Position numbers and translations under genes: made by a program. The notes beneath the pieces were generated by a model that worked only from the letters and a program-made list of their open reading frames with translations, was not told the DNA's origin and ran no database searches. From Hydrogenophilales bacterium 28-61-23 (GTDB lineage: Bacteria; Pseudomonadota; Gammaproteobacteria; Burkholderiales; Thiobacillaceae): a stretch of 64,000 nt of DNA. Position 1 is the stretch's first letter. Every line of letters starts with the position of its first letter. The stretch lies in NCBI GenBank assembly GCA_002281555.1, contig NCGJ01000007.1:1-64000 (forward strand), in the 5' to 3' direction. Positions 1-64,000 of the stretch are shown in pieces.

Positions 1-1
1 C

Positions 2-1495
2 CGAATGGCACTTACATAAGCCCCAGTGTTGGCGAATTGCGACGGCAAGCCATTGAAACGATGAAGAAAGCTGGCGACCTGGCAAACTGCAGGTCCTACC
101 CAAACAGCGGCCTTTGTGGCCGCCAGCCGACATGCACAGTACCCATGAAACCCCGTCGCATCAACAGCATCGAGTTGAACATCACGCACGCCACCTTCAC
201 GCCTACGATTTCTTCAACCTGCTGACTGGCGACGCGCTGCTGGAACGGGTCGATCAACACCTGCCGCCGCATCGAGAACGGCTCTATCCACCGACCGAGA
301 CCCTCTCGCTATTCATGGCGCAGACGTTGAACCCAGATCGCGCCTGCCAACAAGCCGTCAATCGCTACGCCATGGACCGCATCGCCAATGGCTTGAAACC
401 CTGTAGCACCCGCACCGGAGGATATTGCAGGGCCAGGCAACGCTTGCCGCTGGAAATGATTCGTTCACTGGCCCGAGAAACAGGGCGGCAGATCGCGAAG
501 CAAGCCCAGGCAAACTGGCTATGGCTGGGCCGCCCCGTCAAACTGGTCGATGGCACCACGGTCACGTTGCCGGACACACCGAAGAACCAGGCCGAACACC
601 CCCAGCAAAGCAATCAAAAGCCCGGCCTGGGTTTCCCGATTGCGCGCTGGGTCGGCTTGCTGTGCGCGGCCACGGGCGTGGTACTGGATGCGGCAATCGG
701 CCCTTACTCGGGCAAGACCGGAAGCGAACACGCCTTGTTTCGTGAATTGCTGGACAGCATCGCCGCAGGCGATCTGATCCTGGCGGATCGCTACTACTGC
801 GCCTATTTCGTGATTGCCATGCTCCAGCGCCAAGGCGCGGATGTGCTGTTCCTGCAGCATCAAAGGCGTCATACCGACTTCAGGAAAGGCCGCCGACTGG
901 GGAGTCGGGATCATGTTGTGGCATGGGCAAAACCCAAGATCTGTCCAAGCTGGCTGACCCGCGCGCAATTCGATACCTTTCCTGAAACAGATCCGCGAGC
1001 TCAAAGTCAACAACAAGGTGTTGGTGACGACCCTGCTGTGCGCCACCCAAGCGCCCAAGAAGGCACTGGGCGAGTTGTACGTTTCGCGCTGGAATGTCGA
1101 ACTGGACCTGCGCAATCTGAAAACGACCTTGGGCCTCGAACGCTTGCACTGCAAGACGCCGGAGATGAACAAGAAAGCGCTCTGGGTGGGGCTGCTGGCT
1201 TACAACCTGATCCGCTTGTTGATGGCCGAATCCGCCAAGCAGGCCGATGTAGTGCCGCGTGTTCTGAGTTTCAAACACAGCCTGCAGCTTTGGCAGGCCT
1301 GGAATCACGGCGGGCCACTTGGCTTCGATGCGGCCGATCTGCGCGCCTTCTATGACTTGATCGCTCAACAGCGCGTCGGTAATCGACCCGGCCGCATTGA
1401 GCCACCCTATCCGCTATTGATGAAATCCCGACCCAAAGCTCGGGCTGACGTGCGCCGCAAGGGGCACCCGAGAAAACTTAAGTAAGTGCCATTCG
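2..1495 (+). mobile_element. IS4-family insertion sequence, complete ends
   Basis: The element is bounded by 19-bp inverted repeats at 2-20 and 1477-1495 that differ at one base (CGAATGGCACTTACATAAG against the reverse complement of the right end, which reads CTTAAG at its inner edge). Between them lies one transposase reading frame, now frameshifted. The transposase stop codon sits inside the right repeat, as is common in compact IS elements. The left flank is outside the window, so the target duplication cannot be read. The nearly identical ends suggest fairly recent arrival. Confidence 0.85.
132..1485 (+). pseudogene. IS4-family DDE transposase, frameshifted
   Basis: The first frame carries the N-terminal part and two catalytic aspartates, in the contexts LVDGTTV and ILADRYY. 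The third catalytic residue lies in another frame from about 988 onward, in the classic IS4 signature Y-x2-R-x3-E-x6-K (YVSRWNVE, then LDLRNLK). The frames join near 985-990: reading on needs one base skipped, equivalent to a 1-bp insertion or 2-bp deletion. No slippery heptamer for -1 frameshifting is evident, so I treat it as inactivated, although a sequencing error or +1 event is possible. The ATG at 132 is preferred over an upstream TTG at 114. The stop at 1483-1485 falls in the right inverted repeat. Confidence 0.8.
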
Positions 1496-1525
1496 ACCCT
1501 GGCCCCTTAATCGGCTGCTAGCTCC

Positions 1526-2185
1526 TTAATCGACCCTCTTAATCGTGCTGCTTGCCTTTTTGTGACGTAGGGCCGCCAAGGCTAGCCCGGCAGCGATGAT
1601 CAGCCAGGGTGAGGATGGCTCTGGAACTGGGTTAACAGTGACAGATGAAACCCGGAAGCCGAGCACCGAGCCGCCTGGTGCTCCATTGCGCTGCAAGTAG
1701 CCGTATGTCAGTGATGAATGCTCGTCGAAAGCGGAAGCGTCGATCAGAGATGGAAGATTCAAACCATTGATGACACCAGTGTTGCCTGGCTTGGTGGTGA
1801 GGTTGAAGCCGAATGCTCCATTCGTGTAAGTCACACCGTCGATGATGAGCGGGTAGCCGCTGCTCATGCTGAAGCCGTCTTCGACGTTGCTATTGAGATT
1901 GTCGTACAGGGTGATAGAGGGTGAGCCTGCGCTGATGGCATGGCCTTCGACGTTGGCCGAGATATTCCCCGTGGCAAAGCGGTAATTGGCCCTGTGGGTC
2001 CAATTAAAGCGGGCATAGGTGTTTGTTGGCTCTTCGGCCAAGAAGTGTCCTTGAATAATGCTGCCGATACTCACGCCGCTCAAACTGCCGTCTGTGGAGT
2101 TGACATGCCCGGTGAAATTAATCACATAGGCGTTTGCCGTGAGAGCGAGTGTGGACAGCGCAAAGCCGGCGATGAAACGTTTCAT
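1526..2185 (-). CDS. PEP-CTERM sorting domain exported protein
   Basis: This 219-residue protein has a Sec signal peptide (MKRFIAGFALSTLALTANA) and ends with VPEPSS, a hydrophobic helix and a basic tail (RHKK), the PEP-CTERM sorting signal recognised by exosortase. The middle is rich in Ser, Thr, Asn and Gly with several N-x-S/T sites, typical of extracellular matrix-type proteins of this class, and gives no enzymatic clue. The ATG at 2185 is chosen because GGGAGAA lies just upstream and the signal peptide starts there; a longer frame reaching 2242 is unlikely. A GG-N9-GC sequence upstream is one base off sigma-54 spacing and is not called. The gene is less GC-rich than its neighbours. Confidence 0.82.
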   Translation of the reverse strand: MKRFIAGFALSTLALTANAYVINFTGHVNSTDGSLSGVSIGSIIQGHFLAEEPTNTYARFNWTHRANYRFATGNISANVEGHAISAGSPSITLYDNLNSNVEDGFSMSSGYPLIIDGVTYTNGAFGFNLTTKPGNTGVINGLNLPSLIDASAFDEHSSLTYGYLQRNGAPGGSVLGFRVSSVTVNPVPEPSSPWLIIAAGLALAALRHKKASSTIKRVD

Positions 2186-2354
2186 GGATTTTCTCCCTTT
2201 TTTGAAAAACTGAGCGGTAATTGTTGGGCAAAACCTTACCACTTATTGACTTCATGAATGTGACATGTGGGTCAAGCAGGGAGGTTGCACTCGCGTGTGC
2301 AGCCGATGCTGAGCCGTCTTGCAGATCGCGCGCCATTTTGCATAAAGTCAGCCC

Positions 2355-3485
2355 ATGACCCGAACCCACCTGAAGACCGTCAGCATCGCCACCAGCCAAG
2401 ATCCGAGCACGCTGAGCAAACAACAAAAAGCATTCAATTCACTGATCAAGCAAATTGAAAAATCCCGGGCGCAACTGGTCGCGTGGGAGGCGGCCAGTCA
2501 GGCTTACCTGGAAAAATACTCGCGCGAGTGGGTTCCGCTCGTCGAGACCTCGCAGGCGTTGCAAATCAAGTTTGTACATCGGCTTGACCAGGCCAGTTGT
2601 CAACCGGGCCTGACCAAGACTGAACGCGGCATGATTGCCGATCTGATCGTCGAGTTGGCTGGCGATCTGGTTGCGGCGCGCAACGATGCGGAGATGAAAG
2701 CCGTCTACAACAAGCACAGCGGAACCGACTTCGACAGCGAAGAAGCCGCGCGCATCAAGGCCATGAAAGCGATGCTGGAGGCGTCGTTGGGGGTTGAGCT
2801 GGGCGACGTCGACATGAACTCGCCCGAGGACGTCATGCAGCATGCCAAGGCGCAAATCGATGCAAGGCAGGCGCGGGAAGACGCTGAGCAAGAAGCGAGA
2901 GAGGAACACAAGGCCAAGCGCAAGAAGTCTGCCAAACAGCTCGCCAAGGAGGCGCGGCAACAGGCCGAGGCGCAGCAGATCAGCCAATCGATCCGCGAGG
3001 TCTACCGCAAGCTGGTCAGCGCCCTGCACCCGGACCGAGAGCCAGACCCGCGGGAGCGGGATCGAAAAACCGCCTTGATGAAGCGCGTCAACCTGGCCTA
3101 CGACAAGAAAGACCTGCTGCAACTACTGGAACTGCAACTGGAGCTGGAGCACATCGACCAGGCCAGCATCGGCCAGATCGGCGAAGAACGGCTGAAGCAC
3201 TACAACACGATCCTGAAAGAACAGCACATCGAACTGATACAGGAAATCATGCATGTCGAAGGCGAGTTCAGAGCGCGCTTTGGTATCGACCCTTTGTTGC
3301 GGGTTTCCCCCGGCAACATCATGGGCCATCTAAAAAACGACATCCGAGATGTCCAGTACGTCATCCAGGACATTGGCAAAAATCTCCGTGTGTTCGATGA
3401 CGTCAAGAAATTCAAGGCCTGGCTCAAGGAGATGCGGCGGCGCCCGGCACGCGATGATTATTTCGACGACCCGGACTACTTCTGA
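2355..3485 (+). CDS. J-domain-like protein of unknown partner
   Basis: The 376-residue protein is highly charged, with a long alpha-helical, probably coiled-coil stretch rich in Lys, Glu, Gln and Ala (about residues 165-215). After it comes a short J-like helix-HPD-helix segment (VYRKLVSALHPDREPDP, about 217-233) with the HPD tripeptide that J-proteins use to stimulate Hsp70 ATPase. No glycine/phenylalanine region or zinc repeats follow, so it is not DnaJ itself. Similar proteins with a degenerate J-domain occur in proteobacteria, usually as hypothetical proteins. The dnaK operon lies 1.5 kb downstream, which fits an Hsp70 connection but may be chance. The function is unknown. Confidence 0.7.
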   Translation: MTRTHLKTVSIATSQDPSTLSKQQKAFNSLIKQIEKSRAQLVAWEAASQAYLEKYSREWVPLVETSQALQIKFVHRLDQASCQPGLTKTERGMIADLIVELAGDLVAARNDAEMKAVYNKHSGTDFDSEEAARIKAMKAMLEASLGVELGDVDMNSPEDVMQHAKAQIDARQAREDAEQEAREEHKAKRKKSAKQLAKEARQQAEAQQISQSIREVYRKLVSALHPDREPDPRERDRKTALMKRVNLAYDKKDLLQLLELQLELEHIDQASIGQIGEERLKHYNTILKEQHIELIQEIMHVEGEFRARFGIDPLLRVSPGNIMGHLKNDIRDVQYVIQDIGKNLRVFDDVKKFKAWLKEMRRRPARDDYFDDPDYF

Positions 3486-3495
3486 CAGCGCCTTC

Positions 3496-4299
3496 TTAAC
3501 TCGCCAGCCCCAGATCCACGGCCAGATCGCGTGCCGGGTAATGAAACCGCACCGGGCCGTCTTCTTCGCCATGCACGAATTGATGCACGAAGGGGTGGTC
3601 GGACGCCTGCATTTCCTTGGCCGGGCCTTCGGCGACGACGATGCCGTCGTCGATGAAATAGGCGTAATCGACGATCTTCAGCGATTCGGCGATGTCGTAA
3701 GTCACCACGATGGAAGTCAGCCCCAGCGCTTCGCTCAGGCGCCGGATGATGTTGGCGATGACGCCGAGGGAGATCGGGTCGAGGCCGGCGAAGGGTTCGT
3801 CGTACATGGTCAGCATCGGGTCGAGCGCGACCGTTCTTGCCAGCGCCACGCGCCGTTGCATGCCGCCGGAGAGTTCGCCGGTCATCAGTTTGTGCGCGCC
3901 GCGCAGGCCGACCGCGTCCAACTTCATCAGCACCAGATCGCGAATCATCTCTTCCGGCAGGTCGGTGTGTTCGCGCATCGGGAAGGCGACGTTGTCGAAT
4001 ACGGACAGGTCGCTGAACAGGCCGCCGGCCTGGAACATCATGCCCATCTTGCGGCGCAGCTTGTAGAGCGCGTCGTTGTCGAGTTCATGCACGATCTGGC
4101 CGTCGACCTTGACGTAACCGCTGGCCGGTTTCAGTTGGCCGCCGATCAGGCGCATCAAGGTGGTTTTGCCGCAGCCGCTGGAACCCAGAATCGCGGCGAT
4201 GGTGCCGGCGGGAATGCTGAGGTTGATGCCTTTGAGCACTTCGCGGTTACCGTAGGAATAACGCAAGTCCTTGATTTCTATGAGTGGTGTGGAAGACAA
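3496..4299 (-). CDS. MlaF-like ABC transporter ATPase, stand-alone
   Basis: This 267-residue ATPase is of the Mla/Ttg2A type that powers phospholipid traffic between inner and outer membrane with MlaE, MlaD, MlaB and MlaC. Walker A is GSSGCGKTT (39-47), the signature is LSGGMQ (143-148) and Walker B is LTMYDEP (163-169) with the expected D-loop. The H-loop histidine that normally precedes D-x-x-E is tyrosine here (VVTYDIAES, Tyr201; codon 3697-3699). No mlaE, D, B or C lies nearby: the gene is convergent with the J-like gene (10 bp apart) and divergent from grpE. Whether it works with a permease elsewhere or has another role cannot be told from the window. Confidence 0.82.
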   Translation of the reverse strand: MSSTPLIEIKDLRYSYGNREVLKGINLSIPAGTIAAILGSSGCGKTTLMRLIGGQLKPASGYVKVDGQIVHELDNDALYKLRRKMGMMFQAGGLFSDLSVFDNVAFPMREHTDLPEEMIRDLVLMKLDAVGLRGAHKLMTGELSGGMQRRVALARTVALDPMLTMYDEPFAGLDPISLGVIANIIRRLSEALGLTSIVVTYDIAESLKIVDYAYFIDDGIVVAEGPAKEMQASDHPFVHQFVHGEEDGPVRFHYPARDLAVDLGLAS

Positions 4300-4374
4300 A
4301 GGCCAAGCTCCTGACGGGTTTGCGGCTGCGGGTGGCCGGATTATCGCGGAATCGCGCTTGCCGAGGGGGTGGGG

Positions 4375-4401
4375 CTTGAATTGGCTGGCATCGCCCCCAG
4401 A
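4375..4401 (+). promoter_or_regulatory. Sigma-32 (heat-shock) promoter of grpE
   Basis: CTTGAA at 4375-4380 is followed after 13 bases by CCCCCAGA, matching the heat-shock sigma factor pattern CTTGAAA-N13/14-CCCCATNT. It ends about 33 bp before the grpE ATG at 4434, which suits a short leader. Confidence 0.65.
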
Positions 4402-4433
4402 ACCAGCCGGGTTTTTAAGAAACGGATCACGCC

Positions 4434-4961
4434 ATGACAGATGAAATCAACATTGAAAACACGACGGAAACCACGCAAGACGGCGCGGAAACGGTCGTCA
4501 TGCCCAGTCTCGAAGAGCAGTTGCGCCAGGCCGAGCTGAACGCGCAGGAACACCACGACGCCTGGCTGCGCGCCAAGGCCGATGCCGAGAACGCGCGTCG
4601 CCGGGCGCTGGACGAGATCGACAAGGCGCGCAGATTCGCGCTGGATAAATTTGCCGCCGAGTTATTGCCGGTCAAGGACAGCCTGGAAGCCGCGCTGGCG
4701 ACCGGCGACAGCGCCAGCATCGAGAGCCTGAAGAGCGGCGTCGAACTCACGCTGAAGCAGCTGTCCGGCGTGTTCGAAAAAAACAGCATCAAGGAACTCA
4801 GCCCGTTGGGCGACAAGTTCGACCCCAACTATCACCAGGCGATTGCGATGGTGGACGGCGAGGGCGAGGCCAACACGGTGGCGACGGTGCTGCAAAAGGG
4901 CTATGCGCTGAATGATCGGGTCATGCGCCCGGCTCTGGTCACGGTGCTCAAACCGAAATAA
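4434..4961 (+). CDS. grpE: GrpE, nucleotide exchange factor for DnaK
   Basis: GrpE releases ADP from DnaK so the chaperone can rebind ATP and let go of its substrate. The 175-residue protein has the acidic, disordered N-terminus, a long helical middle (residues about 25-90, including [21 protein letters not shown]) and the C-terminal beta-domain with FDPNYHQAI and [16 protein letters not shown], both family hallmarks. Length is typical. It starts the grpE-dnaK-dnaJ group, with a heat-shock-type promoter just upstream and another between it and dnaK. Confidence 0.97.
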
Positions 4962-4976
4962 CCGAACAAGAAATCG

Positions 4977-5005
4977 CTTGAAATCGGGCATCTCAATCCC
5001 ACTTG
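4977..5005 (+). promoter_or_regulatory. Sigma-32 (heat-shock) promoter of dnaK
   Basis: CTTGAAA at 4977-4983 is followed after 14 bases by CCCACTTG, close to the heat-shock -35/-10 pattern. It ends 35 bp before the dnaK ATG (5041), whose ribosome-binding site GAGGAAG lies just upstream. dnaK can thus be transcribed separately from grpE. Confidence 0.6.
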
Positions 5006-5040
5006 GCAGACATGTTTAATTAATTCAGAGGAAGACAAAA

Positions 5041-6957
<1,917 letters not shown>

Positions 6958-6972
6958 CCGGCATCCCGCTTG

Positions 6973-7042
6973 GTAGGTCGGCAATCCCTTGCCGACAATC
7001 GACACCATGCAACCTAATGTCGGCAATGGATTGCCGACCGAC
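6973..7042. repeat. Paired REP-like palindromes (BIME-like)
   Basis: Two copies of a palindromic unit of the form GTCGGCAATCCCTTGCCGAC lie in inverted orientation (6973-6996 and 7019-7042; about 21 of 24 bases agree after reverse complement), separated by 22 bases. The same family occurs after mnmA (32843-32903) and as one worn copy after dnaJ (8221-8244). Intergenic location and inverted pairing match bacterial REP/BIME elements, which can form cruciforms or mRNA-stabilising hairpins. Confidence 0.75.
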
Positions 7043-7048
7043 TGAACT

Positions 7049-7083
7049 GGCCGGGTTTAAGGGTTTTTCCCTTTAACCCGGCC
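7049..7083 (+). terminator. Strong hairpin between dnaK and dnaJ
   Basis: A 15-bp stem with one mismatch (GGCCGGGTTTAAGGG against CCCTTTAACCCGGCC) encloses a five-T loop and is followed by TTTACG, a weak U-run. It lies 28 bp before the dnaJ ATG, so it probably terminates or attenuates dnaK transcripts and lowers dnaJ output relative to dnaK. Confidence 0.6.
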
Positions 7084-7111
7084 TTTACGCTTCGACATAA
7101 CGGAATCAGGC

Positions 7112-8224
7112 ATGTCCAAACGCGACTATTACGAAATCCTCGGTGTATCCAAAGGCGCATCCGACGAAGAAATAAAAAAGGCCTTCAAAAAGCTGGCCAT
7201 GAAGCACCACCCGGATCGGAATCAGGGTGAAAAGGCGTCGGAAGAAAAATTCAAGGAAGCCAAAGAGGCTTACGAAATTCTTTCCGACGCCAACAAGCGC
7301 GCGGCTTACGACCAATACGGCCATGCCGGCGTCGATGCCTCGATGGGCGGCGGTGGCGGGCACCGCGATTTCGCGGATGCGTTTTCGGATATTTTCGGCG
7401 ATGTGTTCGGCGGTGGACGCGGCGGGCGCTCGAACGTCTACCGTGGCGCCGATCTGCGTTACAACCTGGAAATCTCGCTGGAAGAGGCCGCGCGCGGCAC
7501 CGAAACCAAGATTCGCGTGCCGGTCTTGTCGGAATGCGAGCATTGCCACGGCACCGGCGCTAAAACCGGCACCGAACCGACCACCTGTCCGACTTGCGGC
7601 GGCCACGGCCAGGTGCGCATGCAGCAAGGCTTTTTCTCGGTGCAACAAGCCTGCCCGCGTTGCCACGGCAGCGGCAAGATCATTACCGACCCTTGCGGCC
7701 ATTGCCATGGCGAAGGCCGGGTCAAGAAACACAAGACCCTGTCGGTGCGGATTCCCTCCGGCGTCGACGAAGGCGACCGCATTCGTCTGTCGGGCGAAGG
7801 CGAGGCGGGCATCAACGGCGGCCCGCCGGGCGATCTGTATGTCCAGATTCATCTCAAGTCGCACCAGGTTTTCCAGCGCGATCACGACGATCTGCATTGT
7901 GAAATGCCCATCTCCTTCACCACGGCGGCGCTGGGCGGCGAGATCGAAATTCCCACCCTGGAAGGCCACGCCACGATCAAGATTCCGGCCGAAACCCAGT
8001 CCGGCAAGGTGTTCCGTTTGCGCGGCAAGGGCATCAAGGGCGTGCGCAGCCAGCATCCGGGCGATTTGATGGCGCATGTGGTGGTGGAAACGCCGGTCAA
8101 CCTGACCGAGCGCCAGAAAGAACTGCTGCGCGAATTCGATACCTGCTGCAGCGACCATGAAGGCAAGCACAACCCGCGTGCGAAGAACTTCATGGACAAA
8201 GTGAAGGACTTTTTCGCGAAGTAG
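7112..8224 (+). CDS. dnaJ: DnaJ, Hsp40 co-chaperone
   Basis: DnaJ delivers clients to DnaK and triggers its ATPase. The 370-residue protein has the N-terminal J-domain (1-70) with KHHPDRN, a glycine-rich G/F region (about 75-110), a zinc-finger domain with four CxxCxGxG repeats ([32 protein letters not shown], about 140-210) and the two C-terminal beta domains. All four zinc motifs are intact. No separate heat-shock promoter is evident upstream, so expression probably comes from read-through past the hairpin at 7049-7083. Confidence 0.98.
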
Positions 8225-8244
8225 GTCGGCAAGGGGTTGTCGAC
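8221..8244. repeat. Single REP-like palindrome after dnaJ
   Basis: This is a degenerate copy of the intergenic palindrome (GGTCGGCAAGGGGTTGTCGAC), overlapping the dnaJ stop codon. It belongs to the same family as the pairs at 6973-7042 and 32843-32903. Confidence 0.5.
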
Positions 8245-8331
8245 TTTCAGCCTCACGGCGGGGCGCCATTTCATGCAAAGGCAATCGGACGGTGGATCGG
8301 CGGGAAGGGATTCCCGCCCTACGGCAGCTTC

Positions 8332-9648
8332 CTACCCTTGCGTCGCCTGATTCATCCGCATCAGACGCTGCGCCAGCGCGCCGATGATGCGGCGGGAGAG
8401 CGGGGCGGAATAGCGCATCAACTCTTCCAGCATTTCCGGCGGCAGGACCAGCGCGGTCACGTCGGTTTCCGCGCGCACGCTGGCGGTGCGCGGCTCGTTC
8501 AGCAGATAGGCCATTTCCCCGAGCAGGTTGCCTTCCTCGATTTCCATCAGCCGTTTCTCGCCGCCGGCGCTTGCCTCCGCGCCGTATCGTTTGTAGACCG
8601 CTACCTTGCCGGCATAGAGGAAAAAGGCCTCGCGCGAGTTGTCGCCTTCCTCGATCAGCGTCGCACCGGCGACGTAATGGCGGCCGTACTTCGCCAGCAG
8701 ACGGTTGGAACGTCCGAACACGATCGATTCGAGTTTGTTCGCGCCACCGCCGCCGCCGCCGAGAAAGAGTTTTTCCAGCGCGGTCACGTCGACCTTGGTC
8801 AGCGAATAGAGAAACTGCGCCCAGAAATAAAACGCCAGACAGGCAAAGTAGGCGCCGATCAGGATGAAAACGACGCCGCCCAGCGCGCCATAAACGGCCT
8901 GATACTTTTCCACCTGGAAAAACACGCCAAAGCCCAGAAACAACGCCGTCCAGGTCAGCGTGGCCAGGGCGCTGACCGCCAGGGTCGGCCGAACCGGCGG
9001 GCGACGTAGCGGCAGACGCCGCAAGGCGGTGTAAAACAGGCCCCAGACCGCCAGCAGCGCTAGCGCGACGTTGATGACTTTCAGAACAACGCTGCGCCCG
9101 GCGCCGAGCAGTTCGATGCTGGCAAAGAAAGTCAGGCTGGCTTGCGCCGCGACCGCGACAACCACCAGGCCGAACACCAGCGGAATGATGACCAGCGGCA
9201 ACATCCAGTTGAGCACGAAGGGGCGCTTGGCTTCATCCGGGAAAATGACCCGGAACGCGCTTTGCACCGCGTTGACCAGTCCGCGCGACGACAGCACCAA
9301 CGTCAACAGACCGACGCCGCCCGCGCTGATCTGTGCTTTTTGCGGAATCACGCCCAGGCTGGAAAGTTCGTCCAGATTGAACTGTTCATACAGCGCGGCA
9401 AGCAAAAATACCGCCGGCACCGACGATTCCGCCAGAACCGCCAGATATTGCGCGGCATAGGTCAATAACAGCACCAGCGGCGCGGCGGACAGCAGAAAGT
9501 AAAAAGCCGTCGCGGCGGCGTGGTTCTGCAGTTCGTTTTTTGTGAACAAACGCCAGGCGGTCAGTGCCGCCTGCAGCAGCCAATCGAGGCTGTTGCGCCG
9601 GGTTTCACCGAGTCTGGCGTAGGTTCGGCTGAATATCGATGGCGGCAT
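8332..9648 (-). CDS. YihY/BrkB-type membrane protein fused to cyclic-nucleotide-binding domain
   Basis: Residues about 30-290 form a YihY/UPF0761 (BrkB) membrane domain with roughly six transmembrane helices, including the family stretch NHAAATAFYFLLSAAPLVLLL. A six-glycine linker near residue 300 leads to a Crp-like cyclic-nucleotide-binding fold (about 310-438; EEGDNSREAFFLYAGKVAVY, LLGEMAYLLNEPRTASV). YihY proteins usually stop after the membrane domain, so this looks like a membrane protein gated or tuned by a cytoplasmic nucleotide or other ligand. The ligand is unknown, and the phosphate-binding cassette GEMAYLLNEPRTASV lacks obvious defects. The gene is divergent from the DUF1015 gene. 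Confidence 0.8.
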   Translation of the reverse strand: MPPSIFSRTYARLGETRRNSLDWLLQAALTAWRLFTKNELQNHAAATAFYFLLSAAPLVLLLTYAAQYLAVLAESSVPAVFLLAALYEQFNLDELSSLGVIPQKAQISAGGVGLLTLVLSSRGLVNAVQSAFRVIFPDEAKRPFVLNWMLPLVIIPLVFGLVVVAVAAQASLTFFASIELLGAGRSVVLKVINVALALLAVWGLFYTALRRLPLRRPPVRPTLAVSALATLTWTALFLGFGVFFQVEKYQAVYGALGGVVFILIGAYFACLAFYFWAQFLYSLTKVDVTALEKLFLGGGGGGANKLESIVFGRSNRLLAKYGRHYVAGATLIEEGDNSREAFFLYAGKVAVYKRYGAEASAGGEKRLMEIEEGNLLGEMAYLLNEPRTASVRAETDVTALVLPPEMLEELMRYSAPLSRRIIGALAQRLMRMNQATQG

Positions 9649-9775
9649 ACGGGATCGGTCGTTGAATGGCGGGGAAACGGGATTCGGCGCTTGCCGCCCG
9701 CATTGTCCGCGATGGATTCGATGCTGGCGATAGCCGCGCTAGAATTCGGCCCTCCCCGAATACTGAAAGCCGCTC

Positions 9776-11026
9776 ATGTCATCGATCCGCCCTTCGCTGG
9801 TACGTCCTTTCCCCGCTCTGCGCCCCGCCCCCGGCCGCGCCCCGGAAGTCATCGCGCCGCCCTATGACGTGCTCAATACCGCCGAGGCGCGCGTGCTGGC
9901 GGCGGGGCGGCCGTGGAGTTTTCTGCACATTTCCAAACCTGAAATCGACCTGCCGCCGGATATCGATCCCTACGCGCCCGAGGTCTACGCCAAAGCGGCG
10001 GAAAACCTGCACAAGATGATCGCCGCCGGTGTGTTGAAGCAGGACGCGCAAGCCTGCTACTACGCCTATCGCCTGATCATGGGCGAGCACGTGCAGGTCG
10101 GTCTGGTCGCCGCCGCCAGCGTCGCCGATTACGACACCAATCGCATCCGCAAACACGAATTCACCCGCCCGGACAAGGAAGACGACCGCGTCCGCCAGAT
10201 CGAAGCGCTGAACGCTCAGACTGGGCCGGTGTTGCTGGCTTACCCGCATCAATCGGAAGTCGATTCCATCCTCGCCGCCGCCACCCAGAACGAGCCGGAG
10301 TCTGACGGCGTTGCCGAATCCGGTGTACGCCACACGCTCTGGGCGATACGCGATGCCGCCACGCTGGCGCGCCTGACCGAGTTGTTCGACGCGATGCCGG
10401 CGCTGTACATCGCCGACGGCCACCACCGTTCCGCCTCCGCCAGCCGGATTTGCGCCGCGCGCCGCGCCGCCAACCCTGGCCATACCGGCGACGAGGCCTA
10501 CAACTACTTCCTGTCGGTCATCTTCCCGCATCACCAGATGCGCATCCTCGATTACAACCGCGTCATCAAGGACATGAACGGCCTGTCCGAGCCGGAGTTC
10601 ATGGCGCGCGTGGCGGAAAGTTTCATGATCGAAATGGCGGATGCCGCCGTCAAACCGGCGCGTCCGGGCGAGTTCGGCCTGTACCTGAACGGACGCTGGA
10701 TCAAGCTGACCATCCGCGCCGATCTGATCCCGCATGACCCGGTCGGCCGCCTCGATGTCAGCCTGCTGCAGAACAACCTGATCGCGCCGATTCTGGGCAT
10801 CAATGACCCGCGCCGCGACAAGCGCATCGACTTCGTCGGCGGCATCCGGGGTTTGAGCGAACTGGAAAAGCGGGTCGATTCCGGTGAAATGGCACTGGCC
10901 TTGTCCCTGCACCCGACCGGCATGGAAGACCTGATGGCCGTGGCCGACGCCAACGAAGTCATGCCGCCGAAATCGACCTGGTTCGAGCCCAAGCTGGCGG
11001 ATGGGCTGGCGTCGCATTGTTTGTAA
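9776..11026 (+). CDS. DUF1015 family protein
   Basis: The 416-residue protein matches the DUF1015 family throughout: the N-terminal RPFPALRPAPGRAPEVIAPPYDVL, the central ALYIADGHHRSASASRI with its conserved DGHHR, and the C-terminal VADANEVMPPKSTWFEPK. Family members occur across bacteria, often near amino-acid or one-carbon genes, but no biochemical function is firmly established; the DGHHR and NEVMPPKST motifs suggest an enzyme. The last 49 bp reappear in diverged form at 13826-13874, beyond the next gene. A 30-bp perfect palindrome follows the stop. Confidence 0.85.
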   Translation: MSSIRPSLVRPFPALRPAPGRAPEVIAPPYDVLNTAEARVLAAGRPWSFLHISKPEIDLPPDIDPYAPEVYAKAAENLHKMIAAGVLKQDAQACYYAYRLIMGEHVQVGLVAAASVADYDTNRIRKHEFTRPDKEDDRVRQIEALNAQTGPVLLAYPHQSEVDSILAAATQNEPESDGVAESGVRHTLWAIRDAATLARLTELFDAMPALYIADGHHRSASASRICAARRAANPGHTGDEAYNYFLSVIFPHHQMRILDYNRVIKDMNGLSEPEFMARVAESFMIEMADAAVKPARPGEFGLYLNGRWIKLTIRADLIPHDPVGRLDVSLLQNNLIAPILGINDPRRDKRIDFVGGIRGLSELEKRVDSGEMALALSLHPTGMEDLMAVADANEVMPPKSTWFEPKLADGLASHCL

Positions 11027-11041
11027 ATCTGAGCGTTACAA

Positions 11042-11071
11042 CAATCTTCCTGGCCCGGGCCAGGAAGATTG
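11042..11071. terminator. Perfect 30-bp palindrome, bidirectional hairpin between converging genes
   Basis: CAATCTTCCTGGCCC is followed immediately by its own reverse complement, giving a 30-bp perfect palindrome between the stop codons of the DUF1015 gene (+) and the large exported protein (-). Its position and GC-rich centre suit a shared terminator, but no U-run is present on either side. Confidence 0.6.
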
Positions 11072-11077
11072 CGCACT

Positions 11078-13624
11078 TCACTGCCTGACGCTTGGCGGGC
11101 CTCTGAGGTAATCGTGCAGGGCCTCCGTGCCGCGATCATGTAGTTCTTTACTCTCTCGCGCGAACCGCTCGCTCTGCTCCCTGGCGTTTCTGGCATCTGT
11201 TTCAATTTGTGCTTCGGTATCTGACCGAACCCATTTCGAACCGTTATGCGTGAAATAACCTGTTGTATTCCCTGGCATGACAAAGAATGACTGCATGAAT
11301 GCCGACGCTTCTTTCATGCCGCCTTCGGTCTTTACATCTAGTTTCAATGTGTAGTCGCAAAGATAGCGTTTCTTATGGTCGGCTGGCTGGCAACCATTCT
11401 TTTTGAAGTAGCCAATGTTGACTGATTGTTTACCTGTGATTCTTTCGGAAATGTTGGCAAACTCGCCGAGTATCGGGATTTGTTTTACTGCCTCCATGCC
11501 GCTCAAGCCGGTGCGTATGTAACCTTCGGCGGCAAAATACATGTTTTCTTCTGTGGGTTCGCCATTTTTGCTTTTTTCATTTTCAATCAGCCCACCAGCC
11601 AGGATTGATTTTAATTTGAGGCGTTCCAGGCGATTGATGGAAATCTCTTTCAAATCGGAAATGATGAGGCTGGTTTGATCGTAGGGTGATTTGAGATACT
11701 TTCGCCATATTTCGTCAATGTCGTAACTACTCTGTGCGGTAGAGATTTCCTTGGTCACGGCCGATTTGCTGGCAGCCACGATGGCGTTACGTCGCTCAAT
11801 GAAATGTTTTTCCAACGCCTTGACCAATGGATGTTCCCTGTCACTGCCGTACTGCGCCTGAAATGTTTCGTGCCAAAAAGCTGATGCATGCAAACCATCA
11901 AGATTTCCTGGCATGCGATCCAGCTTTTGTTTATCTGCTTGCGTGGATGAGATCAATATCCGGTCTACTGCGGCCGAAGCATTTTTCTTGATTTTCTGGG
12001 CCACCGGATTTTGTTCATCCTGGTAAAGCCACAAATATTCATCAACAACGTTTCTCGCATCCTTTGTCGTTTTTGCCGCAGCGACCAGTGCGCTTAATTC
12101 AGCATCGGAAGCGTTGATTGTGGCATTCCGCTTCTCCCAGAATATCTTGTCAACTTTCGTCACTGAAGGATGTTGATTGTATTCTGCATGCTTCAAATAT
12201 TTTTCATGGAACGATTGATACCATAACGAGCCTTTTTCCAATCCAACCAGGCTGACAGGAAAGTTCTTTGCGGCGATGGCCTCCTCCAACATGAGATTCG
12301 ACAGCGTAATTGCTTGCTGATTTCTTATCTTGTCCATCTGTGCTTTGGCATGTCCGCTGCCGGCCTGTTCGAATAATTGTTTTTTCTGCTCTGGCAACTG
12401 GCGCAATGCTTCCAACCCATTCCAGTCTGAACCTCGTGCAACGGCTTGGTCCACAAGATCCGTCAACGCTGGCCCGACGAAAGATATTCTCTTGTTTTCA
12501 AAATGGCTGATGAGTCCGGTATGTTCGCTCGGCCAGATCGGATCGAGTAAAGCGGGGATGCGTTTCTGAATATCAACGATACGTTCATAGGCTGCAATGC
12601 CAGGCTGCATTCTTTCCACTTCATCACGAAGCAAATTCAATTCAGCGCGTGCATTCCTGATTATTCCTGTTTTTAATTTCAAGGACGCTTGTGTCGCTGG
12701 CGTGCGGTCTGAAGTGGCTTGGCGCGTGGCAAGGAACGATTTCAGCAGGACATCCATCGATGCGCTTGCCTGCTTGAATTCCGGGCTCGCTTTCTTGCAG
12801 CGCATGATGGTGTTTCTACCGATATCCTCTAGCTCGCTGATTTCCATCTCGCTGTATGGCTTCCCGAAATAAGGGACAAAGTGGGCGTCATCAAATAACC
12901 TAGCGTAATGCATTGAGAGCTCGGGGGCCGACATGCGATTGATATTCTTGTTCGGAAATTCAAGTTTCAAGCGGTCGGACCATTTCAGGTAACTTTCACA
13001 GCGTTCATTTGGTGTCGTATTTATATTTACTGCTGCCGCATCAGGCTCGTTTTTTATGGTGGGCGGCAATGTTTCATTCGGCGTTGGTGAACTTGCCGCC
13101 GGATTTTGAGGTTGTTGCCGAATGTATGTATCCGCCGTGGTTTGATTGCCCAATCCGGCAGTGTCTGTCTTCAGCGCAAGGCTGATTGCTCCGCAAGATG
13201 GATGTGTGATGCGGCCGCTGAGGGTTTTTCCATCCGCGGACAATTTGCCAATGAGTCCTACTGCGACAAAACCTTGAGGGTGATCGAGCCATCCAGCGGG
13301 CATCAATCTGATCGATTGATTACCGGTCGAGTAAGCCCCGGTAACAAGATAAGCGCCAGCGGGCTGCCCCGCACCGCCAAACTGAAAAACCCCATTTATT
13401 TGGTGACGTCCACCCGCATCGCCGGGGGATACCTCCTTCAATTGCACTATCAATGGCGTGGAGCCCTGTGGACATTGATATTGCCCCACCCACTGCTGAT
13501 CGTTGGCGAGGTGATTAATCGACGCGGCAATAACCGATGTCTGGCCTGTCACGCCGAATACACAGACGCTGAATAAAACTGCTTTGGCGCTTTGGTTAAT
13601 GGTTTTTTGGAGAAAGCGTTTCAT
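11078..13624 (-). CDS. Large exported protein of unknown function
   Basis: The 848-residue protein starts at the ATG at 13624 (AGGAAG upstream), where a signal peptide begins (MKRFLQKTINQSAKAVLF, cleavage likely after SVIAA). Residues about 30-140 look like a small beta-rich domain (WVGQYQCPQGSTPLIVQL through HPSCGAISLALK). A long Pro/Asn/Thr linker follows, then a helical charged region with loosely repeated motifs of the form SLWYQSFHEKYLKHAEYNQHPSVTKVDK and SAFWHETFQAQYGSDREHPLVKALEK. The C-terminus has a pair of cysteines in CQPADHKKRYLCDYTLKLDV and a final helix. I recognise no family. The gene is clearly AT-richer than its surroundings and is flanked by a relic of the DUF1015 3' end, both pointing to acquisition. 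Confidence 0.6.
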   Translation of the reverse strand: MKRFLQKTINQSAKAVLFSVCVFGVTGQTSVIAASINHLANDQQWVGQYQCPQGSTPLIVQLKEVSPGDAGGRHQINGVFQFGGAGQPAGAYLVTGAYSTGNQSIRLMPAGWLDHPQGFVAVGLIGKLSADGKTLSGRITHPSCGAISLALKTDTAGLGNQTTADTYIRQQPQNPAASSPTPNETLPPTIKNEPDAAAVNINTTPNERCESYLKWSDRLKLEFPNKNINRMSAPELSMHYARLFDDAHFVPYFGKPYSEMEISELEDIGRNTIMRCKKASPEFKQASASMDVLLKSFLATRQATSDRTPATQASLKLKTGIIRNARAELNLLRDEVERMQPGIAAYERIVDIQKRIPALLDPIWPSEHTGLISHFENKRISFVGPALTDLVDQAVARGSDWNGLEALRQLPEQKKQLFEQAGSGHAKAQMDKIRNQQAITLSNLMLEEAIAAKNFPVSLVGLEKGSLWYQSFHEKYLKHAEYNQHPSVTKVDKIFWEKRNATINASDAELSALVAAAKTTKDARNVVDEYLWLYQDEQNPVAQKIKKNASAAVDRILISSTQADKQKLDRMPGNLDGLHASAFWHETFQAQYGSDREHPLVKALEKHFIERRNAIVAASKSAVTKEISTAQSSYDIDEIWRKYLKSPYDQTSLIISDLKEISINRLERLKLKSILAGGLIENEKSKNGEPTEENMYFAAEGYIRTGLSGMEAVKQIPILGEFANISERITGKQSVNIGYFKKNGCQPADHKKRYLCDYTLKLDVKTEGGMKEASAFMQSFFVMPGNTTGYFTHNGSKWVRSDTEAQIETDARNAREQSERFARESKELHDRGTEALHDYLRGPPSVRQ

Positions 13625-13825
13625 CAGATAACTTCCTGTGCTTTGAAAAATCACGCGACGCGATGTGTCCCGATGCGGACAAGCAATCGTATCAAGGCCA
13701 GATTTTGTCGTTTCGTCGCCAAAGTTGGAACACCTACAGTCAATAACTGTCACATCTGGTCACGAAAGAGCGGGGCAGGGTGCGCTAAGTTAATGAAAGA
13801 AAACGTTATTTCGTCGAGTTGCCTA

Positions 13826-13874
13826 GTTCGGGCCCAAGCTGGCCGACGGCCTGGCATCGCACTGTTTGTAAATC
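13826..13874 (+). pseudogene. Relic of a second DUF1015 gene 3' end
   Basis: These 49 bp match the last 49 bp of the DUF1015 region (10981-11029) at 43 positions, including the TAA stop. Five of the six differences are at synonymous third positions and one changes Glu to Gly, so this is a once-coding copy from a related lineage, not a fresh duplication. The surrounding 13754-13934 holds no other recognisable gene, only GC-rich sequence with a short inverted repeat after the relic. Confidence 0.7.
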
Positions 13875-13934
13875 AGGCGGCGAACCACCGCCGCGAGCAG
13901 GGCTGGCGGCGAACCCTCGCCGCCGACCGCACCG

Positions 13935-16616
13935 CTAGCCGCCGCCAGCGGCCGAATCCAGCCGGATCTCTGGCAACGAGCGTGCGCCGACGCCCAGGTC
14001 GCGCCAATTGGCCGGATGGCAACTGAACAGCAGGATCTGGTGCCGGGTGGCCGCGTCGAATAGTACCCGCTTCATTTGCGCCAGCCGCTCCTCGTCGCTG
14101 TGCACCAGCGCGTCGTCGAGGATGATCAGGGTCGGGCGGCCGGCTTCCCGCAGCAGATCGGCATAGGCCAGTCGGCTGATGACGCCCATCTGTTCGCGCG
14201 CGCCGAAGCTGAGCGCTTCGAAATCGCCCGACTCCGTGCCGTTGGCGCGGGTTCGGGTGAGCGGGCCGGGGCTGAGGTCTGCGTCGATTTCCAGGCTGGC
14301 TTGCGGGAACAGTAGTTGCAGGTAGCGGTTCAGGTGTTTTTGCAGCGGCGCTTGCAGTTTCCGGGTCAGCGCGCGGCGTTTTTCCCGCAACAGCTTCAAC
14401 AGATGGTCGAGCGCGGCGGCGCGGCGGCGCAGTTCTTCGGCGCGGCGCTGGGCCTGGGCTAGGTCGCGGGCCAGTTCGGCGCGGCGTTCTTCCAGCCCGC
14501 GCGCACCGGCGGCCTGGAGTTCGACTTCCAGCCGCAGCAGCGTGTCGCGGCGTTCGCTAAAGCGTTTTTCGTGTTGCTCCGCGCTCTTGCCGTAGCGTTC
14601 CACGTCCTGGCGCAGGATGTCCGGATGCGCCTCGCCGACTTGTTTGGCGAGCGTCTCGATGCGCCCGGCCAGCGTGCTTTGTTCGGCGCGCGTATCGACC
14701 AGATCGCGCTTGCTCGCCGCCACGCGCGCGGCCCGTTCCGGCGCGTCGAGCACGGCGCGCGCGGCGGCCAGTTCGCGACTGGCCGCTTCGAACGCGGCCT
14801 GCGCGTTGCCGGCGGCAAGTTGTTCCTTGTGCAGGCTGGCGTCGATCTGCGCGAGCGATTGGGCGGCGGCTTCTTCGGCGGCTTCCACGACGGAGATGGC
14901 GGGCAGTTTTTCGTCGACTTCGGTGGCGGCCGGCAGTTTGCCCAATGCGAGTCCGATTTCGCCGGCGCGGGCCTGGCTGGCGGCCAGCTCGCCGCGCAAC
15001 GCTTCGACGCCGAGCGGCGCCAGCGCTTTCAGCGTCGCGTCGGCGCTGGCGACTTCGGCCAGGCGCTGGGCATGGGTTTGATGGCGCGCTTCGGCCGCAT
15101 CCAGATCGCTCAGCCCAAGTCGTTGCAGCAGGGCGGCCTGTTTGTCGGCCAGTTCCGCTTGCTTGCGCCGGAGTTGGGACAGATCGGCGCCGCCGGGGGC
15201 GATTTCGAGTCTGCCCAGTCCCGGCAGTAAAAGGCCGGTTTCTTCGATCAGCCGCCGCTCGCCGGAACCGGTCAGCGCTTCGTCGCCGATCCGGATGTCG
15301 CGCCCGGCGTCCAGGCTATAGCGCAACCGGGTCGCGCTGGCGTCCTGCTGGATGCGCAGTTCGCGCAGTTGCCGGTGCTGCTCGCGCAGCGTGGTCAGGT
15401 CGGCCGGCTTGATTTCGCTGGCGGCGGCCTGGCGCTGCAATTCAAGCCGGGCGGTCTGCGCGGCCTCGGCTTTGCTCAGCGCGGCGGCGGTGCTTTCAAT
15501 TTTGTGTTGGATGTCGTTGGACTGGCGGGTGAGGCTTAACCGGGTGTCTTCCTGGCGCGCGCGGCGTAGCGTCGCGCGCGCGGCGTCGTATCGGCTAGCC
15601 GCTTCCGTGCGTTGCGCCGTCCACTGTTCGACCAGCCCGGCGGCGGCCGTCCGCGCCTGCCGAGCGGCTTCCAGCGCGGCATTGCGCGCCTCGACCGCCT
15701 GTTCCTGGCTGGCATGGGTGTCTAGCTGGCTGCGCAACAGCGCGAGCCTGGCCTCGATCTGGTTGGCACGCTGTTTCTCCGCCGCGAGGTTTTCCTCGAC
15801 GCGCTGGATGGCGGCCAGTTTGTCCGCGGCGGCCTTCTGTTCTTTGCGGAAGCCGAGCCAGGGCTGCTCGGCCAGGTCGGCGGCGTGTTCGCGGCGCAGG
15901 CCGGCCAGTGCATCGACTTTCTGGCGATAGGCGGCGATTTCCGCGTCGAGCGCTTGCACCTCGGCGGTCAGCGCGGCGACCTGAGTCTCGGCTTCGAGAT
16001 ACGGCCCCTTGGCCTTGCCTGCGGCCGGAGTGAGCAATTCGTTGCGGGCGGCTTCGATTTTGGCCAGCACTTCGTCGCCGCCGCTGCTGGCGACTTCGCC
16101 GAGCGATTCGTTCAGGGCGCCGCGCAAATGGTCGGTGGCGTTGCCGACCGATTCGCGGATGTCGTGCGCCGTGCCCTGCTGTATCCAGAGCAGGCCGGGA
16201 ATGCCCCAGTGTTCCGCTTTGCTGACGCCCTTGCCAGCGTGCTGGAAACCGAGCAGTTCGGCCAGATGGTCTTCGGCTTCCGCGCCGTCCAGACGTTGGA
16301 TTTTTCCTTGCGCATCGATCGTCAGTTCGCAGCGTTTCTTGCTCAGAAAACTTTTGCTCAGCGTGTAGGTTTTGTCGCCGACCGTGAACTCGAGCTCGAC
16401 GCTGGGCGCGGCCGACGCGTCGCCCCAGGGGCGCAGTTCGTCGACGCTGCCTGAGCGATGCCGCTCGAAGAACGCGGCGCGGATGGCGCTGACGAGGGTG
16501 CTTTTGCCGGCTTCGTTGGGGCCGGTGAACAGGTTGAGGCCGGGTTCCAGATGCTTGATTTCGATGGCCTGGCGGAACTGCTTGAATTGTTCGACGCGGA
16601 TGCGGGCGAGCTTCAT
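13935..16616 (-). CDS. SbcC/YhaN-like SMC-type ATPase
   Basis: The 893-residue ATPase belongs to the Rad50/SbcC superfamily. It has an N-terminal ABC half with Walker A GPNEAGKST (about 33-41), very long coiled coils (roughly 190-760, dense in Ala, Arg, Glu and Gln), and a C-terminal half with the signature region LSFGAREQMG and Walker B TLIILDDALVHSDEERL. No Cys-x-x-Cys zinc hook is evident in the middle, in contrast to classical SbcC/Rad50. The short N-terminal domain and partner gene resemble YhaN/YhaO of Gram-positives. It overlaps the upstream nuclease gene by 4 bp (ATGA), so the two are translated together and probably form a DNA end-processing complex. Confidence 0.85.
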   Translation of the reverse strand: MKLARIRVEQFKQFRQAIEIKHLEPGLNLFTGPNEAGKSTLVSAIRAAFFERHRSGSVDELRPWGDASAAPSVELEFTVGDKTYTLSKSFLSKKRCELTIDAQGKIQRLDGAEAEDHLAELLGFQHAGKGVSKAEHWGIPGLLWIQQGTAHDIRESVGNATDHLRGALNESLGEVASSGGDEVLAKIEAARNELLTPAAGKAKGPYLEAETQVAALTAEVQALDAEIAAYRQKVDALAGLRREHAADLAEQPWLGFRKEQKAAADKLAAIQRVEENLAAEKQRANQIEARLALLRSQLDTHASQEQAVEARNAALEAARQARTAAAGLVEQWTAQRTEAASRYDAARATLRRARQEDTRLSLTRQSNDIQHKIESTAAALSKAEAAQTARLELQRQAAASEIKPADLTTLREQHRQLRELRIQQDASATRLRYSLDAGRDIRIGDEALTGSGERRLIEETGLLLPGLGRLEIAPGGADLSQLRRKQAELADKQAALLQRLGLSDLDAAEARHQTHAQRLAEVASADATLKALAPLGVEALRGELAASQARAGEIGLALGKLPAATEVDEKLPAISVVEAAEEAAAQSLAQIDASLHKEQLAAGNAQAAFEAASRELAAARAVLDAPERAARVAASKRDLVDTRAEQSTLAGRIETLAKQVGEAHPDILRQDVERYGKSAEQHEKRFSERRDTLLRLEVELQAAGARGLEERRAELARDLAQAQRRAEELRRRAAALDHLLKLLREKRRALTRKLQAPLQKHLNRYLQLLFPQASLEIDADLSPGPLTRTRANGTESGDFEALSFGAREQMGVISRLAYADLLREAGRPTLIILDDALVHSDEERLAQMKRVLFDAATRHQILLFSCHPANWRDLGVGARSLPEIRLDSAAGGG

Positions 16617-17749
16617 GGCGCGGCTCCGGCATTCCTTCTTTGCGTATCGAGCAGGCTCGCCAGCAGCGCGAGGGCGTCGCGCGCGACTTCTGCCCTGACG
16701 CCGTCCGGGTCGTCCTGATCGGCCTGAAGCTCGGCGACGACCTCGCCAAGATAGCCGTCGGCATGCAGGGCGTCGATGTCCTCCGGCGTCGGTTCCAAGC
16801 GCAGCGCAGACAGGTCGGCGAGCAGGCAGCGGGCTTTTCCACGCGCTTGTTCGATGGCCTCGCGCAGCCGCCGATCCCCGTCCAGATCGGTTCGGCCGGC
16901 CAGATTCAACTGCACCACATCGGCCGGCCCGAACCCGGCGATGCGTTGCCGCGCCAGTTCGAGGTCGCTCGGCACCTGTAGCGCCAGGGTTTCGGTCAAC
17001 CAGCGGTATTGCCCGGTTGCAAGCTGCGTGACAACAGGCGGCGCGCCCGGCCCGACCAGTTCGACCAGCAGCGCCTGGCCGGAGTCGTTCGCCTTGAAGC
17101 GGTCGGTTTCATGCGTGCCGCTATACCAGGTGCGCGCATCGACCTGTTTGGCGCCATGCCAGTCGCCCAGCGCCAGGTAATCCAGCCCGGCCTGTTCGGC
17201 CCGCCCGGCGGCGATGGGGTTCGACGAGTCGATGCCTTCGGCCAGAATGCCCTGCACGCTGCCGTGCGCCAGACCGACGCGGAGCAGACCGGCCGGCGTT
17301 TCGGTCGCGGCGAAGGTTTCGGTCAGGTCGGTGTGGGTGTTGCGCTGGGTCAGCGGCGCGGGCAGTACGGCGACGCCGATGGCTTCGAACAGAACCGGCT
17401 CCGGCGTCAGGCAGACGCGGGCGTTGGCGGGAATCGCATGCAGGCGCGCGGCGCGGGTCCAGACCGATTCGGACAGCGCGGCGTCGTGATTGCCCGGGAT
17501 CAACAGCCAGGGCCCGGCATAGCCTTGCAGGGCGTTGAACAGCCGGTGGATGGTCTTGTCGGCGACGCCCTGGGCGTCGAATACGTCGCCGGCGACCAGA
17601 ACCAGATCGACCTTATGTTCGGTCGCCAGCGCGGCGATCCGCTCAACCGTCTTGAAGCGCGCCTCGGCCAGCAGCGCGGCGTCTTCGGGCTCGAATTGCC
17701 CGAACAGCTTGCCGATCTGCCAGTCGGCGGTGTGCAGTAGCTTGACCAA
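16613..17749 (-). CDS. SbcD/YhaO-like DNA repair exonuclease
   Basis: The 378-residue calcineurin-type metallophosphoesterase is of the Mre11/SbcD kind. Metal-binding motifs are in order: LHTADWQIG (5-13), AGDVFDAQG, IPGNHDA, the later HGS (LAHGSVQG) and GDWHG. The C-terminal third is a capping region typical of Mre11-like enzymes. With the ATPase whose start overlaps its stop it should form a nuclease-ATPase complex that trims or opens blocked DNA ends. It is the first gene of the two-gene leftward operon. Confidence 0.87.
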   Translation of the reverse strand: MVKLLHTADWQIGKLFGQFEPEDAALLAEARFKTVERIAALATEHKVDLVLVAGDVFDAQGVADKTIHRLFNALQGYAGPWLLIPGNHDAALSESVWTRAARLHAIPANARVCLTPEPVLFEAIGVAVLPAPLTQRNTHTDLTETFAATETPAGLLRVGLAHGSVQGILAEGIDSSNPIAAGRAEQAGLDYLALGDWHGAKQVDARTWYSGTHETDRFKANDSGQALLVELVGPGAPPVVTQLATGQYRWLTETLALQVPSDLELARQRIAGFGPADVVQLNLAGRTDLDGDRRLREAIEQARGKARCLLADLSALRLEPTPEDIDALHADGYLGEVVAELQADQDDPDGVRAEVARDALALLASLLDTQRRNAGAAP

Positions 17750-17848
17750 TCAGGCCTCCGGCGATCTGGTCAACGGCATGAAGATCGCCGGCGGGCCATT
17801 TCCTTGTTCAAACCAATCGGGCCCGTCCTTGCTGACGGTGCGCAAACC

Positions 17849-18043
17849 TTAGCCTTCCATGCTGATCGGCGCGCCGACCCGTTGCCAGGCGAGCTGGATG
17901 GGCGCGACTTGCGGCGTATTCGCTTGCGGCGAGTTGTTTTCCGCTTGCGCCGCCGCGAGTGCCGTATTGCCCAGGCCAAGGCTGGCCGACAAAGCCAAAC
18001 CCGCGATGAGATATTTGAGGTGGGTATTCATGCGATTTTTCAT
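17849..18043 (-). CDS. Small secreted protein downstream of XRE regulator
   Basis: This 64-residue protein has a clear Sec signal peptide (KYLIAGLALSASLGLGNTALA) and a mature part of only about 35 residues, rich in Gln, Asn, Ala and Pro. The start at 18043 has GAGGGG six bases upstream; this Shine-Dalgarno overlaps the stop codon of the regulator gene, so the pair is coupled. No family is recognised. Confidence 0.6.
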   Translation of the reverse strand: MKNRMNTHLKYLIAGLALSASLGLGNTALAAAQAENNSPQANTPQVAPIQLAWQRVGAPISMEG

Positions 18044-18053
18044 GATCGACCCC

Positions 18054-18902
18054 TCAGTTCAGCGCGTTGGCCGCGGCACTGGAGGCGGCGTGGGTCACCC
18101 GCAGCACCTCGTAGGCATCGTCGCTCTGTATCTTCCGGCGCACGGCGTTTTCGCCCAGCAACTGGTTCAGCTCGCCGAGCAGGTCGTATTGCGTGGCCGC
18201 CGGCAGCGGCGTGCGGCAGGCGACTTCGAGCGCATTCCATTTGTAGGCGGCCTGGCCGTCGCGCTGATACAGGCGTTCGCACGCGGCGAGCAGATGGCGG
18301 CCTTTTTCCTGGCGTTCGGAACCTTGCGCCTGAGTCAGCAAATCCTCGAACTGGCTGCCAAGGATTTCGTTTTCAATCGCGGCGGCGAGCGGGGTTTTGG
18401 CCTGGCCCAGCGCATGCAGAGCGGCGTTCTGATATTCGCGCGCCTTGCCGGAGGCCGGGTCGGCGATGCTGTGCGCCAGTCCGGCCCAGTGCAGCAGGCG
18501 CGGGCGTTCCGGGTCTTGCTCGGGCATGCTGGCGACCAGGTATTCGGCCAGGCCTTGCGCGCTGGCGTCCTTGTTCGAACCGAGCAAGTCGTACAGCGCG
18601 CGCAGGAAAGGCGGGCAGGGTTCGAGCAGGGTGACGTGCGATTTGATCCACAGTTCGCGTTCGATGTCGCGCAGGCGATCCTGATTGTGCGGCGCGATGC
18701 TCTTGCGGCTTTGCGGGTTTTCCCAGTTCTGCACCGTTGTCACCGAGACATTCGCCAGTACCGCCAGGGCTTCTTGCGACAGGCTGTAGCGGCGCCGTAG
18801 CGCGCCGACCCAGTCGGCCTCGAATTCGCGCTGGCTGCTGTAGCGGCGCAGCGGGCTGAGCTGGCGACCGTGGGTATTCCATTGTTCTTGCAGAAACGGC
18901 AT
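18054..18902 (-). CDS. XRE-type helix-turn-helix transcriptional regulator
   Basis: The 282-residue protein has an N-terminal helix-turn-helix (about residues 30-52; YSLSQEALAVLANVSVTTVQ) of the Xre/Cro type, then a longer helical domain of about 200 residues with no recognised ligand fold. Start at 18902 is preferred because GGAGGA lies just upstream; a longer frame would reach 18977. It is followed at 10 bp by a small secreted protein gene and is divergent from another small gene. Three copies of ACCCGGTTG in the divergent region are likely operators. Confidence 0.72.
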   Translation of the reverse strand: MPFLQEQWNTHGRQLSPLRRYSSQREFEADWVGALRRRYSLSQEALAVLANVSVTTVQNWENPQSRKSIAPHNQDRLRDIERELWIKSHVTLLEPCPPFLRALYDLLGSNKDASAQGLAEYLVASMPEQDPERPRLLHWAGLAHSIADPASGKAREYQNAALHALGQAKTPLAAAIENEILGSQFEDLLTQAQGSERQEKGRHLLAACERLYQRDGQAAYKWNALEVACRTPLPAATQYDLLGELNQLLGENAVRRKIQSDDAYEVLRVTHAASSAAANALN

Positions 18903-18962
18903 GGCGTGTCCTCCGTGGCAGTGTGAGTTCAGGATAGTGTGCCAAAGCGCGTCGCGACACCA

Positions 18963-19008
18963 ACCCGGTTGGCCCACCCGGTTGGCCGGCTGGGTTTCGA
19001 CCCGGTTG
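18963..19008. promoter_or_regulatory. Three direct repeats ACCCGGTTG, candidate operators
   Basis: ACCCGGTTGG starts at 18963 and 18976 and ACCCGGTTGC at 19000; an inverted partial copy (GGCTGGGTT) lies between the second and third. They fill the divergent region between the Xre-type regulator (start 18902) and the small gene at 19083. The 13- and 24-bp spacing suggests protein binding. Autoregulation by the neighbouring regulator is inference. Confidence 0.5.
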
Positions 19009-19082
19009 CTAACGCGCGACCGGACTCGTCTCTAGCCTACACATCATCCGGCGCGTGCCGGTCAACCCGATGGAGGCAGATC

Positions 19083-19313
19083 ATGTATTCGGAACAACTC
19101 GCGGTGCTTTTGTTTATTGCGGCAACCCAGATGGCGAACCAGGGCGCCACTACACAACCGATGGCGCAGGTGCCGCGCGGCGGCGTGGAGCGGGTCGGAT
19201 TGCACATGAAGATGAATCCGCGCCTGAGCAAGGCCAGTCAGCGGCACGGCATGCTCAGGCCCTGGCAGTACGCGCGGATCGAGCCGGAAAGCACTCGACT
19301 GGCCGCTTATTGA
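19083..19313 (+). CDS. Small hypothetical protein, divergent from XRE regulator
   Basis: This 76-residue protein starts at ATG 19083 with TGGAGG upstream. A hydrophobic N-terminal stretch (LAVLLFIAATQMA) suggests membrane attachment or export. The rest is basic (MKMNPRLSKASQRHGMLRPW). No family is recognised; the strong ribosome-binding site and the divergent regulator support it as a real gene. Confidence 0.5.
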   Translation: MYSEQLAVLLFIAATQMANQGATTQPMAQVPRGGVERVGLHMKMNPRLSKASQRHGMLRPWQYARIEPESTRLAAY

Positions 19314-19351
19314 GTGTTTACGCCAGGCTCAACCCGCATGTCGCCGCAAGA

Positions 19352-20176
19352 TCAAATGCCGCGCAGCAGTTCGTTGATGCCGACCTTGCTCAGGGTTTTT
19401 GCATCGACTTGCTTGACGATGACGGCGCAGTAAAGGCTGTACTTGCCATCGGAAGAGGGCAGGTTGCCGCTGACCACGACCGAGCCGGCGGGAATGCGGC
19501 CGTAGCTGACTTCGCCGGTTTCGCGGTTGTAGATCTTGGTGCTTTGGCCGATGTAGACGCCCATCGAAATGACGCTGTTGTCTTCCACGACAACGCCTTC
19601 GACCACTTCGGAACGCGCGCCGATGAAGCAGTTGTCGCCGATGATGGTGGGGCCGGCCTGCACCGGTTCCAGCACGCCGCCGATGCCGACGCCACCGGAC
19701 AGGTGAACGTTCTTGCCGATCTGCGCGCAGGAGCCGACGGTGGCCCAGGTGTCGACCATGGTGCCTTCATCGACATAAGCGCCGATGTTGACGTAGGACG
19801 GCATCAGCACGACGTTTTTCGCGATGTAGGAACCTTTGCGCACCGAGGCCGGCGGTACCACGCGGAAACCGCCTTCGCGGAAATCCTTGGAGTTGAAATC
19901 GGCGAATTTGCTCGGCACCTTGTCGTAGTAATTGGTGAAGCCGCCTTTGATGAAGGCGTTGTCTTCCAGCCGGAACGACAACAGCACCGCCTTCTTGATC
20001 CACTGGTGGGTCACCCAGTTCTGGCCTTCGATCCGCTCGGCGACGCGCAACTGGCCGTAATCAAGCAAATCCATGACCGCCATGACGGCATCCTTGACCT
20101 GGGGCTCGACATTGCGCGGGGTGATGTCGGCGCGGCGCTCAAAAGCCTCTTCGATGATGAGTTGCAGATCGTTCAT
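19352..20176 (-). CDS. dapD: Tetrahydrodipicolinate N-succinyltransferase
   Basis: DapD transfers succinyl from succinyl-CoA to tetrahydrodipicolinate, committing carbon to the succinylase branch of diaminopimelate and lysine synthesis. The 274-residue protein has the helical N-terminus ([20 protein letters not shown]) and a left-handed beta-helix of hexapeptide repeats ([55 protein letters not shown]). Start at 20176 is placed at the family start rather than the longer frame. It follows dapC by 44 bp, so two successive steps are encoded together. Confidence 0.97.
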
Positions 20177-20220
20177 GTTTATTCCTTTAGGTTGTTTATT
20201 AAGGTCATTGATAAATAAGG

Positions 20221-21411
20221 TTATTGCTTGACGAACTCGACGATGCGCCGCGCCGCTTCGACACACTGATCCAGCCCATCGACCAGCGCGATGCGGATGA
20301 ATCCCTGGCCCGGGTTGACGCCTTTGGCGTCGCGCGCCAGGAACGAACCGGGCAGAACGGTGACGTGTTTATCGCGGTAAAGATCGCGCGCGAAGACCAT
20401 ATCGTCGCCGCCTGGAACCCTGGCCCAGAGATAAAACGCCGCATCGGGCGAGTCGAATTCAAGTACCTCGCGCAGCATCGGCACGACGGCGGCGAATTTT
20501 TCCCGGTACATGCGACGATTTTCATGCACGTGGCCTTCGTCTTGCCAGGCGGCGGCGGAAGCGGCTTGCACGGCCGGGTTCATCGCGCTGCCGTGATAGG
20601 TGCGGTAGAGCAGGAATTGTTTGATCGCTTCGGCATCGCCGGCGACGAAACCGGAACGCATGCCCGGCACGTTGGAGCGTTTCGACAGGCTGTTGAAGAT
20701 CACCAGCCGTTCCTGGCCGCGGCCGAGTTGCTTGGCGGCGGTCAGCGCGCCCAGAGGCGGCTGGCCTTCGTGGAAATAGATTTCGGAATAGCACTCGTCG
20801 GCGGCGACGATGAAATCGTGCCGGTCGGCGTATGCAAAAATCTCGCGCCAGTCGTCCAGTCCCAGTACCTTGCCGGTCGGGTTGCCCGGCGAGCAGACGT
20901 AAAACAGTTGCACCGTCTGCCATAGATCGTCCGGAATCGCGCCCAGATCCATGTGAAATCCGGTTTCCGGCACGGTGTTGAGGAAATAGGGTTTGGCGCC
21001 GGCCAGCAGGGCCGCGCCTTCGTAAATCTGGTAGAACGGATTCGGCGACAGCACCCGCTTGACGTGTTTGCTCGGGTCGACGATGGCCTGGGCGAAAGAA
21101 AACAAGGCCTCGCGGCTGCCATTCACCGGCAAAATCTGCGTCGCGGGGTCGAGATCTACGTCGTAGCGCATCAGACACCAGTCCGCGATGGCTCCTCGCA
21201 GCAACTCGGAACCTTGCGTGACCGGATAATTCGACAAACCCCGCAGGTTTTCGGTCAACGCATCCTTGATGAACTGGGGCGTGGCATGTTTCGGTTCGCC
21301 GATGGACAGATTGATCGCCGAACAGGCCGCGTTCGGTGTGATTCCGGCAAACAGCTCACGCAGTTTTTGAAACGGATAGGGCTGAAGTTGATTGAGGCGG
21401 GGGTTCATCAA
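20221..21411 (-). CDS. dapC: Succinyldiaminopimelate transaminase
   Basis: This fold-type I PLP aminotransferase of 396 residues converts N-succinyl-2-amino-6-ketopimelate to N-succinyl-LL-diaminopimelate with glutamate. Key motifs are [13 protein letters not shown] near the N-terminus, [24 protein letters not shown] and the cofactor lysine in [14 protein letters not shown]. The adjacent dapD makes the DapC assignment much firmer than sequence class alone. Reading is leftward, dapC then dapD. Confidence 0.93.
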
Positions 21412-21481
21412 TAGTCACTAAGCTTGGATGCGTGAGTCGTCAAAACTTTTTTACACCCTGAATTTTCGAGCCGTGAATTAT

Positions 21482-22387
21482 ATGCTTTCAACATCGTTAC
21501 TGGCCCCGCTCAGCTTGGTTCTGGCAGCCACGGTATGGGGCCTGGTCTGGTATCCCTATCGTTTGCTGGAACAGGCGGGTTTATCCGGCAGCGTTTCATC
21601 GTTGCTCACCTATCTGATCGGTTTGCCGCTGTTGCTGATCCTTGCCGCGCGCGCGCGGAAAAGCGGACCAAGCATTCGCAATGAACGCGGTTTGCTGCTG
21701 GCGCTGGCGCTGGCCGCCGGTTGGACCAATCTGGCTTATGTGCTGGCGGTTTTGCACGGTGAAGTCATGCGCGTGATGTTGCTGTTTTATCTGGCTCCGC
21801 TGTGGACGGTGTTTTTCGCGCACTGGTTGTTGGGCGAAAGGGCCGGGCGCGCGGCTTATCTGGTCATCGGTTTGTCGGTGGCCGGCGCCTGGGTCATGTT
21901 GTCGGAAGCCGACGGGCTGCCGTTGCCGACCAATCGAGCCGAGTGGCTGGGGCTTACCGCCGGCATCGGCTTTGCGTTGAGCAATGTGCTGACCCGCAAG
22001 ATACGCGCGGCGCCGATCGAGGTGCGCTCGCTCTGGGTGTTCTCCGGCGTGGTCGGCTTGGCCTGCCTCAATGCGATTTATGAAGGCGACGCGCCGCGGG
22101 CGATTCAGGCTGTTGCCGCGCTGGATGGCACGGCCTGGCTGATGATGGCCGGCATCGGCCTGTCGTTGCTGCTGGCCACTTTCACCGTCCAGTTCGGTCT
22201 GGCCCGAACTCCGGCCAACCGGGCCATCGTCATCCTGCTCAGCGAACTGGTCGTGGCGGCAATCGCCAGTCGTTTCCTGGCGGATGAATCGATGGATATG
22301 CCGGAATGGATCGGCGGCGCAATGATCATTGCCGCAACCTTGTTTTCCGGGCGGCTGGAATCTCACACGGAGCGGAAAAATGCCTGA
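21482..22387 (+). CDS. DMT-family (EamA) membrane transporter
   Basis: The 301-residue protein has about ten transmembrane helices in two EamA repeats (LAATVWGLVWYPYRLLEQAG; LLFYLAPLWTVFFAHWLLGE; VIGLSVAGAWVML; LSELVVAAIASRFLADE). Members export metabolites or amino acids, but substrate cannot be deduced. The ATG at 21482 gives a normal N-terminus; a longer frame from 21428 is unlikely. Its stop overlaps the start of the next gene by 8 bp, so the two form an operon. Confidence 0.85.
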   Translation: MLSTSLLAPLSLVLAATVWGLVWYPYRLLEQAGLSGSVSSLLTYLIGLPLLLILAARARKSGPSIRNERGLLLALALAAGWTNLAYVLAVLHGEVMRVMLLFYLAPLWTVFFAHWLLGERAGRAAYLVIGLSVAGAWVMLSEADGLPLPTNRAEWLGLTAGIGFALSNVLTRKIRAAPIEVRSLWVFSGVVGLACLNAIYEGDAPRAIQAVAALDGTAWLMMAGIGLSLLLATFTVQFGLARTPANRAIVILLSELVVAAIASRFLADESMDMPEWIGGAMIIAATLFSGRLESHTERKNA

Positions 22388-22754
22388 AGTCGTGAACCTG
22401 TTGCACGCCTCGTTGCTGGTCGCCGATCTGGCCCGGTCACGCGATTTTTATGAAGGCCTCCTCGGCCTGAAGCCCAGCCCGGCGCGGCCGGAGATGTCGT
22501 TCACCGGCATCTGGTATGACGTCGGCGCGGCGCAGATACATCTGATCTGTTTGCCCAATCCCGACCCGGTCACGGGTCGCCCGGCGCATGGCGGGCGCGA
22601 TCGGCATACCGCCCTGGGTGTGCGCGGGTTTGCGGAATTACGCGCAAGACTGGATGCCGTCGGCGTGTCCTACACGCTCAGCCAGTCCGGACGCGGCGCC
22701 TTGTTTGTGCGCGATCCGGATGGCAATGCCTTGGAGCTGGTGGCGGTGGTATAG
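22380..22754 (+). CDS. VOC-fold (glyoxalase-like) protein
   Basis: The 124-residue protein is a single vicinal-oxygen-chelate module pair: LLHASLLVADLARSRDFYEGLLGL at the N-terminus and ALFVRDPDGNALELVAVV at the C-terminus, with metal-ligand candidates His8 (LLHASL) and the Glu in ALELV. Such small proteins include glyoxalase I-like, resistance and dioxygenase-related members; the substrate is unknown. Start at 22380 overlaps the end of the transporter gene and has GGAGCGGAA upstream. Confidence 0.82.
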   Translation: MPEVVNLLHASLLVADLARSRDFYEGLLGLKPSPARPEMSFTGIWYDVGAAQIHLICLPNPDPVTGRPAHGGRDRHTALGVRGFAELRARLDAVGVSYTLSQSGRGALFVRDPDGNALELVAVV

Positions 22755-22793
22755 GTGCGGCGGAATAGGCGGCGCGGCGCCATTCGTCTGGCT

Positions 22794-23276
22794 TTATTTA
22801 CGCGCTTTTACCGGCATCACTTCGAATCGGTAGGTGTCGTGGCAACCTGAGCAGTAGGTCATCACTTCGGCCAGGTTTTCGTGCATCTGGCGCATCTTGT
22901 CTTTATCCGACGCGCCATTGCTCTCGGCATCGCGCGCCAGGGTCTGGAATGCTTCGTTCATCGCGATCGCCATTTGCGTAAATTCCTCGGGCATGCGTTC
23001 TTTCAGACTGCCGGGCATGCGTTCGCGCAGCGAGCCCATCGGCCGCGCGGTAATGGCCAGGGCTTTCATGTCCTGACGCGCCAGTGCGTGGTTGATGTTG
23101 TGCAGGCCATGCAGAAATTCGCGCATCTCGTAGAGCACCTGGTTTTTTTCGGCTTGCGACACGCTGACGGCGATCCGCTTGTCGGCGTAGATGCCGACCG
23201 GCGATTCCGCCAACGCGGCCGTGGACAACGCTGTGGACAGAACAAGCAGCGCGAGGTTGATCGATTTGCGTGTCAT
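22794..23276 (-). CDS. Cytochrome c'-like periplasmic protein
   Basis: The 160-residue protein carries a signal peptide (ending near STAALA) and a helical mature part with one C-terminal haem site CSGCH (in VMTYCSGCHDTYRFEVMP), the arrangement of class II cytochromes such as cytochrome c' and c-556. Family members bind NO or transfer electrons in the periplasm. Start at 23276 has AGGAG upstream and begins the signal peptide. The gene stands alone between the VOC gene (convergent) and relA (same strand). Confidence 0.8.
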   Translation of the reverse strand: MTRKSINLALLVLSTALSTAALAESPVGIYADKRIAVSVSQAEKNQVLYEMREFLHGLHNINHALARQDMKALAITARPMGSLRERMPGSLKERMPEEFTQMAIAMNEAFQTLARDAESNGASDKDKMRQMHENLAEVMTYCSGCHDTYRFEVMPVKARK

Positions 23277-23352
23277 TTGTGGCTCCTGTGGGGGGGTGGA
23301 GTTGGCTCTGCCGCTATGGCCGACATGTATGGCCGTAAAGTGAGTAAGGCTA

Positions 23353-25554
23353 CTACTTCCGGCGCGCTGTGTGCACGCCGCGTAAGTGCGCGGCGCGGGC
23401 CAGGAAGCGGCTAAGTTGCTCGATGTCTTTGACTTCGAGAGTGAATTCCATGCGCGCGTTGTCTTGTTGCGACAGCGTGTTGACGCGCACGACATTGATT
23501 TTTTCCTGAGCGAGGAGTTCTCCGACGTCTTTCAGCAAGCCCTGGCGATCTTGCGCCATGAGTTCGATATCGACCGCGAAAACCTGTTGATCCTGTCCGC
23601 CCCAGCCGGCTTGCAGCAGGCGAGCTTTCTTGTCCGCAGGCAGATGCTGGACCATCGAGCAGTCGGCGCGGTGGATGGTGACGCCATGGCCCTGGGTGGT
23701 GTAGCCGACGATGGGATCGGGCGGCGCCGGTTTGCAACAGCCGGCCATTTGCGTGAGCAGGCCCGGTTCGCCTTCGACCAGTACGCCGCCGGCATCGCTT
23801 TTACGCTTTGACGCGCTGACCAGCGGTTTTTCCGGCGCGGGCACGAATTCGTCCTGCAAGGCGCGATCAAGCTGGCCGGAGCCGATATCGCCACGGCCGA
23901 TCGCGGCGCACAGTTCCTCCAGCGCGGTGAATTTCAGCCGCGCGGCGAGCTTGTCGAGATTGACGTTGTTGAGGTTGAAGCGATGGATCTCACGATCCAG
24001 CATTTCGCGGCCTTGCTGGACGTGGCTGTCGTGATCCTGTTGTTTGAACCATTGGCGCACCTTGGCGCGGGCGCGGTGGGTGTTCAGTACGCCCAGATGC
24101 GGATTCAGCCAGTCGCGGCTGGGGCCGCCTTGTTTGACGGTGAGGATTTCCACTCGTTGCCCGGTGACCAGGGGGCGGTCGAGCGGCACCAGCGCGCCAT
24201 CGACTTTCGCGCCCCGACAACGATGCCCAAGTTCGGTGTGTACCGCGTAGGCGAAATCGAGCGGGGTGGCGCCGTTGCTCAGCGCGATGACTTTGCCTTG
24301 CGGCGTGAGGACGAAAACTTCGTCCTGAAACAGTTCATTGCGGAAATGCTGGGCGAGTTCGTGGCTGTCGGCCAGTTCCTGCTTCCAGGCCAGCAACTGG
24401 CGCAGCCAGGCGATCTTGTCCTGAATGCCGCTCTGGCCGCCACCGCCGCCTTCCTTGTAACGCCAGTGCGCGGCGACGCCCATTTCGGCTTCCTGGTGCA
24501 TGTCGAAGGTGCGTATCTGCACTTCCAGCGCCTTGTTCTCCGGGCCGACCACGGCGGTATGCAAACTCTTGTAGCCGTTGCCCTTGGGGCGCGAGATGTA
24601 GTCGTCGAACTGGCCCGGGATGGGTTGCCACAGGCTGTGCACCAGGCCGAGAACGTGGAAACAATCCTTTACATCCGCCACCAGCACGCGCACCGCGCGC
24701 ACGTCGTAAACCTCGTCGAAGGAGAGCCGTTTCTTGCCCATTTTGGCCAGGATGCTGGCGATATGTTTGGGTCGGCCGGTGACCGATGCGCCCGCGATGC
24801 CGGCGGCGGCCAAGGTCTCGCTGAGCTGTCGCAGCACTTGCTCGATGTACCACTCCCGATCCAGCCGGCGTTCGTCGAGCAATTTAGCGATCTGGCGGTA
24901 GGTATCGGGTTCGAGATAGCGGCAGGACAGGTCTTCTAGTTCCCACTTGAGCTGCCAGACCCCGAGCCGGTTGGCCAGCGGCGCGTAAAGCTCGCGCACT
25001 TCAGTCGCGGTCTTGCGGCGAAACGCCTCGTCTATGCCGGCGGCGGGGCTGGTCACGGGGCTTGCCAATTCGCGCAGGGTTTGGGTGCGCTCCGCCAGTT
25101 TGATGAACACGACGCGGATGTCATCCGCCATCGCCAGCAGCATCTGGCGCAATACTTCGCTCTGGCCGCCTTCGGCATTGAGCGCGGTAAACAGATGATC
25201 CATGCGCGAAAGCTTGGCCGCACCCTCGACCAACGCGGTGAGGTGAACGCCGAATCGCGCGCCGAAGCGCTTCCGCAAAGTTTCGTGCTTGAGCGATTCT
25301 TCCGGCAGGCCGCAGAGCAGGGCGGCGGCCACGGTTTCCACGTCAAACCGCATCGCGGCCAGAATCGCCGCCGTACCCAGCGCGTGCGTGAGCAGTGTCT
25401 GGCCCGATTCCACCCGCGTTTCACCACCTTCTTCGGCTAGCGTTTCCAGCGCCAGCTTCAGAACCCGACGTTGCTCTTCCGGATAGGCCTCTTCCAGACT
25501 GGCCAGCCAGGATTCCGCGTCGTCAGGGGTGAGCGTTAAAGCGTGGGCGACCAT
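23353..25554 (-). CDS. relA: RelA, (p)ppGpp synthetase I
   Basis: RelA makes (p)ppGpp on stalled ribosomes during amino-acid starvation. The 733-residue protein has the RelA/SpoT layout: an HD-like domain (about 40-190), synthetase (about 250-380; FDEVYDVRAVRVL, GNGYKSLHT, EVQIRTFDMHQEAEMGVAAHW), TGS (about 410-470; VFVLTPQGKVIALSNGATPLDFAY), and a C-terminal ACT domain. Where SpoT has the catalytic HD-x-x-ED this protein reads LLCGLPEE, so hydrolase activity should be lost. The synthetase loop is QFDD (315-318), close to the EXDD type of monofunctional RelA and unlike RXKD of SpoT. No ribosome-binding site is evident at the start; a 7-bp tandem array lies just upstream. Confidence 0.93.
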   Translation of the reverse strand: MVAHALTLTPDDAESWLASLEEAYPEEQRRVLKLALETLAEEGGETRVESGQTLLTHALGTAAILAAMRFDVETVAAALLCGLPEESLKHETLRKRFGARFGVHLTALVEGAAKLSRMDHLFTALNAEGGQSEVLRQMLLAMADDIRVVFIKLAERTQTLRELASPVTSPAAGIDEAFRRKTATEVRELYAPLANRLGVWQLKWELEDLSCRYLEPDTYRQIAKLLDERRLDREWYIEQVLRQLSETLAAAGIAGASVTGRPKHIASILAKMGKKRLSFDEVYDVRAVRVLVADVKDCFHVLGLVHSLWQPIPGQFDDYISRPKGNGYKSLHTAVVGPENKALEVQIRTFDMHQEAEMGVAAHWRYKEGGGGGQSGIQDKIAWLRQLLAWKQELADSHELAQHFRNELFQDEVFVLTPQGKVIALSNGATPLDFAYAVHTELGHRCRGAKVDGALVPLDRPLVTGQRVEILTVKQGGPSRDWLNPHLGVLNTHRARAKVRQWFKQQDHDSHVQQGREMLDREIHRFNLNNVNLDKLAARLKFTALEELCAAIGRGDIGSGQLDRALQDEFVPAPEKPLVSASKRKSDAGGVLVEGEPGLLTQMAGCCKPAPPDPIVGYTTQGHGVTIHRADCSMVQHLPADKKARLLQAGWGGQDQQVFAVDIELMAQDRQGLLKDVGELLAQEKINVVRVNTLSQQDNARMEFTLEVKDIEQLSRFLARAAHLRGVHTARRK

Positions 25555-25576
25555 TTAGGTGCGGAGGGAGAAACCT

Positions 25577-25688
25577 GAAGGGTGAAGGGTGAAGGGTGAA
25601 GGGTGAAGGGTGAAGGGTGAAGGGTGAAGGGTGAAGGGTGAAGGGTGAAGGGTGAAGGGTGAAGGGTGAAACGTGAAACGTGAAACGT
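25577..25688. repeat. Heptanucleotide tandem repeat upstream of relA
   Basis: GAAGGGT is repeated 13 times without error (25577-25667), followed by three copies of GAAACGT (25668-25688) and one GAAGGGG. The array fills most of the gap between bamD and relA and ends 22 bp from the relA start codon. Perfect identity among units suggests recent expansion and slippage, so copy number is likely to vary between cells or strains. Seven is not a multiple of three, but the array is outside any recognised reading frame. Confidence 0.95.
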
Positions 25689-25717
25689 GAAGGGGGCATC
25701 GCCCTTCACTGCCTTTG

Positions 25718-26557
25718 TCACCAGAATTTCCACCAGCGCTTGTGCTCAGCCGGCGAGGTGCCGGCGCTGGGTATGTCGATGCTGTAAGCGCTGTTCGGGA
25801 AATTGCGCTTGAGTACTTTGAGCGCGTCGTCACGCAAATCCGCCATGCCAAGTTTGTCATAGCTCTTCGCCATCAACGCCAGCGCTTCTTCCAGCGCGGG
25901 TGCATTCTGGTAATGCTCGAGCACGTATTTGCCGCGATTGGCGGCCGCGACGTAAGCGCCGCGTTGGTAATAGTAGTGGGCTACATGGACTTCGCTGGCG
26001 GCCAGGCTGTTGACCAGATACTTCATGCGGGCAACCGCGTCGGGGCTGTATTTGCTGTTCGGGAAGCGGGTCGAGAGCTGCTGGAAAGCATCGAAGGCGT
26101 CACGCGCCGCTTTCGGGTCGCGGTCGCTCAGATCCTGATCCCCGAAGCGGGCAAACAGGGTCTGGTCCTCGACGAAATTGGCCAGGCCGCGCAGGTAATA
26201 GGCGTAATCGACATTGGGATGGTTGGGATGCAGTTTGATGAAGCGTTCGCAAGCGGCAACGGCCGATATCGGCTCGTTGTCCTTGTAGTAGGCGTAAGCC
26301 ACTTCCAGTTGGGCTTGCTGAGCGTAAGCGCCATAGGGATAACGCGATTCAAGCTTTTCGAACAGCTTGATTGCATTCGTGAAATTGCCCTCGCCGAGCG
26401 ACTCTTTGGCCGAGTAGTAAAGCTTGGACGCCGACCAGTTCTTGGTCTCGTCGATTTCTTCCGGGAACAGGCTGCAACCGGACAAAAGATTTATTGCCAG
26501 CAGGAAAACAAGCCAAAGGCGATGTTTCGACGTACTCAAAGCTAGAATTCGCTGCAT
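25718..26557 (-). CDS. bamD: BamD, outer membrane assembly lipoprotein
   Basis: BamD is the essential lipoprotein of the BAM complex that inserts beta-barrel proteins in the outer membrane. The 279-residue protein starts at 26557 (GGGGA upstream) with a lipoprotein signal whose lipobox is LLSGC; the cysteine is about residue 28. The mature part has TPR-like repeats (KLYYSAKESLGEGNFTNAIKLFEKLESRYPYG; AYYKDNEPISAVAACERFIKLHPNHPNVDYAYYLRGL). A long open frame reaching 27643 is only a shadow of rluD and pgeF. The gene is divergent from rluD, the usual proteobacterial arrangement. Confidence 0.95.
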   Translation of the reverse strand: MQRILALSTSKHRLWLVFLLAINLLSGCSLFPEEIDETKNWSASKLYYSAKESLGEGNFTNAIKLFEKLESRYPYGAYAQQAQLEVAYAYYKDNEPISAVAACERFIKLHPNHPNVDYAYYLRGLANFVEDQTLFARFGDQDLSDRDPKAARDAFDAFQQLSTRFPNSKYSPDAVARMKYLVNSLAASEVHVAHYYYQRGAYVAAANRGKYVLEHYQNAPALEEALALMAKSYDKLGMADLRDDALKVLKRNFPNSAYSIDIPSAGTSPAEHKRWWKFW

Positions 26558-26605
26558 CTCGATCCCCAAAAAGAGCCGCGCATTATACCCGCGAGCTCGC
26601 GCCGC

Positions 26606-27547
26606 ATGACTCTGCCGCATCTGCTCACCATTCCCCCGGAACATGCCGGCAAACGCCTCGACCAGAGCCTGGCCGAACTGCTGCCGAGCTATTCGCGCAG
26701 CCGCCTGCAAAGCTGGATCGAATCGGGCCATATCCTGCTGGCGGGCGCCGTCGCCAGCCAGAAGCAAAAGGTCTGGGGCGGCGAACAGGTTCAGGTGACG
26801 CCGGAAGCCGCGCCGGAGGAAACCGCGTATCAGGCCGAGGACATCGGCCTGAACATCGTTTACGAAGACGACGCGATCCTGGTCATCGACAAACCTGCCG
26901 GCCTGGTCACGCATCCGGGCGCCGGCAACTGGCAGGGCACCTTGCTCAACGCGCTGCTGCACTACCTGCCCGCCGCGGCGGCGATTCCGCGCGCCGGCAT
27001 CGTGCATCGGCTCGACAAGGACACCTCCGGCCTGATGGTGGTGGCGAAAACGCTGGAGGCGCAGACCCAGTTGGTGCGCGATCTGCAGGCGCGCACGGTG
27101 AAACGGATTTACTGGGCGGTGGCCCTGGGCGTGTTTGCCCGCGCCGAAGGCTCGGTCGACGCCGCCATCGGCCGCCACCCGACCCAGCGGGTCAAGATGG
27201 CGGTGCATGACAAGGACTCGTCTGTGAGCAAGCCCGCGCTGACTTACTGGAAAGTGCTCAAACAATATCCGCGCGCGGCCTGGGTGGAATGCCGCTTGGC
27301 CACCGGGCGCACGCATCAGATTCGGGTGCATCTGACCCATCTGGGCCACCCGCTGCTGGGCGACCCGGTTTATCGCGGCAAGAACCAGAACCCGCCGGGT
27401 TTGCCGCCATTTCAAAGGCAGGCGCTGCATGCCGTGCGCCTCGGTCTGAAGCATCCGGTCACCGGCGAAGAGATGGAATGGGAAGCACCGCCGCCGCAGG
27501 ATTTCGCCGATCTGATCGCCGCGCTGGAGAACCCGGATGCATCCTGA
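26606..27547 (+). CDS. rluD: RluD-type 23S rRNA pseudouridine synthase
   Basis: This enzyme makes the conserved pseudouridines in helix 69 of 23S rRNA (1911, 1915, 1917 in E. coli). The 313-residue protein has an S4 RNA-binding domain (about 10-70; GKRLDQSLAELLPSYSRSRLQ) and the catalytic domain with AGIVHRLDKDTSGLMVVAK, which holds the catalytic aspartate, and later GRTHQIRVHLTHLGHPLLGD. Its 3' end overlaps pgeF by 11 bp. Divergent bamD (48 bp away) supports RluD rather than RluA or RluC. Confidence 0.94.
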   Translation: MTLPHLLTIPPEHAGKRLDQSLAELLPSYSRSRLQSWIESGHILLAGAVASQKQKVWGGEQVQVTPEAAPEETAYQAEDIGLNIVYEDDAILVIDKPAGLVTHPGAGNWQGTLLNALLHYLPAAAAIPRAGIVHRLDKDTSGLMVVAKTLEAQTQLVRDLQARTVKRIYWAVALGVFARAEGSVDAAIGRHPTQRVKMAVHDKDSSVSKPALTYWKVLKQYPRAAWVECRLATGRTHQIRVHLTHLGHPLLGDPVYRGKNQNPPGLPPFQRQALHAVRLGLKHPVTGEEMEWEAPPPQDFADLIAALENPDAS

Positions 27548-28295
27548 CTGGATCGTTCCCGACTGGCCCGCGCCGGCCAACGTCCATGCCGCGATGACCA
27601 CGCGCGCCGGTGGCGTCAGCCTCGCCCCGTTCGACAGCTTCAACCCGGCCAGCCATGTCGACGACGATCTGGCCGCCGTGGCGGAAAACCGCCGCCTACT
27701 CAGGCAAAGTCTGCCGGCCGAACCGCTCTGGTTGAATCAGGTGCATGGTTGCGCGGTGACCAATGAAGTGGCCAATGAAGCGGCTTCCGGCCCGCCCGCC
27801 GCCGATGCCAGCGTCGCCTTCCAGCCCAACGAAGTCCGCGCCGTGCTCACCGCCGATTGCCTGCCGGTGCTGTTCTGTGACGAAGCCGGCGTGGTGGTCG
27901 CCGCCGCGCATGCCGGCTGGCGCGGGCTGGCGGCGGGCGTACTGGAGGAAACCGTGCGCGCCATGCGCGTTCCGCCGGATCGCATCATGGCCTGGCTGGG
28001 CGCGGCCATCGGCCCGCATGCATTCGAAGTCGGCCCGGAAGTGCGCGAGATCTTCGTCGCGCAACATGCCCTGGCCGGCATCGCCTTCCGCCCCGCGCTA
28101 CCCGGCACGCTCGATGGCGCGCCGCGCAAGTGGCTGGCCGATATCTACGCGCTGGCCCGTATTCGTCTCGCCAGCGTCGGCGTGGGGCGGGTTTATGGCG
28201 GCGGGCTCTGCACCTTCGCCGATAGCCGGCGCTTCTATTCCTACCGCCGCGATGGCCGAACCGGCCGCATGGCCAGCTTGATCTGGCGCGAGTAA
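27537..28295 (+). CDS. pgeF: PgeF/YfiH, peptidoglycan-editing multicopper-oxidase-like protein
   Basis: The 252-residue protein of the YfiH/DUF152 family has the expected metal ligands in NQVHG, TADCLPVLF and AAHAGWRGLAAGV. Family members have been described as purine nucleoside phosphorylase/adenosine deaminase, as polyphenol oxidase, and in E. coli (PgeF) as an editor that prevents misincorporation of L-serine in peptidoglycan precursors. It follows rluD with an 11-bp overlap, the common order. A short internal near-repeat (VTNEVANEAAS) appears in a surface loop. Confidence 0.9.
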   Translation: MHPDWIVPDWPAPANVHAAMTTRAGGVSLAPFDSFNPASHVDDDLAAVAENRRLLRQSLPAEPLWLNQVHGCAVTNEVANEAASGPPAADASVAFQPNEVRAVLTADCLPVLFCDEAGVVVAAAHAGWRGLAAGVLEETVRAMRVPPDRIMAWLGAAIGPHAFEVGPEVREIFVAQHALAGIAFRPALPGTLDGAPRKWLADIYALARIRLASVGVGRVYGGGLCTFADSRRFYSYRRDGRTGRMASLIWRE

Positions 28296-28322
28296 CAAAC
28301 GAGCAACAAACTTGAAACAGCG

Positions 28323-28498
28323 AGTACTTACTTGCATAAGTCACGCTATATTGGTCACGCCATATCCGGCCGGTCTTTGCCGCGTCCGGCTTTGTTGACC
28401 CGCTTGGCCATGAAACAACCATGGCGGCGGGTGTCTTCGCGCCTACCACGCCAAATCCTCGGCCGCTGTATTGACGCAGACTTATGCAAGTAAGCACT
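28323..28498. mobile_element. MITE-like element, 176 bp with 20-bp terminal inverted repeats
   Basis: AGTACTTACTTGCATAAGTC at 28323-28342 and its reverse complement at 28479-28498 differ at one base. The 136-bp interior holds no open frame of note and a small hairpin (GCCATG-aaacaac-CATGGC). It sits between pgeF and the ZIP transporter gene, ending 32 bp before the latter's start. No convincing target duplication was found at the edges. It resembles a miniature transposable element; its ends share only the CTTA-CATAAG flavour with the IS4 element at the left of the window. Confidence 0.6.
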
Positions 28499-28530
28499 AG
28501 AATCGCCCCCTTTTTCCAGCTGACCTTGCC

Positions 28531-29349
28531 ATGAGCCTGCTTGCCGCCATCCTTCTCGCCAGTGCCGCCGGCGGCGTGCTGTCCGTCTTGCTGGCGACCA
28601 TGGCGTTGCGCTTGAAGGCCGAGTGGGTGCCGGTGATGGTGAGTTATGCCATCGGCGCTTTGCTGGGCGCGGCGTTTCTGGAAATCCTGCCGAATGCGCT
28701 GGAGCATGCCTCCAGCCCGGGAGCGCTGACCGGCACCGTGCTGGCCGGCATCCTGGGTTTCTTCATCCTGGAAAAACTGGTGCTTTGGCGGCATTGCCAT
28801 ACCGAGCATTGCGAGGCGCACGGCGCGGAGGCGTTCGCACCACCTCAGCCGCACGCACCACCTCAGCCGCACGCACACGATCACGGCCGCTCCGGCATGA
28901 TGATCACGGTCGGCGACACGGTGCATAACTTCGTCGATGGCGTCGCTATCGCCGCCGCGTTTCTGGTCGATATCAAACTCGGCGTGGTCACCGCGTTCGC
29001 CATCGCCGCGCACGAAGTGCCGCAGGAACTGGGCGATTTCCTGATTCTGCGCCACTCTGGCTACAGCAACCGGCAGGCCATCCTGCTCAATCTGCTGTCC
29101 GGCCTGGCGATGATGGCGGGCGGATTATTGGGTTATTTCCTGCTCGCGCCCTTGCAGTGGCTGCTGCCTTACATGCTGGCGATCGCGGCTTCGGGCATGA
29201 TCTACGTGGCGGTGGCGGATTTGATTCCCGGCCTGCACAAGCGGGTCGAACTGATCCATACCGGCCAGCAGGCCTTGCTCATCGGCCTCGGCATCTTGAC
29301 GGTTTGGGCGACGGGAAGCATCGCGCACGAGTGGATGCATACGCACTGA
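28531..29349 (+). CDS. ZIP-family divalent metal transporter
   Basis: The 272-residue protein has about eight transmembrane segments and the ZIP metal-site helices HNFVDGVAIAAAF (TM4) and HEVPQELGDF (TM5). Between TM3 and TM4 is a histidine-rich cytoplasmic loop (HCHTEHCEAH, then PQPHAPPQPHAHDH). The DNA there carries a tandem 18-bp duplication (28847-28882). Zinc or iron is the likely substrate. It stands just after a MITE-like element, which may supply part of its upstream region, and before rimO on the same strand. Confidence 0.9.
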   Translation: MSLLAAILLASAAGGVLSVLLATMALRLKAEWVPVMVSYAIGALLGAAFLEILPNALEHASSPGALTGTVLAGILGFFILEKLVLWRHCHTEHCEAHGAEAFAPPQPHAPPQPHAHDHGRSGMMITVGDTVHNFVDGVAIAAAFLVDIKLGVVTAFAIAAHEVPQELGDFLILRHSGYSNRQAILLNLLSGLAMMAGGLLGYFLLAPLQWLLPYMLAIAASGMIYVAVADLIPGLHKRVELIHTGQQALLIGLGILTVWATGSIAHEWMHTH

Positions 29350-29379
29350 CCAAAGTGCGATTTTTCTAGGATTTATTCG

Positions 29380-30693
29380 ATGAACTCCCCGCCAAAAATC
29401 GGCTTTGTGTCGCTAGGCTGTCCAAAAAATACCTTCGATTCCGAACGCATCCTGACCCAGTTGCGCGCCGAGGGTTATCTGATCGTCCCCACCTACAAGG
29501 ACGCCGATCTGGTCGTGGTGAATACCTGCGGTTTCATCGACGCGGCGGTGGAGGAAAGCCTGGATGCGATCGGCGAGGCGCTGCGCGAAAACGGCAAGGT
29601 GCTGGTCACCGGCTGCCTGGGCGCGCGCGAAGACGTCGTCATGGACGCGCATCCGCAAGTGCTGGCGATTACCGGCCCGCACGCGACGGAAGAAGTCATG
29701 CGCCACGTCCACGCCCATTTGCCAAAACCGCACGATCCCTTTGCCGATCTGATCCCGCCCGGCGGCATGAAGCTGACCCCGCGTCATTACGCTTACCTGA
29801 AGATTTCCGAAGGCTGCAATCACCGTTGCACCTTCTGCATCATCCCCAGCCTGCGTGGCGATCTGGTCTCGCGCCCGATTGGCGATGTGCTGACCGAAGC
29901 CGAAGCGCTGGCTAAAGCCGGGGTCAAAGAGCTGCTGATTATTTCTCAAGATACAAGCGCTTACGGCGTTGATTTAAAGTATCGCAGCGGGTTTTACAAT
30001 GGCCGGCCGGTGAAAACGCGCATGCTGGAACTGGTGCAGGAATTGTCCAAACTCGGCATCTGGGTGCGCCTGCATTACGTCTATCCGTACCCCAGCGTCG
30101 ATGATGTGATTCCGTTGATGGCCGAAGGAAAAATCCTGCCGTACCTCGACATCCCGTTCCAGCACGCCAGCCCGCGCATCCTGAAAGCGATGAAGCGCCC
30201 GGGCAACATCGAAAACACGCTGCGCCGGATCGAAAAATGGCGCGAGATCTGCCCGGATATCGTCATTCGCAGCACTTTCATCACCGGCTTCCCGGGCGAG
30301 ACGGAAGACGATTTCGGCGAACTGATCCACTTCCTGCAAGAAGCCAAGCTGGATCGTGTTGGGGCTTTCCCTTATTCCGCCGTCGAAGGCGCTGTCGCCA
30401 ACGAGTTGCCCGATCAGGTCGAGGAAGACCTCAAGCACGACCGTCTGGCCCGCTTCATGGATGTGCAAGCCGACATCAGCGCGGAAAAACTGAAAGCGCG
30501 GCGCGGTAGCGAAATGACCGTGTTGATCGACGAAGCCGACGGTCGCCGCGCGGTCGGGCGCACCTACGCCGACGCGCCGGAGATCGACGGCGTCGTGCAT
30601 ATCGCTCAGGGCGCGGGCTTGCGGATGGGTGATTTCGTGAAAGTGAAAATTACTCGCTCGGACGACTATGATTTGTGGGGTAAGCCGGTTTAG
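29380..30693 (+). CDS. rimO: RimO, ribosomal protein S12 methylthiotransferase
   Basis: RimO adds a methylthio group to Asp89 (E. coli numbering) of ribosomal protein S12, using two 4Fe-4S clusters and SAM. The 437-residue protein has the N-terminal UPF0004 domain with three cysteines ([23 protein letters not shown]), the radical SAM motif CNHRCTFC (about 147-154) and a C-terminal TRAM domain. All cluster cysteines are present. Reading begins 30 bp after the ZIP gene. Confidence 0.97.
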
Positions 30694-30720
30694 CGCCGGA
30701 CCTACTGAAAAGGAGCGCAG

Positions 30721-30990
30721 ATGCCTGTCGTCAGCATGTTCTATGGCTTGATCGTCTACATGTATTTTCTGGATACCAAGCAACACCATTTGCCGCACAT
30801 TCATGTCGAGTACTAGGGCAAGGAATGCATCATCGCCATTCCTGGCGGCGAGTACCTGGAAGGTAGCCTGCCGTCCTCAAAAGCAAAGTTGCTGGCGGCA
30901 TGGATCGAGATTCACCAGGAAGAATTGATGGCAGATTGGGCGTTGGCAAGCAAAGGCCAGGGCATCTTCAAAATTGACCCCTTACGTTGA
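30721..30990 (+). pseudogene. DUF4160 protein interrupted by TAG stop
   Basis: The frame runs from ATG 30721 (AAGGAG upstream) to TGA 30988-30990 with one in-frame TAG at 30814-30816, codon 32. The two halves together match the DUF4160 family: PHIHVEY then GKECIIAIPGGEYLEGSLPSSK and ending near the length expected (about 89 residues). Relatives commonly have glutamine at this site, so a CAG to TAG change is likely. DUF4160 genes are usually paired with a DUF2442 gene, which follows here. Otherwise the gene looks intact, so the stop is recent or read through. Confidence 0.78.
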
Positions 30991-31022
30991 CTCTTTCCGC
31001 TGATTATTTGCAGGAAACAGAT

Positions 31023-31280
31023 ATGAATCCACGCGTCACACAGGTTGAGTGCCATTCCGATCACAGCATGATATTGACGTTCGATAATGGCGAAAAACGT
31101 CAATTTGATGTTAGACCTTATCTCGACTACCCGGTTTTCCAGGTGTTACGTGATATGCCGTATTTTTTGCGCGGACAGGCCCATCACGGCACCGTGACAT
31201 GGCCGCATGAAGAGGACTTTTGCCCGGATACCCTGTATCTCGAAAGCCGTGTGCTGGAACGCGAAAAGAGCGCGGCATGA
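31023..31280 (+). CDS. DUF2442 protein, partner of DUF4160
   Basis: The 85-residue protein (MNPRVTQVECHSDHSMILTF, then GEKRQFDVRPYLDYPVFQVL) belongs to the DUF2442 family, small proteins found next to DUF4160 genes, sometimes discussed as toxin-antitoxin-like pairs without firm proof. The start at 31023 has GGAAAC upstream. Its last four bases overlap the nudix gene start (ATGA). With the DUF4160 partner broken, this gene may be an orphan. Confidence 0.75.
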   Translation: MNPRVTQVECHSDHSMILTFDNGEKRQFDVRPYLDYPVFQVLRDMPYFLRGQAHHGTVTWPHEEDFCPDTLYLESRVLEREKSAA

Positions 31281-31744
31281 GCCAAGAAATCTGGAAACCC
31301 CATGTCGTCGTCGCGGCGGTCATCGAACAGGACGGCAAGTTCCTGCTGGTGGAAGAACACACCGATGAGGGCATCAAATTCAACCAGCCGGCCGGGCATC
31401 TGGAGGAAGGGGAATCGCTGATCGAAGCGGTTCGGCGCGAGGCGTTCGAGGAAACCGCGCATCACTTCGAGCCGGAAGCGTTGTTGGGCGTGTACCGCTG
31501 GCAGCATCCCGCCAAGCCGAAAAAAACGTATCTGCGTTTTGCTTTTACCGGCCAGATCACCGGCTTCGACCCGACTGCCTCGCTGGACGAGGGCATCCTG
31601 CGGGCGGTCTGGATGTCGCCTGAAGAAATCGCCGATACCCGGCACCGCCACCGCAGTCCGTTGTTGCAGCAATGCGTGGCGGATTACTTGGCCGGGCGCA
31701 CTTATCCGCTGGATTTGTTGACCGATTTCGCAAAAGCGCTGTGA
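31277..31744 (+). CDS. NudJ-like Nudix hydrolase
   Basis: The 155-residue protein opens with [22 protein letters not shown] and has the Nudix box [21 protein letters not shown]. The usual last glycine of the box is alanine. NudJ of E. coli removes phosphate from thiamine pyrophosphate precursors and nucleoside triphosphates, and has the same flanks (WNQPAGHLE, and RSPLV or RSPLL late in the chain). It overlaps the DUF2442 gene by 4 bp and precedes mnmA by 10 bp, an order (nudJ-mnmA) also seen in enterics. Confidence 0.85.
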
Positions 31745-31754
31745 GCACAGTCGT

Positions 31755-32840
31755 ATGAGCAAGATCGCGGCTAGCAAGATCGTTGTAGGCCTTTCCGGCG
31801 GCGTCGATTCCGCCGTTACCGCCTGGTTGTTGAAGCAGGCCGGGCACGAGGTGGTCGGCGTGTTCATGAAAAACTGGGAAGCCGACGATCTGGACGAGGA
31901 CTGCCCCATCGCGCAGGATTACCGCGACGTGCTGGCCATCGCCGAGGTGCTCGGCATCGAGGTCGAGCTGGTCAATTTCAGCCGTGAATATCAGGACCGG
32001 GTGTTTGCCTACTTTCTGGCCGAATACCAGGCCGGGCGCACGCCCAACCCGGATGTGCTGTGCAACGCCGAGATCAAATTCAAGGCGTTCCTCGAGCACG
32101 CCATGACGCTGGGCGCGGATTTTATCGCCACCGGCCATTACGCCCGTCTGGAGGGCGAATCGCCCGGGCGGCGTTTGCTGAAAGCGGCCGATGCCAACAA
32201 GGATCAGAGCTACTTTCTGTATCGCCTGCAACAACATCAGATCGCGCGCGCGCTGTTTCCGCTCGGCGAATTGCCGAAGCCGAAAGTGCGTGAACTGGCG
32301 CGCCAGGCCAACATTCCTGTCGCCGAAAAGAAAGACAGCACCGGCATCTGCTTCATCGGCGAGCGGCCATTCCGCGAATTCCTGCAGCGCTACATGCCGA
32401 TCCAGCCCGGCAACATGGTGACGCCGGAAGGCAAGATCATGGGCCGGCATCAGGGCCTGATGTTCCACACTCTGGGCCAGCGCAAGGGCCTCGGCATCGG
32501 CGGCGTGAAAGGGGGAGAAGAGGGCGAGCCCTGGTTCGCCGCCGGCAAGAATCTGGCGCGCAATGAACTCATCGTGGTGCAGGGCCATGAGCATCCGCTG
32601 CTGCTTTCCCATGTCGTGCGGGCCGCCGATTTGAGCTGGATCGGTGCGCCGCCGGAAGCGGGCAAGCGTTACACCGCAAAGACGCGCTACCGGCAGCAGG
32701 ATGCCACGTGTGAAGTGCAAACGCTGTCAGCCGAGACGATGACGCTGCATTTCGATCAGCCGCAGTGGGCCGTGACACCTGGCCAATCGGTGGTGCTTTA
32801 TAACGACGATATCTGTCTGGGCGGCGGCGTGATCCAGTGA
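31755..32840 (+). CDS. mnmA: MnmA, tRNA 2-thiouridylase
   Basis: MnmA inserts sulfur at C2 of U34 in tRNA-Lys, Glu and Gln. The 361-residue protein has the PP-loop [10 protein letters not shown] near the N-terminus, the catalytic cysteine in [12 protein letters not shown], the second in [12 protein letters not shown], and the central and C-terminal beta-barrel domains. Its place after nudJ matches a frequent gene order. The stop codon is directly followed by a BIME-like repeat. Confidence 0.96.
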
Positions 32841-32842
32841 AA

Positions 32843-32903
32843 GTCGGCAAAGGATTGCCGACCTACTTCTTCGCGGGTTGTAGGTTGGCAATCCCTTGCC
32901 GAC
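32843..32903. repeat. Paired REP-like palindromes after mnmA
   Basis: GTCGGCAAAGGATTGCCGAC (32843-32862) and an inverted related unit (32880-32903, GTTGGCAATCCCTTGCCGAC within it) flank a 13-base spacer with CTAC/GTAG arms. Together they make a long imperfect palindrome between the converging mnmA and recJ genes. It is the same family as the pair after dnaK. Confidence 0.75.
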
Positions 32904-32915
32904 ATTTTGTTTACC

Positions 32916-34619
32916 TCACACCCCCTCCCAGTGCGCCAGATTGAGTTGCAGGTTGCGGCTGCCGTTCCACTCGTTCACTTCCAGCCGATACACCGCTTGA
33001 ATCCGCTCCGGCAGCGGCGAGTCCTGATTGAACAGAATGGCATCGGCCTGAATGCCACCTTTTGCGGTGAGGGGCTGGCTCAAACGCAGCTTCAGATGTT
33101 TCTCGCCGACCAGGCGCTGGCTTTGCACGTTGAATTCGGCTTGAAACAAGGGGGTTGGAAAGCCCTGGCCCCAGACCGTTTCGGCCAGGCTCTGCGCGTT
33201 TTCCAGGGTGAACTCCGCCGCGCTGAGTTCGCCGTCGGTTTCGATGACGCGGGTGAGGTCGGCCGCGCTCAGGCTTTCTTGCGCGACGGTTTCGAACAGC
33301 GCCTTGAATTGATCGAATCCTTCGCGCCGGAGGGTCAAGCCGGCCGCCGCCGCATGGCCGCCGAATTTCAGGATCAGGCCGGGTGCGCGCCGGTCCACCG
33401 CATCCAGCGCGTCGCGCAGATGCAGGCCGGGAATGGCGCGGCCGGAACCCTTGAGCAGGCCATCGCCGCCATCGGCGAAGATGATGGTCGGGCGGTGATG
33501 CCGTTCCTTCAGGCGTGACGCGAGCAGACCGACCACGCCTTGATGCCAGGCCGGGTCGAACAAGGTCAGGCTGGCGCCGTCGGCGACCTGGATGCCGTCG
33601 AGCAGGGCAAGGGCCTGATCCTGCATATCGGCTTCGATTTCGCGCCGGGCGCGGTTGAGTTGATCCAGCTCGCGCGCCAATGGCAGCGCATGCGCCATGT
33701 CTTCGGCGAGCAGACATTCGATGCCGACGGTCATGTCGGCCAGACGCCCGGCCGCATTCAGGCGCGGGCCGACGACGAAGCCCAGATCCTCGGCGCCGGC
33801 TTTTCCCGCCTTCTTCATGGCCGCGGCGAACAGCGCCTGGATGCCCGGCCGCGCGCGGCCTTCCCGCATGCGCTTCAGGCCTTGCGCCACCAGCAGGCGA
33901 TTGTTGGCGTCGAGCTTGACCACGTCGGCCACCGTGCCGAGCGCGACCAGATCGAGCAATTCGCCCAGATTGGGTTCGGCCTGCGTGCCGAATGCACCGC
34001 GTTTACGTAATTCGGCGCGCAAGGCCAGCAGCACATAAAACATCACGCCGACGCCGGCCAGGTGCTTGCTCGGGAACATGCAGCCGGGCTGGTTGGGATT
34101 GACGATCAGCGCGTCCGGCAGCGTGTCGCCAGGCAAGTGATGGTCGGTGACCAGCACGGCGATGCCCAATTTGTTCGCCGCTTCGACACCGGCATTTGCG
34201 GCGATGCCGTTGTCGACGGTGATCAATAAATCTGGTTTTCTCTCGGCTGCCAGCGCCACGATTTCCGGCGAAAGCCCGTAGCCGAACTCGAAGCGATTGG
34301 GCACCAGGTAATCGACCTTCGCGCCCAGCGCCGCCAGGCCGGTCATGGCAACCGCGCTGGCGGTGGCGCCGTCGGCGTCGTAGTCGCCGACGATCAGCAT
34401 CCGCTCGCCGCGCGCGATGCCATCGGCCAGACGTTCCGCCGCCGCTTCAATGTTTTTCATGTTGGAGTAGGGCAGCAATTCGGCCAGTCTGCTTTTCAAC
34501 TGATCCGGGCCGGTCACGCCGCGAGCCGCATACAGCCGGGCCAGAAGGGGGGCGATGCCGGCGGATTGCAGGGCGCGCGATACGGCGGCGGGGAAGGGGC
34601 GGACTTGGAGGTTAAGCAT
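32916..34619 (-). CDS. recJ: RecJ, single-strand 5'-3' exonuclease
   Basis: RecJ degrades single-stranded DNA 5' to 3' in recombination and mismatch repair. The 567-residue protein has the DHH-family motifs: VGDYDADGATASAV, VTVDNGIA (LLITVDNGIAAN), VTDHHLPGD and the DHHA1 region with KFGGHAAAAGLTL. The N-terminal and C-terminal OB-fold regions are present and length matches. It converges with mnmA across a REP pair and is divergent from the reductase gene. Confidence 0.95.
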   Translation of the reverse strand: MLNLQVRPFPAAVSRALQSAGIAPLLARLYAARGVTGPDQLKSRLAELLPYSNMKNIEAAAERLADGIARGERMLIVGDYDADGATASAVAMTGLAALGAKVDYLVPNRFEFGYGLSPEIVALAAERKPDLLITVDNGIAANAGVEAANKLGIAVLVTDHHLPGDTLPDALIVNPNQPGCMFPSKHLAGVGVMFYVLLALRAELRKRGAFGTQAEPNLGELLDLVALGTVADVVKLDANNRLLVAQGLKRMREGRARPGIQALFAAAMKKAGKAGAEDLGFVVGPRLNAAGRLADMTVGIECLLAEDMAHALPLARELDQLNRARREIEADMQDQALALLDGIQVADGASLTLFDPAWHQGVVGLLASRLKERHHRPTIIFADGGDGLLKGSGRAIPGLHLRDALDAVDRRAPGLILKFGGHAAAAGLTLRREGFDQFKALFETVAQESLSAADLTRVIETDGELSAAEFTLENAQSLAETVWGQGFPTPLFQAEFNVQSQRLVGEKHLKLRLSQPLTAKGGIQADAILFNQDSPLPERIQAVYRLEVNEWNGSRNLQLNLAHWEGV

Positions 34620-34678
34620 GTCCGAATATTACAGGCCGCTGTTTTGAGACAACGAATCCGGCGACTAGTATTAAGTCC

Positions 34679-36139
34679 ATGCCGCATTATCTGCCCCTGT
34701 CCCGAGTTGCCCGCCTGGTCGGCCAGCCACGCTCGGAAATCCAACGCATGATTCATGACGACGAGTTGTCGACCTTCGACGGCATGGTCGATATGGACGA
34801 GCTTCTGCGCGTTTTTCCGGATATCACCTGGGAGGACGATGGCGAGTTTCGCCGGGTTCAGGAAATCAAGGAAAAAGCCTTCGGCAAGCGGATTTACGAG
34901 CGCGCATTGCCGGACAAGGAAGTGCTGGCCGAACGCCTGTTCGAGCTGGGCAAGGAATTCGCCGCCGCCAAGACCTTGCTGCGGCATTACAGCGAGGTCG
35001 TGCGGTTTCTCGACGACAAGCTCGACGATGTGTCGGATACGGGGGGCGCGGCGACGTTGAATGCCGTTGCCGGACTCAAACAATGGCTCAAACGCGAGCT
35101 CAAGACGGCGCTTGACGAAAACCCGGACGCCGCCCGAGTCGAAGCGTTGCTGGCCCAGGAAAGCGTGCTGCGCATCATGTCCGTTCAGGTCACCGTACAA
35201 CCTTCCGGCCACGAATTTTTCGTGGAAGGCAACGACACCGTGCTGGAAGCCGCGCTGCGCGCCGGCATCCCGCTCAACTACGGTTGCAGCAACGGCAATT
35301 GCGGCGACTGCAAGGTGCGCCTGGTTTCCGGCCAGATCAAGAAAGTGCACCCGCACGATTACACGCTGAAAGAGGCCGAGAAGGCCAACGGCGATTTCCT
35401 GATGTGTTCCTACACACCGGTGACCGATCTGGTCATCGAAGCCTGCGTGGCCGGCGCGGACGATATTCCGCTGCAAAGCGTGCCCGCCAAGGTCAAGGCG
35501 GTGGAGATCCTCAACGAACACATCGCCGCGCTGCATCTGCTTGCGCCGCGCAGCCAGCGTCTGCGCTTCCTGGCCGGGCAATATGTCACGCTCAGCGCCG
35601 ATGGCGCCGAAGGCGACTACTACGTTGCCAGTTGCCCGTGCGAAGACCGCCACATTGAACTGCATGTGCGGCGCGACAGCCGGCCATTCGCGCGGCGGGT
35701 ATTCGAAAGTCTGGGCAAGGAAGACCCGGTGCGCATCGAAGGTCCGCACGGCAAGTTCGTCATCAAACTCGATTCGCGCCGCGCCGTCATTTTCGTCGCC
35801 TGGGGTGACGCCTTCGCCCCGATCAAGAGCCTGATCGAGCACGCCATGAGCCTGGAAGTGGCGGAAACCATGCACCTGTACTGGATCGACGACGGCCTCG
35901 GGCTGTATCAGGACAACCTCTGCCGCGCCTGGGCCGACGCCTACGACAACTTCAGCTATCAGCCCTTGAACCATGCCAGCGGCATGGAAGCGCTGGCCGA
36001 GTCCATCCTGGCGCGGCACAGCAGCTTGGCGCACTCCGATATCTACGCCGCCGGGCCGGCGAATTTATTGGCCGCCCTGCAAAGCGGCGCGCTGGCGCGA
36101 GGGCTTTCGCCGCTCGGCTGGCATGGGGAAATCCTTTAG
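34679..36139 (+). CDS. 2Fe-2S ferredoxin/flavoprotein reductase with unusual N-terminal domain
   Basis: The 486-residue protein has three parts. Residues 1 to about 165 are helical and charged, of unknown type, starting with a short MerR-like sequence (YLPLSRVARLVGQPRSEIQRMI). Residues about 170-265 are a plant-type [2Fe-2S] ferredoxin with YGCSNGNCGDC and a distal cysteine in FLMCSY. Residues about 270-486 are a ferredoxin-NADP reductase-like FAD and NAD domain (FLAGQYVTLS, IEGPHGKFV). This build resembles CDP-6-deoxyglucoseen reductase-like and phenol hydroxylase-like reductases; the partner oxygenase or acceptor is not in the window. Confidence 0.8.
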   Translation: MPHYLPLSRVARLVGQPRSEIQRMIHDDELSTFDGMVDMDELLRVFPDITWEDDGEFRRVQEIKEKAFGKRIYERALPDKEVLAERLFELGKEFAAAKTLLRHYSEVVRFLDDKLDDVSDTGGAATLNAVAGLKQWLKRELKTALDENPDAARVEALLAQESVLRIMSVQVTVQPSGHEFFVEGNDTVLEAALRAGIPLNYGCSNGNCGDCKVRLVSGQIKKVHPHDYTLKEAEKANGDFLMCSYTPVTDLVIEACVAGADDIPLQSVPAKVKAVEILNEHIAALHLLAPRSQRLRFLAGQYVTLSADGAEGDYYVASCPCEDRHIELHVRRDSRPFARRVFESLGKEDPVRIEGPHGKFVIKLDSRRAVIFVAWGDAFAPIKSLIEHAMSLEVAETMHLYWIDDGLGLYQDNLCRAWADAYDNFSYQPLNHASGMEALAESILARHSSLAHSDIYAAGPANLLAALQSGALARGLSPLGWHGEIL

Positions 36140-36324
36140 AGCGTCGTTTCCGGGCCGGCTGCGAAAACCCGTCATACCCGCATGGCGCGGGCATCGGCCC
36201 AGCTCACGCCCAGTCAGCCTCAGTCTGGTGCGTGAGCATCTCGTTTGCCCCAAATTAGGGCCGGATGCCATCCGCATTCTCTTGCAAGCGTCACTAATTC
36301 AAAGACATATAAATACCTCTTTAT

Positions 36325-36340
36325 TGGAATGGTTTTTGCT
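36325..36340 (+). promoter_or_regulatory. Sigma-54-type -24/-12 promoter of the Cache/CheW gene
   Basis: TGGAATGGTTTTTGCT has GG and GC ten bases apart and a perfect TTGCT at -12, matching TGGCACG-N4-TTGCW at all but two of the conserved bases. It ends 32 bp before the proposed start at 36373, suiting a transcript that begins near 36351. Confidence 0.6.
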
Positions 36341-36372
36341 TTAGGCCGTGTCTACCCGTTTGGATGGAAATA

Positions 36373-38979
36373 ATGGCGATATATAAAGGCGTCGAAATCG
36401 ACGAGTCTCTGACCGGTCTCATTCAGCACATCTCGGGCGTGGAGGTCTATCGCGAATCGTTGCTGCACTTGCAAGGTGTTTGGGACAACCTGTCCCTGCT
36501 CGGGCAACTCTCCGGTACCGGCGCCGACATGAATGGCACGCGCGAGGCTTTCCAGCAATTGACCGGCAGTCTGCTCAACTGTCTGGGCAGGGAAACCCTG
36601 AAAAAAACCGTACTGGAAATGAAGTCGATCGCACAGGTAACGGTGGACATCCTGATCCGCAACCTGTTCGAACGCACCGCCGATATCGGTTTCCTGGCCA
36701 CCGACGCGGGGATACGCAGTTACCTCGAAGGCCTGAACGGCGAAGCGGAGCCATCGCTGGCGGCGCGCGCCAAGATGGAAGCGCACTTTCATGAGTACGT
36801 GCGCAAATATTCGGTCTACTCCGACATCATCCTGCTCGCCCCCGACGGCCGCGTGGTCGCCAAGCTGGATCCGGCCAATCCGGTCACCCATTCCCGCGAT
36901 CCGCTTCTGGCGGAAGCGCTGACCACGCGCGCTTCCTATGTCGAGACCTTTCGCCCCAGCGATCTGCAAGTCAATGAGGCTGCTCCGCTGATCTATTCCT
37001 ATCGCGTCACCGATGCCAAGGGCGCTCCGATCGGGGTGCTCTGCCTGTGTTTCCGCTTCCGCGATGAAACCGACGGCATCTTTGCGCGCTTGAGCAACCA
37101 GGAGGACTGGGCGGTGATCAGCCTGCTCGACGCGACCGGCCGGGTGATCGCCAGCAGCGACGGCTGGCATGTCCCGGTCGGGGCCCAGGTGGAGCGGGTA
37201 CTCAAGGCCGACTGGTCGGTGGTCCGTTTCGGCGGGCGCCAGTATCTCGCCACGACACGCTCGACCCAGGGCTATCAGGGTTATCTCGGGCCGGGCTGGT
37301 ACGGCCACATCATGCTGCCTCTGGATCATGCCTTCGAGCACACCGGCGGCGGTAGCCTAGGTCGGCTCGACCCCGCAGTGCTGGCCGGGGTCATGGCCAA
37401 TTCGGACTTGTTCAACCCGGGCCTGCAGGCGATTCCGGCCCAGGCCGAGCAGATCCAGCGGGTATTGAACCGCTCGGTGTGGAACGGCAATGTGCGCCAC
37501 CGCGCCGACGACAAGGCGCTCAACCCCGCCTTTTCCAAGGTATTGCTGTGGGAGATCAGCAATACCGGGCTGAAGACCAAGGATGTCTTCGAGCGCTCCA
37601 TCGGCAACCTGCACGAAACCGTGGTTTCCGCCATCCTGGAAAACAGTCGTTTCCTCGCCTCGCTGACCATCGACATCATGGATCGCAATCTCTACGAGCG
37701 CGCCAACGATTGCCGCTGGTGGGCGCTGACCGCCGCTTTCCGTGAAAAGCTGGCCGGCGAGATGACCGAGGCGCACGCCCGCGACATCGCTGAAATCCTG
37801 TCCTACATCAACGGCTTGTATACGGTGTACGACAACCTCCTGGTTTTCGACCGCCAGGGCAGGGTGGTCGCCGTTTCCAACCCGGAGCAGGGCGGTCTTG
37901 TCGGCCAGTTGCTGGCCGAAGACTGGGTCAGGCAGACCCTGGCCCCGCGCGATTCGCAAAGCTACGCGGTGTCGAATTTCGCCGCGACGCCGCTGTATCG
38001 CAACCGCCCGACCTACATCTACACGGCGGCGATCCGCTCGCCGGATGAGCATCAAGTGGTGGGTGGCATCGGCATCGTTTTCGACTCCGCGCCGCAGTTC
38101 GAGGCGATGCTGCGCGATGCCCTGCCGCGCGACGAAGACGGTGAGATCCTGCGCGGCAGTTTCGGCGTGATCGCGCGCGAAGACCGACGCCTGATCGCCG
38201 CCACCGGGCAAGGTTTGGCACCGGGCGACGAACTGGATATCCCGGAGGAATATTTCCAGATGGCCGAGGAGCAATCCGGCATCGTGGCCTATCGTGGCAA
38301 TTACTACGCGGTGGGCACCTGTCCGTCACGCGGCTATCGGGAATACAAGAGCGAAACCGACGCCTATCGCAACAATGTCAGCGCCCTGATCTTCATCCCC
38401 CTGGGCAAATGCGATCAGCAGCAGGCTGGACGCGCCGAACCGCCGCCTCGCCCGAGCCTTGCCAGCATGGCCCGGAACGGCGACGGTAATGGCATCGAAA
38501 TCGCGACCTTCCACGTCGCCGGCCAGTGGCTGGGCGTCGGCTCGGATTGCGTGGTCGAGGCCATCGAGGCGCGCGGCATCACCAGCGTCCCGGGTGTGAA
38601 ACGCAATCTTTTCGGCTACGCCATGTTTCGCAACCGGGTCATGCCGGTAATCAACTTGGCGGTGCTGCTCGGAAGCGAAGCGCCGTTGTCCCAGGCCAGC
38701 CTGTCCGACAAGCAGATCGTGGTGCTGAAGGATACCCAGGAGGACAACCACATCGGTTTGCTGATCGACCAGTTGGGTGACATTCCCGAAGTGCCGGCGG
38801 ACCGGATCGAGAAACTCACCGCCATGATGGGCGGCGAGCATCAACTGGCCGACAGCATGGTCAAGAAACGCGACAGCGAACCCAGCAGCCAGATGCTGGT
38901 GCTGCTTTCGGTCGAACGACTTAGGGCGCGCCTGCAAGCGCTGCACTTGCAGGCGGAAGCCCTGTCCGAAGAGGCCTGA
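36373..38979 (+). CDS. Soluble double-Cache protein with C-terminal CheW domain
   Basis: The roughly 868-residue protein has two homologous helix-plus-Cache units: one near residues 85-270 (VTVDILIRNLFERTADIG, then YSDIILLAPDGRVV) and one near 415-590 (LTIDIMDRNLYERANDCRWW, then YDNLLVFDRQGRVVAVSN). A CheW domain follows (about 700-860; IATFHVAGQWLGVGSDCVVE, FGYAMFRNRVMPVINL). No transmembrane segment is evident, so Cache domains that are normally periplasmic would be cytoplasmic, or reached by some other route. CheW links receptors to CheA, so this may feed a ligand signal straight to a chemosensory kinase. ATG at 36373 is preferred (TGGATGG upstream); 36364 is the alternative. A sigma-54-type promoter precedes it. 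Confidence 0.82.
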   Translation: MAIYKGVEIDESLTGLIQHISGVEVYRESLLHLQGVWDNLSLLGQLSGTGADMNGTREAFQQLTGSLLNCLGRETLKKTVLEMKSIAQVTVDILIRNLFERTADIGFLATDAGIRSYLEGLNGEAEPSLAARAKMEAHFHEYVRKYSVYSDIILLAPDGRVVAKLDPANPVTHSRDPLLAEALTTRASYVETFRPSDLQVNEAAPLIYSYRVTDAKGAPIGVLCLCFRFRDETDGIFARLSNQEDWAVISLLDATGRVIASSDGWHVPVGAQVERVLKADWSVVRFGGRQYLATTRSTQGYQGYLGPGWYGHIMLPLDHAFEHTGGGSLGRLDPAVLAGVMANSDLFNPGLQAIPAQAEQIQRVLNRSVWNGNVRHRADDKALNPAFSKVLLWEISNTGLKTKDVFERSIGNLHETVVSAILENSRFLASLTIDIMDRNLYERANDCRWWALTAAFREKLAGEMTEAHARDIAEILSYINGLYTVYDNLLVFDRQGRVVAVSNPEQGGLVGQLLAEDWVRQTLAPRDSQSYAVSNFAATPLYRNRPTYIYTAAIRSPDEHQVVGGIGIVFDSAPQFEAMLRDALPRDEDGEILRGSFGVIAREDRRLIAATGQGLAPGDELDIPEEYFQMAEEQSGIVAYRGNYYAVGTCPSRGYREYKSETDAYRNNVSALIFIPLGKCDQQQAGRAEPPPRPSLASMARNGDGNGIEIATFHVAGQWLGVGSDCVVEAIEARGITSVPGVKRNLFGYAMFRNRVMPVINLAVLLGSEAPLSQASLSDKQIVVLKDTQEDNHIGLLIDQLGDIPEVPADRIEKLTAMMGGEHQLADSMVKKRDSEPSSQMLVLLSVERLRARLQALHLQAEALSEEA

Positions 38980-39283
38980 ACGGAGACCCGAGCGGAGACC
39001 CGAGCGCGCTCGAGGCGTTTCGGCGCATTCGGGTGGGTCGCGACGGTCATGCCGGATTCATGCCAGGCCGGTGGATATCGGTAGCACCCGGAATTCACCT
39101 TCCGTGCCGTGCGCCATCGCCGGCATACGGGCCGGCGGCGATACCCCGGCGCTGGCTGCTTGGGTTGAATGCGGCCCCCCGGCTTGCCTGCGAGATGCAG
39201 GCGCGGGACTTGCTGGCAGTCGGAGACTGCGGGGCGGCAATCAACAAAACCTCAAACGTTAAGCACATCAGGACAGCGCGCAC
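38980..39283. other. Intergenic stretch without recognisable gene
   Basis: No convincing gene was found here. The stretch begins with a short tandem (CGGAGACCCGAG, twice) and holds a 22-bp sequence at 39044-39065 that recurs with one change at 43867-43888. The rest is GC-rich with no credible start and ribosome-binding-site pair. It sits between the CheW gene and a damaged toxin gene and may be decayed accessory DNA. Confidence 0.5.
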
Positions 39284-39314
39284 AGCATTGACAATGCTGT
39301 AGCCCAATGGCTAC
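39284..39314. promoter_or_regulatory. Twin palindromes upstream of toxin-antitoxin pair
   Basis: AGCATTG-A-CAATGCT (39284-39298) and GTAGCC-CAAT-GGCTAC (39299-39314) are adjacent perfect inverted repeats just before the GTG of the toxin gene. A TTGACA hexamer (39288-39293) lies inside the first. Such twin palindromes fit autoregulation by the downstream HigA-like protein; this is inferred. Confidence 0.5.
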
Positions 39315-39323
39315 GGTCAGCCC

Positions 39324-39619
39324 GTGATCGAAATCCGCAAAACAGACCTTTTTGCACAATGGATGGATGCCCTGCGCGACATTCAGGCAAGAGCTCGCAT
39401 CCAGTAAGGATTGGGCGGCTCGCAACTGGAAACCCAGGAGATGTTGAGCCGGTTGGCGAAGGCGTCTCGGAGTTGCGAATCAACTACGGCCCCGGTTATC
39501 GGGTGTATTTCAAGCAGCAAGGACGAGAGCTGATTATTCTGCTGGCCGGTGGAGATAAGGCTACCCAAGCCAAGGACATCAAGGCTGCATTGCGCCTCGC
39601 ACGTAATCTTTCGGAGTAG
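39324..39619 (+). pseudogene. HigB/RelE-like toxin, frameshifted
   Basis: Two frames together encode a phage-derived Gp49/HigB-like toxin of the RelE superfamily. The N-terminal part (IEIRKTDLFAQWMDALRDIQARARIQ) reads from GTG 39324 to a TAA near 39405. The rest (RIGRLATGNPGDVEPVGEG, then INYGPGYRVYFKQQG and LLAGGDKATQAKDIKAAL) continues in another frame. The break at about 39402-39406 corresponds to one missing base. Everything else is intact, so inactivation looks recent, or is a sequencing error. The antitoxin follows 5 bp later. Confidence 0.78.
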
Positions 39620-39624
39620 CAACC

Positions 39625-39924
39625 ATGGCCAAGACCGTTACCACTCGCTATGACGTCGCCGAACACCTCAGAACACCAGAGGAAATGGCCGCTTATCTTG
39701 AAGCCTGCCTTGAAGAAGCCAACGGGGATGCCGCATTCATTGCCAAGGCACTTGGCGATATGGCTCGTGCAAAGGGGATGTCACAGGTCGCGCGCGATGC
39801 CGGACTGTCTCGCGAAAGCCTTTACAAAGCGCTTTCCGGCGAGCGTAGCCCAGGCTTCGATACCATCCTTAAGGTGATCGGCGCGTTGGGTCTGAAGCTG
39901 CATGCCGAAGCGGGGCACGGCTGA
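39625..39924 (+). CDS. HigA-like antitoxin, XRE family
   Basis: The 99-residue protein has the addiction-module antidote layout: an N-terminal toxin-binding part (MAKTVTTRYDVAEHLRTPEEMAAYLEACLEEA) and a C-terminal helix-turn-helix (MSQVARDAGLSRESLYKALSGERSPGFDTILKVIGALGLKL). It follows its toxin gene, the HigBA order, with a good ribosome-binding site (CGGAG). The toxin is frameshifted, so only the antitoxin would be made. Confidence 0.85.
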   Translation: MAKTVTTRYDVAEHLRTPEEMAAYLEACLEEANGDAAFIAKALGDMARAKGMSQVARDAGLSRESLYKALSGERSPGFDTILKVIGALGLKLHAEAGHG

Positions 39925-39957
39925 GAAGGTGTATGACTCAACAGTCAAACAAGGGTT

Positions 39958-40257
39958 ACGCAGCTTGAACCGTGGTCTGACCATTGTTTGCCAGAATCCG
40001 AGCGGCTACATCGTCGAAACCGTGCAGGCGGTGTTTCAAGCTTTATTCGATACCAACAGTTTCGAGGATTGCCTGATCGATGTGGTCAATCGCGGCGGCG
40101 ATGCCGACACCACCAGCGCCATATCGCCGGCATGCTGGCCGCCCCGCAGTGTACGGGCCAGTGGCAATAGCTGCTTGGCCTGGATGTGGGGATATGGCGC
40201 GCCTGCGAAACCCAGGCGCAGGAGCTACTGGAGATTGGCGAGCGCAAGTCGGGTTAG
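39958..40257 (+). pseudogene. C-terminal remnant of draG (dinitrogenase reductase-activating glycohydrolase)
   Basis: The sequence QNPSGYIVETVQAVFQALFD followed by VVNRGGDADTTSAI is a close match to the C-terminal part of DraG, the ADP-ribosylglycohydrolase that removes ADP-ribose from nitrogenase Fe protein. It includes the magnesium-binding GGDADTT. After GDADTT the frame shifts at about 40113, with homology (IAGMLA, then WRACETQAQELL) continuing in others up to a TAG at 40255-40257. Only about the last 95 codons remain; the N-terminal two thirds are missing at the antitoxin gene's edge. No intact draG is in this window, though draT is. Confidence 0.65.
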
Positions 40258-40821
40258 GTGGAGAAGAACAGATCAAATTTGATCAGAAGGTGGAAAGAAG
40301 CCGTCACGGATATCGACTTGTGTGACCGCTGTTCGGCCGAAGCGGATAGCCAGCCAGTCGGGGTGTGGGACAGCAATGGGTCAAGTCTGGACGTTCGAGG
40401 CATCGAGTCAGTAGGCCTCCTACTTTGGCTGTTGCGGTCAATCAACTTCTGATGCAGGTGTTCGAGTAGATCTCAGGGATTTGTGTTCCTTGTATCCGCC
40501 TTCCTCATTACGGAGAAGGTGATACGCGCAAGATATGATGATCCAACTCTGCCCACCTATGACTCAGACGATGTCGGTCCGGTCAATGTCAAGGCTGCCC
40601 CCCATCCCTCTGACGCCCTGCATATGCTTGCCGGCATCGCGAACATGGAAAAAACGCCACCTTCACCGCCCGAACTCCTGAGTCTCAATCGGGCAGAGTC
40701 TGACATAACTTTCGACATATTGTGGATCAGTGGCCCGGTGAGTAAGATCACCTAACGAGCGAGGCGACAGCTGGGTTTAACACGCACATCTAGTAAAACT
40801 TTATAAATTGGGAGGTGCAAA
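40258..40821. other. Accessory stretch with only weak open frames
   Basis: No gene is supported with confidence apart from one possible small frame at 40483-40755, listed separately. The base composition is more AT-rich than the chromosome around it. Just before 40822 TTAACA and TTTATA hexamers, 17 bp apart, could be a sigma-70 promoter for the following PEP-CTERM gene. Confidence 0.4.
40483..40755 (+). CDS. Doubtful small hypothetical protein
   Basis: A 90-residue frame starts at GTG 40483 with AGGGAT upstream. The N-terminus (FLVSAFLITEKVI) is hydrophobic and the rest is Pro-, Ser- and Asp-rich. No family is recognised and the codon usage is not like the neighbours', so it may not be a gene. 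Confidence 0.25.
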   Translation: MFLVSAFLITEKVIRARYDDPTLPTYDSDDVGPVNVKAAPHPSDALHMLAGIANMEKTPPSPPELLSLNRAESDITFDILWISGPVSKIT

Positions 40822-41484
40822 ATGTGCCGCTGCATTAAGTATTATTTTCTGATGGCATTATTGGCATTTAGCCTACAGGCGAATGCCGCTGTAACGGCCT
40901 ATAACACTTTCTTGCCGAATCCCCAGCGATTCGGGCAGCAATCTGGTTTCGGTTATAGCGGTGGGCTTCAAGTAACCGATACCATCTTCGGTGTCTCATT
41001 CATTCCGACTATTAGTGGCAATCTTGTTGATATTTGGATTGCACTTGGAACATCGTTAGCCGATCCTGGTGACGACCTGGTAAATGTTTTTCTCGCCACC
41101 TCTGGTTCTCAGAAAGAGCCGGATTTGATCTTGGCAGAAACGACTGTTAATGGCGAACTTGCGAAGCGAGAAAGCGTTGTCGAAATATCCGCGGGTGACA
41201 CTGATATCTTCCTGCAGGCGGGAACACTCTATTGGATGTTGATTTCTCCCGGGCCGGGTACACCGCAAGTCGGCTGGCTGGGCGGCCCCCCAAATGAGCC
41301 AGAAGGTACTTTTTCCGCCTATCTCGATCCTAACAGCCCGACTGGCTGGTTCATAGCACCTTTCAACTCTAATGGCGCCATGCGCATCGATGTATCCCCC
41401 GTGCCCGAGCCTGAGACCTACGCCATGCTGTCCATAGGCCTGTTGCTTGTTGTCAGTTCTCACAGAGCCAAGAAGCATCCTTAA
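40822..41484 (+). CDS. PEP-CTERM sorting domain exported protein
   Basis: The 220-residue protein has a signal peptide (YYFLMALLAFSLQANA) and ends VPEPETYAMLSIGLLLVVSSHRAKK, the PEP-CTERM signal in its common PEPETYAML form. The middle resembles a beta-sandwich of the choice-of-anchor kind (ISAGDTDIFLQAGTLYWMLI) with no catalytic motif seen. GGGAGG precedes the start. It begins a two-gene group of PEP-CTERM proteins with the next gene 34 bp away. Confidence 0.85.
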   Translation: MCRCIKYYFLMALLAFSLQANAAVTAYNTFLPNPQRFGQQSGFGYSGGLQVTDTIFGVSFIPTISGNLVDIWIALGTSLADPGDDLVNVFLATSGSQKEPDLILAETTVNGELAKRESVVEISAGDTDIFLQAGTLYWMLISPGPGTPQVGWLGGPPNEPEGTFSAYLDPNSPTGWFIAPFNSNGAMRIDVSPVPEPETYAMLSIGLLLVVSSHRAKKHP

Positions 41485-41518
41485 GATCGGCACCTAATCA
41501 CAAGGGCTTTACTCAATC

Positions 41519-42298
41519 ATGAATACCTATATCCTCTCAATAACTGCTGCCTTGATGATCACCGGCCATTTTGGAATTGAAGACGCGCAAGCCAAGCTTC
41601 ACGATCGTGGCGGTGGTTTAATCTATGACGATGTCTTGAATATCACTTGGCTCCAGAATTCCTTCTACTCATGGGACCATGATGGAATTGGCGTTATGTC
41701 CCTACAGGATGCAAAAAGCTGGGCTGCGAACCTAGCTTATTACGATAGTGTGAGAAATGTAACCTGGAATGATTGGCGCCTCCCTAAGTTGGCGCCGGTA
41801 GGTTCAGAAATGAATTACATATGGTCCAATAATGGTTCTACGGACAATGGATTTAACAATTCCGGCACAAATACAGAGCTGGGCTACATGTACTACATTA
41901 ATTTCGGCAATGTGGGTTTCTGCAAACCCAACGGCTATGGCTTATCTAGCTCTTGCGAGCTCGACTTGGGTTTCGGCCTAAAAGATGGTCCGGCACCGGA
42001 TGATGAAAGCCTTTTTCACATCCCCAAGGACATTAGTCTGACTTATTGGATCGACAGCACGTATAACCCGGATCCCGTTTATGGTTGGTCGTTTGACATG
42101 ATCGTGGGTAGTCAGGGTGTTGGCATCATTGAAAAGCCGATGAGCAATACCATCCTCACTCCTCCTGCCGATCTCTACGCTTGGGCAGTCCGTGATGGCG
42201 ATGTGGCAGCTGTCCCCGAACCCACTGATACCCTCCTGATGCTTGTTGGCCTCGCTGCCGTAGGGCTACGCCTTCGAAAACGCCTAGCCCACGCCTAA
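41519..42298 (+). CDS. PEP-CTERM protein with DUF1566-like domain
   Basis: The 259-residue protein has a signal peptide and a DUF1566/Lcl-type module (HDRGGGLIYDDVLNITWLQN, AKSWAANLAYY, WNDWRLPKLAPVGSEM), a lectin-like fold common in surface proteins. It ends VPEPTDTLLMLVGLAAVGLRLRKRL, a PEP-CTERM signal. No good Shine-Dalgarno sequence is seen, so translation may be coupled to the gene before it. Composition is AT-rich relative to flanking genes. Confidence 0.83.
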   Translation: MNTYILSITAALMITGHFGIEDAQAKLHDRGGGLIYDDVLNITWLQNSFYSWDHDGIGVMSLQDAKSWAANLAYYDSVRNVTWNDWRLPKLAPVGSEMNYIWSNNGSTDNGFNNSGTNTELGYMYYINFGNVGFCKPNGYGLSSSCELDLGFGLKDGPAPDDESLFHIPKDISLTYWIDSTYNPDPVYGWSFDMIVGSQGVGIIEKPMSNTILTPPADLYAWAVRDGDVAAVPEPTDTLLMLVGLAAVGLRLRKRLAHA

Positions 42299-42447
42299 CC
42301 TGTCTCGCTTTGCGGCGAAGCCAGCTGGCTTGCCTAACCTTAATAGCGGGAACTGGCCGGTATATATAACAAGCTGCCCTAGTGGATCGCCACATCAATG
42401 GCCGCTTTGGCCGAACACCAGCCACACAAGCTGATACCCGTGACGCT

Positions 42448-42876
42448 CTACATCAGTACCGGCAGCCCGCCAGACATCTCCACCCGCGCCTCGCCGATGC
42501 GCTTGAGGTGCGCGGCCAGCGCCATATCCATGCTGGTCAGGTGCAGGCTGAACCATTCTTCCAGGCCCTGCTTCACAAACGCGCGCGGCAGCATCAGGCG
42601 GCCGCGTTGCACGGCGCGATTCATCTGCACCAGATCGCCGTAGATGCGGTGGTGTTCGCCTTCGTGCTCGTTCAGCGCGGGGAAGCGCGAGATGCGCATC
42701 AAGCGACCTTCGTTGGTGAAATGCAGCCGGCAATGTTCGAGCAGTTTCTCGAACAGGGCGGCGAAGTCGGTGTCGTCGCACTCCGCCAGCATGTTGACCA
42801 GGGCGGTGAATTCGCGGTGGGTGGCGTCCATTTCCGCCACGCCGAGGGCGTGGACGCTGTCATCCCAGGCCAGCAT
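42448..42876 (-). CDS. Bacteriohemerythrin
   Basis: The 142-residue protein binds O2 at a di-iron site in a four-helix bundle. The ligand pattern is visible: MDATHREF (His), HCRLHFTNE (His and Glu), HEGEHHRIY (His pair) and LHLTSMDMALAAHL (His, Asp). In the usual HFxxEE the second glutamate is glycine here, but the first, the iron ligand, is kept. Its ATG shares one base with the stop of the SIR2-like gene (TGATG), so the two are translationally coupled. Roles in the family include O2 sensing, storage and delivery to oxygenases. Confidence 0.88.
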   Translation of the reverse strand: MLAWDDSVHALGVAEMDATHREFTALVNMLAECDDTDFAALFEKLLEHCRLHFTNEGRLMRISRFPALNEHEGEHHRIYGDLVQMNRAVQRGRLMLPRAFVKQGLEEWFSLHLTSMDMALAAHLKRIGEARVEMSGGLPVLM

Positions 42877-43781
42877 CAGGCCGCCTCCAGCGCGACATCG
42901 GCCACCCCCGCCGCCTGGGTCGCGGCGAGCAGGTCGGCGATGCCGGCCGGTACCAGTTCTATGCCCAGCTTGGCGAGGAAGCGTTTTTCCTTGTCGTTGG
43001 CGTTGGGCATCAAGGCCCAGCCGGCGGGCTTGGCGGCGCCAAATTGGATATCGGACAGCACCATGCGCTCGGTGTCCCGGTTCAGGGGCAGGCCGAGCAG
43101 CAGGTAGCGCTTGCCCTGGCGCATGCGCTTGACGAAGGCGGGGATGCCGAAACCGCCCATCAGTTCGGTGACGTAATCGACGAAATCGGCGTCCGAGGCG
43201 ATGTAGTGCGACTCCGGCAGCGGCGTGCCGAGCGGCTTGAACAGCACCGGCAGGGTCACATCGACATCGCCCTGTTCGATTGCCTTGTAGCCGACGCCGA
43301 GCTTGCCGATGACGCCGCTGCCGTCGTGCTGATACAGCTTGAAGCGGTAGTCAGTGCCGCCGATGCGCGACAGGCCGACGATCAGGGTATGCGGGCGGTC
43401 GGCATAGGCTTGTTGCATCAGGGTGTCGCGGTTGCTGTCGACGACATAGGACAGGTTCTGTCCGGCCAGCCAGGTGTGCAGCGCGGAGGTGGTCCAGACC
43501 GTGTCGCGATAGGTGCGGTCGAGAAACCTGCTGACCGCCGAACGGCCTTTTTTCAGCTCGAAGTTCATCGCGGCGCGGGGAAACTCGTACATCAGCTTGG
43601 GCGCCATCGGCTTGCCGTCGTTCATCGCCAGGATGAGGCTGTCCGAATCGGCGGGAATCGCCTTGCCGCTGGCCGGGTCGATCACGCCATCGAGGGCGCG
43701 GCAGCCGAGATAGGGCACGACGCTGCCGTCGGCCAGACCGGCGAGGATGGAAGCAAATGCGCTGGAGTTGTCTGTTGCCAT
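42876..43781 (-). CDS. SIR2-like domain protein
   Basis: The 301-residue protein resembles the SIR2/STALD fold: an N-terminal VVPYLGCRAL in place of the glycine-rich NAD loop, then a motif order of Asn-Arg-Asp (VVDSNRDTLMQ) and YRFKLYQHDGSG, comparable to the KLHG strand, and SHYIASDADFVDYVTEL, like the YxxF segment after it. Such proteins hydrolyse or bind NAD and occur in defence systems and elsewhere; this one is not a canonical deacetylase, as the catalytic histidine context is unusual. AGGAG precedes the start, and a sigma-54-like promoter lies at 43814-43829. It is translated together with bacteriohemerythrin. Confidence 0.62.
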   Translation of the reverse strand: MATDNSSAFASILAGLADGSVVPYLGCRALDGVIDPASGKAIPADSDSLILAMNDGKPMAPKLMYEFPRAAMNFELKKGRSAVSRFLDRTYRDTVWTTSALHTWLAGQNLSYVVDSNRDTLMQQAYADRPHTLIVGLSRIGGTDYRFKLYQHDGSGVIGKLGVGYKAIEQGDVDVTLPVLFKPLGTPLPESHYIASDADFVDYVTELMGGFGIPAFVKRMRQGKRYLLLGLPLNRDTERMVLSDIQFGAAKPAGWALMPNANDKEKRFLAKLGIELVPAGIADLLAATQAAGVADVALEAA

Positions 43782-43813
43782 GGAACGCTCCTGATTGTGA
43801 ATGGAGTAACCAT

Positions 43814-43829
43814 TGCAAGAAGCGGGCCG
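43814..43829 (-). promoter_or_regulatory. Sigma-54-like promoter of the SIR2-hemerythrin pair
   Basis: On the minus strand CGGCCCGCTTCTTGCA has GG and GC ten bases apart and a perfect TTGCA at -12, while the -24 half (CGGCCCG) agrees with TGGCACG at five of seven bases. It lies 32 bp before the ATG at 43781. Confidence 0.45.
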
Positions 43830-43930
43830 ACTGGAAACCGCGCAAGGATGCGGGTTCGCGGGCCGGCGGTCATGTCGGATTCATGCCAACGGCCGGGTTT
43901 TGTCGGGTTTTCCATCCCGGCGCCGCCTGT

Positions 43931-44818
43931 TCAACCGGCTCGGTCTTCGTCCTCGAGCCGGGTCACGGTCACGCCGACCGTCAGGGTATGCGAGCCGCCG
44001 CCGTGCAGCACACCCTTGAACGGGGGGACATCGCCGTAGTCGCGACCCCATGCCAGGGTCAGGTGGCCAAGGCCTGTCGCCACGCCGTTGGTGGGGTCGA
44101 AATCGAACCAGCCCAGGCCGGGTAGCCAGACGCCGATCCAGGCATGCGTGGCGTCGGCGCCGAGCTGGCGCGCCTGGCCTGGCGGCGGCGTGGTTTCCAG
44201 ATAGCCGCTGACGTAGCGCGCGGCCAGGCCCAGGCCGCGCAGCCCGGCCAGGGCGAGGTGGGCGAAGTCCTGGCAGACGCCGTGGCGTTTTTGCATGATT
44301 TCGGTCAGCGGCGTGTCGATTTCGGTGGCCCTGGGGCGGTACTGAAAATCGGTCTGGATGCGCGCGGAGAGGTCGGCCACGGCGTCGAGCAAAGGCCGTC
44401 CGGGCGGGAAGCTGACCCGGGCGTATTCGGTGGCGGCCTCGAGTGGCGCGATCATCGGCGATTCCAGACAGAACTCGCGCGCGGCGATGGCGTCGCCGAC
44501 GGGGCGCGCCAGGCTGGCAACCACGGACTCCCAGGCCGGCGAGGTTTTCGGCGCCGGCGTCGGCGTCCGTTCGATCAGGCTATGGGCGATCACGCTCAGG
44601 GCTGTGTGCGGTCGCCGCGACATGAACCAGGCGACACGGTTGCCCCAGGCATCCGGTCTTTCCCGGTAATCGTCGGCGACGGGGTCGAGTTCCAGCCGGC
44701 TTTCCAGCACCCGCTGGCCCGGACAGTCGCGTGGCAGCAAACGCGTCTCGCCGTAGTTGAGGCCGACGTTCTGGCCATAGCGATAGCGGGTCAGGTGTTC
44801 GACTCGGAAGCGGGTCAT
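43931..44818 (-). CDS. Transglutaminase-like cysteine peptidase-fold protein
   Basis: The 295-residue protein has the bacterial transglutaminase N-terminal domain and a core with the catalytic triad: Cys in RHGVCQDFAHLA, His in ADATHAWIGVW and Asp in GWFDFDPTNG. It probably acts as a protease, amidase or crosslinking enzyme on a peptide made or modified by the neighbouring ATP-grasp proteins. Its start overlaps the end of the ATP-grasp/alpha-E gene by 4 bp (ATGA). It is the last gene of the leftward arm. Confidence 0.88.
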   Translation of the reverse strand: MTRFRVEHLTRYRYGQNVGLNYGETRLLPRDCPGQRVLESRLELDPVADDYRERPDAWGNRVAWFMSRRPHTALSVIAHSLIERTPTPAPKTSPAWESVVASLARPVGDAIAAREFCLESPMIAPLEAATEYARVSFPPGRPLLDAVADLSARIQTDFQYRPRATEIDTPLTEIMQKRHGVCQDFAHLALAGLRGLGLAARYVSGYLETTPPPGQARQLGADATHAWIGVWLPGLGWFDFDPTNGVATGLGHLTLAWGRDYGDVPPFKGVLHGGGSHTLTVGVTVTRLEDEDRAG

Positions 44819-47346
44819 GGCAGTGGCGCCAGCGCGCGCAGGGCATGCAATTCCTGGACATGGGTGAACCAGGTATGGGTGATAGCGTCGGAGGTGCCGG
44901 ACAGTTCGCCGGTGACTTCGCTCAGCACGCGAATCAGGCGGGCGCGCTCCTCGACGTCGATCCGCGTGCCCGCCACGCGGGCCGCGCTGGCGGCGAGCCG
45001 TTGTTCCGCGTTGAACAGCAGGCGCTCGGCCTGGCAGTGGTGCCCCGGCCGGGCGATTTCATCGAGATGGCGGCGCGCGGTAAGCAGTTGATAGATCAGC
45101 GCGCGCGGGCTGCCGCTGTCCCATAGCTGAAGTTCCAGCACGCCGGCCAGGAACGGTTCGCTGCGATAGCGGCGGCGGAAGGTGATCAGGCTGTCCGCGC
45201 TGGCGAGCACCAGGGACAGGCTTTCCCGCTCGGCTTCGTCGGTCAGCGGCGAGTCCAGAATGGCGCTGAGCACGACGCAGGTCGACAGGCTGCGTTCGAT
45301 GCGGCGGCCCAGGTCGAAGAAGCGGAAGGCCTGCGCGCGTGGCAGGGTCTCGGAGGCGAGGCCGGCCAGGCCGGCCAGGGTGTCGATCAGGCGGCCCAGC
45401 CAGAGATCGGTGCGTTCATGGCCATGGCCGCGCCGGCGCGGGCGTTTGCTCCAGTCGCGCTCGATGCGGTCGAGCAGGCGCCAGATCGCCACCGACCAGT
45501 ACTCGCGCGTGCCATAGGTGCAGCCGAGCAGGGCGCGCACGGAATGGGCGAGGTTGCCCGGACGCTCCTCGTAGGTGAGCAGATCGCGGATTTCGGTGGC
45601 CAGATCGGTGGACATGTCGGCGGGAAGGTCGCTCCGATGCGGGGCAGCGCGGGCGCCCGGGGCATGGCCGATCATGCGCATCAGCGCGTTCAGCACCGGC
45701 GCCAGGCCGGGCGTGGTTTCCTCTTCCCAGAGGCCGTCGAGCACCGTGCGCAACAGGCGCGCCACGCCTTCGGCGCGTTCCAGATAGCGGCCCGCCCAGT
45801 ACAGGTTGTCGGCCGCGCGGCTGGTCAGGATTTCCGTCTCGGCGCGTCCGTTGGCGGGCGGACGGACCTGTATCGGCTTGGGCGGCCCCGGGGTGACCCA
45901 GGTGTCTTTCGACAGGGCGCCGCTCTGGCTCGACAGCAAGTCGTTTTCGCCGCAACGGGTAAGTCCGCCGGGCAGGGCGACATAAGCGTCGCCATGGCTG
46001 ACCAGAAAGGCGCGCAGGCTCATGTGTTGCGGCATCAGGCGATGCTCGCGCAGCGCCGGCACGCTGGACAGCGCCAGCGGCTGCTGGCCGACGTAGAGAT
46101 GCGGCCGGGCGCGGATGCGTTCGCGCCAGGCCGCCAGTTGCGCGCTGTCCAGGCTGGCGCCCAGCACGGTTTCGCTGGCGCGGCCGCGGGCGATGGGTTT
46201 CAGCACCAGGCGCGGCAGGTTGGCCAGCACGTAGTCGCATTCTTTTTTCTGCCCGCACCACCAGGTCGCGGCGGTGGGCAGTCGCAGTTCCTCTCCCAGC
46301 AAGGCCTTTGCCAGCGCAGGGAGGAAGGGCAGCAGGGCGGGATTTTCCAGCAGCCCGGAACCGGGCGGGTTGGCCATCGCCACCGTGCCGCGGCGCAGCG
46401 CCTCGATCAGCCCGGCGCTGCCCAGGCGCGAGTCCTGCCTGAGTTCGAGCGGGTCGCACCAGTCCTCGTCGACGCGGCGCAGGATCACATCGACCGGCTT
46501 CAGGCCGGACACCGCCTTCAACCAGACGCGCCCGTCGCGCACGGTGAGGTCATCGCCCTGGGCCAGGGTGTAACCCAGACGCGCGGCCAGATAGGCGTGT
46601 TCGAAGTAGGTTTCGTTGGCCGGGCCGGGCGTGAGCACCACCACGTGAGGATGCTCGACCGGGTTCGGCGACAGTTCCATCAGGGTCGATTGCAGGGCTT
46701 CCAGCCAGTGGCTGAGCTTGGCCACGCCGGCATCCTCGAGCAGTTCCGGGAAGGTGCGCGCCATCACCGCGCGGTTTTCCAGGGCATAGCCGACGCCCGA
46801 GGGCGCCTGGGTGCGATCCGCCATGACCCAGACCCGACCGTCCGGCCCGCGCGCGAGATCCGCCGCGTAGAGCGTGAGTTGGCGGCGCGGGGCGGTCAAC
46901 GATGTGGGCAGGGCGCCGACCAGCGGACGCAGATAGCCGGCATGGCCGTAGACCAGTTCCGGCGGCAGCAGGCCGCGCTTGAGCAAGGTCTGGCCGCCAT
47001 ACAGGTCGCGCAGGATCAGGTCGAGCAGGCGCGCGCGCTGGTCGAGACCGGCGGCGATGCCCAGCCACTCGGCGCCGTCCAGCACCAGCGGAATCGGATC
47101 GAGTTGCCAGGTGCGGCTGTAGCCGCGCGGATCGTCGTAGACGTGATAGGTCACCCCGTTCTCGCGCAGCAGCCGGGCGATGCGCTGCCCGCGCGCCGCC
47201 CACTCGCGCGCGCCCAGCCCGGCCAGTCCCTTGACCAGATGCGCCCAGTGCGGACGCACGCCGGATTTGCCATCCCACATTTCGTCCCGGACGCCGGGCA
47301 GCGGGTGGTAGTCGGCGGCCGGGCTGAGCAGCGAGAGTTGGGTCAT
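44815..47346 (-). CDS. Circularly permuted ATP-grasp fused to alpha-E domain
   Basis: The 843-residue protein joins a type 2 circularly permuted ATP-grasp (1 to about 490; DGRVWVMADRTQAPSGVGYALENR, VDVILRRVDEDWCDPLELR, LVLKPIARGRASETVLG) to an alpha-E domain (about 510-843; RAADNLYWAGRYLERAEGVARLL). ATP-grasp ligases form amide bonds through acyl phosphates. Comparative genomics predicts that these act with alpha-E and transglutaminase proteins in peptide synthesis and processing. It starts 4 bp after the toxin stop, so its translation may depend on that of the toxin gene. The rightward arm has the same domains as two separate genes. Confidence 0.85.
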   Translation of the reverse strand: MTQLSLLSPAADYHPLPGVRDEMWDGKSGVRPHWAHLVKGLAGLGAREWAARGQRIARLLRENGVTYHVYDDPRGYSRTWQLDPIPLVLDGAEWLGIAAGLDQRARLLDLILRDLYGGQTLLKRGLLPPELVYGHAGYLRPLVGALPTSLTAPRRQLTLYAADLARGPDGRVWVMADRTQAPSGVGYALENRAVMARTFPELLEDAGVAKLSHWLEALQSTLMELSPNPVEHPHVVVLTPGPANETYFEHAYLAARLGYTLAQGDDLTVRDGRVWLKAVSGLKPVDVILRRVDEDWCDPLELRQDSRLGSAGLIEALRRGTVAMANPPGSGLLENPALLPFLPALAKALLGEELRLPTAATWWCGQKKECDYVLANLPRLVLKPIARGRASETVLGASLDSAQLAAWRERIRARPHLYVGQQPLALSSVPALREHRLMPQHMSLRAFLVSHGDAYVALPGGLTRCGENDLLSSQSGALSKDTWVTPGPPKPIQVRPPANGRAETEILTSRAADNLYWAGRYLERAEGVARLLRTVLDGLWEEETTPGLAPVLNALMRMIGHAPGARAAPHRSDLPADMSTDLATEIRDLLTYEERPGNLAHSVRALLGCTYGTREYWSVAIWRLLDRIERDWSKRPRRRGHGHERTDLWLGRLIDTLAGLAGLASETLPRAQAFRFFDLGRRIERSLSTCVVLSAILDSPLTDEAERESLSLVLASADSLITFRRRYRSEPFLAGVLELQLWDSGSPRALIYQLLTARRHLDEIARPGHHCQAERLLFNAEQRLAASAARVAGTRIDVEERARLIRVLSEVTGELSGTSDAITHTWFTHVQELHALRALAPLP

Positions 47347-47349
47347 GCT

Positions 47350-47628
47350 TTATCGGTACACCGCATCATGGCTGCCCACATTGATTGGGATGATTTCGCC
47401 ATCGACGATCAGCATTTCCAGCGTGATGCGATAAGACAGGTTGATCGAAACCGAATGCAGCCCCTCCAGGCGACCGCTCAGCGCATGCAAACGCAGCGAG
47501 GGATGCTGTGGATTGGCGGCTAGCAATTGCAACGTTTTCGTATACACGCCAACCAGTTCAGGATGGCTCTTGAGAAACAGCTTGGCGCGCTTGTTGTATC
47601 GCTCGGTAAAAATCAGGCGGTATGGCAT
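47350..47628 (-). CDS. RelE/YafQ-like toxin
   Basis: The 92-residue protein is of the RelE/ParE superfamily (MPYRLIFTERYNKRAKLFLKSH, then LHALSGRLEGLHSVSINLSYRITL, ending NVGSHDAVYR), with the basic, His-rich C-terminus of mRNA interferases. Antitoxin is encoded 18 bp before it. The stop lies 4 bp before the ATP-grasp/alpha-E gene, making this pair an insertion in, or part of, that operon. Confidence 0.82.
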   Translation of the reverse strand: MPYRLIFTERYNKRAKLFLKSHPELVGVYTKTLQLLAANPQHPSLRLHALSGRLEGLHSVSINLSYRITLEMLIVDGEIIPINVGSHDAVYR

Positions 47629-47646
47629 GTCCCTTACGACGACTCG

Positions 47647-47904
47647 CTATTGATCCGCCAACAGACTGGCCACATGCGCTTCCGGCGTATCCTCGCGGAA
47701 GCGGCCGGCGGCAAGGTCGGCGCGCGTCTGCGCCAGGGCGGCTTCAAGTTCGCACTCGCGCAGATAGTGGTAATGCGCCAGATCCATGACCACATAGCGA
47801 TCATTGCCTCGCACAGAGACGATGGCTTCGGTGTCTTGCGCCAAAGCGGCCTCAATTGCGGCGATGCCGCGTGTTTTCAGATCGTTTGCCGTGAGTTGGG
47901 GCAT
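47647..47904 (-). CDS. Phd/YefM-like antitoxin
   Basis: The 85-residue protein (MPQLTANDLKTRGIAAIEAAL, IVSVRGNDRYVVMDLAHYHYL) resembles Phd/YefM/RelB antitoxins: an N-terminal DNA-binding beta-alpha fold followed by a helical tail that covers the toxin. It precedes the toxin by 18 bp in the usual order. A 26-bp palindrome at 47927-47952 is a probable operator. Confidence 0.8.
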   Translation of the reverse strand: MPQLTANDLKTRGIAAIEAALAQDTEAIVSVRGNDRYVVMDLAHYHYLRECELEAALAQTRADLAAGRFREDTPEAHVASLLADQ

Positions 47905-47926
47905 GGTGGGGTTCCTGTAAAGTGGC

Positions 47927-47952
47927 TGATCGCATTGTAATTAATGTGATCA
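47927..47952. promoter_or_regulatory. Palindromic operator upstream of toxin-antitoxin pair
   Basis: TGATCGCATT and AATGTGATCA flank a six-base centre; 9 of 10 arm positions pair. It lies 22 bp before the antitoxin start, overlapping a possible minus-strand -10 (TACAAT), so the antitoxin probably represses here. Confidence 0.5.
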
Positions 47953-47983
47953 AGCGCACTTAAAACAATATTCTTTTCCGTGC

Positions 47984-50900
47984 TCACTCCGGCCGCCTCC
48001 GTAAATCCAGCGTGTACGGATACTCGTGGGTCGGTTCTTCCGGTGGCGGCGCCATCGGTCTGAGGCCGCTGCCGCTCGGAATGAACTCGGCCAGACGGGC
48101 CAGGTCGGGCGGCACCGGCACCGGGCCTGGCGTGTGGTTCCAGTCCTGATAGCGGTTGACCCGGCGCGATTCGGCCTCGAAGGCGTTGACCGGGAACACG
48201 TCGTAACTGCGCCCGCCCGGGTGGCTGACGTGATAGGCGCAGCCGCCGACGGCCTTGCCGGTCCAGGTGTCGATCAGATCGATGATCAGCGGCGAATGCA
48301 CGCCGATGGTCGGGTGCAGCGCGGACGGCGGTTGCCAGGCGCGGTAGCGGATGCCGGCGACGTATTCGCCGTGGCGGCCGGTGTTGCGTAGCGGCACGCG
48401 GCGGCCGTTGCAGGCGACCACGTAACGGCTGTCGGTCAGCCCGCTGACCAGCACCTGGATGCGTTCGACCGAGGAATCGACGAAGCGGGCGGTGCCGACG
48501 TTGCTGAGTTCCTCGCCCAGCACATGCCAGGGTTCGATGGCGGTGCGCAGTTCGATTTCGATGTCGTCGATCTTGACCGTGCCGATGCGCGGGAAGCGGA
48601 ATTCGATGTACGGATCGAGCCAGTCGGCCTGGAACGGATAGCCGGATTCCTGGATGTCGCGCACCACGTCGAGCAGGTCGGCGCGAATATGGTGCGGCAG
48701 CATGAAGCGGTCGTGCAGTTCGGTGCCCCAGCGCACCAGCCGGTGGCGGTAGGGTTTTTCCCAGAAGCGCGCGACCAGGATGCGCAACAACAGCATCTGC
48801 GCGGCGCTCATCTGCCAGTGCGGCGGCATTTCGAAACCGCGGAATTCGACCAGGCCCTGGCGCCCGCTCGGGCTGTCCGGCGAGTAGAGCTTGTCGATGG
48901 AAAACTCGGAGCGGTGCGTGTTGCCGGTCAGGTCGACCAGCAGATTGCGCAACAGCCGGTCGACCAGCCAGAGCTGATTGGTCTCCCCGGCCGGCATTTG
49001 CTGGAAGGCGATTTCCAGTTCGTACAGCTTCTCGTCGCGCCCCTCGTCGACGCGCGGCGCCTGGCTGGTCGGGCCGATGAACATGCCGGAGAACAGGTAG
49101 GACAGGCCGGGGTGGTGCTGCCAGTAGCTGACCAGACTCATGACCAGATCGGGCCGGCGCAGCATCGGGCTGTCGGCTGGCGTCGCGCCGCCCAGGGTGA
49201 CGTGGTTGCCGCCGCCGGTGCCGGTGTGGCGGCCGTCGAGCATGAATTTTTCCGTGGTGAGCCGGGCCAGGCGGGCTTCTTCGTAAAGGATGCGGGTGTT
49301 GCCGACCAGATCGTCCCAGTTGCTGGCCGGGTGGATGTTGACTTCGATGACGCCGGGGTCGGGTGTCACCATCAGGCGTTGCAAGCGCCAGTCGCGCGGC
49401 GGCTCGTAGCCTTCCAGGATGACCGGCGTGTTCAGTTGCGTCGCCACGGCTTCGATGGCGCCGGCCAGTTCGAGGTAATGCTCCAGGCTGGTCAATGGCG
49501 GCATGAAGATGCGGACGACTCCGCCGCGCGCTTCGACGCTGAGCGCGGTGTGGGGAACGGCGACCAGGTTGGCGGTTTGCCCGGTCTTCGCGTCGGCGAC
49601 GCCCTGCCGCTGAATGTTCGCGTGCGCTTCCCGTTCCGGTTGGAACTCGGAAAAACGTCGGGCCACTTCGCCATAGTTGTCCGGGCTGAAGCTGGGCAAC
49701 TCGTCGCGCGGCGCGAACATGTCCAGCGGCCAGGTCGGCTCGCGCTTTTCCTCCGCCACCCAGGGCAGGCTGGCCAGCGGCAGGCGCAGGCCGAGCGGCG
49801 AGTCGCCGGGGATCAGGTAAAGCCGGTCGCGGCGCAGTTCCCAGGTGCCGCTGCGCCAGGCGCCCGTCGCCCAGTCCCAGGCGATGGGCAGCACATAACC
49901 GACCGGCTCATCCAGCCCGCGCGACAACTTCGCGGCCAGGCTGCGGCGTTCTTGCGGGTCTTTCAGGTTCACTTGGGCGGGATCGAGATTGGCTGGAATC
50001 TCCGCTTCCTTGAGCAGGTAATAGAGCGCGTCCTCGAAGCTGGGCTGGATGTGTTGCGCGGCCAGCCCGAGTTGCCGCGCCAGCGCATGCATGAAGGCGG
50101 CGGCGCGCGCCGTGGTGTGTCCGTAGTTGCGCCCCTCGTCCGCCAGCAGTGCGGGGTTTTTCCACAACGCGACGCCGTCGGTGCGCCAGAAAATACCCAG
50201 CGCCCAGCGCGGCAGCGGCTCGCCCGGATACCACTTGCCCTGGCCGGAGAACTTGAGTCCGTTCGGCGCGAAGTGCCTGGTCAGACGATTCCACAGATCC
50301 TGCGCCCGTTCCAGCTTGTGTGGCCCAAGCGCGGCGGTGTTCCACTGCGCCGATTCCATGTCGTCGATGGAGACGAAAGTCGGCTCGCCACCCATGGTCA
50401 GGCGCACGTCGAATTCGGTCAGTTTGGCGTCCACCGCTCGGCCCAGGGCGTCGATGGCGGCCCATTGATCGTCACGGTAGGGCTTGGTCACGCGCGGGTC
50501 TTCGTGAATGCGGACGACACTGTTGTCGAAGCTGAAACTGACTTCACATTCGTCCATCGCACCGGTCACCGGCGCGGCGCTGACCGGGTCCGGCGTGCAG
50601 GCGAGCGGAATGTGGTTTTCGCCGGCGAACAGGCCGGAGGTGGGATCGAGGCCGATCCAGCCGGCGCCCGGCACGTAGACCTCGGCCCAGGCGTGCAGGT
50701 CGGTGAAATCGGCTTCAGGGCCGGACGGGCCGTCGAGCGATTTCACATCGGCGGTGAGTTGCACCAGATAGCCGGACACGAAGCGCGCGGCGAAACCCAG
50801 GTGGCGCAATATCTGCACCAGTAGCCAGGCGCTGTCGCGGCAGGAGCCGCAGGCCAGTTGCAGCGTTTCCTCGCAGGTCTGCACGCCGGGTTCCATGCGG

Positions 50901-51379
50901 ATGTTGTATTTCAGCGCCTGCCAGACCCTCTGGTTGAGTTCGACCAGAAAGTCCTGTGTCGGGCGCTGTTTGCGATCCACTTCGTCCAGCCAGGCCATCA
51001 GCAGCGGGCCGGATTCGGTCAACTCGCGGTAAGGCGCCAGTTCCTTGGCCAGTTGCGCGTCATATTCGAACGGATACGCGGTGGCGTATTCCTCCAGGAA
51101 AAAATCGAACGGGTTGATCACGGTCATGTCCGCGATCACCTCCACTTCGATATCGAAGTGGGTGGTCTTCTCGGGAAAGACCAGACGCGCCAGGTAATTG
51201 CCGAACGGGTCCTGCTGCCAGTTGATGAAATGCTTCTCCGGCAGGATGCGCAACGAATAGCCCAGAATCGGCGTGCGGCTATGCGCGGCGGGGCGCAGGC
51301 GCAGGATGTGCGGGCCGAGATTGACCGGTTTGTCGTAGCGGTAGTGGGTCTTGTGGCGGATGGCGACGCGGATGCTCAT
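47984..51379 (-). CDS. Transglutaminase/DUF2126 protein
   Basis: The 1131-residue protein begins with a transglutaminase core (about 1-290) with Cys in [14 protein letters not shown], His in [13 protein letters not shown] and Asp in [11 protein letters not shown] long DUF2126 part follows (about 310-1131; [41 protein letters not shown]), which contains a conserved glycine-rich HTGTGGGNH motif. DUF2126 has a glutamine-synthetase-like or amidoligase-type fold in some predictions, so this may combine bond making and bond breaking in one chain. It is the typical partner of ATP-grasp, alpha-E and Anbu genes. Confidence 0.88.
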
Positions 51380-51468
51380 GGGGATTCCGGCTCAAGGTGA
51401 GTACCTGTTTGTCCTAGCAAGATTCGCGCCCGCTACCGCCGGCAACGGCGGGAGTTGTCGCTAGCGTT

Positions 51469-52209
51469 TCATTTCGTAACGCACTGCTCCAGATCCAGCC
51501 CGGGCAGTTCGCGGAACGCTTGTTTGATGCGTTCGCCCCAGGCGGTGCGCAAGGATTTGAAATAGGGATTGTCCGCTTCGATACGCAGACGCTGATCCGC
51601 GCGCAGACTGTCGCGTCGATAGCACATCAGGTCGAGCGGCATGCCGACCGAAAGGTTGGATTTGAGCGTGGAATCCATCGAAATCAGCGCGCATTTGGCG
51701 GCTTCTTCCAGCGTGCTGTCCCAATGGAAGATACGGTCGAGGATGGGCTTGCCGTACTTCGATTCGCCGATCTGGAAATAGGGCGTATCGACGGTCGCTT
51801 CGACAAAGTTGCCGGCGGCGTAGATGCTGAACAGACGCGGTGCTTCGCCCTTGATCTGGCCGCCGAGCAGAAAACTGGCGTTGAAATCGATGCCGAAGGC
51901 CTTGAGCGATACCGCGTCGCGACGGTGCACATCGCGGATACAGTCGCCGACATGGCGGGCGGCCGCGAACATGTCGGACACATTCAACAGGCTGGCGCCT
52001 TCCTTGAGCTGGCTGTCCTTGATCAGGCTGACCACGGCCTGGGTGATCGCCAGATTGCCGGCCGAGAGCAGCGTCAGCACGCGTTCGCCCGGATTCTCGA
52101 ACACGCTCATCTTGCGGAATGAGTTGATCTGGTCGACGCCGGCATTGGTGCGGGTATCGGAAAGAAACGCCAGGCCGGCGTCCATCAGCATGCCTACGCA
52201 GTAAGTCAC
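51469..52209 (-). CDS. Anbu, bacterial proteasome-like peptidase
   Basis: The 246-residue protein matches Anbu (BPH), an ancestral-type proteasome homologue that forms open-spiral or ring assemblies. The GTG at 52209 is chosen, as it has GAGGAA upstream and gives the family start MTYCVG, with the catalytic threonine at position 2. Further hallmarks are FLSDTRTNAGVDQI, FRKMSVFENPGERVL and LLGGQIKGEAPRLFSIYAAGNF. In genomes Anbu is repeatedly next to ATP-grasp, alpha-E and transglutaminase genes, as here. It heads the leftward arm and is divergent from the ATP-grasp gene, 116 bp away. Confidence 0.9.
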   Translation of the reverse strand: MTYCVGMLMDAGLAFLSDTRTNAGVDQINSFRKMSVFENPGERVLTLLSAGNLAITQAVVSLIKDSQLKEGASLLNVSDMFAAARHVGDCIRDVHRRDAVSLKAFGIDFNASFLLGGQIKGEAPRLFSIYAAGNFVEATVDTPYFQIGESKYGKPILDRIFHWDSTLEEAAKCALISMDSTLKSNLSVGMPLDLMCYRRDSLRADQRLRIEADNPYFKSLRTAWGERIKQAFRELPGLDLEQCVTK

Positions 52210-52279
52210 GATCGATTCCTCAATAGAAAACGGGTCGAGCATAGCAGGCGAGCCCGGAATGGTGGGCGTCGCCGGCGAC

Positions 52280-52295
52280 TGGCACGCTCCTTGCA
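52280..52295 (+). promoter_or_regulatory. Near-consensus sigma-54 promoter of the ATP-grasp arm
   Basis: TGGCACGCTCCTTGCA matches TGGCACG-N4-TTGCW at every conserved base. It lies in the divergent region between Anbu and the ATP-grasp gene. Transcription should begin near 52307, leaving a leader of about 19 nt with the AGGAG at 52313-52317. Sigma-54 needs an enhancer-binding activator; no clear NifA (TGT-N10-ACA) or NtrC site was seen upstream. Confidence 0.78.
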
Positions 52296-52325
52296 GTGAT
52301 CAAGCCAGAAACAGGAGCGTATGCC

Positions 52326-53774
52326 ATGAACACCCTGACCCAGGATTACACATCGGGCGAATTCTTCGATGAACTGATCGCCACCGGCGGCCAACCGCGG
52401 GTCGCCGCGCGCGCCTTGTTCGAGCACCTGGACGCGCTCGACGCGGCCGATCTGGAAGAACGCCGCCAGGCGGTGAATGCCGCCATCATGACCATGGGCA
52501 TCACTTTCACCGTCTACAGCGAGGCCGGCAACATAGACCGCGCCTGGCCGTTCGACATCATCCCGCGCGTGATGTCCAAAAAGGAATGGATGCGCATCGA
52601 GGCGGGCCTGAAGCAACGCCTGACCGCGCTGAACCTGTTCATCAACGATCTCTACAACGAACAACGCGTCGTCAAGGATGGTGTTTTTCCGATTGAAGTG
52701 CTGGCTGGCTCGAAGAATTTTCGGGCGCAATGCCAGGGCATGACGCCCCGTTTTGGCGTCTGGGCGCACGTCTGCGGCACCGACTTGGTGCGCGACGGCG
52801 ACGGCACGGTCTATGTGCTGGAAGACAATCTGCGTGTGCCGTCCGGTGTTTCCTACATGCTAGAAAACCGGGAGTTGATGAAACGTCTGTTCCCCGAGCT
52901 GTTCCATTCTTCCAGCATCCTGCCGGTGGATGACTATCCGGCCCGCCTCTACGACACGCTGGCCGCGTTGTCGCCGCGCAAGGGAACTCGCCCGGTGGTC
53001 GTGGTGCTGACGCCGGGCATTTTCAACTCAGCCTATTTCGAGCACAGCTATCTGGCGCAAAAAATGGGCGCGGTTCTGGTCGAGGGCAGCGACCTGGTGG
53101 TGCGGAAGGACGACTGCGTCTACATGAAGACCATCTCCGGCCTGCGCCGGGTCGATGTGATCTACCGCCGCATCGACGACGATTTCCTCGACCCGGAAGC
53201 CTTCCGGCCCGATTCCGCGCTCGGCGTCAAAGGCCTGATGCGGGCCTGGCGCGCCGGCAATGTCGGCATCGCCAATGCGCCCGGCGCCGGCGTGGCGGAC
53301 GACAAGGTGGTCTATGCCTTCATTCCGAAGGTGATCAAGTACTACCTCGATCAGGATCCGATCATTCCCAACGTGCCCAGCTACCTGTGCATGTACGAGG
53401 ACGAAAAGGACTACGTGCTGGCCAACCTGGACAAACTGGTGGTGAAGCCGGCCAACGAATCCGGCGGCTACGGCATGCTGATCGGCCCGCGCGCGACGCC
53501 GGAGGAACGCGCCCAGTTCGCCGAGTTGATCCAGGCCAACCCGCGCAACTACATGGCGCAGCCGACGCTGGCCTTGTCCACCGCGCCGACCCTGATCGAC
53601 GACCATCTGGAACCGCGCCACCTCGATTTACGTCCGTTCATCCTGCAATCCGACCAGCTCTATTGCACCACCGGCGGCCTGACCCGGGTGGCGATGAAGG
53701 CCGGTTCGCTGATCGTCAATTCATCCCAGGGCGGTGGCGCCAAGGACACCTGGATCGTCGATGTCGAAGAATAA
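52326..53774 (+). CDS. Circularly permuted ATP-grasp type 2 protein
   Basis: The 482-residue protein has the domain order typical of DUF404/DUF407 ATP-grasp proteins: an N-terminal cap (ALFEHLDALDAADLEERRQAV), FGVWAHVCGTDLVRDGDGTVYVLEDNLRVPSGVSYMLEN, the catalytic VDVIYRRIDDDFLDPE, KLVVKPANESGGYGM, and the end TTGGLTRVAMKAGS. These enzymes should activate a carboxylate with ATP and join it to an amine. Start at 52326 has AGGAG; the longer frame from 52296 would begin upstream of the predicted transcript. It is followed by the alpha-E gene 17 bp on, both behind a sigma-54 promoter. Confidence 0.92.
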   Translation: MNTLTQDYTSGEFFDELIATGGQPRVAARALFEHLDALDAADLEERRQAVNAAIMTMGITFTVYSEAGNIDRAWPFDIIPRVMSKKEWMRIEAGLKQRLTALNLFINDLYNEQRVVKDGVFPIEVLAGSKNFRAQCQGMTPRFGVWAHVCGTDLVRDGDGTVYVLEDNLRVPSGVSYMLENRELMKRLFPELFHSSSILPVDDYPARLYDTLAALSPRKGTRPVVVVLTPGIFNSAYFEHSYLAQKMGAVLVEGSDLVVRKDDCVYMKTISGLRRVDVIYRRIDDDFLDPEAFRPDSALGVKGLMRAWRAGNVGIANAPGAGVADDKVVYAFIPKVIKYYLDQDPIIPNVPSYLCMYEDEKDYVLANLDKLVVKPANESGGYGMLIGPRATPEERAQFAELIQANPRNYMAQPTLALSTAPTLIDDHLEPRHLDLRPFILQSDQLYCTTGGLTRVAMKAGSLIVNSSQGGGAKDTWIVDVEE

Positions 53775-53791
53775 GACTGCTGGAGACCATC

Positions 53792-54757
53792 ATGCTTTCC
53801 CGAGTTGCTGAAAGTCTTTACTGGATGGCGCGCTATATGGAACGCGCCGAGAACACCGCGCGTTTCATCAACAGCACGACCCAGGTGCTGCTCGACCTGC
53901 CGCGCGGCGCATCCTTTGGCTGGGATACGCTGCTCAAGGTGGCCGGCCTGGACGCGCTGTACCACAAGCATTACGTCACCGCCAACGAAGCCGACATCAT
54001 GCGCTTCATGATCATGGACGAACGCAACCCGGGTTCGATCCTGGCCAGCATCCACAGCGCGCGTGAAAACACGCGCACCTTCCGCGAAGTGCTGCCGATG
54101 GAAATCTGGGAGCGCATCAACGACCTCTACCTCTACACCCGCGACAACGCCGCGCGCGCCACGCATGGCCGCAGCCAGAGCTACGAGGTGCTGAACGGCA
54201 TCATCGAACGCCGTCAATCGGTGATCGGCCTGCTGGTCGGCTCGATGAGCCACGACCTGGCCTATCAATTCCTCCAGCTCGGACGCAATCTGGAGCGCGC
54301 CGACATGACCACGCGCATCATCGACGTCAATTCGGCGGTCAACCTGCCCGAGGATGCCACCTCCGACATGGCGCGCGAACGGCTCTGGATGAGCACGCTC
54401 AACGCCTTGTCGGCTTACCAGATGTATCGCCAGCATGTCGGCGTCCACGTCGAAGGTCCGCTGGTCGCGAAATACCTGCTCACCGATCCGCATTTCCCGC
54501 GCACGGTGACGCATTGCCTGGGTGAAATCGAAAACACCTTATCCGTGTTGGTCGATTACCAGATTCCGCTCCAGGCCGCCCGCACCGCCTGGCGTCGGCT
54601 GGAGGGCATGAATTTCGACGATGTTTCGCCCGCCGTGCTGCACGAGCATCTCGACCAGATCCAGGCCGACCTGGGCAATCTGCACGATGCCATCTCGCGC
54701 AAATATTTCTCCCTGCATCAGAACGCCGCGATGCAGGAACAAAGCCAGAGCCAGTGA
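53792..54757 (+). CDS. Alpha-E domain protein
   Basis: The 321-residue, all-helical protein is the stand-alone partner of ATP-grasp proteins. It opens with the family sequence MLSRVAESLYWMARYMERAENTARF and has the RNLERADMTTRI segment. Biochemical function is unknown; conserved glutamates and arginines suggest an enzymatic or binding role with the ATP-grasp product. TGGAGA precedes the start. Its stop overlaps the next gene's GTG by 4 bp. Confidence 0.9.
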   Translation: MLSRVAESLYWMARYMERAENTARFINSTTQVLLDLPRGASFGWDTLLKVAGLDALYHKHYVTANEADIMRFMIMDERNPGSILASIHSARENTRTFREVLPMEIWERINDLYLYTRDNAARATHGRSQSYEVLNGIIERRQSVIGLLVGSMSHDLAYQFLQLGRNLERADMTTRIIDVNSAVNLPEDATSDMARERLWMSTLNALSAYQMYRQHVGVHVEGPLVAKYLLTDPHFPRTVTHCLGEIENTLSVLVDYQIPLQAARTAWRRLEGMNFDDVSPAVLHEHLDQIQADLGNLHDAISRKYFSLHQNAAMQEQSQSQ

Positions 54758-56049
54758 GCATTCCTCATCCGAGAGCCTCGAAAATGATCCCAGCCTCCCT
54801 CGATTTCCCCCGCTACGGCGACAAACTCAACTCCGATTTTTTCGAGGAATTCCTCGTTCAGTTGCTTGAGGAGCGCGATCGCAGCGGCCTCACCCGCGAG
54901 ATTCGGCAGATCGACGCGCTGATGATCACGGTCGAACCCGGCCACTCCATTGCCTATGTCGGCGAGCTGTGCCTGATGACGCCGTATCACTACCTGGTCA
55001 CGCTGGAATCGGAAACCCACTACACCCACATCCTGCGCATCGACATGAGCGCGCCCGACGTGCTGGTGCGCGAGGTGAAAGACCCCAACACGCGCGGCAT
55101 CTTCCGCAGCCTGAACGAGGTCTACCCGATCGGCGCGCAGAAGCCGAACTCGCGTTACATGGGCGAAATCTTCCGCGTCACCAGCCTGCACGACGTGGTC
55201 GAACTGCAGAAATCGCGCGACATCCGTTTCTTCAACCAGGATCAGATTCGCAAACTGGAACTGCCCGGCAACATGGCCGTGGTGAAGCCCAGCCCGTATA
55301 CCCACAACATCGTCGGCTACTGGGAACGGCCGGAAGAGCACATCCGCGTCTATCCGCTCGGTTTGTCGAGCATTCGTCCGGATGTGCAAGCCGCCTACGA
55401 GGCCGCCAAGGAATCCCAGGCCAAGCTCGGCATCGACAAGATGCTGCTGCCGATCGACCATCTCGCGACACGCGTCTACAGCCAGAACCGGGAAGCCGCG
55501 ATCCTCGAATACCTGACCCTGACCAGCTATTACTACTGGGGCTCGTACGACATCGCCGACCAGAACTCGTCGACCAACGTCACCAAGAGCGTGCATCACG
55601 GCAATGAGCTGGAAAGCCCGGCCAAGGTGTTCACCGCCGCCAATCACCCGTATTTCGTCAACCACCTGCTGCATCTGCCATCGCCGACCGAAGCCTTCGT
55701 GCGCAACTACGGCCCGCGCCTGCACCACATCGCGGTGGCCGTGAACGACGGCCACACCGACGTGGGTGGCATCAGCAAGGCCAACATCGACTACGTGGTG
55801 GCGGCGCTACGCGATTGCGGCCAGGATTTCCTGCTCGACGTGATCGGCAGCGAGGAAGAAGGGCTCAAGCAAATATTCTCCAGCGCCTCGGAATATTCCA
55901 GCCTGATCATCGAGTACGTGCAGCGCTTCGGCGACTTTCAGGGCTTCTTCACCAAGGACAACGTCGCGCGGCTGACCCATGCGGCCGGGGTGGAGGAGGG
56001 CCTGCGCGAAATGGATGCGGCGGCGCGGGCGGCGGAAGTGGCTTCGTAG
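54754..56049 (+). CDS. Protein with HPPD-like dioxygenase C-terminal half
   Basis: The 431-residue protein has an unrecognised N-terminal half (about 1-225) and a C-terminal half resembling 4-hydroxyphenylpyruvate or hydroxymandelate dioxygenases of the VOC fold. It has LLPIDHLATRVYSQNREAAILEYLTLT, LHHIAVAVNDG and IIEYVQRFGDFQGFFTKDN, the last like the FGxGNF end of HPPD. The three iron ligands expected are His236, His325 and Glu387, all present. GTG at 54754 overlaps the alpha-E stop (GTGA); ATG 54784 is the alternative. The placement as third gene behind the sigma-54 promoter suggests an oxidative modification step in the ATP-grasp pathway. The substrate is unknown, and HPPD itself is unlikely because the rest of tyrosine breakdown is absent nearby. 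Confidence 0.68.
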   Translation: MSIPHPRASKMIPASLDFPRYGDKLNSDFFEEFLVQLLEERDRSGLTREIRQIDALMITVEPGHSIAYVGELCLMTPYHYLVTLESETHYTHILRIDMSAPDVLVREVKDPNTRGIFRSLNEVYPIGAQKPNSRYMGEIFRVTSLHDVVELQKSRDIRFFNQDQIRKLELPGNMAVVKPSPYTHNIVGYWERPEEHIRVYPLGLSSIRPDVQAAYEAAKESQAKLGIDKMLLPIDHLATRVYSQNREAAILEYLTLTSYYYWGSYDIADQNSSTNVTKSVHHGNELESPAKVFTAANHPYFVNHLLHLPSPTEAFVRNYGPRLHHIAVAVNDGHTDVGGISKANIDYVVAALRDCGQDFLLDVIGSEEEGLKQIFSSASEYSSLIIEYVQRFGDFQGFFTKDNVARLTHAAGVEEGLREMDAAARAAEVAS

Positions 56050-56060
56050 GGCGCGCGGCG

Positions 56061-58238
56061 ATGAACAGTCAGGCAGCCACCGGGATACGACCGCTGGCGG
56101 GCATTCTTTCGGAGCAGATCCCCGGCGCGCCCAGGGAAGCCGGTTTGCTGGATCGGAACCGCTTGCTTACCACGCTGATCAGCAATCTGGTCGGCATGAT
56201 TTATCGCTGTCGGCTCGATGAAAACTGGACCATGGAGTTCGTCAGCGATGGCTGTTTCGAACTCACCGGCTATGCGCCGGAGGAACTGCTGCTGAACGCT
56301 CGCGGCAACTACGAACAGATCACCCATCCGGACGACCGGGCGCGGGTTAGACGCGCGATCCTCGACGCCCTGGCGCGCAACAGCCAATACGACGTGGAAT
56401 ACCGCCTGTTGCACTGCGATGGTTGTCTGCGTTGGGTCTGGGAGCGCGGTGTCGGGGTGATGAACCGCGCCGGCGAGCCGGAGGCGATCGAAGGCTTCAT
56501 TCAGGACATCACCCAACGGCATGCCGCCGACGATGCGTTGCGTGAAACCGAGCGCCGCTATCGCAGCATCTTCGAACATGCCACCGAGGGCATCTTCCAG
56601 ACCACGCCGGACGGCCGCTACATCAACGCCAACCCGGCGCTGGCCAGCATCTACGGCTACGCCACGCCGGCCGAACTGATCGCCGACCTGTCCGACATCC
56701 AGCACCAGCTTTATGTCGATCCGGAACGGCGCCGCGAATTTGTCCGCTTGATGCGCCAATATGGCTACGCGCGCAATTTCGAATCGCACGTGTTCCGGCG
56801 CGACGGCAGCATCTTCTGGATTTCCGAGAACGCGCGCGCGGTGCGCGACGAGAACGGCGAGGTGCAATTTTACGAAGGCACCGTCGTCGAGATCACCGAG
56901 CGCAAACGCTATCAAGAGGAGCTGGAATACCAAGCCAGCCACGATAGCCTGACCGGGCTGCCGAACCGCGCACTCCTGGTCGACCGCCTGAAGCAGACTA
57001 TCCACGCCGCGCGGCGCGATGGCCGGGTGGTGGCGGTGGCATTCGTCGATCTCGATCATTTCAAGCTGATCAACGACAGCCTTGGCCACCATGTCGGCGA
57101 CCGCTTGCTGCTGGACATGGCGGAACGCCTGCGCGCCTGCGTGCGTAGCCAGGACACCGTGGCGCGACAAGGCGGCGACGAATTCGTGCTGATTCTGGCC
57201 GACCAGCCCGACGAGGCCGGCGTGACCATGCTCATCCGCCGTGTGCTGGAGGCGGTCGCGCAGCCCTGGGCGGCCGAACATGGCGAATACAGCATCAGTT
57301 GCAGCATCGGCGTCAGCTTGTTTCCGCGCGACGGCAAGGGGGCGGAAGCCCTGCTGAAATGCGCCGATCTGGCCATGTTCAAAGCCAAGGACATCGGCCG
57401 CAATACCTTCCAGTTCTTCACGCCGGAACTGAACGGCGCCATGATCGACCGCCTGGAAGTGGCCAACGGCCTGCGTCGCGGCCTGGAGCGCAACGAATTC
57501 CTGCTGCATTACCAACCCCGGGTCGATCTCGCCAGCGGCCGCATCGTCGGCGCCGAGGCGTTGATCCGCTGGCAACGTCCGGACCAGGCGCTGACACCGC
57601 CTGGACAATTCATCCCGGTGGCGGAGGAAACCGGGCTCATCGTGCCTATCGGCGCCTGGGCGCTGCGCGAGGCGTGCGCCCAGAACATCGCCTGGCAGGC
57701 GATGGGGCTGCCGCCGATCGTGGTTTCGGTGAATCTCTCGCCGATCCAGTTCCGTCGCGCAGGCCTGGTCGCCGAAGTCGCCAATACGCTGCGAGAAACC
57801 GGTCTGGAGGCGCGCTGGCTGGAATTAGAGCTGACCGAATCGTTCATCATGCAGGATGCCGAGCGCATCAACCAGGCGATGGCCGGGCTCAAGGCGCTGG
57901 GCGTGGAAATCGCCGTCGACGATTTCGGCACCGGCTATTCCAGCCTGAGTTACCTGAAACGTTTTCCGGTGGACCGTCTCAAGATCGACAAGAGTTTCGT
58001 GCAGGACGTGAACCACGATCCCGACGATGCCGCCATCGCCCGCGCCATCATCAGCCTGGGCCACAGCTTGAATCTGCGCGTGGTGGCCGAAGGCGTCGAA
58101 ACCGAAGCCCAGCTCGAGTTCATGCGCGCGCACGGCTGCGACGAGATTCAAGGCTATTTCTTCAGCCGGCCCGTGCTGGCGACGGAATTCGAGGCGATGT
58201 TGCTGCGCCAGCGCGACGACTATCCGTTCGGCGGATGA
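56061..58238 (+). CDS. PAS-GGDEF-EAL cyclic di-GMP protein
   Basis: The 725-residue protein has two PAS domains (about 35-145 and 160-285), a diguanylate cyclase domain with GGDEF intact (RQGGDEFVLIL, about 375) and an EAL phosphodiesterase domain (AEALIRW, about 495; NLSPIQFRR, LTESFIMQ, DDFGTGYSSLSYL), all with catalytic residues in place. It may make or break cyclic di-GMP depending on PAS input. The ATG at 56061 lies 11 bp after the dioxygenase-like gene, so it may belong to the same transcript. No signal peptide or membrane segment was seen. Confidence 0.92.
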   Translation: MNSQAATGIRPLAGILSEQIPGAPREAGLLDRNRLLTTLISNLVGMIYRCRLDENWTMEFVSDGCFELTGYAPEELLLNARGNYEQITHPDDRARVRRAILDALARNSQYDVEYRLLHCDGCLRWVWERGVGVMNRAGEPEAIEGFIQDITQRHAADDALRETERRYRSIFEHATEGIFQTTPDGRYINANPALASIYGYATPAELIADLSDIQHQLYVDPERRREFVRLMRQYGYARNFESHVFRRDGSIFWISENARAVRDENGEVQFYEGTVVEITERKRYQEELEYQASHDSLTGLPNRALLVDRLKQTIHAARRDGRVVAVAFVDLDHFKLINDSLGHHVGDRLLLDMAERLRACVRSQDTVARQGGDEFVLILADQPDEAGVTMLIRRVLEAVAQPWAAEHGEYSISCSIGVSLFPRDGKGAEALLKCADLAMFKAKDIGRNTFQFFTPELNGAMIDRLEVANGLRRGLERNEFLLHYQPRVDLASGRIVGAEALIRWQRPDQALTPPGQFIPVAEETGLIVPIGAWALREACAQNIAWQAMGLPPIVVSVNLSPIQFRRAGLVAEVANTLRETGLEARWLELELTESFIMQDAERINQAMAGLKALGVEIAVDDFGTGYSSLSYLKRFPVDRLKIDKSFVQDVNHDPDDAAIARAIISLGHSLNLRVVAEGVETEAQLEFMRAHGCDEIQGYFFSRPVLATEFEAMLLRQRDDYPFGG

Positions 58239-58284
58239 CCTGCTTATCGCAAGCTCGCGCCTCGTCGGCCTGGTCGCATCCAAT

Positions 58285-59157
58285 TCACTCCAGGAAAACC
58301 CGTACCTCGTACACCCCGCCAATCACGCCGAACTCCTTTTCGCCGCGCAATTTGCCCGGCAACAGGCCGTGAAAGAAGAACACCTTGGGCAGCGGCACTT
58401 GCACTTCCAGAATGCTGTCGCCGAATTCGCAGGCGCGTTCCCGCTCGCGGGTGAAGGAGTTGAGGCTGTTGAGCAGGACGGTACGCCGATGCCGATTTGC
58501 CGTGGCCTCGCCCAATTCCTCGTAACCGCCCATCCGGTTCACGCCCCGGTACAGGGTCAGGTGGGTTGATGCCGGCCACTGCCGCGCCAGCTCGTATTGG
58601 CAATAGCTGTAGAGCAGATCGAACTGCGCTTCCAGGCTGTTGGTGTTGTACAGGCCGCCGCTGCGCTGTTCCAGGTAATGCCGGTAGGCAGGGCCGGAGA
58701 AATCGCGGATCGGCCCGCCGTGATGGCGCGGCAGCAGACCGAAGCGCGACTCCACCCAGCCTTTCAGCACCGCGCCTTCCCGCCCGTCGGCGTCGAAGGC
58801 CCAGCCGCGCAAGATGCGCAGATAGCTGGCCTTGGCGCGGCCGTGTTGCGGCGTATAGCCGGCTGCCTCCGGATCCTCGAGGCTGAAGGCGGCACCCATG
58901 TGGGCCATGAACATGCCGGCGCGCTCGGCCGGATCGTCCAGCCTTGCCAGATGCTCGAACAACGGTCGGTGCAACTCTTCGACGCCATCCAGTTTCAGCG
59001 GCACCGGATGCCGCTGGTAAGTCAGGCTGCCAAGAATCGCCGCCGGCAGGTTGCAGCGGTTGATGGGCAGACGGACGGCGCGCGGAAGGCTGGTGGACAT
59101 GTTCGTTGGACGGATGAGGTGCTGTTGTATCCGGGCGACAGCCGGAGTCTCGGTCAT
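58285..59157 (-). CDS. draT: DraT, dinitrogenase reductase ADP-ribosyltransferase
   Basis: DraT transfers ADP-ribose from NAD to an arginine of nitrogenase Fe protein, switching nitrogen fixation off after ammonium or darkness. The protein of about 290 residues has NRCNLPAAILGSLTYQ, the NAD-binding LTLYRGVN, LNSLNSFTRERERA and the catalytic-type glutamate segment FGDSILEVQVP, all as in known DraT. The start is uncertain: ATG 59157 or 59100. A sharp palindrome at 59260-59288 lies upstream. Its partner draG is not beside it; only a decayed fragment is found at 39958-40257. Confidence 0.9.
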   Translation of the reverse strand: MTETPAVARIQQHLIRPTNMSTSLPRAVRLPINRCNLPAAILGSLTYQRHPVPLKLDGVEELHRPLFEHLARLDDPAERAGMFMAHMGAAFSLEDPEAAGYTPQHGRAKASYLRILRGWAFDADGREGAVLKGWVESRFGLLPRHHGGPIRDFSGPAYRHYLEQRSGGLYNTNSLEAQFDLLYSYCQYELARQWPASTHLTLYRGVNRMGGYEELGEATANRHRRTVLLNSLNSFTRERERACEFGDSILEVQVPLPKVFFFHGLLPGKLRGEKEFGVIGGVYEVRVFLE

Positions 59158-59259
59158 TCGGGGGCTCTGTGCTGGGCCAGGTCGACACATATTGGGGGCG
59201 TAGCGAAAGAATGACAACGCGCCGGGGGAAAGTCCAAACAGACCGGTATCTGCATGATG

Positions 59260-59288
59260 AAATATCCGACTGTGAGTGTCGGATATTT
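59260..59288. promoter_or_regulatory. Perfect 29-bp palindrome upstream of draT, IscR type 1-like
   Basis: AAATATCCGAC and its reverse complement flank a seven-base centre (TGTGAGT). The inner part fits the IscR type 1 pattern ATASYYGACT...AGTCRRSTAT at about 20 of 25 bases as I recall it. It lies about 100 bp upstream of the draT start. A Rho-independent terminator on the plus strand is the alternative, as TTTTT follows, but no plus-strand gene ends nearby. Confidence 0.45.
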
Positions 59289-59355
59289 TTACAGTCTTGC
59301 CTGTATTTGATTTTTTAGGCTCATAACCTATTGATTCCAATTGGCCGCGCGACGC

Positions 59356-59371
59356 TGGAATAGAAGTTGCT
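59356..59371 (+). promoter_or_regulatory. Sigma-54-type promoter of PEP-CTERM gene
   Basis: TGGAATAGAAGTTGCT has GG and GC ten bases apart and a perfect TTGCT at -12. It ends 41 bp before the TTG start at 59412. PEP-CTERM genes in several betaproteobacteria are controlled by the PrsK/PrsR system with RpoN, which fits. Confidence 0.5.
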
Positions 59372-59411
59372 TACAGTCGAAAACTGACCATCCGCCCGCT
59401 TGGAGAGAAAA

Positions 59412-60101
59412 TTGAAGACCCAGTCCGACTCCCCGCCGTACTCTCGGTTTTTCGCGGACGCTTTGTTTTCCGGATTCTTGCTGATGTGTGGCCTGGTCTT
59501 GGGCGCGGGTTCCGCCCATGCCGCCACGCAGTCCTACAGCGGCTTGTTTTCGCTGGACGATGAGCGGGCGCTCATGTCTTTCACCGTCGCCACCCCGGGC
59601 GCCGTCACCATGCAGACCTGGTCCTTCGGCGGTGGCATCGACGGCGCTGGCAACGCCGTCGCGGCGGGCGGCTTCGCCCCCGTGCTTTCCCTGTTCGATG
59701 CGACCGACGCATTGATCGGTGTCGCCCAGGCGGGCGTGGCCGGATGCGGCGACGGCAACGTGGATTCAAGCAGCGGTTACTGCTGGGATGTGTCCTGGTC
59801 CGGGGTTCTCGGCGCGGGTTCCTATCTCGCTGTCCTGACCCAGGACGACAACTCGCCCACGGGCCCCTTCTTGAGCGATGGCTTCCTGCGCGATGGACAA
59901 GGCAACTTCACCGGCCCGAATTTCCTGGGCGTGGCTGGCAGCTTCATCCTGGTGGATGGCGCCCAGCGCGATGGCCATTGGGCTCTGGACGTGACCACCC
60001 CGATACCCGAGCCCGAACCCTGGGCCGTGCTGCTGGCTGGTCTGGGCCTGATCGGCCTGCGCACCTTGCCCGGATCCAACCGCGCGCGACTGACGGATTG
60101 A
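59412..60101 (+). CDS. PEP-CTERM sorting domain exported protein
   Basis: The 229-residue protein has a signal peptide (LLMCGLVLGAGSAHA), a DVUA0089-type beta-rich body (SYSGLFSLDDERALMSFTV, GYCWDVSWSGVLGAGSYLAVLTQ) and ends IPEPEPWAVLLAGLGLIGLRTL, a PEP-CTERM signal. TTG at 59412 is chosen because GGAGAG lies just upstream; a TTG at 59400 is possible. A sigma-54-type promoter lies at 59356-59371. The gene is followed 155 bp on by the collagen-like gene. Confidence 0.85.
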   Translation: MKTQSDSPPYSRFFADALFSGFLLMCGLVLGAGSAHAATQSYSGLFSLDDERALMSFTVATPGAVTMQTWSFGGGIDGAGNAVAAGGFAPVLSLFDATDALIGVAQAGVAGCGDGNVDSSSGYCWDVSWSGVLGAGSYLAVLTQDDNSPTGPFLSDGFLRDGQGNFTGPNFLGVAGSFILVDGAQRDGHWALDVTTPIPEPEPWAVLLAGLGLIGLRTLPGSNRARLTD

Positions 60102-60256
60102 CTGAATCGTCACCAAAAAAACACTACGCTTGACGGTGGCCATCAGGTTCACCGAGTTCGCCCGCACGCATCCAAGCCCACAACAAGGCGCAACCAGGTT
60201 TCTGGCCGCCATATAACGAAAATCGAAACGACCCATCGTCCCGGAGGAGAAATACC

Positions 60257-61402
60257 ATGACACACCGCCAACCCCGTCCCTTGCTTGCCGCGCTGCTTGG
60301 CCTTTGCGCTCTGGCCCCGCTCAGCGCCGCCGCTCTGGAAGCCGTTCTCACCGATGATGTCCATCTGTCCAGCGCCAGCCCGGCCAGCAACTACGGCGCC
60401 TTGCCGACGCTGAATGTAAGCCCGAGCGCACAGGCGCTGCTGCAATTCGACCTGGGCGCCCTGCCGGCCGGTACCCTGCCCGAGCAGATCGCCAAGGCCA
60501 CCCTGCATGTCTGGGTGAACAAGGTGGGTGCGGCCGGGGAAATTGAAGTGGCCCAGATCACATCGGACTGGGGTGAAAAGACGGTGACCCAGAACAGCGC
60601 GCCTGGTATCCATATCCCCGCTGCCAGTGTGCTCGTGGCCCAGGCCGGCCAGTGGGCGAGCATGGATCTGACCGGGACGGTGAAGCAATGGGTGGAATAC
60701 CCGGCCAGCAATTTCGGCCTGGCCCTCGCTCCGGCGCTGAGCAGTCCGGCCACGACGGTTTTTCTGGACAGCAAGGAGAACACGGCGACCAGCCATCCGG
60801 CGCGATTGGAGATCGTGCTGGCCGGGCCGCGCGGCGAGATCGGCCCCATGGGCTTGCAGGGGCCGAAAGGAGATATGGGGCCGCAGGGAGCGAATGGCGC
60901 CCCCGGGGCCACGGGCGCTACCGGGCTTCAGGGCGCGATTGGACCCGAGGGCGCCACCGGGCCCCAGGGCGCCACCGGTGCCCAAGGCCCCAGCGGCGTG
61001 GTTGCCATCGCCGCCTGGAACGGTCAAGCCACGGCTGTCACCCTAAGCAACACGAGTTATACGTTTGTCGGGCCTACCGCCACACTGACCGCCACCTCAT
61101 CCGCTCAGCGCATCACCACGGCGGGTTCGCTGACGTTTGTGCCTTCCGCGACCACGTCGCTGCGTGTGGACATCTGCTACCGCTCGAGCACCGGCACGAC
61201 ACTCCAAACTCCGGGCGTGGGCTACAAGGTGATCCCTTCGGTCGTCAATGTACGCCTGCCGGTCAACGTCGCGAACAGCTTCAAACCCGGCGCGGGGACT
61301 TGGCTGGTCGGCCCATGCGTGCGACAGAATGCCGCCGCCATGAGTCTGAGCGTCTCCTCCGACGACTGGAGTACCGGTTGGGCGATGCTCACCAACGAAT
61401 AG
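60257..61402 (+). CDS. Exported collagen-like protein with DNRLRE-type N-terminal domain
   Basis: The 381-residue protein has a signal peptide ([18 protein letters not shown]), a DNRLRE/CBM96-like beta-sandwich (about 28-190; [49 protein letters not shown]), about 19 uninterrupted Gly-X-Y triplets (about 191-250, with [10 protein letters not shown] and [10 protein letters not shown]), and a C-terminal beta-rich domain. The triplets should form a collagen-type triple helix outside the cell. GGAGGAG precedes the start. It is likely a surface or matrix fibre; no sortase or PEP-CTERM signal is present. Confidence 0.85.
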
Positions 61403-61471
61403 CCCATGTTCGACGGCAAGCCGCGCATGCGGTAGTTCAACAAGGCGCCGCCTGCGCGGAACCCGGAAACC

Positions 61472-63004
61472 CTATACCTCGCACACCCCCGCCATCCCGA
61501 CTATGCCGTCCTGATCCACGCTTTCGATCCTGACCGTATAGCCCCACAACCGGGCGATGTGGCGCAGCATCTCCGGCGTGCTTTCGCCCAGCGGTCGGCG
61601 GTTGTGCATGTAATGGCGTAGGGTCAGGGAGCGGTCGCCATAGACATTCACATCGTAGACCTGGATGTTGGGCTCCCGGTTGCCCAGGTTGTATTGCTCC
61701 GCGAGCAGTTGGCGCACCGCGCGGTAGCCGGCGTCGTCGTGGATGGCGGCGATTTCCAGTTTCTCTTCCTGATCGTCGTCGACCACCGCGAACAGCTTCA
61801 GTTCGCGGATCAGCCTGGGTGACAGGTACTGGGCGATGAAGCTTTCATCCTTGAAGTTGCGCATGGCGAAGTCCAGGGACTTCACCCAATCGCTACCGGC
61901 CAACTCCGGAAACCAGCGGCGGTCTTCCTCGCTCGGCTGTTCGCAGATGCGGCGCAGGTCGGTGAACATGGCGAAGCCGAGCGCATAGGGGTTGATGCCG
62001 CTGTACATGCGGCTGTAGTAGGGCGGCTGGTAGACCACGTTGGTGTGGCTTTGCAGGAATTCCAGCATGAAGCCGTCGGTCAGTTTGCCTTCCTCGTACA
62101 GGTGGTTGAGCAGGGTGTAGTGCCAGAACGTGGCCCAACCCTCGTTCATGACCTGGGTCTGCCGCTGCGGATAGAAGTACTGGGCGATCTTGCGCACGAT
62201 GCGCACGATCTCGCGTTGCCAGGGCTCCAGGCGCGGGGCGTTCTTCTCGATGAAATAGAGCAGGTTTTCCTGCGGCTCGGCGGGGAAGCGGCGCTCCTTT
62301 TTCTCTGCCTCCGACGCCTCCTTGGGCGGCAGCGTGCGCCACAGGTCGTTGACCTGGGACTGCAGGTAATCCTCGCGCTCGGTCTGGCGCGCCTGTTCCT
62401 TGGCCATCGACAGCTTGGCCGGGCGCTTGTAGCGGTCGACGCCGTAATTCATCAGCGCATGGCAGGAGTCGAGCAGGTTTTCCACCGCTTCCTCGCCGTG
62501 GCGCTGTTCGCATTCGGCGATGAAATTGCGCGCGAACACCAGGTAATCGAGGATGCCCTCGGCATCGGTCCAGGTGCGGAACAGGTAGTTGCCCTTGAAG
62601 AAAGAGTTGTGGCCATAGGCGGCGTGGGCGATCACCAGCGCCTGCATGGTCATGGTGTTTTCTTCCATGAGGTAGGCGATGCAGGGGCTGGAATTGATCA
62701 CGATTTCGTAGGCCAGGCCCATCTGGCCGCGCTTGTAGCTTTTCTGGGTGGACAGGAACTGTTTGCCGTAGGACCAGTGGTGGTAGCCCACCGGCATGCC
62801 AACCGAGGAATAGGCGTCGATCATCTGCTCGGAGGTGATCACCTCGATCTGGTTGGGATAGGTGTCGAGGCCGAAATGGGCGGCGACCCGGCCGATTTCC
62901 CGGTCGTAGGTGTCGAGCAGCTCGAAGGTCCATTCCGAGCCCTCCGAGAGGGGAGCGCGCTGGACGGCAGGATCGGGCGAGGGGGAGGGGGCAAGTTGTT
63001 CCAT
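61472..63004 (-). CDS. SpoVR/YcgB family protein
   Basis: The 510-residue protein belongs to the SpoVR family (EWTFELLDTYDREIGRVAAHFGLDTYPNQIEVITSEQM, SYGKQFLSTQKSYKRGQMGLAYEIVINSSPCIAYLMEENTM, MNEGWATFWHYTLLNHLYEEG). Bacillus SpoVR acts in spore cortex formation; the enterobacterial homologue YcgB and the neighbouring yeaGH genes are induced by stationary phase and nitrogen starvation. It follows yeaH here with a 1-bp gap, so the order is yeaH-spoVR, probably with the kinase gene yeaG outside the window. Confidence 0.95.
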   Translation of the reverse strand: MEQLAPSPSPDPAVQRAPLSEGSEWTFELLDTYDREIGRVAAHFGLDTYPNQIEVITSEQMIDAYSSVGMPVGYHHWSYGKQFLSTQKSYKRGQMGLAYEIVINSSPCIAYLMEENTMTMQALVIAHAAYGHNSFFKGNYLFRTWTDAEGILDYLVFARNFIAECEQRHGEEAVENLLDSCHALMNYGVDRYKRPAKLSMAKEQARQTEREDYLQSQVNDLWRTLPPKEASEAEKKERRFPAEPQENLLYFIEKNAPRLEPWQREIVRIVRKIAQYFYPQRQTQVMNEGWATFWHYTLLNHLYEEGKLTDGFMLEFLQSHTNVVYQPPYYSRMYSGINPYALGFAMFTDLRRICEQPSEEDRRWFPELAGSDWVKSLDFAMRNFKDESFIAQYLSPRLIRELKLFAVVDDDQEEKLEIAAIHDDAGYRAVRQLLAEQYNLGNREPNIQVYDVNVYGDRSLTLRHYMHNRRPLGESTPEMLRHIARLWGYTVRIESVDQDGIVGMAGVCEV

Positions 63005-63005
63005 C

Positions 63006-64000
63006 TCAAGTCACCTTCTTGCTGAACAGTTCCCGGAATACCGGATAGATGTCCTCCAGCCCGAGGATGCGCTGCATGGCGAAGCGCGGGCTGCTCGCCC
63101 GCACCAGCTCATACTCGCGCCAGAGGCTCTGCGGTTCCCTGGCTTCGATCTCGACATAGGCGAAATACTGCACCAGCGGCAGGATGCTATGGGTCAGCAG
63201 CTCGCGGCAGCGCAGCGAATCCTGTTCCCAGTTGTCGCCGTCCGAGGCCTGCGCGGCGTAGATGTTCCAGGCCGCGCTGGGGTAGCGATCCAGGATGATT
63301 TCGCGCATCAGCTCCAGCGCGCTGGACACCACGGTGCCGCCACTTTCGCGCGCCGAAAAGAAGTTTTCCTCGTCCACTTCACTGGCCACGGTGTGGTGGC
63401 GGATGAAGACCAGCTCGATGCGTTCATAACTCTTGGTCAGGAACAGATAGAGCAGCATGAAGAAACGCTTGGCGATGTTCTTGCGGTTCTCGTCCATCGA
63501 GCCGGATACGTCGAGCAGACAGAACATCACCGCCTGGCTGGAGGGCGTCGGCTGGTCGACCCGATTGGCGTAGCGCAGATCCCAGGTGTCGATGAATGGC
63601 ACGGCGGCGATGCGCGCCTTCAACGTGGCGATTGCCTCGCGCAATTCATCGGCCTCGGGACTGGCGCCGAGGCCCTGGGCGATCAGACCCTCCAGTGCTT
63701 CCTCAGCCTCGCGCAGCGCTTCACGCGGGCCGGAGGCCATGGTCAGACGGCGGCCGATGGCCTGTTTCATCGAGCGCACGACGTGCAGGTTGGACGGATT
63801 GCCCTGGCTGACGAAGCCGGCGCGGGCGCGTTTCACCTCCGGCACGGCGGCGAGTTGTTTCTTGACCAGATCGGGCAGCGCCAGATCCTGGAAGAAGAAT
63901 TCCATGAACTCTTCCTTGCTCAGTTCGAACACGAACTCGTCCATGCCTTCGCCGTCCGGCGAGCCCTTGCCGCCACCGCTGCCGGCACCAGCCTCGGGCC
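63006..64000 (-). CDS. yeaH: YeaH/DUF444 family protein, 5' part outside the window
   Basis: The visible 331 codons cover the C-terminal three quarters of YeaH: the glycine-rich stretch just inside the edge (SGGGKGSPDGEG), DEFVFELSKEEFMEFFFQDLALPDL, the von Willebrand type A-like MFCLLDVSGSMDENRKNIAKRF with a metal-binding DxSxS, and a late EDIYPVFRELF. The reading frame stays open through the window edge at 64000, so the start lies beyond it. In enterics yeaH is coexpressed with the kinase gene yeaG under nitrogen starvation. Confidence 0.93.
   Translation of the reverse strand, partial: PEAGAGSGGGKGSPDGEGMDEFVFELSKEEFMEFFFQDLALPDLVKKQLAAVPEVKRARAGFVSQGNPSNLHVVRSMKQAIGRRLTMASGPREALREAEEALEGLIAQGLGASPEADELREAIATLKARIAAVPFIDTWDLRYANRVDQPTPSSQAVMFCLLDVSGSMDENRKNIAKRFFMLLYLFLTKSYERIELVFIRHHTVASEVDEENFFSARESGGTVVSSALELMREIILDRYPSAAWNIYAAQASDGDNWEQDSLRCRELLTHSILPLVQYFAYVEIEAREPQSLWREYELVRASSPRFAMQRILGLEDIYPVFRELFSKKVT

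Follow-up and report, generated by a model that had tools for sequence, protein, structure and literature searches.

The window analysed here is a stretch of 64,000 nucleotides (positions 1–64,000, forward strand) of contig NCGJ01000007.1 from Hydrogenophilales bacterium 28-61-23 (GCA_002281555.1). We propose, with a probability of roughly 0.55, that it contains a nitrogen-starvation operon of the circularly permuted (CP) ATP-grasp/Alpha-E/transglutaminase/Anbu system, which in one proteobacterial set is extended by a dedicated enzyme resembling 4-hydroxyphenylpyruvate dioxygenase (HPPD). What is new lies in the rightward arm, whose third gene encodes a VOC protein of an unnamed family. This family is as conserved as a housekeeping enzyme, yet lies outside every Pfam and NCBIfam model.

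Gene organization and the known system

The features of the locus are listed in Table 1. The four rightward genes that the initial annotation had placed behind a sigma-54 element are present, and Pfam searches confirmed their domains, except for the VOC gene, which has no Pfam family. The intergenic distances of 17 and 11 bp given there are also correct, while the 4-bp overlap between the Alpha-E and VOC genes presupposes the GTG start. Because many VOC homologues start at, or a few codons from, the position of the ATG, a gap of +26 bp is likelier than −4 bp, and the GTG was rejected as the likely start. The leftward arm (43931–52242) lay outside the finding as first stated.

Table 1. Features of the locus, with positions in the window.
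Feature	Position	Strand	Evidence or remark
Transglutaminase-like protein, 295 aa	43931..44818	−	PF08379 and PF01841
Fused CP ATP-grasp/Alpha-E protein, 843 aa	44815..47346	−	PF14403 E 2.9e-144; PF04168 E 1.5e-54
Transglutaminase-like N-terminus with DUF2126, putative amidoligase, 1131 aa	47984..51379	−	PF09899, PF08379, PF01841
Anbu, proteasome-like Ntn hydrolase, divergent arm	51469..52242	−	PF00227 E 5e-6; name from gene context
Sigma-54 −24/−12 promoter element, TGGCACG-N4-TTGCA	52280..52295	+	exact consensus; conserved in relatives
Circularly permuted ATP-grasp type 2 (CP_ATPgrasp_2), predicted amide ligase, 482 aa	52326..53774	+	PF14403 E 2.7e-164; PDB 3n6x E 3e-155
Alpha-E protein, 321 aa	53792..54757	+	PF04168 E 9e-82
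HPPD-like VOC dioxygenase candidate, 421 aa	54784..56049 (alternative GTG start 54754, 431 aa)	+	profile and fold matches
PAS-PAS-GGDEF-EAL protein	56061..58238	+	Pfam; relatives do not conserve this neighbour; may share the transcript

The CP-ATP-grasp/Alpha-E/transglutaminase/Anbu system (Iyer et al. 2009) is described in the available portions of PMC5666114 and PMC6376114, the latter of which also reports phosphate release from ATP for one ATP-grasp member. All four components are found in the window in a divergent arrangement: the ATP-grasp and Alpha-E genes are adjacent, and the transglutaminase-like and Anbu genes are nearby, with Anbu recognized only through its PF00227 match. Beyond these components, the window holds a fused ATP-grasp/Alpha-E protein, a second transglutaminase-like protein and the VOC dioxygenase candidate; the word "dioxygenase" does not occur in the main text of PMC5666114 or PMC6376114. 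A defence system was rejected as an identity of the locus, as PADLOC returned no matches for six proteins.

The sigma-54 element and possible nitrogen control

The consensus of sigma-54 −24/−12 promoters is TGGCACG-N4-TTGCW. Upstream of the ATP-grasp gene, the sequence TGGCACGCTCCTTGCA fits it at every position, as the initial annotation had claimed for each conserved base, and the 3.5-Mb genome contains six consensus matches vs. none in the backwards control. The element is also kept in relatives: 43 of 53 loci have a site with two or fewer mismatches ahead of the ATP-grasp gene and 10 lack one, vs. a frequency of 2.7% in 4800 random windows; the corresponding figures are 27/53 vs. 0.9% for one mismatch or fewer and 13/53 vs. 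0.2% for a perfect element. These counts cover 53 of 80 loci, since the others were without the gene start or 300 bp of upstream sequence. Upstream regions of Alpha-E genes, used as a control, carry the element in 0 of 56 cases, and in the window and eight relatives it forms a conserved stretch inside an otherwise diverged intergenic region. A chance occurrence of the promoter was thus rejected, and its upstream position and conservation are those of a sigma-54 regulon member. RpoN is present, and one protein scores above the cut-off for NtrC.

NtrC-like sites with two or fewer mismatches are found in 27 of 54 upstream regions vs. 11% of random windows. In the window and its eight close relatives, the 250 bp upstream contain no such site, and two-mismatch matches occur at −378 to −790 in seven of these nine clade members, at positions in or beyond the Anbu gene.

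The initial annotation knew of no account of this system with a sigma-54 switch. Such an account exists: the available portion of PMC5491218 describes I35_5080-83 of Burkholderia cenocepacia as common targets of sigma-54 and NtrC. In the portions available of PMC8050072 and PMC7801951, an ATP-grasp/Alpha-E/transglutaminase-like cluster is induced by poor nitrogen supply. Control of the system by sigma-54/NtrC or nitrogen limitation is therefore already known, and the switch itself is not new. The published results on RpoN dependence in relatives, as far as these excerpts go, conflict: PMC5491218 stands against PMC7801951, where PP_2686-2688 of Pseudomonas putida were induced 12.6-, 11.0- and 14.7-fold in the wild type and still 14.2-, 16.0- and 19.6-fold in an rpoN mutant. 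The clusters I35_5080-83 of B. cenocepacia H111 and PP_2685-2688 of P. putida resemble the present locus in their ATP-grasp, Alpha-E (DUF403) and transglutaminase-like genes and in their induction by nitrogen shortage; they differ in that, as described in the available text, each consists of four genes with no VOC or cyclic di-GMP gene among them. ATP-grasp genes are also named in PMC13207237 and PMC8305402, in whose accessible parts no tie to the present system was found, and the accessible part of PMC10274813 names only hvyA.

An unnamed HPPD-like protein family

The VOC protein is 72–94% identical across Beta-, Gamma- and Zetaproteobacteria and Acidithiobacillus, and 164 of 421 positions are invariant over the 44 sequences of alignment A1. 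This alignment consists of the window and 43 of the 80 loci, the rest being omitted as near-duplicates or for unclear starts; one locus (L019) was left out because of an in-frame stop in its stretch. The protein has no match in Pfam, NCBIfam, PADLOC or PHROG and no sequence match, and hence no solved relative by sequence search, in the PDB; nothing was found in plasmid records. Below family thresholds, weak Glyoxalase_4 matches occur in 20 of the 44 members (best E 0.013). Homologues were found in 7 of the 398 genomes of the phylum sample, the window's included, and all are close family members, so that the first structure model stayed weak (pLDDT 52).

Several comparisons suggest, with moderate confidence, that the fold class is that of HPPD and hydroxymandelate synthase. 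Alignment A2 comprises 12 TIGR01263 matches (11 above the cut-off, four weak partial matches omitted). The hhalign comparison of the VOC family with HPPD gave a score of 35.6 with the three candidate metal ligands in register; 100 column shuffles reached no more than 27.0 and the reversed control 16.9. The probability is only 29–34%, or 47% for the C-terminal half alone, to which the alignment is restricted. When HPPD rows were kept out of the structure model, its best three Foldseek matches were hydroxymandelate synthase and HPPD (E 3.4e-4 to 7.2e-4). The second model, built with HPPD rows, was better (pLDDT 66.7), and its top 50 matches were all hydroxymandelate synthase or HPPD (E from 8e-11); the use of these rows biases it towards the HPPD fold. 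Its residues 221–381 show, at moderate confidence, the paired beta-alpha-beta-beta-beta modules and His-His-Glu site of the VOC superfamily. The putative metal triad, H226, H315 and E377 (H236, H325 and E387 in GTG numbering), and the further pocket-like residues Q373, N297 and N403 (GTG numbering) are present in 81 of 81 sequences.

The VOC protein thus shares with HPPD and hydroxymandelate synthase the C-terminal VOC half, the triad, a QIF motif and a C-terminal helix motif with a conserved N, and differs in its N-terminal half, which is not alignable by profile, in an identity of 18–25% (joint alignment) and in matching no family model. That it is an ordinary HPPD or hydroxymandelate synthase that has drifted would account for the fold and triad, but is very improbable, given the absence of any Pfam family above threshold, the confinement of the profile alignment to the C-terminal half and the lack of a TIGR01263 match for the protein or anywhere in its own genome. 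A canonical HPPD identity was rejected on the same TIGR01263 result together with the absence of any NCBIfam family, as was an identity as HGLS (PF07063, formerly DUF1338: 0 matches in the window's genome, no Pfam match for the protein). Nor is a non-catalytic, metal-binding or structural scaffold at all probable: the searches found no activity reported for any member of the family, which would suit such a role, but the triad and pocket-like residues are invariant, as is the large share of positions noted above.

Linkage of the VOC gene and the proposed pathway

Genomes were sampled at three levels, 369 from the class, 398 from the phylum and 100 from the family, with the window's genome counted in both the family and class samples. 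Alpha-E is encoded in 37 of 37 VOC carriers vs. 8 of 63 non-carriers in the family sample and in 27 of 29 vs. 79 of 340 in the class sample; in both, carriers are related and kinship was ignored. One of the two class carriers in which Alpha-E was not found has a genome only 79% complete. VOC and Alpha-E genes lie within 10 kb on one contig in only 14 of the 29 class carriers, which weakens the case for linkage, and Alpha-E is directly upstream of VOC in all 30 family loci fetched out of the 37 carriers. Across the wider set, a partner gene lies in the retrieved flank of VOC in 60 of 80 loci. The proposal that the dioxygenase-like gene is a recurrent cluster member was therefore borne out, and the opposite was found of its absence from the clusters of relatives, which would have spoken against it. 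Conversely, VOC is missing in 79 of 106 Alpha-E genomes of the class sample, so that the core system can do without it.

The VOC protein could instead be a stand-alone nitrogen-stress enzyme, acting for example on an amino-acid-derived keto acid and sharing only the regulon. Consistent with this, 20 of the 80 loci have no partner in the flank (some, e.g., L079 and L080, are on short contigs) and the neighbours scanned there are unrelated genes; in methylotrophs, moreover, identity is ~75% for VOC, ~50% for the ATP-grasp partner and ~30% for Alpha-E. We nevertheless consider it unlikely: Alpha-E is encoded elsewhere in the genome in all 20 of these cases, and such dependence, seen also in every family carrier, is not needed for a merely co-regulated enzyme. 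The constant upstream position of Alpha-E in the family loci likewise argues against it, as does the promoter pattern where VOC is the first gene in its own direction: of 29 such loci, 8 carry a sigma-54-like site between −50 and −73 and 21 lack one, a count that also speaks against the operon proposed below.

For the extended nitrogen-starvation operon, we propose that under nitrogen shortage an enhancer-binding protein, which in many relatives may be NtrC, would activate sigma-54 RNA polymerase at the element, yielding a single transcript for the ATP-grasp, Alpha-E and VOC proteins and perhaps the GGDEF-EAL protein. ATP-grasp and Alpha-E would join a carboxylate to an amine. The VOC protein may be a non-haem Fe(II) dioxygenase that uses O2, through its His-His-Glu triad, to oxidize a small keto-acid-like compound, which would feed the ligation or its product; it would thus tailor a substrate or product of an amidoligase pathway, and the pathway may yield the oxidized peptide-like product that the initial annotation suggested. 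The divergent Anbu and transglutaminase proteins are predicted in the literature to cut or transfer the product. A further-reaching version, possible but tentative, is that the VOC family is the obligate tailoring enzyme of this pathway, which would make or recycle an oxidized amide-linked metabolite. Anbu and the transglutaminases would act on this compound, and it might serve to store nitrogen. The system is widespread, and the literature on it, in the portions available, describes neither product nor substrates. A tightly linked oxygenase candidate hints at O2-dependent chemistry, probably on keto-acid-like compounds, and a VOC mutant should accumulate a definable intermediate, providing an experimental handle on the pathway.

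The co-occurrence survey suggested by the initial annotation shows that the ATP-grasp/Alpha-E/VOC linkage recurs and that, among the loci covered, GGDEF-EAL follows in order only in the window. A functional fourth member tying the pathway to biofilm or motility would fit the 11-bp gap, shared strand and GGDEF and EAL domains, and in three other loci (L022, L084 and L135) the opposite strand carries a GGDEF-EAL gene immediately downstream. It is nonetheless quite improbable, as, within flanks of up to 1.5 kb, a same-strand GGDEF-EAL gene follows VOC in 1 of 30 family loci, namely the window, and none of the 80 wider loci shows this order (11 of them with <2 kb of downstream sequence); a conserved same-strand cyclic di-GMP member, as first claimed, was rejected. 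Among the proteobacteria carrying VOC, many are lithotrophs or methylotrophs by name.

The divergent gene block and its sigma-54 element

The gene block found in the window is divergent. Its rightward arm encodes, in order, a circularly permuted ATP-grasp protein, an Alpha-E protein, a protein without a family, which is an HPPD-like dioxygenase candidate and is called the VOC protein here, and a PAS-PAS-GGDEF-EAL protein; its leftward arm encodes, in order, Anbu, a transglutaminase+DUF2126 protein, a fused ATP-grasp/Alpha-E protein and a transglutaminase-like protein. The block corresponds to the predicted peptide synthesis and processing system, as summarized in the available text of PMC5666114 and PMC6376114. 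The intergenic gaps quoted in the initial annotation are correct except at the third gene, for which an ATG start at 54784 is likelier than a GTG start at 54754.

Positions of features in the window and in stretches from relatives or the same genome (L numbers)
Feature	Stretch	Position	Strand	Remark
Sigma-54 element TGGCACGCTCCTTGCA	window	52280-52295		starts 46 bp before ATP-grasp ATG
VOC gene	window	54784-56049	+	421 aa
DRAT gene	window	58285-59340	-	PF07357, E 1e-99; convergent to operon
SpoVR and DUF444 (YeaH-like) genes	window	61472-63944	-	
SpoVR and DUF444 (YeaH-like) genes	L160	1282-3501	-	
Sigma-54 site, 1 mismatch	L160	3261	-	within longest reading; ahead of gene if start near 3200
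SpoVR and DUF444 homologues	L027	10688-13134		85% and 83%
VOC reading frame with in-frame stop	L019 (MAG)	6421-7665		decayed gene or assembly error

The sigma-54 consensus match previously noted ahead of the ATP-grasp gene holds: it is perfect, and the 3.5 Mb genome has six such matches, this one included, against zero in the backwards control. Among the remaining five, two (L163 and L164) lie upstream of genes that by eye resemble those for a nitrate transporter substrate-binding protein and the nitrite reductase NirB. When the window is aligned with eight relatives, the element is conspicuous within an otherwise diverged intergenic region, and two of the nine sequences differ from it at a few positions. 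Among the 53 of the 80 VOC homologue loci that have the ATP-grasp gene start and 300 bp upstream, related loci being non-independent samples, a site ahead of ATP-grasp is found with at most two mismatches in 43, with at most one in 27 and without any in 13, compared with 2.7, 0.9 and 0.2% of random windows from the same loci and 0.5, 0 and 0% of shuffled upstream regions. It is present down to about 50% ATP-grasp protein identity. Sites are also found upstream of VOC (10/80), Anbu (6/17) and DUF2126 (4/32), and upstream of Alpha-E in 0/56 regions.

The sigma-54 activator domain has 12 strong and three weak matches in the genome, which also encodes one RpoN and one NtrC above its cut-off. With a pattern that we take to be the NtrC consensus, NtrC-like sites are found upstream in 27 of 54 sequences vs. 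11% of random windows, and within 250 bp upstream in none of the nine sequences of the window's own clade.

Published nitrogen control

In Burkholderia cenocepacia H111, I35_5080-83, whose genes carry DUF404/DUF407, DUF403 and transglutaminase-like domains, show much lower expression in an ntrC mutant and are counted with the targets that sigma-54 and NtrC share (available text of PMC5491218). PP_2685 (proteasome beta-like) and PP_2688 (circularly permuted ATP-grasp) of Pseudomonas putida are up on nitrate vs. ammonium (PMC8050072, in part), and PP_2685-2688 are described as likely NtrB/NtrC targets; however, the same table reports that induction of PP_2686-2688 persists in an rpoN mutant (PMC7801951, in part). 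DUF403, DUF404 and DUF407 also associate with urea metabolism domains in marine metagenomes (PMC3597751, in part). A link of the ATP-grasp/Alpha-E/transglutaminase/Anbu system to nitrogen and sigma-54 is therefore already known (PMC5491218, PMC8050072 and PMC7801951), and the earlier statement that no account of it with a sigma-54 switch was known does not hold. As to activities, the available text of PMC6376114 reports phosphate release from ATP for one ATP-grasp and no peptidase activity for Anbu.

Members of the conserved unit

The block belongs to a known nitrogen-regulated system, and its new part is the VOC protein, a previously unrecognized and near-obligate candidate enzyme. Alpha-E is present in 37/37 VOC carriers vs. 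8/63 non-carriers of the family sample and in 27/29 vs. 79/340 of the class sample, where the window's genome counts in both samples and the Fisher tests ignore phylogeny. Alpha-E lies directly upstream of VOC in all 30 family loci fetched (30 of 37 carriers), and within 10 kb of it in 14 of the 29 class carriers. Among the best 80 of 216 VOC loci, 60 have one or more of the genes for ATP-grasp, Alpha-E, DUF2126 and Anbu in the fetched flank, and 49 have ATP-grasp upstream on the same strand. The other 20 have no partner in the flank, some neighbors scanned in eight of them being unrelated genes, and all 20 genomes encode Alpha-E elsewhere. Eight of the 29 loci in which VOC is the leading gene of its own direction (L048, L075, L077, L079, L080, L081, L084 and L085) have a sigma-54-like site with at most two mismatches at -50 to -73; none was found at the VOC genes lying apart in Acidithiobacillus. 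This co-occurrence suggests that VOC shares a pathway with the amidoligase system.

The cyclic di-GMP gene, initially proposed as a cluster member, is outside the conserved unit. It directly follows VOC on the same strand in 1/30 family loci, the window itself (flanks of 1.5 kb or less), and in 0/80 wider loci, 11 of which have under 2 kb downstream; three loci (L022, L084 and L135) have an opposite-strand GGDEF-EAL gene downstream. In the window it may be co-transcribed with the operon.

The VOC protein and its likeness to HPPD

The VOC protein has no match in Pfam, NCBIfam, PADLOC or PHROGs and no meaningful match among PDB sequences. Its 44 aligned members have a mean column identity of 79%, are 73–94% identical to the window protein and share 164 invariant positions of 421. 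Thiobacillus, Acidithiobacillus, Gallionella, Methylomonas, Methylotenera, Zetaproteobacteria and similar groups, which are lithotrophs and methylotrophs, account for many of the named carriers. In methylotrophs (L051, L055, L070, L082 and similar), identity to the window is about 73–77% for VOC, 50% for ATP-grasp and 30% for Alpha-E; by this measure, VOC is the most constrained member.

Against a profile of 12 TIGR01263 (HPPD family) matches, 11 of them over cut-off, the C-terminal half of VOC aligns with H226, H315 and E377 on the HPPD metal ligands, together with the QIF and C-terminal N motifs. The score is 35.6; 100 column shuffles reach no more than 27.0, and reversal gives 16.9. The match probability is modest, 29–34%, and the N-terminal half scores 16.6. 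The three ligands are among 18 invariant columns of a joint MAFFT alignment and are all kept in 81/81 VOC sequences. An initial AlphaFold model, built without HPPD rows, is of poor quality (pLDDT 52); hydroxymandelate synthase and HPPD make up its three top PDB matches (E 3.4e-4 to 7.2e-4), and the hits after these are for the most part extradiol dioxygenases and HPPD. A second model (pLDDT 66.7) matches only HPPD and hydroxymandelate synthase in its top 50 (E down to 8e-11) and is biased because HPPD rows were in its input alignment. The window's genome has no match to TIGR01263 or PF07063 (HGLS).

From its predicted fold and ligands, VOC would carry out an oxidation. We propose that nitrogen starvation would most likely switch the operon on, that ATP-grasp and Alpha-E would most likely form an amide bond, that VOC would most likely oxidize the substrate or product with Fe(II) and O2, and that Anbu and the transglutaminases would most likely process the product. 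We found no description of a VOC or HPPD-like member of the system in the parts of the literature searched, which include few subscription papers.

Another nitrogen gene, for dinitrogenase reductase ADP-ribosyltransferase (DRAT), is also in the window. The long ORF upstream of the SpoVR/DUF444 genes is presumably like the kinase YeaG, which it resembles by position and length, and SpoVR and DUF444 homologues adjoin the VOC cluster in a second genome too.
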